NCBI GenBank assembly: GCA_002254845.1
Contig: NKPT01000029.1
Coordinates: forward strand, 1-41,839
Direction: 5' to 3'
DNA from: Chloracidobacterium sp. CP2_5A
GTDB taxonomy: Bacteria; Acidobacteriota; Blastocatellia; Chloracidobacteriales; Chloracidobacteriaceae
Length of the DNA: 41,839 nucleotides
A program made the position numbers and the translations under genes. The first letter of the stretch is position 1, and every line of letters begins with the position of its first letter. Positions 1-41,839 of the stretch are shown in pieces. The notes below the pieces were generated by a model. That model saw only the letters and a program-made list of their open reading frames with translations. It did no database searches and was not told the DNA's origin.

Positions 1-1315
1 TAATGCGCCCGCGGCACTCGCCGAACCCAATTCGCCGGAAGCCATCCCGAACGCAATAGCCGCGCAGAATAACCTCGTCGCCGTCTTCCAGGAACCGGCG
101 CGTCTCGCCGGAAGGCAGCGTCAGCGGCTCCGCGCCGCGCCAGGTCAGCTCCAGCAGGCAGCCGCGCGAGGCTTTGGTCGGCCCCGACACCGTGCCGGTG
201 CCCAACAGGTCGCCCGGCTGCAAGTTGCAGCCGTTGCTCGCGTGATGCGCCAGCATTTGCGCGGGCGTCCAGTAAAGATCGGCCAGTCGGCTTTGGCTCA
301 GTCGCGCGGGCGGCAGCCCCGCCTCGCGCATGCGCTCCGTCAGAAGGTCAACTTCCAGCGTCACGTCAAACGCGCCCCGGGATTGGTCGGATTCGTCAAG
401 CAGGTAGTCGAGCGGCGCCGGGTCGCCTTCAGGTCGAGCGTAGGCCGCGCCCCGAAAGGGGGCGAGCGCGTCCCGCGTGACAATCCACGGCGACACGCTT
501 GTGGCGAAGCTCTTGGAAAGAAACGGCCCCAGCGGCTGGTATTCCCAAGCTTGAATGTCCCGCGCCGACCAGTCGTTGAGCAGGCACAGTCCAAAAATAT
601 GCTCGTCGGCCGCGGCGATGGGGATCGGCTCGCCAAGCTGATTGCCGCGGCCGACGATGATCCCGACTTCCAGCTCGTAATCCAGCAGGCGCGTCGGGCC
701 AAACGCGGGCGGCGCGTCGGGATTCGGGCGCGTCTGTCCGCGCGGGCGACGAACAGGCGTCCCGCTCGCGACCACCGACGACGCGCGCCCGTGATAGCCG
801 ATCGGGACGTGCTTATAGTTGGGCAGCAGCGGGTTGTCCGGGCGGAACATCGCGCCGACGTTGGTCGCATGAAAGACCGAGGCGTAGAAGTCCGTGTAGT
901 TTTTGAAATCCAGCGGCCGAAGGAGCGTCAGCGCCGCCTGCGGCAGCAAAAACGGCGACAAGCGCGCCCGGTTGGCCGCGGCGTCCGGCGCGGCATCCCA
1001 CAGCGCGCTCGACAGCCACCGCCGGGCCGCCGTGACTTGCGCCGCGGGCAGCGCGCATACGGCGGCTAAGTCGCCCGTCGCGCAAGCGTGGAAACAAGCC
1101 TGCGCCTCGCCCGCCTCGTCGGCCGTCAGCGTCGCCGCGAGGCGCGTCACATCCAGGGCTTGGTCGCCAATGGCGACGCCGATCCGGGCCGACGGATGGG
1201 AAGGCTCCGAAAAGCGACCGAAGGGGAGGTTCTGGATGGGAAAGTCCGTGTCGGGCGCGGCGGCGGTCGCGACCCAGCTCTGCCGCCGGGCGTCGTGGGT
1301 GAAGTCAGTTGTCAT
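1..1315 (-). CDS. fahA: Fumarylacetoacetase (C-terminal end cut by window edge)
   Basis: Hydrolyses 4-fumarylacetoacetate to fumarate and acetoacetate, the last step of tyrosine/homogentisate breakdown in the cytoplasm. Reading the minus strand from ATG at 1315 gives 438 open codons with no stop. The protein begins MTTDFTHDARRQSW and carries the family blocks YTDFYAS, FHATNVGAMFRP, YHGRASSVV, DYELEVG and LNDWSARD, which contain the metal ligands and catalytic residues known for the family. It ends with the conserved C-terminal block GYCVRDGFRRIGFGEC, so only a few codons lie outside the window. The start lies 18 nt after the stop of the SNF2 helicase gene on the same strand, with no separate promoter visible, so co-transcription and translational coupling are likely. 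There is no obvious biochemical link between the two products. No other tyrosine-pathway gene is visible in the window. Confidence 0.95.
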   Translation of the reverse strand, partial: MTTDFTHDARRQSWVATAAAPDTDFPIQNLPFGRFSEPSHPSARIGVAIGDQALDVTRLAATLTADEAGEAQACFHACATGDLAAVCALPAAQVTAARRWLSSALWDAAPDAAANRARLSPFLLPQAALTLLRPLDFKNYTDFYASVFHATNVGAMFRPDNPLLPNYKHVPIGYHGRASSVVASGTPVRRPRGQTRPNPDAPPAFGPTRLLDYELEVGIIVGRGNQLGEPIPIAAADEHIFGLCLLNDWSARDIQAWEYQPLGPFLSKSFATSVSPWIVTRDALAPFRGAAYARPEGDPAPLDYLLDESDQSRGAFDVTLEVDLLTERMREAGLPPARLSQSRLADLYWTPAQMLAHHASNGCNLQPGDLLGTGTVSGPTKASRGCLLELTWRGAEPLTLPSGETRRFLEDGDEVILRGYCVRDGFRRIGFGECRGRI

Positions 1316-1333
1316 AGGCGGCAGGGGCTGCCC

Positions 1334-4300
1334 TCACGACAGCAGCAATTCAAGATCGGCGCGCTCAAGGTTGCGAATAAGGCTATTGTCGGCCGTGATG
1401 ATGGCGTCGGCAAGCTCGCGCTTGGTCGCCTGAAGCTCAAGCACCTTTTCCTCGACCGTGCCCTTCACGATTAGCCGGTAGGCAAACACTGGGCGGGTTT
1501 GGCCGATGCGGTGCGCCCGGTCAATAGCCTGCGCCTCGACCGCTGGGTTCCACCACGGATCGAGCAAAAAGACATACTCCGCGGCGGTCAGGTTGAGGCC
1601 CTGCCCGCCGGCGCGCAAGCTGATGAGAAAGAGCTTGCAGTCAGGATCGGACTGGAATCGCTCGACGCGCTCCTGCCGGTTGCGCGTGCGGCCGTCGAGG
1701 TATTCGTAGGTCACGCCGTCCGCGTCGAGTCGCCTGCGAATGAGCGCCAGCAGGCTCGTGAACTGCGAGAAAACGAGCACCTTTGAGCCGCTTTCCAGCA
1801 CTTCGGTCAAGTGCAGGAAAAACGCATCGAGCTTGGCGCTGGGATCATCCGCTCTGGACGGGTCTAGCAGCGCTGGGTGGCACGCTGCCTGCCGCAGACG
1901 CAATAGGGCTTCCAGAATCTGAATTTTGGCGCGCTGAATGCCCTTGGAGGCAACGAGCCCCAGCAGCGCGCGCCGGTAGTGATCGCGCAGCTCCTCGTAG
2001 GCGCGGCGCTGCGCGCTTTCCATCTCGCAGTAAATGGTCTGCTCGGTTTTCGCGGGCAGGTCGCGAGCGACTTGCTCTTTCGTCCGCCGCAGAATGAAGG
2101 GGCGCAGGGCGCGCGCCAGCAACGCCTGCAGGTCCGGGTCCAGGACGCGCCCGCCGGTCGCCGTCACGTGGAAGACCGCCGCCGCGCTGAGCATGCCGGG
2201 GTTGAGAAACTCAAACAAGCTCCACAGCTCGCCCAGATGATTCTCGACCGGCGTTCCGCTCAGCGCCAATCGGTGGCGGCAGTTGAGCAAGCGGGCGGCT
2301 TTGGCCGACTCGCTGCGGGCGTTCTTGATGGCCTGCGCCTCGTCGAGAATGACGTAGTCGAAGGCGAAATCCTTGAGCAGGGCGGCGTCTCGGCGCAGCG
2401 TGCCGTAGGTGGTCAAAATCAGGTCGTAATTGGCGAGCGCCCCCAGCGACTTGGCGCGCGCCACGCCGGTATGCTCCAGCACGCGCATGCGCGGGGTGAA
2501 CTTTTCCGCCTCCTGTCGCCAGTTGAAAATCAGCGAGCGCGGCGCGACGACCAGCGTCGGCGGCAAACCCTCGCCGGCGCGGCGCGCGCGACGCATTTCA
2601 AGCAGCGCCAGCGTCTGCGCGGTTTTGCCGAGCCCCATGGCGTCCGCCAAGCAGCCGCCGAAGCCAAATCGCTGGAGAAACAGCAGCCAGCCCAAGCCCT
2701 CGCGCTGGTACGGGCGCAGCTCCCCGACAAAGCCCGGCGGCTCGGCGACGGGATCGATGCCGCCGAAGCTGCGGATTTCATCGCGCAGCGCCCGGAAACG
2801 CTCGTCAAGCTTCACTTCCGGCTGCGCCGCCAGCAGCGCGTCAAGCAGACTGACCTGCGTGGCGGCGAAGCGCAAATGATCGTCTTCCGTCTGTCCCAGC
2901 TTCGCCAACAAGCCGTACTGACCAAGCCAGTCTTCGGGCAGCAGGCCAAACGAGCCGTCCGAAAGGGTCACGAACTGCTCGCCCCGCCGCAGCGCCGCTA
3001 GCAGTTCCGGCAGTCGGGCCATCGCCGTTCCAAAATCGCCTGCGCCGTGCAGCTCAAACCAGTCCACGCCCGACCGGATTTCCATGGAAAAAGCGCCCAT
3101 CGGGCGGAACAAGCGCCCTTCCGATTCCACGCGCCAGCCCTGAGCCATCAGCTCGCGGGCGAGGGATGGAAGTCGCTTGGACTGGAAGCGATACCCCGGC
3201 TCAGTCAGCGGAGCCGGTCCAGCGCGCAAACCCAAATCGCGGAGCAGGTTGGCGGCGGCGCGCTCGCTCGCCGCGGCGCGCCGGATAAATCGTCGCGTTT
3301 GAGCGTCAAAAATGCCGGGCTGCGCGTCAGCCGCGTCAATCCACTGTCCTTCGTAGTCAAAGCCCAGCGTCGCTTGCAGCCACCCGTCGCCGGCGCGCGC
3401 GTCGCTTAGCCGCAAGCGCAAAACCGGCGTCGGAATCCCCTCCGCCGTTTCAAAGCGCAGCGACTCCGGCAGCGTCAGCGGCGGCAGGTTGGGCAGCCGC
3501 AGGAGCTTGTCCACGAGGTCGGGGCCGTCGGCGACCGGAATGCGAATCGGCCCCGCTTGCCGCAGCAGGCTAATCCAGTAAAACGCGCCGTCATCCTTCA
3601 GCGGAGCGACCGTCTCATCTGAGAACACAAGACCGCCGGCCAGCAGCAAGCGCGGGAGCGCCACCGGCTGACGCGCCGCGCCGCGCCGCAACTCGCCAGT
3701 CAAGACATAGCGCCCCGGCTCGGCTTCCAGATACACTTCCAAGTGTAAGCGCCAAGCCTCCGGCTCCCAGCGCAGGGGCGGTTCCTGAATGACCTTCTGG
3801 AGCGCGGACGGCTCATCGGCGACTTGCAGCCAGCAGCGTCCGGTTTGACACAACAGCGGCGTCACAATGGGAAGCGCCATGGCGGGAATCTGCACGCAGG
3901 ACGGCAGCGGCGACCAGTCCGCCGCGTCGCTCCAGGCGACATGCTCCTGAATGCCGCTTAGAAGCGCGAGCGCTTGGCGGTCGCGCTCATCCGGCAGCGC
4001 CGCGATCTGGCCGACGCTCAGCCCAATCGGGCGCAGGCGCCCCCAGGCGCCATCGAGCTTGCGCGTCCGCGACAGAATGTCCACGACCAGCGCGCCGCGC
4101 GCCCGCGTGCGGGGGACGTTGACGAAGTAGAGAATTTCCCGCTCGGCCCTTTCGTCGGGCGCGGTCGAGCGAGCGTACTGTCCGAGCTGGGCGAACCAGC
4201 GTCGCCAATCCGCCGCGGAGACGGCGGGCGACAGCTCATTCTCCGCCGAGACGGCTTGCACGCGGCCATCCTCGCCCGCCTTGCCGTCGGCAAGCCAGTC

Positions 4301-4684
4301 GGTCTCGGCCATGAGCCGAAACGGACGCCCCGCCGGCGCCGGCGGCAAGAGGCCCCGCTGCTCGGCGGCTCGGATGACCGCCCAGAGGTGTTTGCAAAAG
4401 TTGCCTTCTTCAAAGTGCGGGCAGGTGCAGGAAACAATCAGCGCGTCGCCGTCGTGAAGCATCTCGACCCGGTAGGTCATGCTGCCGCGCACATTGGCGG
4501 TAATGAGGCTTTTGAGCGCCTCCAGATGCGTTACGCGCCCAGCAGCGACTAGGGCTTCGCCCCGGTCGCGAGCGCCAGCGGCAAACTCTGGCGCGATACG
4601 CAGCGAGACAGGGAGCATGGCAGGCTCCGGGCGCTTGGATGGGGCGACGGGCGGCGGCGCGGCGGACGGCTTGGAACGGTTCAT
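1334..4684 (-). CDS. SNF2-family ATP-dependent helicase with SWIM zinc finger
   Basis: A superfamily 2 DNA translocase of the bacterial SWIM-SNF2 type (HepA/RapA-like), expected to remodel protein-DNA complexes using ATP. The N-terminus carries a SWIM zinc-binding motif, CxC-x8-CxH (Cys86, Cys88, Cys97, His99). A long region without recognisable motifs follows. The helicase core has a Walker A motif DAMGLGKT near residue 680, the box II variant DEAQ near 780, LSGTPVENHLGELWSLFEFL (motif III) and the C-terminal block GGQGLNLTAAEYVFLLDPWW through DRAHRIGQ near 1055. I chose ATG at 4684 because AAGG lies 5 nt upstream. An in-frame ATG at 4732 would add 16 residues but has no clear ribosome-binding site. 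At about 1,116 residues it is normal for SWIM-SNF2 proteins. fahA follows after 18 nt. Confidence 0.93.
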   Translation of the reverse strand: MNRSKPSAAPPPVAPSKRPEPAMLPVSLRIAPEFAAGARDRGEALVAAGRVTHLEALKSLITANVRGSMTYRVEMLHDGDALIVSCTCPHFEEGNFCKHLWAVIRAAEQRGLLPPAPAGRPFRLMAETDWLADGKAGEDGRVQAVSAENELSPAVSAADWRRWFAQLGQYARSTAPDERAEREILYFVNVPRTRARGALVVDILSRTRKLDGAWGRLRPIGLSVGQIAALPDERDRQALALLSGIQEHVAWSDAADWSPLPSCVQIPAMALPIVTPLLCQTGRCWLQVADEPSALQKVIQEPPLRWEPEAWRLHLEVYLEAEPGRYVLTGELRRGAARQPVALPRLLLAGGLVFSDETVAPLKDDGAFYWISLLRQAGPIRIPVADGPDLVDKLLRLPNLPPLTLPESLRFETAEGIPTPVLRLRLSDARAGDGWLQATLGFDYEGQWIDAADAQPGIFDAQTRRFIRRAAASERAAANLLRDLGLRAGPAPLTEPGYRFQSKRLPSLARELMAQGWRVESEGRLFRPMGAFSMEIRSGVDWFELHGAGDFGTAMARLPELLAALRRGEQFVTLSDGSFGLLPEDWLGQYGLLAKLGQTEDDHLRFAATQVSLLDALLAAQPEVKLDERFRALRDEIRSFGGIDPVAEPPGFVGELRPYQREGLGWLLFLQRFGFGGCLADAMGLGKTAQTLALLEMRRARRAGEGLPPTLVVAPRSLIFNWRQEAEKFTPRMRVLEHTGVARAKSLGALANYDLILTTYGTLRRDAALLKDFAFDYVILDEAQAIKNARSESAKAARLLNCRHRLALSGTPVENHLGELWSLFEFLNPGMLSAAAVFHVTATGGRVLDPDLQALLARALRPFILRRTKEQVARDLPAKTEQTIYCEMESAQRRAYEELRDHYRRALLGLVASKGIQRAKIQILEALLRLRQAACHPALLDPSRADDPSAKLDAFFLHLTEVLESGSKVLVFSQFTSLLALIRRRLDADGVTYEYLDGRTRNRQERVERFQSDPDCKLFLISLRAGGQGLNLTAAEYVFLLDPWWNPAVEAQAIDRAHRIGQTRPVFAYRLIVKGTVEEKVLELQATKRELADAIITADNSLIRNLERADLELLLS

Positions 4685-4901
4685 AGGGACCTTGCGGGCG
4701 GGGCGCGTCACAGCCTTGTCCCGCCGAAGCATGCCAGCATAATCGGGCGCCTCTCAAACGACAATGCGGCAGGGAAAGCCTTTCAGCGCGGCGGCGACCG
4801 ACCGCCTGCCCCAAGCCGCTCGACTTGTGCTATGAATTTGGTTGCTAAAGCGATGTCGTTGAGCCAACCGCGACTCACCTTCGAGCTAAGGATCAGCGTA
4901 T

Positions 4902-5168
4902 ATGACGGCAAGCGAACTGGCTGTTACCGAACTCTTACGTTACCCGACACTCGACGCCTTGTTACAATCGCCAAGCGAGTTGGCCGCGCTGCGTCGACAA
5001 CTCGATGCGACGCGGCATGCGCTGGATCGCGCCATCCGCCAGGGATCGCGCGATGAGGCCGCCGCGGCGTCGCAGGCCGCCCAAGCCTGGCACACGGTCG
5101 GCAAGCTGCTGGACGAAATGGCGTCGCTTCAGCAACGCGCCGCCGACCAGGGCGCGGCCGGCGACTGA
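4902..5168 (+). CDS. Small helical protein, candidate type III needle-chaperone (SctE-like)
   Basis: An 88-residue protein with no signal peptide or membrane segment. The sequence is rich in Ala, Leu, Gln and Arg with heptad-like spacing (for example LAALRRQLDATRHALDRAI), so it should form two alpha helices or a short coiled coil. ATG 4902 is preceded by AAGGA at a suitable distance. It opens a run of co-directional small genes leading to the SctU/FlhB-type gene at 6648. In Yersinia and Chlamydia a small helical YscE/CdsE-type chaperone precedes the needle gene and a TPR-like YscG chaperone; size, predicted fold and order here fit that pattern. No residue-level signature confirms it. It could instead be a needle-like SctF protein or an unrelated coiled-coil protein. 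The gene itself is likely real; the function is inferred from context. Confidence 0.6.
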   Translation: MTASELAVTELLRYPTLDALLQSPSELAALRRQLDATRHALDRAIRQGSRDEAAAASQAAQAWHTVGKLLDEMASLQQRAADQGAAGD

Positions 5169-5309
5169 GGGCGCGCGGTCAGCAAGCGGCTCGCGCGCCA
5201 AGAAAAAACCTTTCCAGCCGAACGCAACAATCCCGCCAGCGGGACGATAACCAGGGGCGACGGGGAGAGAATCCGCATTTTTGCTGAATACGCCTAGGAG
5301 ACCTCAACC

Positions 5310-5669
5310 ATGCCGGATGCAATGATCAATGGACTTCAGCCTGCGCTTGCGCCGTCGCCGTACGGCCAGCCAACGATGCCGGGCCGCGAGCCGGGACGCT
5401 TTGGCCGCATCTTCGGCGGCATTCTCGGCGGGGCGCTCAACGTGGTCGCGCCGGGCGTTGGCTCGATTGTTGGGGGCCTGCTGCGCGGCGGGAATTTGCC
5501 GGGCCTTGCCGATGCCGAGACGATGCTCTCGCAGCAGTACCACCAGCAGATGCAGCTCTTTTCAATTCAGACGCGCGTCAACAGCCTGTCGCAACAGTTT
5601 CAGATGATGAGCAATCTGATGAAAGCTCGCCACGACAGCGAGATGGCGGCGATTCAAAACCTCAAGTAA
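5310..5669 (+). CDS. Gly-rich protein with needle/rod-like helical C-terminus
   Basis: A 119-residue protein started at ATG 5310, with GGAG 9 nt upstream. Residues 1-29 are Pro/Gly-rich and look flexible. Residues 30-61 form a strongly hydrophobic Gly-rich stretch (RIFGGILGGALNVVAPGVG and onward) resembling a membrane-inserting or self-assembling segment. Residues 70-119 are a Gln/Met-rich amphipathic helix ending NLMKARHDSEMAAIQNLK. This tail recalls the C-terminal helix of type III needle (SctF) and inner-rod (SctI) subunits, which end in a conserved polymerisation helix. Its place between a small helical protein and a TPR protein, 1 kb before an SctU-type gene, supports an export-related structural or secreted role. 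The N-terminal hydrophobic part is not typical of needles (about 80-90 residues), so a secreted pore-like protein is the main alternative. Confidence 0.6.
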   Translation: MPDAMINGLQPALAPSPYGQPTMPGREPGRFGRIFGGILGGALNVVAPGVGSIVGGLLRGGNLPGLADAETMLSQQYHQQMQLFSIQTRVNSLSQQFQMMSNLMKARHDSEMAAIQNLK

Positions 5670-5680
5670 TCTCTCATCTC

Positions 5681-5719
5681 CAGCGCGCCGGCATCAGACC
5701 TGGCTTTGCCGGCGCGCTG
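5681..5719 (+). promoter_or_regulatory. Perfect 12-bp stem-loop before the TPR gene
   Basis: Arms CAGCGCGCCGGC (5681-5692) and GCCGGCGCGCTG (5708-5719) are exact reverse complements around a 15-nt loop. It begins 12 nt after the stop of the Gly-rich gene and ends 12 nt before the ATG at 5732, so it covers the place where the next ribosome-binding site should be. There is no U-tract of terminator type. It may act as partial terminator, 3' stabiliser of the upstream message, or brake on translation of the downstream gene, which would give unequal amounts of the two products. Confidence 0.55.
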
Positions 5720-5731
5720 ACTGGCGCTTTT

Positions 5732-6136
5732 ATGCCTTTGCTCCCTACGCCATCGGACGACGAGTTGCGCGCCGTTTTGGAGGCGGGCTACGTCCTGCGG
5801 GATGTCATGCGCTACGACGAGGCGGCGACGGTCTTTCAGGGCGTGGCCGCGCTGCGCCCCGACCTGGAACTTCCCTGTCTGGCGCTGGCAAGCGTCTTCA
5901 TCCGGCAGGGCGAGCTGGAGCGGGCGCAGGAGCTATGCGAATCCGTCCTGGCGCGCCGCCCGGACAGCCTGCACGCCCAGACGCAGCGGGGCGAGATTTT
6001 GCTCTATCGCGGCGCCCGCGCGGAAGGCGAGGAAGCGCTCCGCGCCGTCGTCGCCCAGGGCGGCGACTCGCCCCATGCGGCGACGGCGCGGGCGCTGCTT
6101 GACGCCTCGGCGGCGCTTGCGGATGCCGAGCCCTAG
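5732..6136 (+). CDS. TPR protein, candidate type III secretion chaperone (SctG/LcrH-like)
   Basis: A 134-residue all-helical protein without signal peptide. It has about three tetratricopeptide-like units: GYVLRDVMRYDEAATVFQGV, then LASVFIRQGELERAQELCES, then RGEILLYRGARAEGEEALRA. Small stand-alone TPR proteins in type III clusters are the needle chaperone YscG/PscG, the translocator chaperone LcrH/SycD, or HrpB1/HrpK-type proteins. This one directly follows the candidate needle/rod-like gene, which favours an SctG-like role. The ATG at 5732 has no clear Shine-Dalgarno sequence and sits just after a strong hairpin, so translation may be coupled or restrained. The TPR call is secure; the export role is from position only. 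Confidence 0.65.
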   Translation: MPLLPTPSDDELRAVLEAGYVLRDVMRYDEAATVFQGVAALRPDLELPCLALASVFIRQGELERAQELCESVLARRPDSLHAQTQRGEILLYRGARAEGEEALRAVVAQGGDSPHAATARALLDASAALADAEP

Positions 6137-6247
6137 AGCCCGGCCCTAGAGCGCGCCAAGTCGCCGTTAGCCTTTGTCCCCGGCCCATACTTGTCTGAAC
6201 GCCAAGCTGGCGCGTTGCGCAGCCTTCGCGATGAAAGGAGCCGCATC

Positions 6248-6661
6248 ATGAAAATTCGCCCGGGGTCGCCATTTGGCTCAAGCCCGACATCATCCGAGCC
6301 TGTCAAGGGCAAGAAGCGGTCTGGCGGCATTTTCGGCGCGCTCGTCGAAGGGCTGCAGGAGGCGGATGCCGCGGGGGCGCCCGCCGCGCCCAGCGCCGAC
6401 AGCCCAGCCCGCTCCGCGCTGGCGGCCATTGCGGCGCAGTCCAACTTGGCCAACCCGGAGGAAGCCGCCGCCGCCGTGCGCCAGTCGGCGCAATCGCTGC
6501 TGACGTTCAGCTTCTCCGATGACATCCAGTCGTCGCCGCTGAGCGAGCGCATGGCGAATGACCTCGCTAACCTAGCGGCCGGCGACCCGCGCTTCCGCCG
6601 CAAGATGCTTTCCATCCTGTCGCGTCTCAAGACGGAAACGACATCCCATGTCGCAAAGTAG
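6248..6661 (+). CDS. Unrecognised 137-residue protein of the export cluster
   Basis: I do not recognise the family. ATG 6248 has AAAGGAG seven nt upstream; the longer reading from 6191 lacks such a site. Residues 1-60 are basic then Ala/Pro-rich and look disordered. Residues about 60-137 are predicted helical (AALAAIAAQSNLANPEEAAA-like composition, then ANDLANLAAGDPRFRRKM and a basic C-terminal helix). There is no signal peptide or membrane helix. The gene overlaps the start of the SctU/FlhB-type gene by 14 nt, which argues strongly for translational coupling and a common pathway. It could be a small secreted regulator, substrate or cytoplasmic partner of the export gate. Confidence 0.6.
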   Translation: MKIRPGSPFGSSPTSSEPVKGKKRSGGIFGALVEGLQEADAAGAPAAPSADSPARSALAAIAAQSNLANPEEAAAAVRQSAQSLLTFSFSDDIQSSPLSERMANDLANLAAGDPRFRRKMLSILSRLKTETTSHVAK

Positions 6662-7730
6662 CGGAGAGAAAACCGAGCAACCTACGCAAAAGAAGCTCGA
6701 CGACGCTCGAAAGAAAGGTCAGGTGCCGAAAAGCCAGGACCTCGTCTCGGCGGCGCTTCTGGTCGGCTCGATAGGGATTGTTTTTCTCCTGGCCGGCAAC
6801 TTTATTGGGCAGCAGGTCGCGCATCTCACGCAAAGGAGCATCCTGCAAGCGGCGACGTTCAAAGGCGATTTGGATATGGCGACGGCCGGCGACGCCCTGC
6901 TGGAAGGCGTGACAACGCTGGCGCTCACGCTCGCGCCGCTGTTCCTGACGGTTTTCATCCTGGCGGCGTTGATCGGCTACATTCAGGTGGGCTCGCTGTT
7001 TTCGACCGAGGCGATCAAGCCGGATATGAACCGGCTCAACCCCTTTTCGGCTTTTCAGCAAAAGTTTTTCAAATCGCGGACTTACATTGAGTTCGCCAAA
7101 ACGCTTCTCAAGCTGGCGATTGCCGCGGGCATTGCCAGCTACGTCGTGTTGGGCTCGCGGCAGGCCTTGCCGACGCTGGCCCGCGTCTCTCCGGCCGCCG
7201 CCAGCGACTTCATGCTCGGGCAAGTCATTCAGCTTAGCCTGGCCGTCGCGATTTGCTTTGTGGCGCTGGGCGCGCTGGATTTTTTCCTTCAGAAGTTTCT
7301 GCACCTGCAAGACCTCAAAATGACGAAGCAGGAAGTGAAGGAAGAATGGAAGGAACAAGAGGGCGACCCGCATATCAAGGCCGAGCGCCGCGCCATTCAC
7401 CTGGAGCTGCTCAACGAGGCGAGCGCGCATGCCGTCAAGGAGTCGGATGTCGTGCTGGTCAACCCGACCCACGTCGCCGTGGCGATCCGCTATGATCGCA
7501 AAGCGATGAACGCGCCGCAGATCGTGGCGAAGGGCGCGGACCTCATCGCGGCGCAAATCCGCGAGATCGCCCGCGAGGCGGGCGTGCCCATCAAGCGGGA
7601 TGTTCCGCTGGCCCGCGCGCTCTATGAGCTGGAAGTCAACAGCGAGATTCCCGAGCATCTTTACGAGGCGATCGCCATTGTCCTGCGATGGGCCTACACG
7701 CTGGCTGACGCCGATGGTCGCTCGGCATAG
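6648..7730 (+). CDS. sctU: Type III export switch protein, SctU/FlhB (YscU) family
   Basis: A 360-residue inner-membrane component of the type III export apparatus that switches substrate class after self-cleavage. The N-terminus SSGEKTEQPTQKKLDDARKK is the hallmark of FlhB/YscU. Four hydrophobic segments follow (about residues 28-50, 78-108, 143-162 and 182-212). The cytoplasmic domain then contains the autocleavage tetrapeptide NPTH (about 273-276) and the block PLARALYELEV. Family length is about 350-360, so it is complete. The flagellar paralogue FlhB normally sits with flhA and other fli/flh genes. None is present, and the neighbours are small helical and TPR proteins, so a non-flagellar system is favoured, although parts of the C-terminal domain (VAKGADLIAAQIREIAREAG) also resemble FlhB. 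The start overlaps the preceding gene by 14 nt. Confidence 0.9.
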   Translation: MSQSSGEKTEQPTQKKLDDARKKGQVPKSQDLVSAALLVGSIGIVFLLAGNFIGQQVAHLTQRSILQAATFKGDLDMATAGDALLEGVTTLALTLAPLFLTVFILAALIGYIQVGSLFSTEAIKPDMNRLNPFSAFQQKFFKSRTYIEFAKTLLKLAIAAGIASYVVLGSRQALPTLARVSPAAASDFMLGQVIQLSLAVAICFVALGALDFFLQKFLHLQDLKMTKQEVKEEWKEQEGDPHIKAERRAIHLELLNEASAHAVKESDVVLVNPTHVAVAIRYDRKAMNAPQIVAKGADLIAAQIREIAREAGVPIKRDVPLARALYELEVNSEIPEHLYEAIAIVLRWAYTLADADGRSA

Positions 7731-7779
7731 TTAGCCTAAGCTTCATCCAGCATCAGGTTGTCCGGGGAGGGTCGGTCAC

Positions 7780-8430
7780 ATGCCGGAGGTGGGAGGCGTC
7801 AACAACCGCCAGCCGCTGCCAGGCGGCAGCGCGGCGGGCGGCGGTAACGAGCGGGTTGGCGGAACGCGGTTCAACCCTGTTGCAGGAACTGTCGGGCAGC
7901 CGGGCGAAATTGGACAACCCCGCGGACTGCCCGCGCCGGAAGCTCCCGGACAGAAAAATATTCTGCCCGACGCCTTGCTTGGGCGCGACCCGTCGCAGGC
8001 ATTGGCGGCAGAGCAACTGCGAGCCACCGGCGGCGCTTCCGCCACCGAGGAACTGTTGGGCCTCAACCAGCAGCCAACCATGCCCGGCGCGATACTTCCG
8101 CCGCTGGGCAACGATGTCGCGCTGCGGCATCTGACGCCCACAATGCGGCGCGAGCTGCTGCGCCGACTGCTTGACCGCCAGCAGCGAAACGCGCGACGGC
8201 TGTTGGCCGTCTTGCCCCGCGACGAAGAAGAGACTTCTGAGCGCCGCCGTCGCCGGGCGCTCCCTGAAGAAGCGGCTGGGGCCGAGGCCCTCGCTGCTCT
8301 GCCGGAGCCGCAGCGCGAGCGAGCCGCCAGCGAGCTGCATCAATCGCTGCGGCTGCTTGAGCTGATTGACCGCCTGATGGCGCTGCAGGACGAAACCCTG
8401 GCGCAGATGAGCGCCAGCGCCCAGCGGTGA
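7780..8430 (+). CDS. Unrecognised protein after sctU: disordered N-terminus, helical C-terminus
   Basis: A 216-residue protein, family not recognised. ATG 7780 follows a GGGGAGGG site about 10 nt upstream. Residues 1-100 are Gly/Pro/Asn-rich and low in hydrophobics, as in secreted type III substrates or flexible linkers. Residues 105-216 are strongly helical and charged, with LTPTMRRELLRRLLDRQQRN, a run of five arginines, and a final helix LRLLELIDRLMALQDETLAQ. There is no signal peptide or membrane segment. It is the last gene of the cluster (49 nt after sctU), and a hairpin follows its stop. Candidate roles are a secreted regulator, a length-control protein or a C-ring-associated protein; none is proven. 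Confidence 0.55.
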   Translation: MPEVGGVNNRQPLPGGSAAGGGNERVGGTRFNPVAGTVGQPGEIGQPRGLPAPEAPGQKNILPDALLGRDPSQALAAEQLRATGGASATEELLGLNQQPTMPGAILPPLGNDVALRHLTPTMRRELLRRLLDRQQRNARRLLAVLPRDEEETSERRRRRALPEEAAGAEALAALPEPQRERAASELHQSLRLLELIDRLMALQDETLAQMSASAQR

Positions 8431-8453
8431 GGCGGCGGCGCGCTTTCCGCATC

Positions 8454-8486
8454 GGCGAGCGGATAGGGACAGGGGCCCCGCTCGCC
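8454..8486 (+). terminator. Hairpin after the export cluster
   Basis: Perfect 9-bp arms GGCGAGCGG (8454-8462) and CCGCTCGCC (8478-8486) with a 15-nt loop, starting 23 nt after the last stop of the plus-strand export cluster. No T-run follows, so it may act with Rho or as a message-stabilising end. Confidence 0.45.
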
Positions 8487-8528
8487 CGCCACGGCGCGCC
8501 GCGGCAGGGTCTCATCCGCGGGTTTCGG

Positions 8529-8546
8529 GCCGCCTGTCTTGGCGGC
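8529..8546 (-). terminator. Short hairpin after the histidine kinase gene
   Basis: GCCGCC (8529-8534) and GGCGGC (8541-8546) pair around a 6-nt loop, 7 nt beyond the stop of the minus-strand kinase gene. It is short and lacks a U-tract, so it is weak evidence for a terminator. Confidence 0.3.
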
Positions 8547-8553
8547 AAGCGCG

Positions 8554-9981
8554 CTAGCTGGCTTGCATGGGCAGACGGACGGTGAACACCGTCCCCTGCC
8601 CCACGGCGCTTTCCACCGAGATGCGCCCGCCGTGGGCCGTCACAATCCGCTTGACGATGGCGAGCCCAAGCCCGAAGCCCGAGCTGTCGCCCGGCCCGGC
8701 CTGGCGGTAGGGATCGAACATGGCGGCTTGAAATTCGGGCGCGATGCCGTGCCCGGTATCGGCAACGCTCATCACAATCCAATCGCCGTCCGCCGCGCCG
8801 CTAACCGTGACGCGCCCGCCCGGCGGGGTAAATTTGATAGCGTTTGAGAGCAGGTTAGAGAACGCCCGCTCCAGCTTCGGGCCATCCCCGACGAAAGGCG
8901 GCAAGTCATCCGGAAGGTCAATGTCCAGCGCGATACGCTTGTCCTGGGCTTGAAGCGCGACTTCGCCGACGCACCGGCGCGCCAGCGCGGACGGGAACAC
9001 CACGCCTTTTAGAAGCGTCATGCCGGCTTGGTTGGAGCGAAACAGCTCAAGCAAGTCGCCGGCAAGCCGGGCGACTTTTTCCAGACCCTGCCGGGCCACG
9101 TCGATGGCGGCTTGCCAATCTTGGTCAGCGCCGGCGTTGCGCCGCTCGAATAAGTCCAGCGCCATTTGCATGCCCGTGAGGGGCGACCGGATATCATGAG
9201 CCACCATCGCGGTAAAATCCTCGCGCAACCGTTCGGCGGCTTTCCGCTCTGTAACGTCTCGGATAATAGCCACGAAGCTCGCCGCGTCTCTGGGGATAAC
9301 CCGCGCCTCAAACTCGCGCCACTGGCCTTGGCATCGGGCGCGATACTCGGCGATTGGCCGACTTTCCACCTTGAGCTGATGGATCGCCCGCATTAAAGCC
9401 GAAGCGGACTCCGGGGGCAGGATGTCGGTTAGTCGGGCGCCAGGCGTGATCGCCAGCTCGAACATCTCCGCCGGGCACGTCTCGCTTGACTTGAAGTAGG
9501 TCACCCGCCCGTCATAGCTTCCGCAAATGACGAGATCCGGCAGGGCGTCCATCAGCGCGGCATACTGATGCACTTGCGCCTGGAGCGTGGCTTCGCTCCG
9601 CGCCGCCTGGATAAGGCGCTGTAAGCGGCGGCCAAGCAGCTGGAGGCTGACTGGCTTGGCGATAAAGTCCGCGACGCCGGCCGCGAAGGCTTCCGCGATG
9701 ATCGGCGCGGCATCATAGGCTGTCACCATCAGAATAGGCCGCGTCGCGCCGCCCGGCAGGGCGCGAATTTGGCGACAGATGTCCAGCCCCGATCCGTCTG
9801 GGAGCATCGCGTCGAGGATAAACGCCTCCGGCAAGCCTTCGGCAAGGCTTGCCGTCGCTTCCGCGAGCGTCGCCGCGCTCCGCGCCCGGTAGCCTTGCTG
9901 CTTTAGAAAAGCCTCGAGCAGCTGGCGCTGCACAGCGTCATCTTCAACAACCAGTATGGTATCAACGGTGTCCGGCATCAT
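8554..9981 (-). CDS. Receiver-PAS-histidine kinase hybrid
   Basis: A 475-residue soluble signalling protein. Residues 5-125 are a response-regulator receiver: acidic pair near 14-15, phosphoacceptor Asp57 in FILDAMLPDGSG, Thr in MVTAYD and Lys in IAKP. A PAS domain follows (about 145-260, LMDALPDLVICGSYDGRVTY, ending IIRDVTERKAAERL). Then come a HisKA domain with the phosphorylated His in VAHDIRSPL and a catalytic ATPase domain with NLLSNAIKF (N box), VADTGHGI (G1) and GFGLGLAIV (G2). There is no membrane segment, so input comes through the receiver or PAS domain, probably from another kinase. ATG 9981 (or the adjacent 9978) puts the receiver at the N-terminus; a longer reading to 10164 would add a basic, unlike tail and overlap the divergent gene. 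The gap to that gene is 77 bp. Confidence 0.93.
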   Translation of the reverse strand: MMPDTVDTILVVEDDAVQRQLLEAFLKQQGYRARSAATLAEATASLAEGLPEAFILDAMLPDGSGLDICRQIRALPGGATRPILMVTAYDAAPIIAEAFAAGVADFIAKPVSLQLLGRRLQRLIQAARSEATLQAQVHQYAALMDALPDLVICGSYDGRVTYFKSSETCPAEMFELAITPGARLTDILPPESASALMRAIHQLKVESRPIAEYRARCQGQWREFEARVIPRDAASFVAIIRDVTERKAAERLREDFTAMVAHDIRSPLTGMQMALDLFERRNAGADQDWQAAIDVARQGLEKVARLAGDLLELFRSNQAGMTLLKGVVFPSALARRCVGEVALQAQDKRIALDIDLPDDLPPFVGDGPKLERAFSNLLSNAIKFTPPGGRVTVSGAADGDWIVMSVADTGHGIAPEFQAAMFDPYRQAGPGDSSGFGLGLAIVKRIVTAHGGRISVESAVGQGTVFTVRLPMQAS

Positions 9982-10058
9982 TACGGGCGGAAGAATTACC
10001 TTGCGGATTGTACCATGCAACCATCGGTGACGAAATTTCGCTTGTGGAGGCGCGCTTG

Positions 10059-11339
10059 ATGCCTGCTTTATCGCTTTGTTTCCTCGCTGTGTTCGGCTGG
10101 CTCGCCCTTGCCCCCGCCGCGGCCGCGGCGCGCCCATCCGCGCCTCAGTCAAAGCCCCCGTCAACAGAGGCGGCCCCCGCCGCGGCAGAAGCTTTTGAGC
10201 GCATTCGCGCGAGCGGATTCGACGCGCTTTACAACCTCGATTACCGCGGCGCGCGAGCCGCCTTTGAGCAACTCGTCAAGCTTGATCCCAGGCATCCGGC
10301 CGGCTACCTCGACTTAGCCAACGGCATGTGGGCCGAGAAGCTCTACCGAGCGCGCCGCCTGCAAGCGACAACCTACGCCGGCGAGACGTTTTTCGCGGAG
10401 ACGAAAGAGCCGTTTGACAAGGACTTCGACCAACGCTACCGGGAAGCCATCGCTTTGTCGATCCAGGTCGCTGACGCCCGACTCAAGGACAATCCGCGCG
10501 ACGCGGTGGCGCTCTACTACAAGGGCGCGGCGCATGGCTTGCTCGCAGCCTACGAGGCGACCATTACGCGCGCGTTCCTGGCCGCCCTGAGCCAGAGCAA
10601 CAAGGCGGTCGCCCTGCATCGCGAAACGCTCAAGATTGACCCCGACTATGCCGACGCCAACCTTTCCATCGGGCTGTACAACTATGTCGTCGGGTCGTTG
10701 CCGATCCCTGTCAAAATTGTCGCGGCGCTGGGCGGCGCGCGCGGCTCGAAGAAGCGCGGGCTGGCGTTGGTCGCCAAAGCCGCCAACGAAGGGCGCTCCG
10801 CGCGCGATGCGGCCCGACTGCTGTTGATCACGCTTTACAAGCGCGAGAAACGGTACGCCGAAGCCTTGCCCTATCTAGAAGCATTCACGCGACAGTATCC
10901 CGCCAACTATGTCGCCCGGCTGGAGCTAGCCGACACCCTGGCCCGCATGGGGCGGGTCGCGGAGGGCATCGTCATCTTTGAGCAGCTGGCAAAAGACCCA
11001 GCCGCCAGCGCTTATCAGGACGCCATCCGCTACCAGCTTGCCGACGCGCTCTTTTCCGTCGGGCGCGCGGAGGACGCCGTGCCGCATCTGCGCGCCGTGA
11101 TGACCTTGCCTGGCGCGAACCCTGATCTCGTCACGCTGGCCCAGTTGCGGCTTGGCGAGTCCCATGACGTGGCCGGGCGCCGCGCCGAGGCGGTATCCGC
11201 TTACCGGAGCGTTCTTCGGCGGCGCAATGTTTTTGACTCCCACGCCCGCGCGCAGGCGCGCCTGAAGAAGCCATACGCCTTGCCGGCGTCTGACGCCCCG
11301 CCCTCCACAGCCGAAGAAGCTGGGGAAGGCCAGCCATGA
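10059..11339 (+). CDS. Secreted tetratricopeptide-repeat protein
   Basis: A 426-residue protein. ATG 10059 has GGAGG 8 nt upstream and opens a good signal peptide ([20 protein letters not shown], cleavage after AAAAA or nearby), so it is exported to the periplasm or outer membrane side. The mature part is built of tetratricopeptide-like helical pairs, for example [20 protein letters not shown] near 55-75, [20 protein letters not shown] near 270-290 and [16 protein letters not shown]. Between these is a less typical region (about 80-240) containing [19 protein letters not shown]. Such proteins act as scaffolds; no enzymatic motif is seen. The upstream in-frame extension to 9849 overlaps the divergent kinase gene and is rejected. 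The stop overlaps the start of the DUF2256 gene (ATGA). Confidence 0.88.
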
Positions 11340-11506
11340 CGCACCAAAAGCCGCATCTGCCGGAGAAAATCTGTCCGGTATGCAAGCGACCGTTCGCCTG
11401 GCGCAAAAAATGGCGCCACGCATGGGAGCAGGTTGTGTATTGCTCGCGGGACTGCGCCGGACGCAAGCGCAAAGCGCCGCCGCGCAGCGAGCCGGTCGCC
11501 TCCTAG
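11336..11506 (+). CDS. DUF2256 small zinc-finger-like protein
   Basis: A 56-residue gene. It starts with ATG overlapping the TGA of the TPR gene (ATGA). The protein has the DUF2256 pattern: [19 protein letters not shown], then a Trp-rich link, then VVYCSRDC, giving CxxC...CxxxC spacing that can bind one zinc ion. The C-terminus is basic (AGRKRKAPP). The family is widespread, often encoded next to photolyase/cryptochrome-like genes, and has no established function. The overlap indicates co-translation with the TPR gene, though no functional link is known. Confidence 0.9.
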
Positions 11507-11834
11507 CCCGCTTTTCACCGCAGCTACGCTGTTGGGACGGCCGATGTCAGACGCCGCAGTTGCCTGAAGACGAAACGCGAGGCGCGCGCCGAGCGCGGCA
11601 AGACTGGAACCCTTGCTCTTATCGCTTCTGCGCCATTCGCGAGATGCCTGGTTGGGCGGAGTCCGCGTTTCGCTCGGATCCCTCGTTACCTCGGCCCGCC
11701 ATTGGCGAGCCTGGCTTTGTGTCGCCCGCTGCGCGGGCTGTTTCGCTTGACGCTCCGTGACCGCCGCCCCCCGGAAAGCCTGCTAGAGCGCAGCCTGCCG
11801 AACAAGGCGCGTTGGCGGGCGCCAACGCGCCCGC
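11507..11834. other. Intergenic region between convergent genes
   Basis: About 330 bp with no credible gene. The only reading frame across it is out of frame with DUF2256 and lacks family features. It ends in a strong palindrome (11806-11831) that can terminate transcription from either side. Confidence 0.6.
11806..11831 (-). terminator. 12-bp near-palindromic hairpin at gene end
   Basis: GGCGCGTTGGCG and CGCCAACGCGCC are exact inverted arms separated by two bases. It begins 4 nt beyond the stop of the minus-strand hydrolase gene. As RNA it folds equally on both strands; the U-tract is poor (TTGTT downstream on the minus strand). Confidence 0.55.
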
Positions 11835-13988
11835 TTACCGCAACGCTTGCAGGTAGGCCTGCGCGTACGAGGCGATCAAATCCGCCCGGTCGGTGCCGTT
11901 CACCGAGCGCCGCGCGTTGAAGAAGTCCACGCGATTGCTGTTGATGTAGTCTGACAGCTTGCGGCCGGTAAACGTCCCGTCGCGCATGCCAATGACCAGA
12001 ATCCGCGCCGCGATGTCCGGTCGCGTCGTCAGTTCGGGCTGGCCGACCAAATCCATCCCCAGGCGGCGCGACCAGTCCGCGTAGTTGGCGCGGCCGGTAA
12101 TCTGCACGTAGCCGCGCCCGCGGTAGCGATAGCCGTCGCCCGGCTGCGTGTTGCCCAGGTCGCGGCGACCTTCATAGCCGCGCTGCTGCTCCGTCGGCCC
12201 CCAGATTTCGGTCATCCACCGGCCCAGGCCCGATTCATGCTGCGCCGTCGCCAGCACGTACGCCGTCTGTTCGGGCGTCAGTCCGGCGCGCTGCGCCTCG
12301 GCCAGAATGCGCGGCACGGCGTCCTGCGCGTAGCTGCGTAGCGACGCAGGCGCGACGCTCAAGACCCGCTGCACGTCGTAGGTCGTCTGCGGCGGCGCGC
12401 CGCCGTTGGCCGGGGGCGCGGGCGCGGGCGCGCCGCCAAGCGCCCGCGTCAGCGCCGAGCGCGTCAACGGACCATAGGAGCCCGTCGCCGGGACGCCGTT
12501 CGCGCTCTGAAACGCCTTCAGGGCCGCCTCGGTGCGCGGCCCGAAGACGCCGGGGCCGGTGTTCATATCGGACTGGCTCAGGTAGCCCAGCCTGACAAGC
12601 GCCGTCTGGAGCTGCTGTACGGCCGCGCCGCGCGATCCGCGCTGCAAGTCAACCTGCGGCGCGAGCAAGCCCGTCTGGGGCGGCGCGCCGCCGCTCGCGG
12701 GCGGCGCCGGAGCGGCCGGCGGATTGTTCCCCGCCGTTCCCCGGTCGTTGACGAAGAACTGGACGCCCCGCGCGTTGCCGAAGCCATCCTGAAGCTGCCC
12801 GTAGTTGAAGTTGCGCGCGCCGGCCTGCGCAATGGCCGGGCCGCGACTGGTCATTTCGCCGGGCCGCACCATGGCGATATGTCCGATGCCGCCCGGATTG
12901 CGCCATGACGCCACGACCGGATGCCCCTGATTCGCCAGGCGTTGGGCTTCCGCGGCGCTGACTTCGCGCCAGCCGAACCGTCCGCCATGCGCGTTGAGCC
13001 ACTGATTGGTGGCGTTGGCATCCAGCTCGCGTCCGCGCCCAACGGCGGCGGGATTGCCGTTGCCGTCCACCCAGTGCGGAATTTCCGCGCGCATGGCGCG
13101 GGTCGCGTCCCACACAAAGATATTGCAGTAGGTGTTTCCGTCGCGCCGCGCGTAGCGCGGATTGACGCCGACAGCGAACTGGTTGAGCGCATTGTCGTAG
13201 GCGGCGCGGTTGCGGTTCGCCGGATCGCCCTGCAACGGCGCGTTGATCGGCTCCCAGGCGCGAACGTTGGTCGTGCCCGGCGCGGGGCGCGTCCCGTCGT
13301 AAATCAGCGCGCCGGGCGGCGTTGGTTGCGTCGGCTGGGCTGGTTGCGTTGGCGGCGTTGGTTGGGTCGCGGTCGGCGGCGCGCCGCTCCCTGGAATCGC
13401 AATCCGTTGACCGGGATAGATCAGGTTTGGATTCGCAAGGCCCGGATTGGCGCGCAGGATCGCGTCTACGCTCGTCCCGTACTGCCGGGCGATGCCCGAC
13501 AGGGTATCGCCAATGCGCACTCGGTGTTCCCGCCCGGCCGCCGGCGGCGCGGGCGGGGCAGGCTGGGTTGGAGGAGCGGGCGCCGGCGTTGTCGCTGGCT
13601 GCCGCGCGTTGCCGCCGGGGAGGTTGATGACTTGTCCGGGATAAATGAGATTCGGATTGCGAATCTGGAGGTTGGCTTGAATCAGACGCCCAAGGTCAAT
13701 GCCGTTTCGGGCCGCAATCTCGGACAGCGTATCGCCGCCGCGGACGACATACTGCCGCTCGCCGGTCGAGGACGGCGGCGGCGCGGGGGCGTGGCGCGGA
13801 ATCGTCAGGGTCTGCCCGGCGTAAATGAGATTCGGGTTGCGAATTTGCCGATTCGCCTGGAGGATTGATTGCACGGTGACGCCGTACCGCTGGGCGATGC
13901 CGGAGAGCGTTTCGCCCCGCTGGACAACATGCTGAACGCTACTGGACTGACTCGCCGGGGCCGCGCCCCGTGTCGCATTAACTCGCAT
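11835..13988 (-). CDS. LysM x3 / CHAP-like / PG-binding / GH19 cell-wall hydrolase
   Basis: A 717-residue multidomain protein acting on peptidoglycan or chitin. LysM modules lie at about 18-64 (HVVQRGETLSGIAQRYGV), 79-124 and 155-199, separated by Pro/Thr linkers. A CHAP- or NlpC-like domain follows (about 240-415) with Cys288 in NTYCNIFVWD and His370 in GGIGHIAMV as a likely Cys-His pair. A peptidoglycan-binding domain lies at about 448-515 (GSRGAAVQQLQTALVRLGYL). The C-terminal domain is GH19-like (about 535-717), with Glu585 in AQHESG as probable acid and YRGRGYVQITGRANY, the typical substrate-groove motif. ATG 13988 has GGAGG 10 nt upstream. The N-terminus (MRVNATRGAAPASQSS) is not a signal peptide, so export must use another route (type III, holin-like or lysis) or it acts inside. 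The nearby export cluster (3.4 kb away) makes a type III route worth considering. Confidence 0.9.
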   Translation of the reverse strand: MRVNATRGAAPASQSSSVQHVVQRGETLSGIAQRYGVTVQSILQANRQIRNPNLIYAGQTLTIPRHAPAPPPSSTGERQYVVRGGDTLSEIAARNGIDLGRLIQANLQIRNPNLIYPGQVINLPGGNARQPATTPAPAPPTQPAPPAPPAAGREHRVRIGDTLSGIARQYGTSVDAILRANPGLANPNLIYPGQRIAIPGSGAPPTATQPTPPTQPAQPTQPTPPGALIYDGTRPAPGTTNVRAWEPINAPLQGDPANRNRAAYDNALNQFAVGVNPRYARRDGNTYCNIFVWDATRAMRAEIPHWVDGNGNPAAVGRGRELDANATNQWLNAHGGRFGWREVSAAEAQRLANQGHPVVASWRNPGGIGHIAMVRPGEMTSRGPAIAQAGARNFNYGQLQDGFGNARGVQFFVNDRGTAGNNPPAAPAPPASGGAPPQTGLLAPQVDLQRGSRGAAVQQLQTALVRLGYLSQSDMNTGPGVFGPRTEAALKAFQSANGVPATGSYGPLTRSALTRALGGAPAPAPPANGGAPPQTTYDVQRVLSVAPASLRSYAQDAVPRILAEAQRAGLTPEQTAYVLATAQHESGLGRWMTEIWGPTEQQRGYEGRRDLGNTQPGDGYRYRGRGYVQITGRANYADWSRRLGMDLVGQPELTTRPDIAARILVIGMRDGTFTGRKLSDYINSNRVDFFNARRSVNGTDRADLIASYAQAYLQALR

Positions 13989-14066
13989 CGCGCATACGCC
14001 TCCGCCTCGGATGTTTCATCCGCGTTATCGGCGGCGGCGGCGAGATGTTGCGCTTCCGTTGTCAGA

Positions 14067-14090
14067 AACGCCGATCTTTTGCGCGGCGTT
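14067..14090 (-). terminator. 7-bp hairpin at the end of the lipoprotein-like gene
   Basis: AACGCCG (14067-14073) pairs with CGGCGTT (14084-14090), which includes the stop codon of the minus-strand gene ending at 14089. On the minus strand the second arm is followed by only a short T-run, so termination would be weak. Confidence 0.35.
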
Positions 14091-14688
14091 ATGGGTAGGC
14101 GGCCGGGTTGTCGTCGTATTTCCAAAACATCTGCCCATTCAGCTTGACGCGCTGGCGGCCGGTTTCCTTATCCGGCGGCTGCGGCTCAATCTGGAGGCGG
14201 CTTTCAATCGGCACAAACAGCGACTCAACGCGGGCTTCGCCGTCCTCGATTTCGGTTTCCGAAGCGCAGGCGCCAGTCGCCGGAATCTCGCGGCCGCCGA
14301 CAATGACCTCGCGCTCGACGGTTTGCAGGATGAGCTCCCGTCCCTCAAGTCGCCAGCTTCCCTCGCGGCGACGCTCGCGGGCGGCGCAGTTCATCTGGCT
14401 TGTATGAAAGCGAAAGCGTCCGTCGGGAAAGATCTGATAGGCGTCATTCCATCCCGCGCCCATGGACGGCGACGCTTGCCAGACGCCAACCAGCTTGGTT
14501 TCCAAGGCGCTTTTTCCTCCGCGCAATCGTTTCTGAAGGGACGCGACGGCAGCCAGCCAGGTCCGCGGCGGCGCAGCCGGCGAGATGGCGACGCGGCAGC
14601 CGTCAATCGCGCCGCTAGCCAAAACGAGCAGCCACGCGCTCGTCAAGCGTCTCAATGATTGTAAGCGGCGACAGGCGGGCGACACCAT
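14089..14688 (-). CDS. Putative exported or lipoprotein-like small protein
   Basis: A protein of about 199 residues if started at ATG 14688. It begins with a basic stretch and a hydrophobic segment (LTSAWLLVLASGAIDGC) whose AIDGC end resembles a lipobox imperfectly, so lipidation at that Cys is possible. The rest is beta-rich: LVGVWQASP, then DAYQIFPDGRFRFH, then EGSWRLEGRELILQT, a pattern like lipocalin-type or META-like domains that compare variant with blank. Cysteines in SQMNCAARE and TGACASE could form a disulfide in the periplasm. There is no strong ribosome-binding site; a longer reading from 14748 adds a basic tail and is less likely. It follows the four-helix membrane protein gene on the same strand by about 90 nt. 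Function unknown. Confidence 0.6.
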   Translation of the reverse strand: MVSPACRRLQSLRRLTSAWLLVLASGAIDGCRVAISPAAPPRTWLAAVASLQKRLRGGKSALETKLVGVWQASPSMGAGWNDAYQIFPDGRFRFHTSQMNCAARERRREGSWRLEGRELILQTVEREVIVGGREIPATGACASETEIEDGEARVESLFVPIESRLQIEPQPPDKETGRQRVKLNGQMFWKYDDNPAAYP

Positions 14689-14780
14689 CCTAAGCGCTAC
14701 ATCTTGTCGGCGCGCGGCGGACTGCCGCCGCGCGCCGACTCTCAACATTGGCGAGCTGCTTCAGCGCGCTTCCCGGCGCA

Positions 14781-15233
14781 TCAAGCCGCCGGCGGCGACA
14801 AGTCATCGCCTTCCACGGCCGTTTTGAGCATCGCTGTCGGGACGACTACCGCCGCCACCACGAACAGGCAGTAACCAAGCGCCATGAGGACCGCGCGGCG
14901 CTCGCCGTACTGCCCGCGCGACAGAAAAAACGTCCAAAACGTCGCCACAGCGACCTCGACGACCGGCAGCAGAAGCAGCTTGCGATTGGCGACGGGATCG
15001 AGGCCGATGAGCAAGTACGCCGCGGCGACAACGCAGAGGGCAATGCCATACTGCTGCGTCATCGCCGGGTCCTTGATGTCCCAGCCGTAGAAGCTGGCGG
15101 CTGCGTCCTGAAAAAACAGCGCCATCAGCGCGTTAGCCAGCTCAACGCCGGTCAGAGCGAGAAAAACGGCTTGCAGCCAATAGCGGACGTAGGTCGGCGA
15201 CTTTGAAGGCGTTTTAGGATTCGCGCGTTCCAT
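14781..15233 (-). CDS. Four-helix inner-membrane protein of unknown function
   Basis: A 150-residue protein with four hydrophobic segments at about 18-42 ([20 protein letters not shown]), 60-78 ([17 protein letters not shown]), 86-105 ([18 protein letters not shown]) and 113-135 ([20 protein letters not shown]). The N-terminus is basic and hydrophilic and lies in the cytoplasm if the positive-inside rule holds. I recognise no named family; the layout resembles small DoxX- or DUF-type membrane proteins. ATG 15233 is 80 bp from the divergent acetyl-CoA synthetase start, so the two share a promoter region. No clear ribosome-binding site is seen. Confidence 0.72.
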
Positions 15234-15312
15234 GCTATCAGGCTACACTTGCCTTTGGGCCGGCGACAACCCGCCCTGCCGTCGGCTATGCTCAATGCGG
15301 AGACTGCCACCT

Positions 15313-17258
<1,946 letters not shown>

Positions 17259-17262
<4 letters not shown>

Positions 17263-19472
17263 GGCAAGACGACATGAGGCGACAAGGAGGGATGCAAGCC
17301 TGGCGAGGGGTGGCCGCGCTTTGCCTGGCGCTTTGCCTGGCGTGGCTGGCCGCGCCGGCATCGCAGCCAACGGCCGCGCAGGTGGAGCGGCCGCATGTCA
17401 AGGCGGAGCTCATCGCCGAAACGACAGCGATTCGCCCTGGCGCGCCGTTCTGGGTGGCAATCCGCTTTGAGCTGGAAGAACACTGGCACACCTACTGGCG
17501 CAACCCCGGCGATTCCGGGCAACCGACTTCCGTCAAGTGGCGCCTCCCGCCAGGCTTCGCCGCCGACGACATTCAATGGCCCATTCCCAAGCGCATTGAA
17601 GTCAGCGGCTTGGTCGGCTACGGCTATGAGAGCGAGGTCCTCCACCTGATTCGCATCACGCCCCCGGGCGATTTGCCGGTCGGCAAGCCGGTCACGCTGG
17701 AGGGCAAGGTCAAATGGCTGGTCTGCAAGGAGGAGTGCATTCCGGGAGAAGCCGAGCTGAAGTTGACGCTGCCAGTGACAAGCGAAGTGACGGCGCCATC
17801 GGCCTGGACGGAGGCCTTTGCGAGAACGCGCGCGCAGCTCCCGCTGCCAACTTCCGACTGGAAGCCAAGAGCGACGCTCGAGGGCGACGCGGTGGTGCTG
17901 CTACTGACGCCGCCGACGCCGGAGACGCCGCTGGCGGAAGCCACTTTCTTTCCGTTTGAGGAGCTCGTCATCGAGGGCGCGGAGCCGCAAGCCCTGACGC
18001 GCGTCAAGGGCGGCTACGCGCTTCGCATGGCGCGCTCAAAGGCGGCGGAAGCGCCGCCGACCCGGCTGTCCGGCGTCGTGGCGACGCCGGACGGCTGGCG
18101 CGGTCCTGGCACCGAGCCGGGACTCGCCGTCGACGTTCCCATAGAGCCGCTAACGGCGCTGGGCGACGCGCTCGCGCCGGTCGTCGGAACGACCCGCCCG
18201 CTGGCGCCGTCGCTGGGCTGGGCGGCGCTTTTGGCGACGCTGGGCGGCGCGTTTCTGGGTGGGCTCATTCTGAACCTGATGCCCTGCGTCCTGCCCGTGC
18301 TTTCCATCAAGGCGCTCGGCTTCGTGGAACAAGCCAAGGCGGGCCAAGGCAAGGCTTGGCAGCACGGCGTCGCGTTTACGGCGGGCGTGGTCCTGTCGTT
18401 TTGGGCCCTCGCCGGGGCGCTGCTCGCGCTGCGGGCCGGCGGGCAACGGCTAGGCTGGGGCTTTCAGTTGCAAGAGCCAGCCTTTGTCGCCTTTCTCGTC
18501 GCCGTCTTGTTTGTCTTTGGGTTGGCGTTGTTCGGCGTTTTCGAAATCGGCGTCGGGCTGACGACGGTCGGCGGCAAGGCGATGGGTCGCGCCGGGCTGG
18601 CCGGATCGTTTTTCACAGGCGCGCTGGCGACAGTCGTCGCCACCCCTTGCACCGCGCCATTCATGGGGTCAGCGCTGGGCGTGGCGCTGGCGCAGCCGGA
18701 CGCCGTGGCGGTGTTGATTTTCACGGCGCTGGCGCTGGGCATGGCGTCCCCTTACCTGTTGCTGGCGGCCGCGCCGCAGTGGCTCCGATTCGTGCCCAGG
18801 CCCGGCCCCTGGATGGAAAGCTTCAAGCAGTTGATGGGCTTTTTGATGATGGGGTCGGTAGTCTGGCTGCTCTGGGTTCTAGGGCTGGAAGTCGGCGCGG
18901 ATGGGGTGGCGCTGATGCTCGGCGCGCTCGTCATCATTGGTCTCGGCGGCTGGATTTGGGGCCGATGGGGCGGCTATGACCGCTCGCCCCTAACGCGCCG
19001 CATCGCGCTGGCAACGGGCGCGGCGGTCATCGTTGGAAGCGCGGCCGCCGCGGTCAACGCCGTCCGTCGGCTTCCGCCGGCAACTGCGGCCGGCGCGGCA
19101 AAGCCCGCCGCCAGACACAGCGGCGGCATCGAGTGGGAAGCTTTCACGCCGGCCCGCGTGGCGGAACTGCGCCGCGCCGGCAAGCCAGTGTTCGTGGATT
19201 TCACCGCCGCTTGGTGCCTGAGCTGCAAGGCGAATGAAAAGGTCGCCCTGGAAAACGACGGGGTGCGCGCCGAAATCGCGCGGCGCGGAATCGTCATGAT
19301 CAAGGCCGATTGGACGAGCCGCGATGAGAATGTCACTCGCGCGCTGGCTGAGTTCGGGCGCAGCGGCGTGCCGCTCTACGTGTTTTATCCGCCCAATGGC
19401 GGCGAGCCGAAGGTGCTGCCGGAAGTGATCACGCCCGGTCTGGTTCTAGAAACATTTCGGGCGGCGTCATAA
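17259..19472 (+). CDS. dsbD: Thiol:disulfide interchange protein, DsbD/ScsB type
   Basis: An inner-membrane protein that carries electrons from cytoplasmic thioredoxin to periplasmic thiols. It has an N-terminal signal sequence ([19 protein letters not shown]), then a periplasmic beta-rich domain (about 40-290) with a Cys pair in [11 protein letters not shown] polytopic membrane domain of about eight helices follows (about 310-600) with the two redox cysteines in [16 protein letters not shown] and [15 protein letters not shown]. The C-terminal thioredoxin fold has the active site AAWCLSCK (about residues 650-660). All six expected cysteines are present. ATG 17259 overlaps the acs stop, but ATG 17274, with GAGG 9 nt upstream, is an equally good start. 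The length of about 735 is normal for the ScsB-like branch. Why it is coupled to acs is unclear; cytochrome maturation or periplasmic stress are the usual contexts. Confidence 0.93.
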
Positions 19473-19879
19473 AGCCTGGCGCGCTGTCCAATCAAACGCA
19501 GCGACCGAGGAGCGACTGAGAAACGGCGCGCGGCCATCCCAGTCGGCGCGCGAAGATGGCTCACGCCTTGACAACTCGGCGGAGCGCGTCTGTCACCGCC
19601 AATCCCGTCAATGCCCCGCGTTATAGGCTGGATAGGCTGTTCATCCGCCAGTCCCGCGGCTATTTGCGAAGCCCGCCCCGCCCAGCATCGGAGGCGGATA
19701 TGGCCGTTACGCCGCTCCGGCGCGACGGCGAAGATAGATAAACGCCAAGATCAACATTCGCTGCTCGCGCCCGGATTGCCGAGAGACCGGCGATGAAAAG
19801 GTCGGCGCGGCGAAGAACATTGGCTCCTCGTCGCCATCGATTGCCCGTCCTAGAAGCCCCCGCTCTTCAGGCGTCGGCT

Positions 19880-19905
19880 CGCCGGGCGAGGCCGCCGGGC
19901 GAGGC
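19880..19905. repeat. Tandem 13-bp direct repeat
   Basis: CGCCGGGCGAGGC occurs twice in a row with no mismatch, inside the gene-free region. The CCGGGCGAG core also appears in the right arm of the hairpin at 20273-20287. Confidence 0.6.
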
Positions 19906-20251
19906 TTTGCTCTCGACGTCGCCCCTCGCGAGTAACAACGTCATCGCCTTGGCATCGCTGCACCCGCTCTCAACGCGTTATCAGACTAACGAGCCTCGAA
20001 GGCGACCCGGAGGCGCTCAGCGCGCGCCCCCCAAAGCCAATGACGCGTTTTCGCGGCTCGCAGGTCGCCCCGCCCATCCTGAAAGGGCGACGGTTCTGAT
20101 GAGCGCCCCGTCGGGTCAGCCAGGCAGGCAAGCCATCCGCCGGGGCCCGCTTTCCGGAAAACGGATAAGTCGAGCCATGTCGCTCCGGCGAGGTAGCCGC
20201 GCCAGCCGAGCGGGAAACATATAACGCCGCCATCCGGGGCGACGCGCGGCG

Positions 20252-20287
20252 CGCTCGCCCGGCGCTTCGGCTAGCGCCGGGCGAGCG
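20252..20287 (-). terminator. Perfect 15-bp hairpin beyond the glycosyltransferase-like pair
   Basis: CGCTCGCCCGGCGCT (20252-20266) and AGCGCCGGGCGAGCG (20273-20287) are exact inverted arms with a six-base loop. It is about 100 bp past the stop of the minus-strand gene at 20386. No U-tract follows on either strand, so it may be a bidirectional stop or a repeat-family element. Confidence 0.5.
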
Positions 20288-20385
20288 GAAAGCCTGCTCA
20301 GGCGCCTTCGAAGACCGCGAGCGACACCCGTTTAGTCCGGCGAGCGCTCAGCGTGAGGCGTTGGGCTGAAAAGCGACGCGGTCAC

Positions 20386-21309
20386 TCACCACAGCGCCGC
20401 GAAAGCCGTTCCCAAGCTTGGCAGCTCAAGCCATTCGTCGCACAGACGGACAACCAACCGCCACGGTTCCTCGCTCGCGGCGAACGCGCGCAACTCGTCC
20501 ACGGAAGCGAAGACGCCGCCTAAATGGCGTAGCGCCGCGGCCCAGCGCGCGTCGAGCTTGGCCGGGCAGGCTCCCGCCAGCAGGGCGTCCAAAACGCGGA
20601 ATGACTCGAAATACGGATGCGCGTGGTGCGAGGTCCAGACGTAAAACCGCGTCTTTTCCAAGACGCGCGCCAGTTGCGCCTTGTCCAGCCGGCCGCGCTC
20701 GGCGCGCACCTGAAACGGCTCGCCCGGCGGCAGAAATGCCAGCCCGTTCGGCTGCCAGTCGGCGAGCGCCGCAACCAGCGCGGCTCGCTCCGGCGTCAGT
20801 CCGCCCACGACGGCCCACGGGATGGGCCGCCGCTTAAACGCCTCCGGCGACTGGGCGCGGACCTTCGCCAGTTGGTCTTTTTCAGCCTCTGTCGGCGCGT
20901 AGCGCAGAAAGCGGCCGGTCGTTGCAGCGACGCCCTCCGGCAACGCCTGCGGCTGCCGGCCAACGTCGAGGATGGTTGTCCAGTCGGGGCCGTCAAGCTG
21001 CCGCTGAAACCAGACCGTCCCGACGCACTCGGCGACCAGCAGGACGCGCTCCGGGGCGCTATTGACCTTTGACATAAGCGCGGCGGCGTCCGCGCGGGAC
21101 AGGCGCGGGTCGTTGACGGTTTCCACCCAGTTGACGACGACAACGCGCGGCGCCGGCGGCGCGGCAAGCCAAGCGGGCGCGTCCCACAGGCGCGTTCGCT
21201 CGCGCCAGGCCGGCGGCAGGTCCTGCCACAGCCGTCGCGCCAGGTCAGCGTAAAACCAGTCCGTCGCAAAGCTGCAAATGATGTCGGTTTGGTCAGGCAG
21301 GGTCGTCAT
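20386..21309 (-). CDS. Glycosyltransferase-like protein (exostosin-like), copy B
   Basis: A protein of about 307 residues started at ATG 21309, which overlaps the stop of the upstream paralogue (ATGA). It is clearly related to that paralogue along its whole length: DWFYADLARRLWQDLP matches NWYHADFARRLHADLP, VVVVNWVETVNDPRLS matches AVIVNWEEVVREPQLG, and PYFESFRVLDALLAGACPAK matches the same block in copy A. The block around FESFRVLDALLAGACPAKLD resembles the acceptor/donor segment of exostosin-like (GT47-type) and related glycosyltransferases, where a Glu/Phe-Arg-Val stretch precedes a Gly-Ala-Pro turn. There is no signal peptide or membrane helix, so it would act in the cytoplasm on a sugar or glycolipid. 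Family and substrate are not certain. Confidence 0.65.
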   Translation of the reverse strand: MTTLPDQTDIICSFATDWFYADLARRLWQDLPPAWRERTRLWDAPAWLAAPPAPRVVVVNWVETVNDPRLSRADAAALMSKVNSAPERVLLVAECVGTVWFQRQLDGPDWTTILDVGRQPQALPEGVAATTGRFLRYAPTEAEKDQLAKVRAQSPEAFKRRPIPWAVVGGLTPERAALVAALADWQPNGLAFLPPGEPFQVRAERGRLDKAQLARVLEKTRFYVWTSHHAHPYFESFRVLDALLAGACPAKLDARWAAALRHLGGVFASVDELRAFAASEEPWRLVVRLCDEWLELPSLGTAFAALW

Positions 21310-22295
21310 GAGCTTGGGCTGGCGCTTCCAGCAAGGATGGCGGCCAAGGCTTCGCCGATGGACGGCCGCGCTAGCGCGGCCTCGTAAGTCGCCGCCAGCA
21401 ACGCCGCCCATCCCTGCGTTTCAAGGGCTTCGGTCAGCGCGCCAAGGGACGGGAAGACGCAGGGCGCGGCGGCGAAGCAAGCCGCATGGTCGGGATCGAT
21501 CTTGACCGGCAACGCGCCGCAGCGCAGCGCGTCGTGGACGCGAAAGGTCTCGAAATAGGGAAACGGATGCTGCGCCCGCCAGATGTAAAGCCGCGCGCGC
21601 TCAAGCAGACGCTCCAGGGCGTCTTTGGTCAGCCGACCGCTGCCGGGCCGCGCCGGGCCGGCCTCGGTCAGCAGGAGAAAGCCGCCGGGTTGCCATCGGA
21701 CAAGCTCCTGCGCGAAGGCGATGCGGGCCGGCGTTCGCATGCCGACCAACGCCCACGGGATGGGGCGGCCGGCGGCGCCCCCGTCCGCCGACAAGGCGGC
21801 GCGCCGGCGGGCGAAGTCGTCCAGCTCGGCGCGGGTCGCCACCGTTCCGAGGACGTGATAGGGTATGTCGCGGCGCGCTTCCGGCAGCGGGTAGCCGAAC
21901 CAGCCAACCTCGATAAGTTCCGTCCAGGGGACGCCTTCGGCAAACTGTTTGTCGAACCACTCCGTGCCGACGCATTCGGCCGAAAGCAAGATCCGGCGCG
22001 ATACGGCGGCAAGTCGCGCGCGCAGCTGCGAAACCCGAGCGCCAAGCTGCGGCTCGCGGACGACTTCCTCCCAGTTGACGATCACCGCCTGGTCGCGCGG
22101 CTCGTCGGCGAGCCATTCGACCGCGTTGCGCAGGCGCGCCGTCGCGCGCAGGTCAGCGGGCAGGTCGGCGTGGAGCCGCCGGGCGAAATCCGCGTGATAC
22201 CAGTTGTTGGTGTGGCTGTAGATGATGTCAATCCCCACGATACCCACGCTTATCAGCCGCGCTTGGAAGCTGTTTGCGCCGGCGTTTTGGCTCAT
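21306..22295 (-). CDS. Glycosyltransferase-like protein (exostosin-like), copy A
   Basis: The upstream partner of the pair, about 329 residues from ATG 22295. It shares with copy B the N-terminal block DIIYSHTNNWYHADFARRLH, AECVGTEWFDKQF (copy B: AECVGTVWFQRQL), RPIPWALVG, and the C-terminal FETFRVHDALRCGALPVKID, which looks like a nucleotide-sugar-binding segment. The start is uncertain. ATG 22295 has AAGG very close upstream but makes the gene overlap the divergent receptor gene by 74 bp. GTG codons at 22247 and 22238 would align better with copy B's N-terminus (which begins eight residues before DII) and reduce the overlap to 17-26 bp. The gene pair looks like a recent tandem duplication that has since diverged. 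Cytoplasmic, function inferred. Confidence 0.65.
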   Translation of the reverse strand: MSQNAGANSFQARLISVGIVGIDIIYSHTNNWYHADFARRLHADLPADLRATARLRNAVEWLADEPRDQAVIVNWEEVVREPQLGARVSQLRARLAAVSRRILLSAECVGTEWFDKQFAEGVPWTELIEVGWFGYPLPEARRDIPYHVLGTVATRAELDDFARRRAALSADGGAAGRPIPWALVGMRTPARIAFAQELVRWQPGGFLLLTEAGPARPGSGRLTKDALERLLERARLYIWRAQHPFPYFETFRVHDALRCGALPVKIDPDHAACFAAAPCVFPSLGALTEALETQGWAALLAATYEAALARPSIGEALAAILAGSASPSS

Positions 22296-25200
22296 CGCCT
22301 TGCTCTTATGCTCGCTTTTGTGCGCGCGAACGCCGGCCCAGTCCACCCTGGCGACGCTGACCGGCGTCGTCACGGATGAGCAGGGCGCGCCAGTCGGCGG
22401 AGCGACGGTTGTCGTTCACGATACGCGGCGCAACATCGTTCGGGAAGTCGTTACGGACGCCCGCGGGCGCTACGCGTTCACCGCCCTGGAGCCGACAAGC
22501 TACCGGGTGACGGCGCGGCATCCGGCGCTGGGCGTCGCGGCCGAGACGGCGGCGACGCTCAGCCTGGGCGCACAGCGCAACTTGCCGTTGACGCTGCTGC
22601 CAGCCGCCGCGTTCGACGCCGAAGTGCGCGCCGACGCGATGGCGCTCGAAACAACCAATCCAGGGCTTAGCCGCGCCGTCAGCGAGCGCGACATTCAAGC
22701 GCTTCCGCTCGGCGGCCGCAATTTCGTGGATTTGGTCAAGCTTTCGCCAGGCGTGACGCCTGGGCGGGAAAATATCGGCGGCGGGCCCTTCAAGGAGCCG
22801 GACATTGGCGTTGGCGCAGCGGCCGCGCCGCGCATCGCCTTTGGCGGCCAGACCGAACTCAACACGCTGGTTCAGCTTGACGGACTGGATCACGTCCAGA
22901 CGGTGACGGGCCTGCCGCGCGCGACGCCTCCGACTGAAGCCGTGGCAGCCTTTCGCGTCACCAACGCGACGTTTGACAGCGAGCACGGCCGCTCCCTTGG
23001 CGGCTTCGTCAACATCCTGACCAAATCGGGCGGGAATGATTGGCGCGGCAGCCTCTACGCCTACGTCGTCAACGACGCCGTCAATGCGCGCCCGCGGCTG
23101 GCCGGGCCGCGCCCTGTGCTGCGCCAGCATCAGTTAGGCGCGACGCTCGGCGGGCCGCTCAAGCGCGACCGGCTGTTTTTCTTCACCAGCTACGAAGGAC
23201 AACGCCGGGCGGAGTCAAACCGCTTTTCGCAGGTCATTTTCGCCAACCTCGCCGCCATCAACCGGGTTCGCCAACACTACGGGCTGACGCCGGAGACAAC
23301 CGACCAGTTGCGGACGGGCGACTACGACCTGGGATTTGGGCGGATGGACTGGCGACCCGACGACCGCCGCGCGCTAGCGCTGCGCGTCAACGCGCTGGTC
23401 GGAGCGACGCGCGGCTTTTTGGGCGGCGGCGGGCGCGCTTCCGCGGCGTCCACGACGGCGCGCGACAACCGGACGAGGGACGTCACGCTCAGCGGCGCCT
23501 ACACGGTCGCCGGCTCGCCGACGCGCGTCAGCGAGCTGCGCGGACAGTGGGCGCGGCGGGATTTCAGCTTTCGTCCGCGCTTCGCCGAGCCGGCGCTGGA
23601 GCTGCCGAACCTGATTGTCATGGGCAAGAGCACCTCCGACGTGGACGACTACCGCGAAGACCGCCTCCAGTTGGCAGGCGCGTTCACGCAGTTGACGGGC
23701 GCGCACACGGTCAAGATCGGCGGCGACTGGTCGCGGCTGGCCGACGCCGCGCAATGGGATTTGTTTTACCCGGCGCGCATCATTTTCGGCGGCTTGCTGC
23801 CGGCGTTTCTCAACCAAGCGCCGGACGGGCGACCCGACCCGCAGCCGAGCGTGTTTTGGTTTCCGTTTGTCACCGGAGCGACGACGGCCCCGCCGATTCC
23901 GTTTCCGTTCCGGCAAGCTGTGCCGGAGGCGCTGCTGCCAAATGCGCGAACTCGCCTGACGCACGCCCATTACGGCGCGTTTGCGCAGGATCAGTGGCGG
24001 GCGACGCCGACGCTGACCGTGACGTACGGCCTGCGGTATGACGCGGAAACCTATCCGCGCCGATTCCTTGACCGGCGAGATTGGAACAATGTCCAGCCCC
24101 GGCTCGGCCTGGCGTGGGGCTTCGCCCGCGGGCGCGGCGTGGCGCGGGCGGGCTATGGGGTGTTTACCGACCGGATCGCGTCCAGCGTCGGGCAGGTGAT
24201 TTTCGGCGCGGAATGGATTTCGCGGGGAGACTTGGCGACGGCGCCACAAATTTTCGCGAATGTGGCGCGGTTTCGCGGCCGGTTTCGGCAGGCGACGATT
24301 GGCGGGCCGCCGTCGGCGACCTCGCCGATTGGCGCGGCGCGCGCGACTGACGTCTTCTTGCGCGGGACGACGAGCGCGCCGGTCGGCTACGGCGTTCCGG
24401 TCGGGAGCGCGTTGCCGCCGGGAACATTGCCGTTGCCGACGCCGGAAAGCGGCGCGACGGCCAGCTTTGCCGATAACCTCAGCCGCCGATTGCGTAACCC
24501 GTACGCGCAGCACATCGCGCTTAGCGTCGAGTATGAAGCGCTTGGGGTGGCGTGGTCGGCAAGTTACCTGCGCGCGCTGGCGCTCCAGCTGCCCGGCCAC
24601 ACCGGCAACCTCAACGCCTTTCAGACGGGCGCGCTGCCAACCGGCAAGCCTATCCTTGGCGGGCGGCGGTTTGCGGAGTTGGGGCATTTCTTTGTGACGG
24701 ACAACCTTGGCGCGAGCGGCTACCACGGCGGCTTTTTCGCGGCGCGGCGCGCATGGCGCGGCGGCTGGTCGCTTTCGGTCGCGCATACCTGGTCAAAGAC
24801 GCTGACGACCGTGGATTCCGTCAACAATTTGGCCGATTACCCCGAAGGTCTCGCCCTGGAGCGGTTTTTGTCGCGGCAGCACGCGACGCATCGGCTGGCG
24901 GCGACGGTCGCGGGCGAGTCGCCGCGTCAAACCGGCTGGCTGGGCGGCTGGCAGGGCGCCGTGGTCGTGGCGCTGGAAAGCGGGCGGCCGTTCAACGTCT
25001 TCGCGGGGGGCGACTTCAACGGCGACGGCAACCCCAACAGCGACCGACCGGGACTGTTGCCGCGCAACAGCTTTCGCGGCCCCGGCTTCGCCACGGCGGA
25101 TGTCCGGCTGGGGCGCAGCTTTCGGCTCGGCGAGCAAGCCTGGCTGGAAGTTACGCTGGATGCGTTCAACGTTGCCAATCGGGTCAACATCCGCGATGTG

Positions 25201-25320
25201 AACCTGGCTTACGGCGGCGCGAGTCTGACGGCGCCGCCCAATCCGTCGCTTCAGTTCGGCGCGCCGCGCGATGTCTTTGGGGCGCGACAGCTGCAGTTGG
25301 GCGTCAAGGCGCGGTTTTAG
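22222..25320 (+). CDS. TonB-dependent receptor with carboxypeptidase-regulatory domain (Oar-like) 1
   Basis: A 1,032-residue outer-membrane transporter-like protein. A signal peptide is visible (WKLFAPAFWLIALLLCSLLC; start ATG 22222 or 22225). Residues about 42-115 form a CarboxypepD_reg-like beta sandwich (LTGVVTDEQGAPVGGATVVV, RGRYAFTALEPTSYRV). A plug domain follows with LPLGGRNFVDLVKLSPGVTP, VQLDGLDHVQT and LGGFVNILTKSGGNDWRGSL. The rest is a beta barrel of alternating polar/aromatic strands that ends in LQLGVKARF with the C-terminal Phe expected for outer-membrane insertion. This architecture is typical of the Oar/SusC-like receptors abundant in Acidobacteriota. The ligand is unknown. 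The start lies head to head with, and overlaps, the glycosyltransferase-like gene on the other strand. Confidence 0.92.
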   Translation: MMSIPTIPTLISRAWKLFAPAFWLIALLLCSLLCARTPAQSTLATLTGVVTDEQGAPVGGATVVVHDTRRNIVREVVTDARGRYAFTALEPTSYRVTARHPALGVAAETAATLSLGAQRNLPLTLLPAAAFDAEVRADAMALETTNPGLSRAVSERDIQALPLGGRNFVDLVKLSPGVTPGRENIGGGPFKEPDIGVGAAAAPRIAFGGQTELNTLVQLDGLDHVQTVTGLPRATPPTEAVAAFRVTNATFDSEHGRSLGGFVNILTKSGGNDWRGSLYAYVVNDAVNARPRLAGPRPVLRQHQLGATLGGPLKRDRLFFFTSYEGQRRAESNRFSQVIFANLAAINRVRQHYGLTPETTDQLRTGDYDLGFGRMDWRPDDRRALALRVNALVGATRGFLGGGGRASAASTTARDNRTRDVTLSGAYTVAGSPTRVSELRGQWARRDFSFRPRFAEPALELPNLIVMGKSTSDVDDYREDRLQLAGAFTQLTGAHTVKIGGDWSRLADAAQWDLFYPARIIFGGLLPAFLNQAPDGRPDPQPSVFWFPFVTGATTAPPIPFPFRQAVPEALLPNARTRLTHAHYGAFAQDQWRATPTLTVTYGLRYDAETYPRRFLDRRDWNNVQPRLGLAWGFARGRGVARAGYGVFTDRIASSVGQVIFGAEWISRGDLATAPQIFANVARFRGRFRQATIGGPPSATSPIGAARATDVFLRGTTSAPVGYGVPVGSALPPGTLPLPTPESGATASFADNLSRRLRNPYAQHIALSVEYEALGVAWSASYLRALALQLPGHTGNLNAFQTGALPTGKPILGGRRFAELGHFFVTDNLGASGYHGGFFAARRAWRGGWSLSVAHTWSKTLTTVDSVNNLADYPEGLALERFLSRQHATHRLAATVAGESPRQTGWLGGWQGAVVVALESGRPFNVFAGGDFNGDGNPNSDRPGLLPRNSFRGPGFATADVRLGRSFRLGEQAWLEVTLDAFNVANRVNIRDVNLAYGGASLTAPPNPSLQFGAPRDVFGARQLQLGVKARF

Positions 25321-26075
25321 CCCTTGCCCGCCGCTTCCGTCGTTGGTCACCGCTGGCTACGGCAAACGTCTCCCGGTTAGCAAAACCTTTGCCGGGCATC
25401 CGGCCTCTTCAAAAAATCTCCATCCCTGCGGGGCGTCCAGCGATCTCTATATCGCTTTGCGACCAAGACACATAGCGTTCTTGAGGATTGTTTTCTCTCT
25501 ATCGTTAATTTCATAATCTTTTCCATCATAACTCTTTTCCCTATAGCGCGATATCGTTATAAGCCATTTTCACCTCCGCATTTGCAATCTCTATCTTTTT
25601 TAAGACCGAGCCAGCAAAAATTAATAGAATTTCCTTGATATTGCTGGACTTTGCCGTTTACTTTATTCTCGCAGAGAGGCTTGTAACAAGCATAGTTAAG
25701 CGCGCCTCTGCTTTACATTAAAGTCATCGGCTTGTTTCAATCTGACGCTAGGTCTCGCCGCGAGCCAAGCTTGCTCCTTAGGGCTAAATTCACTCGTCAC
25801 TCGCCAAGGGCCGTCGGCGCTCCGGCGCGCGGTTTCATCGCGCGCCGCCAAGGCGAATGATTGAGCCGCCGCCCGGCTGCCGGCTGGACGCGTCCAAAAG
25901 CCGCGGCGGCCCGCGCAGCCTGGCTTTCCAACGCATTTTACCGGCGAAAGATGATTTTTAGCTGGATCGAAGCTCTTTTTGCGTTTTGGATGACTTGCCG
26001 CCACGCTTGGAAAACGGCAAGCTGACCGAAATTTTTTTTGGCGGCTTGCTTCTTGCTGAAAGGAGAAGTCTGAGC
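25321..26075. other. Intergenic region with an AT-rich patch
   Basis: Between the receptor and the next plus-strand gene. Bases about 25440-25740 are much richer in A and T than the rest of the window and carry the frameshifted minus-strand remnant described separately. The segment 25740-26075 returns to high GC and forms the leader of the gene at 26076, including an eight-T run at 26032-26039. A long minus-strand reading frame (25696-26565) is judged a shadow. Confidence 0.5.
25447..25657 (-). pseudogene. Frameshifted remnant ORF in AT-rich patch
   Basis: On the minus strand a near-perfect Shine-Dalgarno sequence (GGAGGTGA, 25570-25577) precedes ATG 25567. The reading MAYNDIAL stops at once at 25544. 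Skipping one base near 25549 opens a frame that continues YREKSYDGKDYEINDREKT and ends CLGRKAI at 25447. Upstream of the ATG the same frame is open back to 25657 (SNIKEILLIFAGSVLKKIEI). Composition is Lys/Ile/Asn/Glu-rich, unlike every neighbour. It is read as a decayed or fragmentary gene acquired from an AT-rich source; the family is not recognised. A real eight-codon leader peptide or a sequencing error are alternatives. Confidence 0.35.
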
Positions 26076-26720
26076 GTGCGATTGCAAAAGACTTGGCAAA
26101 TGGGACGGCATAGACTCTGGGCGTTGATGTTAGGCGCGAGCTTGGCGTTCTCCGTCGCGCTAGCTGGACAGACGCAACAAGACGGCGGCACGCGGCTGGC
26201 GCGGGCGACATCGGTTCACACGCTGGTTGGCGGACGGGCGCGCATCCAGTTTGCCGACGCTTTTCGCGGGGCGCTCCGCCGGGCGCGCATTGCCTACGAC
26301 GCCGTGGGCGCGGCGACGACGGAAGGCGACGCCCTGACGCTGCCGGTGGCGGACGGTCTGTTTGACTTGGCCTCGGGGCGCGGCGCGATTGTTTGGCGCG
26401 GCGGGCTAGCGCTGGAAACGCCCCGCGCGGATGTTGATTTGCGTCACCTTCGGATCGATACCATCGGGCGCTTGCCTCTGCTGTGGACAACGCTGGTCGT
26501 CGCGGGCGAGCTGACGGAGACTTTCCCCCTTTGCACCGTGACGTTGTCGACGGAGCAACTGCCAATCCGCCTGGTCGGCGGGCGCGTTCTGACGCTGCGC
26601 GATGTCGAGCTGCGGCTGACGACAGAGGGCGCGGCGCGTCTCAATCGGCTTGCCGAGCACGAATCGTTCGCTTCGGGACAACTGATTGGCGCGGCTAACA
26701 TCATCGCCATTGTCGAATAG
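26076..26720 (+). CDS. Small secreted protein, possibly HtaA-like
   Basis: A 214-residue protein started at GTG 26076, with AAGGAG about 10 nt upstream. The N-terminus (RLWALMLGASLAFSVALAGQ) is a clear signal peptide with cleavage near Ala-Gly. The mature part is beta-rich: LTLPVADGLFDLASGRGAIV, WRGGLALETPRADVDLRHLR, TTLVVAGELTE, then VELRLTTEGAARLN and a final Gly/Ala-rich stretch. The alternation, and the closing TTEGAARLN block in particular, resemble HtaA-type haem-associated domains, but I cannot confirm this without a profile search. No Cys pairs or metal ligands stand out. An ATG at 25986 would add 30 residues before the signal peptide and is rejected. hpnA follows after 30 bp. Confidence 0.65.
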   Translation: MRLQKTWQMGRHRLWALMLGASLAFSVALAGQTQQDGGTRLARATSVHTLVGGRARIQFADAFRGALRRARIAYDAVGAATTEGDALTLPVADGLFDLASGRGAIVWRGGLALETPRADVDLRHLRIDTIGRLPLLWTTLVVAGELTETFPLCTVTLSTEQLPIRLVGGRVLTLRDVELRLTTEGAARLNRLAEHESFASGQLIGAANIIAIVE

Positions 26721-26750
26721 AGGCTTGGTCCAGGGTCTTACCGCTCAGCC

Positions 26751-27737
26751 ATGAAGGTCTTCCTCACAGGCGGCACGGGATTCGTTGGCGCGAGCGTGCT
26801 GCGCGAGCTACTGGCCGGCGGGGCCGCGGCGCGGGCGCTAGCGCGCCCCAACGGCGACCGGCGCAATCTTGAAGGGCTTTCCTTTGAACTGGTCGAAGGC
26901 GACCTTGATGACCCGGCGCTCCTGACCCGCGCCATGGAAGGTTGCGAGTGGGTTTTCCACGTCGCCGCGCGCTACAGCCTGCTGCGCCGCGACCGGGCGG
27001 AAATCTATCGCGCCAACGTGGACGGCACGCGGCATATCCTGCAGGCGGCCCGCGCCGCCGGCGTCAAGCGCATCGTCCACACCAGCTCCGTCGCGGCCAT
27101 TGGCGTGCCGTCGGAGGGCGGCGTCGCCGACGAGACCTTCCAAGCCACGGCCGACGAGCTGGTGAGCGACTACAAGAAGTCGAAATTTTTAGCCGAACAA
27201 CTGGCGCGCGACGCCGCCCGCGAAGGGCTGCCGGTGGTCATTGTCAATCCGAGCACGCCGATTGGCCCCTACGACGTGAAGCCAACGCCGACCGGCGACA
27301 TCGTGCTGCGGTTTTTGCAGCGGCGGATGCCGGCCTATGTGGATACGGGGATGAACCTCATCTACGTCCGCGATGTCGCCGTCGGACACATCCGCGCGGC
27401 GGAAAAAGGGCGCGTCGGCGAGCGGTACATCCTGGGCCACCGGAACATGACCCTCAAGGAAATCCTTGATCTGCTGGCGTCCATCACGGGTTTGCCCGCG
27501 CCGACGCGCCGCCTGCCCCGCTGGCTGCCGATTGCGGTCGGGGTCGTGGACGAGCTGTTTATCAGTCGGCTGACCGGCAAGCCGCCGACGGTCGCGCTGG
27601 ACTCGGCGCGGATGGCGGCGCGCCCGATGTACTACGACGCCACGCGCGCCGTGACCTACCTTGGGCTGCCGCAGACGCCCATCGAGACGGCGCTTCGGGA
27701 AGCCGTTGACTGGTTTCGAGAGCATGGCTACGCGTGA
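26751..27737 (+). CDS. hpnA: Hopanoid-associated sugar epimerase
   Basis: An NAD(P)-dependent extended-SDR sugar epimerase of the HpnA type, found with hopanoid genes and thought to act on hopanoid head-group sugars or precursors; its exact reaction is unsettled. The 328 residues begin with the nucleotide-binding loop FLTGGTGFVG (residues 4-13). TSS at 111-113 and Tyr141-xxx-Lys145 (in SDYKKSK) supply the catalytic residues. The HpnA-specific blocks are present: NPSTPIGPYDVKPTPTGDI, LRFLQRRMPAYVDTGMNLIY, VGERYILGHRNMTL. No squalene-hopene cyclase or other hpn gene is in the window, so it is separated from any cluster. The last 14 bases overlap the start of the oxygenase-like gene, indicating co-translation. 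Confidence 0.9.
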   Translation: MKVFLTGGTGFVGASVLRELLAGGAAARALARPNGDRRNLEGLSFELVEGDLDDPALLTRAMEGCEWVFHVAARYSLLRRDRAEIYRANVDGTRHILQAARAAGVKRIVHTSSVAAIGVPSEGGVADETFQATADELVSDYKKSKFLAEQLARDAAREGLPVVIVNPSTPIGPYDVKPTPTGDIVLRFLQRRMPAYVDTGMNLIYVRDVAVGHIRAAEKGRVGERYILGHRNMTLKEILDLLASITGLPAPTRRLPRWLPIAVGVVDELFISRLTGKPPTVALDSARMAARPMYYDATRAVTYLGLPQTPIETALREAVDWFREHGYA

Positions 27738-28455
27738 CCCAAGAGCGCTGGCGCGGGAGGCGACGGCGCCGGCCGCGCCAGCGGCGACCGAATTGGCGGT
27801 GCGCGTACGCGGCTGGCTGGACGCGGCGCTCTGCGCGCAAATCGCGGCGAGCGTTTACGCCGCCCGCGAGGATTGGGTGGAAGCGTTCGGCGGCCTGCAG
27901 TTTTCGTTGGGGCGAGCGTGGTACGCCGACTTGGAAATGGGGCGCGAAGCCGCTTACTTCGCCGAAGCGGCATGGCGCAACGCGCTCGTGGAGCGGCACG
28001 CGCCGGGCCTTCAGCGCCGGATGCGGCGGCTAGCTCGCGCGGCCGTCGGGCGGCCCGTCATCCAGCGCGAGGGCTGGTGCGGCGCGGGCGTGCATATTTT
28101 CCCGGCGGGCGGCTGGGTGGCGCGCCAGGGCGGCGACATTCACTTCGACACGGAAGGACTTTTGCCGGAGCAGCTTGCGACGCGCGCGCCGGCGTTGACC
28201 ATCGTGGTCATGCTTCAGCCGCCGGTCGCGGGCGGCGGACTGCGGCTGTGGGACGCCGGCTATGCGGGCGCGGACGAGCCGTCGCCGGAGCAGCTGGCGC
28301 GGCCGAGCCTCACGGCGAGGTACGGCGTCGGCGACGCGCTGATCTTTGACAGCTATCGCCTGCACTGGATTGAGCCCTTCGCCGGGGGCCGCGACCGAAT
28401 TTCGGTCACGCTGCACGCAGCGCGGATTGGCGACATTTGGGAAAGCTGGTTCTAG
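27724..28455 (+). CDS. 2-oxoglutarate/Fe(II)-dependent oxygenase-like protein
   Basis: A 243-residue cytoplasmic protein. The double-stranded beta-helix signature is visible: His140-x-Asp142 (IHFDTEG) as the first two iron ligands, His214 in DSYRLHWIEPF as the third, and Arg225 in GGRDRISVTLH in the position that binds the 2-oxoglutarate carboxylate. Between them, VVMLQPPVAGGGLRLWDAGY matches the core strands of the family. The substrate is unknown; related proteins hydroxylate prolines, small molecules or lipids. ATG 27724 lies within hpnA in another frame, overlapping by 14 nt, so the two genes are probably coupled and may act on the same hopanoid or sugar-lipid. An upstream ATG at 27661 would add residues of poor composition and a bigger overlap. 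Confidence 0.75.
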   Translation: MATRDPRALAREATAPAAPAATELAVRVRGWLDAALCAQIAASVYAAREDWVEAFGGLQFSLGRAWYADLEMGREAAYFAEAAWRNALVERHAPGLQRRMRRLARAAVGRPVIQREGWCGAGVHIFPAGGWVARQGGDIHFDTEGLLPEQLATRAPALTIVVMLQPPVAGGGLRLWDAGYAGADEPSPEQLARPSLTARYGVGDALIFDSYRLHWIEPFAGGRDRISVTLHAARIGDIWESWF

Positions 28456-28480
28456 CGCGTCTCACAAGGCCTGCCACAGC

Positions 28481-28502
28481 GACGGAGCGCGCCCGCTCCG
28501 TC
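28481..28502. terminator. 9-bp hairpin between convergent genes
   Basis: GACGGAGCG (28481-28489) and CGCTCCGTC (28494-28502) are exact inverted arms around a four-base loop, 25 bp after the oxygenase stop and before the end of the minus-strand triple-repeat gene. It could serve both directions. No U-tract. Confidence 0.5.
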
Positions 28503-28607
28503 CGAAAGCTCGCGCAGGCTTGGCAGGCTTACGCGGCGCGAAACCCCGTCAGCAGGCGCGGAGTTTCGCTAGCCTAACGCAAGCCAGCGCGGCGGGCCAC
28601 GCCGACT

Positions 28608-29225
28608 TCAAAGCTCGCGGCGCCCAGAGCGGCGCAGAATCACCACGACCTCGCGTCCGCCAAAGGCGGTTTCAGCAACTGTCATGACAACGAATTGAAA
28701 GCCTTCGCGGCCGGCCTCATTCAGCTCCTGTTGCATCGTTGACGTGCGCGACGTGGCGAGCAGCTTATATTCAACCGGCACAAGGCCGCCCGCCGCGGGG
28801 CGCTCCAGAATGATCACCAGCTCCCGGCCGCCAAAGGCCGTCTCAAAAATGGTTTTGCCGCAGACCTCAAAGCCGTTTCGCCCGGCCTCGCGCAGCTCCC
28901 TGTCCATCGTCGAGGTTTTGCTGGCGGCCAGTAGCTTGTATTCATAGGGCGCGTCGGACGCCCTGACGCGCGACATCACGACCACGCACTCATTGCCCCC
29001 AAAGGCCGTTTCCCCGCCCATCACGCCTTCAAAGCGAAAGCCTTGTTGCGCGGCCTGATTCAGCTCCCTCTCCATGGTCGAGGTTTTGGTCGTCGCCAAC
29101 AGCCGATACTCGATGCGCCGGTCGAGCGCGGCGCGCGGCGCCGCGCGCTCAACGCTCTGCCCCGACGCGGCATCGCCAATGATCAGGAAAGCAGTGAAAA
29201 CCAAGACTCGCAAGCCATACCCCAT
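28608..29225 (-). CDS. Exported protein of three DUF4177-like repeats
   Basis: A 205-residue protein. ATG 29225 follows AAGGAG about 9 nt upstream. The N-terminus ([20 protein letters not shown]) is a signal peptide, so the mature protein is periplasmic or secreted. It consists of three copies of a unit of about 46 residues at 39-84, 95-140 and 152-197. Each has the pattern EYKLLA-(T/A)-(S/T)-(K/R)-TSTM-xx-ELxxA-xxxGF-x7-ETAFGG-xE-V-V/I. This fits a beta-alpha-beta fold like DUF4177, usually a single small domain. The three copies have diverged to about half identity, so the triplication is old. There is a hairpin in its leader (29248-29274). Function unknown; a repeat scaffold or ligand-binding stack is possible. 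Confidence 0.8.
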
Positions 29226-29247
29226 AAGCCTGTTCTCCTTCGCGATA

Positions 29248-29274
29248 GCCGGGCAAGCGGGCGGCTTGCCCGGC
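29248..29274 (-). promoter_or_regulatory. 11-bp hairpin in the leader of the triple-repeat gene
   Basis: GCCGGGCAAGC (29248-29258) and GCTTGCCCGGC (29264-29274) are exact inverted arms around five bases, ending 23 nt upstream of the minus-strand ATG at 29225 and just before its ribosome-binding site. It may be an RNA leader structure or an operator-like palindrome. The sequence is similar in type to the hairpin at 20252-20287. Confidence 0.4.
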
Positions 29275-29510
29275 GGTAGCTCAAGCCCCGGTCGGACGAC
29301 TGGATAAACAGCCGGGTTGCCTGAAACGCCTGGAAAGGCGACTGTCGGCGCCGCTTGGCGAGCGGGACGGGCGGGCGCCGCCGCGCCCAGCCGAAAGCTC
29401 CCGCTGAAAAAAGCCCTGCTGAAAAAGACGCGGCGGGGAAACTTCGAAAAGGCGTATTCAAGCCATCGCGCGCTAGGCTAACATCATACAGCCAGAGGCG
29501 ACAGAACCTG

Positions 29511-30737
29511 ATGACCAGCGTGCCGCTTACCTACTGGGATTACGTCAAGCTCGACGACATCCGCAACCTTCAATCCGAACGCCAGACCGAGTGCTACGAT
29601 GAGGTGATGTTCATCGCCGTTCATCAGCACTTTGAGTTCTGGTTCGCGCAGGTCATCCGCGACATTCGGGAAATCATCCGCCGCTTGAGCCTGACGCCGC
29701 CCGAAATCGCCGCGGCGACCGACCTGCTGCATCGGTGTAACATCGAGTTCGCGCTGGCGACGCAGGGCTTTGAAGTCATGAAAACCCTCGCCCGCGAAAG
29801 CTTCCTCGCCTTTCGCGGCGCGCTTCAGCATACGTCGGGGCTGCAAAGCGCGCAGCTCACAGTGATCGAGCTGCTGGTCGGGCGCCCGCCCGATACGCTG
29901 TATCATCATCTGATTGACGGCCCTGGCATGCGCGACTTCCTCGCTCAGTATGGCGGGCCCGACGGGCTAATCGCGCAGGTTATCCGGGAAGTGGAGCGAA
30001 CCGGCACGCTGCGCCGCGCCTACGAGCGGATTAACGAGCGGATTAACGAGCGGATGACCGCCGCGCCGCCGACCGCTCCGGCGCTGCTGTCTCGCCTCCA
30101 GCGCGAGCTTGTGGCGCTGGATCGGCAACTAGCCGACTGGCGACGACGACATGCCGAGACGGCCGCCAAAGTGCTTGGGCGCGACTACGGCGAGTCGGCC
30201 GGCACGGTCGGCAACGCGCGCTCGTGCCGCGACAACTTGGAAATTGGCAAACGACACACGCAGCGTTACTTCGCCGACCTCGACCCGGAGTCCGGCGCGC
30301 AAGCGACGCCTTCAGACGCCTTCACAGGAGATCACCGCATGACGACGACGCGCATTGCCACTGATCAAGCCCCGGCCGCTATCGGGCCCTATGCCCAAGC
30401 GGCGCGGGTCGGCGACTTTCTCTTCACTTCGGGGCAAATCCCGCTTGACCCGGTCACGATGGACATCGTCGGCGACGATGTCGCCACGCAAACCCGGCAG
30501 GTTCTCGCCAACTTGGCGGCCGTGCTGCGCGCGGCCGGCGGCGACCTGTCGAGCGTGGTCAAAACCACGGTGTTTCTCAAGGATATGAACGACTTTCAGG
30601 CGATGAACGAAGTCTATGCCACGTTTTTTCCAAGCGCGCCGCCGGCCCGCTCGACGGTTGAGGTCGCGCGATTGCCCAGGGACGCGCGGGTGGAGATTGA
30701 GTGCATCGCCGCGCTCCCGAGTCGGGCGGATGAGTGA
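29511..30737 (+). CDS. Tryptophan 2,3-dioxygenase-like protein fused to RidA
   Basis: One frame of 408 residues with two enzymes. Residues 1-264 form a divergent tryptophan 2,3-dioxygenase: LTYWDYVKLDDI at the start, His38 in VHQHFEFW (substrate base), Arg102 in FRGALQHTSGLQS (carboxylate contact), His214 in DWRRRHAETAAKVLG (haem ligand) and Thr232 in the GTVG loop. It would open the indole ring of tryptophan to N-formylkynurenine. Residues 277-408 are a complete RidA/YjgF enamine deaminase: IGPYAQAARVGDFLFTSGQI, PARSTVEVARLPRDARVEIE with the Arg that binds the substrate carboxylate. The join is in frame with no stop, yet ATG 30339 at the RidA start has its own AGGAG about 9 nt upstream. So RidA may be made both alone and as a fusion. 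The start at 29511 has GAGG upstream; the frame back to 29355 is not typical. No other kynurenine gene is nearby. Confidence 0.85.
   Translation: MTSVPLTYWDYVKLDDIRNLQSERQTECYDEVMFIAVHQHFEFWFAQVIRDIREIIRRLSLTPPEIAAATDLLHRCNIEFALATQGFEVMKTLARESFLAFRGALQHTSGLQSAQLTVIELLVGRPPDTLYHHLIDGPGMRDFLAQYGGPDGLIAQVIREVERTGTLRRAYERINERINERMTAAPPTAPALLSRLQRELVALDRQLADWRRRHAETAAKVLGRDYGESAGTVGNARSCRDNLEIGKRHTQRYFADLDPESGAQATPSDAFTGDHRMTTTRIATDQAPAAIGPYAQAARVGDFLFTSGQIPLDPVTMDIVGDDVATQTRQVLANLAAVLRAAGGDLSSVVKTTVFLKDMNDFQAMNEVYATFFPSAPPARSTVEVARLPRDARVEIECIAALPSRADE
30024..30059. repeat. 12-bp tandem repeat within the dioxygenase domain
   Basis: GAGCGGATTAAC occurs twice, followed by a third copy GAGCGGATGACC, giving ERINERINERM in the protein. 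In-frame copy-number change would lengthen a loop or helix in the dioxygenase by four residues. Confidence 0.6.
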
Positions 30738-30754
30738 CGCGCCGCGTCAGCCAC

Positions 30755-30784
30755 TTGTTTCTAGTCAAACGTCGTCACTATAGT
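30755..30784 (+). promoter_or_regulatory. Predicted sigma-70-type promoter of the MGDG-synthase-like gene
   Basis: TTGTTT (30755-30760) and TATAGT (30779-30784) are separated by 18 bp and lie 45 bp before the GTG start at 30829. The -10 box is inside the perfect palindrome CACTATAGTG (30776-30785), which could be bound by a dimeric regulator. Confidence 0.45.
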
Positions 30785-30828
30785 GCGGCTTAGGTCAAGC
30801 GTCACATCCCGCACAGGGCGAGGGGAGC

Positions 30829-31971
30829 GTGGAAAAAAAGATTCTCATTTTGACCTCTGATACCGGCGGGGGCCATACGAGCGCCGCCCGCGCGCTGGAA
30901 GCTGGGCTTTCCAAGGTCGCGGAAGGCGTTCACTTTCTGGTTCATACGGCGCACGCTCTGGAAGAGTGTAGCGCGGTGACGCGAACGGCGGGGAACATCT
31001 ACAACTTCCTGCTGCGGTCGCACCAGAAGTACGTCAAGCATTACCACCGTTTCATCAACCGCTACCACCCGGAACGCTGGGCGCTGATCGAGCGGTACGC
31101 CAAGCCGTACCTTGAGCGCCTGTTTGACAAGCATTGCCCGAACGTCATCGTGTCGGTGCATCCGATGCTTCAGTATCCGATCGCGCGGCTTCTGCGCGAT
31201 CTCAACCTGAGCGGGAAGATTCCCTTCGTCACAGTTGTGACCGACCCCTGCGGCAACTCGTGGCGAGCGTGGAGCGACGACTTTGTGGACATCTACATCG
31301 TCGCGCACGAGCGCGCCAAAGCCGAGTTGCTGGAATACGGCGTTCCCGAGGAGCGGATTCGGGTTATCGGCATGCCGATTCACCCGAAGTTTCAGGAGGC
31401 CAACAGCCTTGACCCGCAGCTTTTGCGCGCCGAGCTGGGGCTTGACCCGGAAAAGTTCACGGTTTTTGTCAACGCCGGCTGGATCGGCGGCGGCAACATT
31501 CCGCGGATTTATCGCTCGCTGGTGACGGCCGACCTCGATCTGCAAGTTGTGTTTCTCACCGGAAAAAACGAGCGATTGGCGGATGAAGCCCGCGCGCTGG
31601 CGCGGCAGGCGCGCTTTCCAGTCAAGGTTTTAGGCTTCTCCCATCACATGGAGCGGCTTATGCGCGCTTCGGATGTGATGGTTTCCAAGCTGGGCGGCTT
31701 GACGACGTTCGAGGCCCTGGCGACGCGACTGCCGATTATTGCCGACGCCGTGACGCCGCCGATGCCGCAGGAAGCCGGGACGGGCGCGTTGCTTGAGGAA
31801 CACAACGCGGGAATGATGCTGCGGCGGGCCGAGGATATTGCGCCCACGCTACGGCAGCTGCTCGACGCGCCATCCCGCTTGAAAGCCATGCGCGAGGCGG
31901 CGGCGGCGCTGGGCGTTCCCGACGCGACGCGGCGCATCGCGAGCGAGATTTCAGCCCTGGTTCCCGCCTAG
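30829..31971 (+). CDS. Monogalactosyldiacylglycerol synthase-like glycosyltransferase (GT28)
   Basis: Transfers a sugar from UDP-sugar to diacylglycerol to make the galacto- or glucolipid of the membrane. The 380 residues begin KKILILTSDTGGGHTSAARA, the N-terminal Gly-rich loop of MGDG/MurG-type enzymes. VTVVTDPCGNSWRAW and VIGMPIHPKFQ follow in the N-terminal domain. The C-terminal nucleotide-sugar domain has NAGWIGGGNIPRI, the central SKLGGLTTFEALATRLPII and MPQEAGTGALLEEHNAGMML, the sequence set that binds the UDP moiety. There is no membrane helix; such enzymes attach to the inner face of the cytoplasmic membrane. The start is GTG 30829, with GAGGGGAG directly upstream, and a good promoter lies at 30755. 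A related SDR gene follows after 24 bp. Confidence 0.85.
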   Translation: MEKKILILTSDTGGGHTSAARALEAGLSKVAEGVHFLVHTAHALEECSAVTRTAGNIYNFLLRSHQKYVKHYHRFINRYHPERWALIERYAKPYLERLFDKHCPNVIVSVHPMLQYPIARLLRDLNLSGKIPFVTVVTDPCGNSWRAWSDDFVDIYIVAHERAKAELLEYGVPEERIRVIGMPIHPKFQEANSLDPQLLRAELGLDPEKFTVFVNAGWIGGGNIPRIYRSLVTADLDLQVVFLTGKNERLADEARALARQARFPVKVLGFSHHMERLMRASDVMVSKLGGLTTFEALATRLPIIADAVTPPMPQEAGTGALLEEHNAGMMLRRAEDIAPTLRQLLDAPSRLKAMREAAAALGVPDATRRIASEISALVPA

Positions 31972-31995
31972 CCATAGGACGCTGACGACTCGCCT

Positions 31996-32745
31996 ATGTC
32001 AAAACTGCTGGAAGGCAAGGTAGCCCTTGTCACGGGCGGCTCGCGCGGGATTGGGCGCGGCATCTGCGAAGTCTTCGCCCGCGAAGGCTGCGACATCATT
32101 CTCAACTATCATGCCAATGACGCGGCCGCCGAAGAAGCGGCCGCCGCCATTCGCGCCCACGGGCGACGGGTCGCGACCTATCGCGCTTCGGTCGCCGACC
32201 GCCCCGCCATGAAGCGCATGGCGCAGGAGGCGCTGAATGACTTCGAGCGCATTGATATTCTGGTCAACAACGCCGCCGTGAATCGCCCGGATATGTTCCT
32301 CACGATGAGCGACAAAGCCTGGGACGAGGTTATGGATATCAACCTCAATGGCTTGTTCAACGTCACCAAGCCGATCTTCAAGCACATGGCGCGGCGGCGC
32401 TACGGCCGGATTTTGAACATCAGCTCGATTGGCGGCGTTCGCTCGGTGCCGACGAGCGTTCACTACGCCACGTCGAAAGCCGCAGTCATCGGCTTCACGA
32501 AAATGCTGGCTCGCGAGGGCGCGGTCTTTGGCGTCTTGGTCAACGCCATCGCGGCCGGGATTTTCGACACTGACTTGGGGCGCACGCTGCCGGATCGGTT
32601 TCGGGAGACCTACGAGATGTGGTGCTCGGTCGGGCGGCTCGGCAGGCCGCAGGAGATTGGCGAGCTGGCGGCGTTTCTGGTGTCTGACCGCAACGCCTAC
32701 ATGAACGGAGAAGTCATCATCCTCGATGGCGGCACGGTGACGTGA
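31996..32745 (+). CDS. Short-chain dehydrogenase, 3-oxoacyl-ACP reductase-like
   Basis: A cytoplasmic SDR oxidoreductase that probably reduces a 3-oxoacyl thioester or a related ketone with NADPH. The 249 residues start ALVTGGSRGIGRGICEVFAR, the nucleotide-binding loop. NNAA is at 91-94, Asn115-type catalytic Asn in DINLNGL, Ser143-Ser144 in ILNISSIGG, and Tyr157/Lys161 in HYATSKAA, so the catalytic set is complete. The C-terminus (VSDRNAYMNGEVIILDGGTV) is typical of the FabG-like group. It lies 24 bp after the MGDG-synthase-like gene and its last bases overlap the mutY start (GTGA). Fatty-acid synthesis or another secondary pathway are both possible; the sequence alone does not choose. Confidence 0.85.
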   Translation: MSKLLEGKVALVTGGSRGIGRGICEVFAREGCDIILNYHANDAAAEEAAAAIRAHGRRVATYRASVADRPAMKRMAQEALNDFERIDILVNNAAVNRPDMFLTMSDKAWDEVMDINLNGLFNVTKPIFKHMARRRYGRILNISSIGGVRSVPTSVHYATSKAAVIGFTKMLAREGAVFGVLVNAIAAGIFDTDLGRTLPDRFRETYEMWCSVGRLGRPQEIGELAAFLVSDRNAYMNGEVIILDGGTVT

Positions 32746-33824
32746 GCGGCGAAGTCGCGCCTCTGCGGCAACGGTTGCTTGACTGGTTCGCCCGCCAGCG
32801 GCGCGATCTCCCCTGGCGGGCGACAACCGACCCCTATCGGCTCTGGGTAGCCGAGACCCTTGCCCAGCAGACGCAGGCCGCGCGCGCCGCCGCTTACTAC
32901 GAGCGCTTCATCGAGCGCTTCCCGACCCTTGAGGCCCTTGCGGCAGCCGACTTGTCCGAAGCGCTCAAGCAATGGGAAGGGCTAGGCTATTACCAGCGCG
33001 CGCGGCGGCTACATGAGGCGGCGCGGCGCATCCGCGCCGAGCGGGGCGGGACGCTCCCGCGCGCGGCGGCCGAGTGGCGGACGCTGCCGGGCGTTGGCGA
33101 CTATACGGCGGCGGCCATAGCCTCGATGGCCTTCGGCGAGCCGGTCGCCGCGATTGACGGGAACGTTCGGCGCGTCCTGTCGCGCCTGTCGGCGACGGAA
33201 ATCGGCGACAGCTTGGCGCGGCAATCGGCCGTGGTAGGCGCAAGGGCCCAGGCGCTGGTTGCGGGCGCGCGGCCAGGCGATGTCAATCAGGCGCTGATGG
33301 AGCTTGGCGCGACGGTCTGCCGACCGCGCCGACCGCGCTGCGGCGCCTGCCCTCTGGGGGACGCCTGCGAAGCGCGACGCGCCGGGCTGACGGCGGTCTA
33401 TCCGCTGCGCCCGCCCCGCAAAGCGCGCCCCATCCGACCGTTTGCCTGCCTGCTCGTTCACTGGGGCGACCAGCGGCTGGTTGTCCGACGAACGGCGACG
33501 AGGCTGCTCGGCGGGCTGTGGGAGTTTCCAACCATCGCTTGTCGGGAGGGCGAAGGCGAGCGAGCGGCGGCTGAGCGCGGCCTCCGCGACTTGGGGCTGA
33601 CGGCCCGCCGGATGGAGCCGGGGCCGTCGCTGACGCAAAGCTTCACGCACTTCCGGCAGACGCTTCAAACGTTCCTGGTCGAAGTCGCGGCCCCGGGCGA
33701 CCCCGCCAGCGTTGAAGCGCGGTGGGCGACGAGGGCGAGGCTGGAAGCGCTGCCGCTGACGCAGGTCGCCCGGCGGCTCGCCGCGCGGGACGGTTTGTGC
33801 GCGGCGGGCGATCCGCCTGCCTGA
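32742..33824 (+). CDS. mutY: A/G-specific adenine DNA glycosylase
   Basis: Removes adenine mispaired with 8-oxoguanine during base-excision repair. The 360 residues show the catalytic Glu39 in AETLAQQTQ, the helix-hairpin-helix LPGVGDYTAAAI (114-126) and the catalytic Asp139 in AAIDGNVRRVL. A [4Fe-4S] cluster motif follows: Cys193-x6-Cys200-x2-Cys203-x5-Cys209. The C-terminal NUDIX-like domain (about 225-350) contains LGGLWEFPTI and a FTHFRQTL segment, as in E. coli MutY for 8-oxoG recognition. Length is normal. The start is GTG 32742, overlapping the stop of the SDR gene (GTGA), so the two are translated together. A hairpin at 33874-33898 follows its end. Confidence 0.96.
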   Translation: MSGEVAPLRQRLLDWFARQRRDLPWRATTDPYRLWVAETLAQQTQAARAAAYYERFIERFPTLEALAAADLSEALKQWEGLGYYQRARRLHEAARRIRAERGGTLPRAAAEWRTLPGVGDYTAAAIASMAFGEPVAAIDGNVRRVLSRLSATEIGDSLARQSAVVGARAQALVAGARPGDVNQALMELGATVCRPRRPRCGACPLGDACEARRAGLTAVYPLRPPRKARPIRPFACLLVHWGDQRLVVRRTATRLLGGLWEFPTIACREGEGERAAAERGLRDLGLTARRMEPGPSLTQSFTHFRQTLQTFLVEVAAPGDPASVEARWATRARLEALPLTQVARRLAARDGLCAAGDPPA

Positions 33825-34163
33825 TGACCGCCGCCAAGGTCGCCTAAAAAAGCGCCCAGCGACCGATCTTGCGCCCGCGCGCCGCCACGAGGCGCGGGCA
33901 GCGCCTAGGCAAAGCGCTTCCCCTTCCAGCGATAGCAAAGGCTGGCGGCGAGATGACTGGACGGCTCGGCTTCGGCGGATAAGCGTCGGCATTCAAGGAT
34001 GCGCCGATGCCGGACTCAACCGCGGCGTCGGGAAGCGAGAAGCCTATTTTTCGCTTTAGGCGATCCGCCGCTTTAGATTAGAGTAACGCGGCCGACGCGC
34101 CGCGCTTCGCGCAGCCCAGCCTACCTCGCCTTTTGCCGGCCTCGCCCTGCGCCAGCTCCAACC
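33825..34163. other. Intergenic region before the sensor kinase
   Basis: About 340 bp without a credible gene. It contains a hairpin at 33874-33898 and a somewhat AT-richer segment around 34045-34085 that may hold the promoter of the kinase gene, but no clear -35/-10 pair stands out. Confidence 0.5.
33874..33898 (+). terminator. 7-bp hairpin after mutY
   Basis: CCCGCGC (33874-33880) and GCGCGGG (33892-33898) form an exact stem with an 11-nt loop, about 50 bp after the mutY stop. There is no T-run. Confidence 0.3.
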
Positions 34164-37100
34164 GTGCCGCGCCATCCCGCCCGTCTAGCTTCGTCAGACT
34201 GCCGCCGCCTTCGCCTTCTGCTTGTTCTGTGCGGCGCGCTAACCGGGTGGGCGGGGCTGGCGACGGCTCAGCCGCGCCGCTTTCCGACGACGTTTATCCG
34301 GCTCTCGGTCGAGCAGGGGCTCTCACAGAGCGCCGCGCAGTGCCTGGCGCAAGACGCGCAAGGGTTTCTCTGGATTGGCACGCAGGATGGCCTCAACCGC
34401 TATGACGGCTACGCGTTCAAGACGTTTCGCGCCGATCCAGGCCGGGCGACCGGACTCAGCGACAGCTACATCACGGCGCTGTGCGCCGACGGCGCGGGAC
34501 TGTGGGTGGGCACCCTGCGCGGACTCAACCGCTATGATCCGGCGCGGGAAACCTTCGCGCGCTTTCCGGCGCGCGCGGAAGATGAAGCCGGCCCCGCTCG
34601 CGGCCGCGTCACGGCGCTGCATGTGGACGCCAGCGGGGTTTTGTGGGTCGGAACGCCGAGCGGTCTGTATCGCTTCACCGGCGACGGCTTCACCCGCTAT
34701 CCGCAGGGCGGCGACTCAGCCGACCCGGCGCGAAGCCTCAACGCGATACGCGCCATCGCTCATGACGCGGAAGGCAAGCTGTGGCTTGGCGCGAATGGCG
34801 GATTGCGCCAATTTGACCCGGCAAGCGGCGCATTCGCGGAGGTTATCCTCCACCAGCGCGTCCTGGCCCTGCGCTTCGACCAGCGGGGACGACTTTGGGT
34901 CGCGGGCGAAGGCTTGGCTTGCCTTGAGCCAGCCAGGGGGCGACTGACCCGCTTTCGCCATGACCCGCGACGCCCGGATAGCCTATCCAGCGACCAAACC
35001 CGCGCGTTGGCCGAAGACGCGCAAGGGCGGCTCTGGGTTGGCGCCTGGGGCGACGGACTCTGTCGGCTCGAAGACGAGGCCGCGGGCGGACGCTTTACCC
35101 GCTTTCGGCATGACCCGCGTCAACCGACCTCGCTGGGCCACGACCAAATCTGGCAGCTGATGCGCGACCGCGCCGGAACGCTTTGGGTAGGAACCGACTT
35201 CGGCGGACTCAACCGCGTGGCGGACGGACGCTTCGCCATTCATGACGCAAACCCGGACCGCGCCGACCGACTGACGGACAATCTCGTTTGGTCGCTCGCC
35301 GAAGACGGCGCCGGGAACTTTTGGGCGGGAGCGAACCAAGGGCTGACCCGCCTGGACGCGCAGGGCCGCGCGCGGCGCTACTCGCCCAGCGCGCGGCCGG
35401 GACAACTCGCCCATGGCATCGTTGGCGCGTTGCTCCCAACGCGCGACGGCGCGCTCTGGGTCGGCACGGAACAGGGCGGACTCCACCGTCTCGACGCGGC
35501 CGCCGATCGCTTTGCCGTCATCCGCCATCAGCCGGGCAGCGCGGCTGGACTCAGCGACAACTGGGTGCATGCGCTGCGCGAAACGCGCGACGGCGCGCTC
35601 TGGGTCGGCACCCAGCGCGGACTCGACCGCGTCGACCCGCGCGCGATGACCGTGATTGACCGGCGGCCGCCCGCTCCCGACGAGCCCGGACTCGACGCTG
35701 TCTGGGCCATTCAGGAAGACGCCTCGGGCGCGCTGTGGCTCGGCACGGAGCGCGGGCTGGCGCGGTGGCATCCAGGAACGCGCCAGCAAGCGCGGTATCG
35801 CCATGACCCGTCCCGCGCCGATAGCCTGGCTAGCGACTGGGTCATCACGCTCCACATTGACCGGCGGGGCAAGCTGTGGGCTGGCACGGTCGGCGGGCTG
35901 TGCGGCTTCGAGCCGGAGCGCGGGAGCTTTGTCCGCTACACAACGGCCAACGGGCTCTCCAACAACATCATCAACGCCATCCTGGAAGATGACGATGGAC
36001 GGCTCTGGCTTGGCACTAATCAGGGGCTATGTCGGCTTGATCCCCAAACCGGGGCTTGCCGAGTCTTCGATCGGCGGGACGGGCTGCCGTCCAACGAAAT
36101 CAGCACGGGCGCGATGTGGCGCGGCGCTGACGGCTGGCTCCACTTCGGCACGACGGCCGGCTTGTTCTCGTTTCACCCGTCCAAGCTGGCCGACAACGCT
36201 TTTGTCCCGCCGGTCGCCATCACCAGCTTTCGGATTTTCGACCGCCCCGTAGCTGACTTTGACGCCGCGCAGCCGGTGACGCTGCGGCACTGGGAGAATT
36301 TTTTCGCCTTCGAATTCGCGGCGCTAAGCTTCATCGCGCCCGAAAAGAGCCAATACGCCTATCGGCTGGAGGGCTTTGACGAGGAGTGGGTCGCCTGCGG
36401 CGAGCGGCGCTACGCGAGCTATACGAACCTTGATCCAGGGGATTACGTTTTCCGCGTCCGCGCGTCGAACAACGATGGCGTCTGGAACAACGAGGGCATT
36501 CGCGTTCGCCTGCGCGTCTTGCCGCCGCTCTGGCGAACCGGCTGGGCCTACGCCGCCTATGTCGTCGCCAGCCTGGGGCTCGCGGTTGGGCTGTATCGCG
36601 TTCAGGCGCGGCGCTGGCGGGCGCAGGCCGCGTGGCGCGAAGCCCGCCTGCGCCTGCAAGCCGCGCAGGCGGCAAAGGAAGCCGCGGATGCGCGGGCGCA
36701 AGCGGCGGAAGCCCAAGCGCAAGCGGCGGAAGCCCAAGCGCAAGCGGCGCGGGAGCTATCCCAGCGCAATCGCGAGCTTGAGGCGCGCAACGCCGAGCTG
36801 CTCGCCTCGCAGCGGCGAGCCGACCGCATGTTTTCCGCCCTCGCCGACGCCCTTCCCGGCACGACGCTCGACGACAAATACCGGCTTGACGAGAAGATCG
36901 GGGCCGGCGGCTTCGGCGCGGTTTTCAAAGGCGCGCACCTTGCCCTCGGCCACGCAATTGCCGTCAAGGTCTTCAAGCCTGTGGCCGGCAACGACAGCGC
37001 CGACGCCCTTGAGCGCTTTCGCCGGGAAGGCGTTGCCGTTTCGCGCCTCGATCATCCGAATATTGTGCGCGTCCTGGATTCCGGACTCTCACAGGACGGA

Positions 37101-37922
37101 ATCGCCTACTTGGTCATGGAGCTACTCGCCGGCCACCCGCTCAGTCATGAGATGCGCGGGCGCGTTCGCCTGCGGCGAGCCATCGGCATTTTGATCCCCG
37201 TCTGTCGCGCCCTCGCGGAAGCCCACCGGCGCGGCATCATCCACCGCGACATCAAGCCCGACAACGTGTTTCTTCACCAGACAGCGCGGGGCGAAATAGT
37301 CAAAGTCGTGGACTTTGGCATCGCCAAGCTGATTGGGGCGGAAACCGGCGATGACCGCCTGACCGCCACCGGAACCGTGATCGGCACGCCGACCTATATC
37401 GCGCCAGAGCGAGCGGCCGGCCAGCCCTACGACGGCAAGTCGGATGTCTATAGCGTTGGCGTCATGGCGTACGAAATGCTGGCCGGACGGCTTCCCTTCC
37501 TAGCGACCGAAGGCAATCCGTTCGCCGTCATGCTGGCTCACCTCAACAGCGCGCCGCCGCCCTTGCCGCAGGTCGCGCCGCAGATTCCCCGCGACCTCGC
37601 CAGCCTTGTCATGCAGGCGCTGTCAAAGAAGCCGGCTGAGCGACCATCCGCCGACGAGTTAGCTGAGCGACTGCAGGAAGCGATGCAGCGCGCCGCGGAT
37701 GAGCGGGTCGCCGGGAGCGAGCCCGCCCGCGCCACGGAAGCGACGACGCGGATGGTTGAGCCGCCAACGCTCGCGCTCGTCTCCGACACTGGCGACCACG
37801 GGCTCAAAACGCGTCCGGACCTCGCTGTTTCGCCCGCCCCGCCGGCGGCCCGCGTCACCCGCCACGCCGCCGCGCCGGATGCCGAGCCGACCCTGATCGC
37901 TGACGAGCCGACCGACCGGTAG
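34164..37922 (+). CDS. Sensor propeller-Y_Y_Y-Ser/Thr protein kinase
   Basis: A 1,252-residue transmembrane signalling protein. The GTG start at 34164 opens a signal sequence (RLRLLLVLCGALTGWAGLAT). Residues about 35-690 hold some 13-14 two-component-regulator propeller repeats of the form LWVGTxxGLxRxD (for example FLWIGTQDGLNRYD, LWVGTEQGGLHRLD, LWLGTNQGLCRLD), forming periplasmic beta-propellers. Residues about 700-790 are a Y_Y_Y domain (YRLEGFDEEWV, NLDPGDYVFRVRASN). A single membrane helix lies near 792-813, then an Ala/Gln coiled coil (about 825-885) with a 21-bp DNA repeat. The cytoplasmic kinase (about 903-1180) has GAGGFGAV, Lys in IAVKVF, HRDIKPDNVF and VVDFGIAK, all Hanks-type catalytic motifs intact. 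The usual partner of this sensor is a histidine kinase; here it is a Ser/Thr kinase. The C-terminal tail is Ala/Pro-rich. Confidence 0.93.
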   Translation: MPRHPARLASSDCRRLRLLLVLCGALTGWAGLATAQPRRFPTTFIRLSVEQGLSQSAAQCLAQDAQGFLWIGTQDGLNRYDGYAFKTFRADPGRATGLSDSYITALCADGAGLWVGTLRGLNRYDPARETFARFPARAEDEAGPARGRVTALHVDASGVLWVGTPSGLYRFTGDGFTRYPQGGDSADPARSLNAIRAIAHDAEGKLWLGANGGLRQFDPASGAFAEVILHQRVLALRFDQRGRLWVAGEGLACLEPARGRLTRFRHDPRRPDSLSSDQTRALAEDAQGRLWVGAWGDGLCRLEDEAAGGRFTRFRHDPRQPTSLGHDQIWQLMRDRAGTLWVGTDFGGLNRVADGRFAIHDANPDRADRLTDNLVWSLAEDGAGNFWAGANQGLTRLDAQGRARRYSPSARPGQLAHGIVGALLPTRDGALWVGTEQGGLHRLDAAADRFAVIRHQPGSAAGLSDNWVHALRETRDGALWVGTQRGLDRVDPRAMTVIDRRPPAPDEPGLDAVWAIQEDASGALWLGTERGLARWHPGTRQQARYRHDPSRADSLASDWVITLHIDRRGKLWAGTVGGLCGFEPERGSFVRYTTANGLSNNIINAILEDDDGRLWLGTNQGLCRLDPQTGACRVFDRRDGLPSNEISTGAMWRGADGWLHFGTTAGLFSFHPSKLADNAFVPPVAITSFRIFDRPVADFDAAQPVTLRHWENFFAFEFAALSFIAPEKSQYAYRLEGFDEEWVACGERRYASYTNLDPGDYVFRVRASNNDGVWNNEGIRVRLRVLPPLWRTGWAYAAYVVASLGLAVGLYRVQARRWRAQAAWREARLRLQAAQAAKEAADARAQAAEAQAQAAEAQAQAARELSQRNRELEARNAELLASQRRADRMFSALADALPGTTLDDKYRLDEKIGAGGFGAVFKGAHLALGHAIAVKVFKPVAGNDSADALERFRREGVAVSRLDHPNIVRVLDSGLSQDGIAYLVMELLAGHPLSHEMRGRVRLRRAIGILIPVCRALAEAHRRGIIHRDIKPDNVFLHQTARGEIVKVVDFGIAKLIGAETGDDRLTATGTVIGTPTYIAPERAAGQPYDGKSDVYSVGVMAYEMLAGRLPFLATEGNPFAVMLAHLNSAPPPLPQVAPQIPRDLASLVMQALSKKPAERPSADELAERLQEAMQRAADERVAGSEPARATEATTRMVEPPTLALVSDTGDHGLKTRPDLAVSPAPPAARVTRHAAAPDAEPTLIADEPTDR
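36697..36738. repeat. 21-bp tandem repeat in the kinase coiled coil
   Basis: CGCAAGCGGCGGAAGCCCAAG occurs as two exact adjacent copies plus a partial third one. It encodes the seven-residue heptad AQAAEAQ, so slippage would lengthen the coiled coil by whole heptads without shifting the frame. Confidence 0.7.
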
Positions 37923-37961
37923 CGCCTGGAACGCTTCCTGGCAGCGCCTTTCCGCCGCGCT

Positions 37962-40900
37962 TCAGAACGCCAAGCGCAGCGAGAACTGCACCGAGCGCGG
38001 GCCGCCAAATTGGAAGAGCTGGTTGAAGCCGCTGGCTGGAGATGTCTGTCGTATTGTTCCCGACACGCCCGACAAGGCGCGTCCCAGCATGCTCGATGAC
38101 TCCCCGTTGAGGCCGATGGCTCCATTCGGCAGTCGGGTCGGTCCGCCGGGCGCGCCTGGCGTGGCGAAGTTGGGGCGGTTGAAAATGTTGAAAAGCTCGG
38201 CGGCGAACTGAAGCTGCAGCCGCTCGTACAGGCGAAAGGCGCGACGCAGCGAGAAGTCCAGCTGATTGGCTCCGACCCAGCGCAGACTGTTGCGGCCGAG
38301 CGTGCCCTGCCGGTTGCGCCCCGGCTCGGCAAAGGCCGCCGCGTTGAGGCGCCGTCCGCCAGGCGCATTGCTATCGCTGAGAAACGCGGGCTGCCCCGGC
38401 ACGAGGTCAACCCGGCGCGTCGTCCCAATGTTGAATACGTCAAACGACTGCGAGATGACGTTGAGCGGCTGCCCTGACCGCGCCCGGAAAATGCCGCTGA
38501 CCGACCAGCCGCCAAGCAGCGCCCGAGCTAGGGCGTTGTCGGAGAAGGTCGGAAGGTCATACGTCACCGCTCCCACGAACGTTTGCCGGATGTCGAAATC
38601 GGATGGGCCTCGCTCCAGCCGCTGGTTGAAGCCTTCCAGCGGGATGCCCTGAAACGCCTCGTCCGACATGTCGTCAATCGATTTTGACCACGTGTAGGAT
38701 GCTAGCGCCTGCACGCCCCGCGACAGGCGTCGCCGATACTGCATTTGCAGCGCGTTGTAGCTCGAGGAAGTCGCGTTGCGCGTCACGATGACTGGCGAGC
38801 CGGCGGCGGGCGACGCTGATGGAGCGGGGCCAAAAACGGCCGGATTGATGACGATGACGGCCCGGTCAAGACCGAAATTCTGCCGCGCAAACGCGTCATT
38901 GTAGTTGCGTAGTTGCTCGCTGCGCAGCAGTCGCCGCCCAGCCGCGCCGACATACGAAATGGTTACCGCGTTGTTGCGACCAATGGCTCGCTCCAGCGTG
39001 ACGTTCCAGTGGTGCGTGTAAGGCAAGCGCAGATTGCGGTCAAAGACGGCAAAGCTGGAGCTGATCGGCAGGCTGTTGGGATCGAGAAACGGCGGCGGCT
39101 GGATGTCGGCTTCGTTGGCCGGGAAGCGCAACTGCGCCGGGTTGGTAATGGTTCGAAAGGTGTTGTAGGGAAAGCTATTGAAGCCGCGCAGCGCCGTTCC
39201 CGTGCCGAGATCGTAAAAGATTCCGTAGCCGCCGCGTAGAATCCAGCCGCCAATCAATTCGCCAAGCGCCGATCCGGAGCGCTCGGCGAGCTGGTAGGCA
39301 ATGCCAAGGCGTGGCGCAAAATCTATGTAGCGCGTGCGCCATTGGCGCGTCCCGGCTGGGGCGAGCCTTGCCGTCAGCGGGTTCTCCAAGCCGTCGATCG
39401 AAAACGGAAGCCGCTCGCCGGCCAGCGGCGGGTTGAGCTCATGCCGCAGCCCAAGGGTCAGCGTCAAGCGCGGCAGGATGCGCCAGGTGTCCTGAATGAA
39501 GGATGAAAAATTGTGGATGCGGAAGCCGCTGACCGGCGCAAAGGACTGTACGGAGATCGAGGTCGGCGCGCCCGTCGCGCGGCTAGCCGGGGTCGAGAAG
39601 GCGTAGCTGATGGAAAGCGCCCGCGTATCCTGAAGCGGACGCAGCAGGCGATAGTCCGCGCCAGCCTTGATCTCATGATTGCCAACCACGTAGGTCACGC
39701 TCCCGACCAAATTGAACTGGCGCTGGAGTTGTCCCAGCGTGCGGCCTTGGGTCAGATTGGCCGCGGAGATGCCTGACGCCCCGGGAATGGTTTGCAGACT
39801 GACGGCCGTCGTCGCGCGCGGCGCGAATGATGGAAAGATGAGCGAATCCGGGGGCAAGGCCGCCCCGTCGCGCGCGACGCCCCGGAAATCAAAGTTGCCG
39901 CGCGAGCGGCCAAAGTTCATCCGCGCATCCAGCACGAGATTCGGCCGGATCGCCCACGTCACGCCGCCGGTGAAGCTCCGGTTGTTGCGCTCGAAGGCGT
40001 TTTCCTGACTGGGGAACGAGCGAAACCGGCTTCCCGAAGGCGAGTTCAGAAACGTGAAGAAAGCGTTGGCCCGCTGACCCAATTTCTGGTCGAAGCGCAG
40101 GTTGACGGTGTCAACTTCCGAGGGGTCTGAAATCCCCGTGACGTAGCGCGCCGCGTCGACCGGATCGCCTGGCTGCGCCGGGGCGTTCGGGAGCGGGAAG
40201 GCGTTCAGAACGGCGCGAAACGGCTCCGGCGCGGCCTGCCGCGCCGCCAGCGACGGCACGCGGGCAATGAACACCGTCCCCGGCACGAGCAGCCGCAGCC
40301 CCTCGTAGGTCGCAAAGAAAAACGATCGATTGCGCCCGTCGTACAGCCCTGGAATGCGGATCGGGCCGCCGAGCGTCCCCCCGAACTGGTTCAGCCGCAA
40401 CGGCAGGCGCGGGCGGCCGTCGCGGTTGTTGAACCAGTCGTTGGCGTCAAGCTTTTCATTGCGCAGGTAATGAAACAGCGAGCCGGTGAACTCGTTGGCC
40501 CCGCTACGGGTGGAGATGGAAATCTGCCCGCCCGGCGTCCGCCCGTATTCCGCCGCGAAGCTTGAGGTCTGGACGCGAAACTCCTGCATGGCGTCAGCCG
40601 GCACAAGGCTGTTCGTGCCGCCCAGCACGGTCAGCGCCGGCTGCGTCCCCGCGCCCTGCTGGAACGACTGCGCCGTGACGGCCGCGCCGAAGTTGGCGCT
40701 CACGCCGTCCACCATGAAGTAGTTGGCGTTTGTCCGCTGCCCGTTGATGCTGAACTGCCCCGTTGAGGTAATGCTCGCCGCCGCAAGCGTCACGCCGGGC
40801 GTCAGCTCGATCAGCGCCTGAAAGCTGCGTCCGTTGAGAGGCAGGCTCTCGACAAACTTCCGCTCGACGACCGTCCCAAGCGCGCCCGACTCGCGGTTCA

Positions 40901-41291
40901 CGAGGTCGCTGCCGCCTTCCACCGTGACCGTTTCGCTGATGCCCCCGGCGACCAGCGTAAAATCCTTAGTGACAATGGACTCAATGTTGATGACGACGCG
41001 CGCCTCTACCGCCGTTTGAAAGCCGTCGCGCTTGACTTCCAGCCGGTACTCCCCCGGCAGCAGCTCGGCAATGACGTAGCGCCCAGAGGCGTTTGTCGTC
41101 GCCGTCCGGGTGAAGTTCGTGGCGAGGCTTGTCGCGGCGACTTCCGCGCCGCCGACAAACGCGCCGCTCGCGTCGCGCACAACGCCGGTGATCGTCCCGG
41201 TCGGCGAAGCCGCCGCTATGCCAAAGCCTGTGGCAAGCGCCGCGATCAGCCCAACGGCGCGACCGACCCAACGGGTGAGCAGGGGTAACAT
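37962..41291 (-). CDS. TonB-dependent receptor with carboxypeptidase-regulatory domain (Oar-like) 2
   Basis: A 1,109-residue outer-membrane receptor, the larger of the two in the window. ATG 41291 is preceded by AGGAGG six nt away; the frame from 41360 lacks such a site. The signal peptide is RAVGLIAALATGFGIAAAS. The N-terminal domain has GTITGVVRDASGAFVGGAEV and ASGRYVIAELLPGEYRLEVK. The plug contains SLPLNGRSFQALIELTPGVT, SINGQRTNANYFMVDGVSAN and GRTPGGQISISTRSGANEFT. The barrel ends SVQFSLRLAF with a terminal Phe. Compared with the first receptor the fold order is the same but the sequence differs a lot, so they probably transport or bind different ligands. It faces the kinase gene tail to tail (39 bp apart) and diverges from the flavoprotein-like gene at 41496. 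Confidence 0.93.
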   Translation of the reverse strand: MLPLLTRWVGRAVGLIAALATGFGIAAASPTGTITGVVRDASGAFVGGAEVAATSLATNFTRTATTNASGRYVIAELLPGEYRLEVKRDGFQTAVEARVVINIESIVTKDFTLVAGGISETVTVEGGSDLVNRESGALGTVVERKFVESLPLNGRSFQALIELTPGVTLAAASITSTGQFSINGQRTNANYFMVDGVSANFGAAVTAQSFQQGAGTQPALTVLGGTNSLVPADAMQEFRVQTSSFAAEYGRTPGGQISISTRSGANEFTGSLFHYLRNEKLDANDWFNNRDGRPRLPLRLNQFGGTLGGPIRIPGLYDGRNRSFFFATYEGLRLLVPGTVFIARVPSLAARQAAPEPFRAVLNAFPLPNAPAQPGDPVDAARYVTGISDPSEVDTVNLRFDQKLGQRANAFFTFLNSPSGSRFRSFPSQENAFERNNRSFTGGVTWAIRPNLVLDARMNFGRSRGNFDFRGVARDGAALPPDSLIFPSFAPRATTAVSLQTIPGASGISAANLTQGRTLGQLQRQFNLVGSVTYVVGNHEIKAGADYRLLRPLQDTRALSISYAFSTPASRATGAPTSISVQSFAPVSGFRIHNFSSFIQDTWRILPRLTLTLGLRHELNPPLAGERLPFSIDGLENPLTARLAPAGTRQWRTRYIDFAPRLGIAYQLAERSGSALGELIGGWILRGGYGIFYDLGTGTALRGFNSFPYNTFRTITNPAQLRFPANEADIQPPPFLDPNSLPISSSFAVFDRNLRLPYTHHWNVTLERAIGRNNAVTISYVGAAGRRLLRSEQLRNYNDAFARQNFGLDRAVIVINPAVFGPAPSASPAAGSPVIVTRNATSSSYNALQMQYRRRLSRGVQALASYTWSKSIDDMSDEAFQGIPLEGFNQRLERGPSDFDIRQTFVGAVTYDLPTFSDNALARALLGGWSVSGIFRARSGQPLNVISQSFDVFNIGTTRRVDLVPGQPAFLSDSNAPGGRRLNAAAFAEPGRNRQGTLGRNSLRWVGANQLDFSLRRAFRLYERLQLQFAAELFNIFNRPNFATPGAPGGPTRLPNGAIGLNGESSSMLGRALSGVSGTIRQTSPASGFNQLFQFGGPRSVQFSLRLAF

Positions 41292-41495
41292 CACAACCTC
41301 CTGAAAAGCGCTCAAGATAAAGCGTATAAGATAGCGATGATTCTTATCTACATAAATCACCTCTAAGGTGTCTAGGGCATTTCGCCCCTCTCAACAAGAG
41401 AAAAAAGCTTTACCAGATTGAGTTTGCAAAAATATCGCCTTTAGTGTAAGTAATATTTTTACGAATATTTTTTGACTCAAGAATAAGTGCTGACT
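41292..41495. promoter_or_regulatory. AT-rich divergent promoter region
   Basis: About 200 bp between the second receptor gene and the flavoprotein-like gene, with clearly lower GC than its surroundings, including runs of A and T around 41390-41475. CACCTCTAAGGTG (41357-41369) is an inverted repeat with five-base arms. The AATATT stretches near 41450-41472 could be promoter boxes, but I cannot assign one with confidence. Confidence 0.4.
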
Positions 41496-41839
41496 ATGCT
41501 TGACTGGCTGATCATCGGCGGCGGCTTGCACGGCGTCCATGCGGCGCTGGCGCTGACGCGGCGGGCGGACGCGCCGGCTGACCGGCTGCGGATTCTCGAT
41601 CCCCAGCCTCGCTTGCTGGGGCGGTGGACGCAGTGCACGCAGAACGTCGGGATGACCTTTCTGCGCTCGCCGCTGGTGCACCACATTGGGCTAGGCGCGT
41701 TTGATTTACTGGCGTTTTCGCGGACGCCGGAAGGGCGACCGCTCGCGGCGTTTACGGCGCCGTACGACCGACCGGGGTATGCGCTGTTCCAGGCGCACTG
41801 CCAGCGACTGATTGCGGACGCCGAACTCGAGCGGCGACA
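41496..41839 (+). CDS. FAD/NAD(P)-binding oxidoreductase-like protein (partial, cut by window edge)
   Basis: The first 114 codons of a gene that continues past the window. It begins LDWLIIGGGLHGVHAALALT, a Rossmann nucleotide-binding loop (GGGLHG), then a stretch ILDPQPRLLGRWTQCTQNVG that fits the region after the second strand in FAD-dependent monooxygenases of the lysine/ornithine hydroxylase or SidA type. FLRSPLVHHIG follows, also as in that group. Without the rest, the exact class (N-hydroxylase, Baeyer-Villiger type, or thioredoxin-reductase-like) stays open. It diverges from the receptor gene at 41291. Confidence 0.7.
   Translation, partial: MLDWLIIGGGLHGVHAALALTRRADAPADRLRILDPQPRLLGRWTQCTQNVGMTFLRSPLVHHIGLGAFDLLAFSRTPEGRPLAAFTAPYDRPGYALFQAHCQRLIADAELERR

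What the first reader, a model, noticed from the sequence alone, without database searches (positions are those of the whole stretch)
4902..8430. Partial type III secretion-like cluster with E-F-G-like gene order next to SctU
A small helical protein, a Gly-rich protein with a needle/rod-like tail and a TPR protein precede an SctU/FlhB-family gene with the NPTH site, plus two unknown proteins. In Yersinia and Chlamydia the chaperone-needle-chaperone genes come in the same order. Flagellar genes are absent. The set could be a divergent, unrecognised type III system in a lineage where few have been described.
Basis: partly seen in the sequence, partly recalled or inferred. Interest (0 to 1): 0.7.

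Follow-up and report, generated by a model that had tools for sequence, protein, structure and literature searches.

The report
Scattered secretion machine lacking outer ring
This stretch is one of several scattered pieces of a protein-export machine, related to the needle injectors of pathogens, in a non-swimming photosynthetic hot-spring bacterium; it has needle-like genes but apparently no outer-membrane ring of its own, so it may resemble a long-postulated evolutionary intermediate.

Summary
Window 4902-8430 is a six-gene unit (88 aa, 119 aa, TPR 134 aa, 137 aa, SctU with NPTH, 216 aa) found in 7 of 7 Chloracidobacterium genomes and under purifying selection. It is one module: the same genome encodes SctV, R, S, T, N, Q, L, J, a FHA/SctD-like protein, FliO and a likely SctI at other loci. 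SctV, R, N and L pass curated non-flagellar cut-offs; a flagellar rod/hook family is absent. In relatives the 137- and 216-aa genes sit within type III clusters, and the E-F-G-like order recurs in four more genomes. The 119-aa tail belongs to a family linked to SctF only by remote profile matches; the E-like protein rests on position and conservation. No dedicated secretin was found: two secretins per genome in 12 of 13 searched (three in one), PilQ- or GspD-like in the four genomes typed, including one lacking the type III genes. The SctD-like protein appears to lack a periplasmic domain. Tip, translocators, SctP and gatekeeper were not identified. Best reading: an apparently functional, scattered, secretin-less type III system with needle-like genes, a new variant of the non-flagellar kind.

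The parts
4902..5168 (+). 88-aa helical protein, 'E-like' (candidate needle co-chaperone)
   Evidence: present at the sctU locus in all 6 other genus genomes; relatives before the needle-like gene in G162 (87 aa, E 8e-6) and G010 (103 aa, E 0.001) and G019 (E 3e-5; that stretch holds unknown residues); a 105-aa gene holds the place in G011 and aligns but gave no phmmer hit; SsaE hit only E 0.084
5310..5669 (+). 119-aa needle-like protein 'F-like': Gly-rich hydrophobic N half, SctF/HrpA-like helical C-terminal tail
   Evidence: profile family; weak PDB hits; dN/dS 0.04-0.07; model: low-confidence N half, one long helix 64-118; the protein itself hits no Pfam or NCBIfam family
5732..6136 (+). 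134-aa TPR protein 'G-like' (candidate needle chaperone)
6248..6661 (+). 137-aa unknown protein ('p156' in the calls); its end overlaps the sctU start by 14 bases
   Evidence: homologues directly before sctU in L101, L102, L064 and directly after the TPR in G010 (E 2e-6) and G011 (E 0.001); no credible Pfam/NCBIfam family
6648..7730 (+). SctU, export-gate switch protein
7461..7472 (+). NPTH autocleavage motif of SctU (residues 272-275)
7780..8430 (+). 216-aa unknown protein following sctU
   Evidence: at the sctU locus in all 7 genus genomes and after sctU in L101, L102, L064 (E 1e-32 to 2e-32); low-confidence model, helical C half
1334..4732 (-). flanking SNF2-family helicase, not part of the system but a conserved divergent neighbour

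Best explanation
[quoted passage not shown] SHOWN (sequence): the genome also encodes SctV, R, S, T, N, Q, L, J, a FHA/SctD-like protein, FliO and, below curated cut-offs, SctI; the module is conserved across the genus; no dedicated secretin was found; by hydropathy the SctD-like protein ends in its only transmembrane helix. INFERRED: SctR-S-T (with FliO assisting SctR as in flagella), SctU and SctV form the export gate inside a SctJ lipoprotein ring; SctN/SctL/FHA/SctQ form the ATPase and sorting platform; SctU cleaves itself at NPTH to switch substrates. The 88-aa and TPR proteins hold the C-terminal helix of the 119-aa protein in the cytoplasm, as YscE and YscG hold YscF, until it is exported and polymerises on the SctI rod. 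A second needle-like protein (69 aa) with its own SycD-like TPR sits beside sctV. The 137- and 216-aa proteins are clade-specific export or regulatory factors. With no secretin of its own, the fibre either stays periplasmic, pierces the outer membrane by itself, or borrows PilQ or the GspD-like secretin.
For: Core genes in the genus: SctU 7/7, SctR 7/7, SctJ 7/7, ATPase over the FliI/YscN cut-off 7/7, SctT 7/7, SctV 6/7, SctI 6/6 searched; SctQ, S, L, FHA and FliO identified in the own genome. Curated non-flagellar cut-offs passed by SctV, SctR, SctN, SctL. L101 carries V-J-K-L-N-[1270 aa]-p156'-U-p216'-Q-FliO-R-S-T and L102 D-V-J-K-L-N-p156'-U-p216'. The E-F-G order recurs in G010, G011, G162 and G019. 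Needle-tail family: 3 copies in five of six genus genomes searched and 1 in G006; 2 listed in each of G010, G011, G017, G019 (weakest E 0.006); 2 plus a doubtful third in G162; 0 of 3 in same-family genomes without T3SS. The profile was built from members of G000, G001, G005, G017, G019 and G162, so the independent finds are G003, G004, G006, G010 and G011. A three-tail seed hits an Opitutaceae protein at E 7e-4 in its first round; that protein hits SctF (TIGR02105 E 2.7e-4, PF09392 E 0.0017) and, less well, SctI (E 9.5e-4), all below cut-offs. Purifying selection. Secretin census: two per genome in 12 of 13 genomes, three in G008; of 8 proteins typed from 4 genomes none reaches the SctC cut-off. 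FHA/SctD transmembrane helix at the C-terminus in 4 of 4 orthologues examined. Isolates are described as non-motile, and flagella were not detected by TEM (PMC8245765, PMC12816986, passages).
Against: The needle assignment is remote: no member reaches an SctF cut-off; E-values against known SctF or PDB needles are weak; the best Pfam hit of the G017 relative is the SseC translocator family (E 0.006), with the needle family second (E 0.048); the AlphaFold model is low-confidence with one long helix and Foldseek found nothing; the window's own tail hit no NCBIfam model. The 88-aa protein has no credible family hit. G006 shows no SctV and only one tail protein. Scattered loci are unusual for an NF-T3SS. 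SctP, gatekeeper, tip and translocators were not identified; a FliJ-like SctO candidate is over its cut-off in G001 but was not found in the own-genome stretches held (whole genome not searched for it). The secretin control was partial: the local scan found a secretin in 4 of 10 other NF-type loci, so absence rests mainly on the whole-genome PF00263 census; a secretin too divergent for that family is not excluded. SctU is just below the NCBIfam SctU cut-off; SctS scores higher as FliQ.
Confidence: 0.8

Rival explanations
1. The 119-aa protein is not the needle but a hydrophobic secreted substrate or translocator-like protein that shares the needle-type tail; the 69-aa protein beside sctV is the true SctF.
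For: Its N-terminal half is Gly-rich and hydrophobic, and SctF is normally short (recalled). The G017 relative's best Pfam hit is the SseC translocator family, E 0.006, ahead of the needle family, E 0.048. The 69-aa protein n69 and its 71- and 83-aa relatives have needle size and follow a SycD-like TPR. A 233-aa paralogue with a hydrophobic N half and the same tail exists.
Against: The order small protein - tail protein - TPR recurs in four more genomes; the G019 homologue hits HrpA pilin (E 3.6e-4, below its cut-off); dN/dS is among the lowest of the six genes; the Opitutaceae SctF-like genes are followed by the closest TPR found outside Blastocatellia among the fetched loci.
Confidence: 0.25
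2. The machine is a normal injectisome that borrows the PilQ or GspD-like secretin encoded elsewhere.
For: Two secretins are encoded in each of the six genus genomes searched, PilQ- and GspD-like in the own genome; secretins were recruited to NF-T3SS at least three times (PMC3459982, passages).
Against: The same two secretin types occur in same-family G007, which has no SctU, SctR or SctV hit; the secretins lie on C1 while the T3SS genes lie on C2 in the complete genomes G001, G004, G005; the SctD-like protein seems to have no periplasmic domain with which to contact a secretin.
Confidence: 0.25
3. Vestigial system: genes left from a decaying T3SS.
For: Dispersal over the chromosome; G006 has no SctV hit; T3SS genes absent from the other same-family genomes searched (0 of 3).
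Against: Gate and ATPase set present across the genus, no stops inside those matches, dN/dS far below 1 for all six window genes.
Confidence: 0.05
4. Export apparatus of a reduced flagellum.
For: FliO and a FliJ-like protein are present in the genus; SctS scores higher as FliQ.
Against: PF00460 absent in 7 of 7 genus genomes, no FliF-size protein, SctV/R/N/L pass non-flagellar cut-offs, gate tree places it in the NF clade in 40 of 40 resamplings, isolates non-motile.
Confidence: 0.02

Closest known systems
Myxococcales ('Myxo') NF-T3SS / M. xanthus needleless T3SS*
   Same: Non-flagellar gate and ATPase, no secretin (PMC3459982, section 9 and passages; PMC12075869, passages), FliO present (PMC12403147, passages); here FliO lies directly before SctR.
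   Different: Myxo systems are reported to lack SctF/needle; this one encodes SctF-like tail proteins with chaperone-like partners, and is scattered over several loci. No direct comparison with Myxo sequences could be made here.
Ysc-type injectisome YscE-YscF-YscG module (and Chlamydia CdsE-F-G; order recalled)
   Same: Gene order small helical protein - tail protein - TPR; the TPR resembles LcrH/SycD, CdsG and SctY models, all below cut-off.
   Different: The F-like protein has a Gly-rich N-terminal half of about 60 residues; the E-like protein is not detectably homologous; no dedicated secretin and no periplasmic SctD domain found.
Chlamydiales T3SS
   Same: NF-T3SS genes spread over several loci (PMC3459982, passages).
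   Different: Chlamydiales have a T2SS-type secretin of their own (same source).
Flagellar export apparatus
   Same: FliO before SctR as fliO-fliP; FliO and FliP domains in one open frame in G017.
   Different: Rod/hook family not found, no FliF-size protein.

Membership tests
Non-flagellar T3SS, broad sense (including Myxo) | Core genes sctR,S,T,U,V,N,Q,J (the secretin excepted) | tested here: met
   (SctU, SctJ and SctQ by best-scoring family, below curated cut-offs)
Non-flagellar T3SS, broad sense (including Myxo) | Flagellum-specific genes absent | tested here: met
   PF00460 0/7 genus genomes; only SctJ-type YscJ/FliF hits; other flagellar families not searched
Non-flagellar T3SS, broad sense (including Myxo) | Gate proteins group with NF-T3SS | tested here: met
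   trees; NF clade in 40/40 resamplings of R-S-T-U-V; curated cut-offs for SctV and SctR
Secretin-bearing injectisome | Dedicated secretin SctC | tested here: not met
   census of 13 genomes, typing of 8 proteins; local scan finds secretins in 4 of 10 other NF-type loci and none in Blastocatellia T3SS loci
Secretin-bearing injectisome | SctD with periplasmic ring domains | tested here: not met
   hydropathy: the SctD-like protein ends with its transmembrane helix in 4 of 4 orthologues examined; assumes this protein is the SctD
Secretin-bearing injectisome | Needle subunit SctF | tested here: inconclusive
   remote profile links; no curated cut-off reached
YscE-F-G needle-chaperone module | Gene order small protein - needle - TPR | tested here: met
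   window plus G010, G011, G162 and G019, given the needle reading
YscE-F-G needle-chaperone module | E homologous to YscE/SsaE/PscE | tested here: inconclusive
   SsaE E 0.084, TraF better at E 0.019; no such PDB hit
YscE-F-G needle-chaperone module | Heterotrimer of E, F and G | not testable with these tools
Myxo NF-T3SS | No secretin | tested here: met
Myxo NF-T3SS | No SctF-like gene | tested here: inconclusive
   an SctF-like tail family is present, but its homology to SctF is remote
Myxo NF-T3SS | Phylogenetic position with Myxo | not tested
   no named Myxococcota sequence was at hand; G017's place is unstable
Flagellum | Rod/hook proteins, FliF | tested here: not met

The most novel reading that the evidence does not exclude
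Blastocatellia, including cultured Chloracidobacterium, keep a working type III system of the form postulated for the ancestor of all injectisomes: flagellum-derived gate with FliO, lipoprotein SctJ ring, membrane-anchored FHA protein without a periplasmic ring, no secretin, but with needle subunits (two needle-like families, each next to its own TPR chaperone). The machine would build a periplasmic or self-penetrating fibre, and could be used against neighbouring mat bacteria or for attachment; some of the unexplained pili seen by TEM could even be its fibres.
Probability: 0.3. Interest if true: 0.88.

Novelty: new variant of a known kind. Interest (0 to 1): 0.7.

Why it matters
Abby and Rocha (PMC3459982, section 9 and passages) inferred that the first non-flagellar T3SS lacked a secretin but had SctF; the secretin-less systems they had, in Myxococcales, lack SctF. 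A secretin-less system with needle genes in cultured, non-motile, free-living phototrophs would make that intermediate testable at the bench. Detection schemes in which the secretin is mandatory (PMC4793230 and PMC3459982, passages) would probably not call this system, so such machines may be under-counted. Nine literature searches showed no report of a T3SS in Chloracidobacterium or Blastocatellia in the rows listed. The three most direct ones listed all their papers (4, 1 and 1); of those I opened passages of PMC4791109 and PMC7203096 (the latter held only in part) and saw the others as listings. The broader ones showed only the top rows of longer lists. The two genus papers checked contain no occurrence of 'secretion' (word search). 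The library holds open-licence papers only; the original C. thermophilum genome paper and the supplement of PMC12403147, which lists FliO genes outside flagella, were not seen.

Tried and rejected
Structure of the 119-aa protein: AlphaFold2 from six sequences gave mean pLDDT 60 with helices only from residue 50 on; Foldseek against PDB returned 0 matches. Structure of the 216-aa protein: pLDDT 59, helical C half, no fold search made. PDB profile searches with the 137- and 216-aa families returned nothing credible. PDB searches with the 88-aa family returned designed armadillo and coiled-coil proteins among others, taken as composition effects. The PDB search with the TPR profile only confirmed the TPR fold. 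The single 119-aa sequence against PDB gave nothing relevant. Needle profiles against PDB: two designed armadillo proteins ranked above the type III hits; chain 7y6c_F was the only hit (E 0.56); it was first of two (E 0.8). The listing names that 43-residue chain 'needle protein co-chaperone'; that it is a needle tail is my reading of its printed letters. Scanning 11 tails against NCBIfam gave one HrpA hit (E 3.9e-5) and many unrelated hits.

Considered and rejected: the 119-aa protein as inner rod SctI, because a separate family with weak SctI hits (E 0.01 and 0.03, below cut-offs) exists in the same genomes. Considered and set aside: large outer-membrane beta-barrel proteins as the missing channel; L101 carries one inside its cluster, and another lies in the window with no visible link to the T3SS genes. 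Tree support: the IQ-TREE bootstrap run gave a tree without support values; a fast run gave SH-aLRT values whose labels shift on re-rooting; a 100-resampling run timed out, so 40 resamplings were used: NF clade 40/40 with R-S-T-U-V (27 taxa), 36/40 with V alone (20 taxa), 40/40 with R-S-T-U (27 taxa); Blastocatellia 40, 40 and 27 of 40; the other sampled NF systems 38, 9 and 40 of 40. G017's place is unresolved. No Chlamydiales and no named Myxococcota sequence could be included, so 'basal' is not established.

Full report
What is there. Spacings between the genes are 141, 62, 111, -14 and 49 bases. The window belongs to a 3.4-Mb, 385-contig genome. The genus is Chloracidobacterium: a 94%-identical SctU lies in 'uncultured Chloracidobacterium sp.', and G005's second replicon has 1,000,103 bases, the size printed for C. 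validum chromosome 2 (PMC12816986, passage).

Conservation. Homologues of all six genes lie at the sctU locus in the six other genus genomes. dN/dS against the window copy ranges from 0.04 to 0.19 (one 88-aa pair saturated). The divergent SNF2 helicase is matched upstream in five of six loci; in the sixth, L054, only opposite-strand ORFs of the same stretch were matched.

The rest of the machine. In the window's genome: SctV (C113:6339-8489), a FHA/SctD-like protein (C113:8576-9727), SctQ-FliO-SctR-SctS-SctJ (C158:23742-27476), SctN, SctL and a SctK-position protein (C277), SctT (C209:18177-19019) and SctI (C344:14286-14810). 'SctK-position' is a guess from gene order; no family was hit. SctI is by profile with relatives whose own SctI hits are below cut-offs. 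In complete genomes G001, G004 and G005, SctV, U, J, R, T, N and I all lie on C2, the 1-Mb replicon (G001: V 21, U 372, J 483, R 640, T 652, N 793, I 968 kb; in G005 J and R are adjacent). The two secretins of these three genomes lie on C1. Not identified: SctP, gatekeeper, tip, translocators. A FliJ-like SctO candidate passes its cut-off in G001 and was not found in the own-genome stretches held.

Identity of the machine. SctV, SctR, SctN and SctL pass NCBIfam non-flagellar cut-offs; SctQ misses by 0.1 bit (100.7 versus 100.8); SctJ scores 95 as SctJ (cut-off 162) and 33 as FliF; SctS passes both the FliQ and SctS cut-offs and scores higher as FliQ; SctU is below both of its own. PF00460 is absent from 7 of 7 genus genomes and present in 3 of 18 searched. 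In the class, 19 of 162 genomes have an SctV over the hrcV cut-off, all at 708 bits or more, against 669 for G017 and 594 or less for the others. The concatenated gate tree puts Blastocatellia in the NF clade (40/40) and outside the seven other NF systems kept in that run, which are monophyletic in 38/40; with SctV alone that holds in only 9/40. Four of these seven have a secretin in the stretch held.

The unknown genes are T3SS genes. In L101 the order is V-J-K-L-N-[1270 aa]-p156'-U-p216'-Q-FliO-R-S-T, in L102 D-V-J-K-L-N-p156'-U-p216', and in G019 p156'-U-p216'-Q-FliO-R-S-T. In G010 and G011 the p156 relative follows the TPR, giving the quartet E-F-G-p156.

The needle question. A seed of three tails (119-aa protein, 69-aa and 233-aa proteins beside sctV) found, in its first round over 15,961 ORFs of the fetched loci, relatives in G019, G017 and G010 and the 89-aa Opitutaceae protein at E 7e-4. 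That protein hits SctF models (E 2.7e-4 and 0.0017) and SctI (E 9.5e-4), below cut-offs, and is followed by the TPR that is the best match of the window's TPR outside Blastocatellia among the fetched loci (E 5e-11 and 2e-10). The Blastocatellia-only profile has one PDB hit up to E 10, chain 7y6c_F, E 0.56; the listing calls it a needle co-chaperone, its printed letters look to me like a needle tail. With eleven rows the same chain is first of two; with the Opitutaceae rows MxiH and PrgI appear too, behind two designed armadillo proteins. The G019 relative hits HrpA pilin, E 3.6e-4, below cut-off; the G017 relative hits the SseC translocator family (E 0.006) before the needle family (E 0.048). 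Each link is weak; most agree. Copies per genome: 3 in five of six genus genomes searched, 1 in G006, 2 in each of G010, G011, G017 and G019, 3 listed in G162 of which one is weak with stops, 0 in G007-G009; part of these genomes supplied the profile's own rows.

The missing ring. PF00263 finds two secretins per genome in 12 of 13 genomes and three in G008, including the same-family genomes without T3SS genes. Eight proteins from four genomes (G000, G007, G010, G019) were typed: in each pair one passes the PilQ cut-off and the other is nearest GspD, below its cut-off; none reaches SctC (best 127 bits, cut-off 238). A local scan with these proteins finds secretins in four other NF-type loci (L127, L137, L138, L170) but not in six more (L104, L110, L112, L143, L173, L178, some of them truncated), nor in L114, and none in the Blastocatellia T3SS loci or the window. 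The FHA/SctD-like protein carries its only clear membrane helix at the C-terminus in four of four orthologues examined. FliO lies directly before SctR in Chloracidobacterium, L101, G019 and G010; the own copy passes the Pfam FliO cut-off (38.8 versus 22) but not the NCBIfam one (44 versus 55), which the G010 copy passes. FliO and FliP domains share one frame in G017. FliO in Myxococcota T3SS is known (PMC12403147, passages).

Function. Unknown by experiment. In G019 and G162 a DUF1521 protein lies beside a SycD-like TPR near the triad, and in G019 a protein with an RNase toxin domain lies nearby; DUF1521 in rhizobial effectors is recalled, not checked, and neither was found in the own-genome stretches held. 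Cultured species are non-motile, with numerous pili or fimbriae in C. validum (PMC8245765, PMC12816986, passages). M. xanthus uses its needleless T3SS* in predation (PMC12075869, passages). An anti-neighbour role is therefore plausible but speculative.

Verdict. A real, scattered non-flagellar T3SS with a complete core, a needle-chaperone-like module and no detectable secretin: new variant of a known kind.

Noticed in passing
window 5310-5669, 7780-8430; L049 10537-10746, 10798-11499: The peptide P[ST]MPG occurs four times in 112,159 residues of six-frame ORFs examined, all in T3SS-associated small proteins, two of which are paralogues; it is not fully conserved in the genus.
   Followed up: partly
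L065 13752-14783; L271 2791-3801: DUF1521 proteins beside SycD-like TPR genes and near the E-F-G triad in two genomes: effector candidates.
   Followed up: partly
L065 10396-12353: 527-aa protein with a bacterial RNase A toxin domain next to a 125-aa gene, close to the needle-like gene of G019.
   Followed up: no
L276 592-4545; L277 1254-5867: FlhA/SctV cytoplasmic-type domain behind long TPR arrays in 1318- and 1537-aa proteins; G033, source of the first, has no SctU or SctR hit.
   Followed up: partly
L066 4232-5449: FliO and FliP domains in one 406-aa open frame in the G017 system.
   Followed up: no
L272 4898-6799; L101 15714-16844: SctI genes sit beside peptidoglycan-cutting enzymes: LysM-glucosaminidase in the own genome, SLT transglycosylase in L101.
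   Followed up: no
G006: No SctV hit and only one needle-tail protein despite 99% completeness: the sctV block is lost or in an assembly gap.
   Followed up: no
window 37962-41360: Large TonB-plug/outer-membrane beta-barrel protein; a relative lies at 22222-25320.
   Followed up: no
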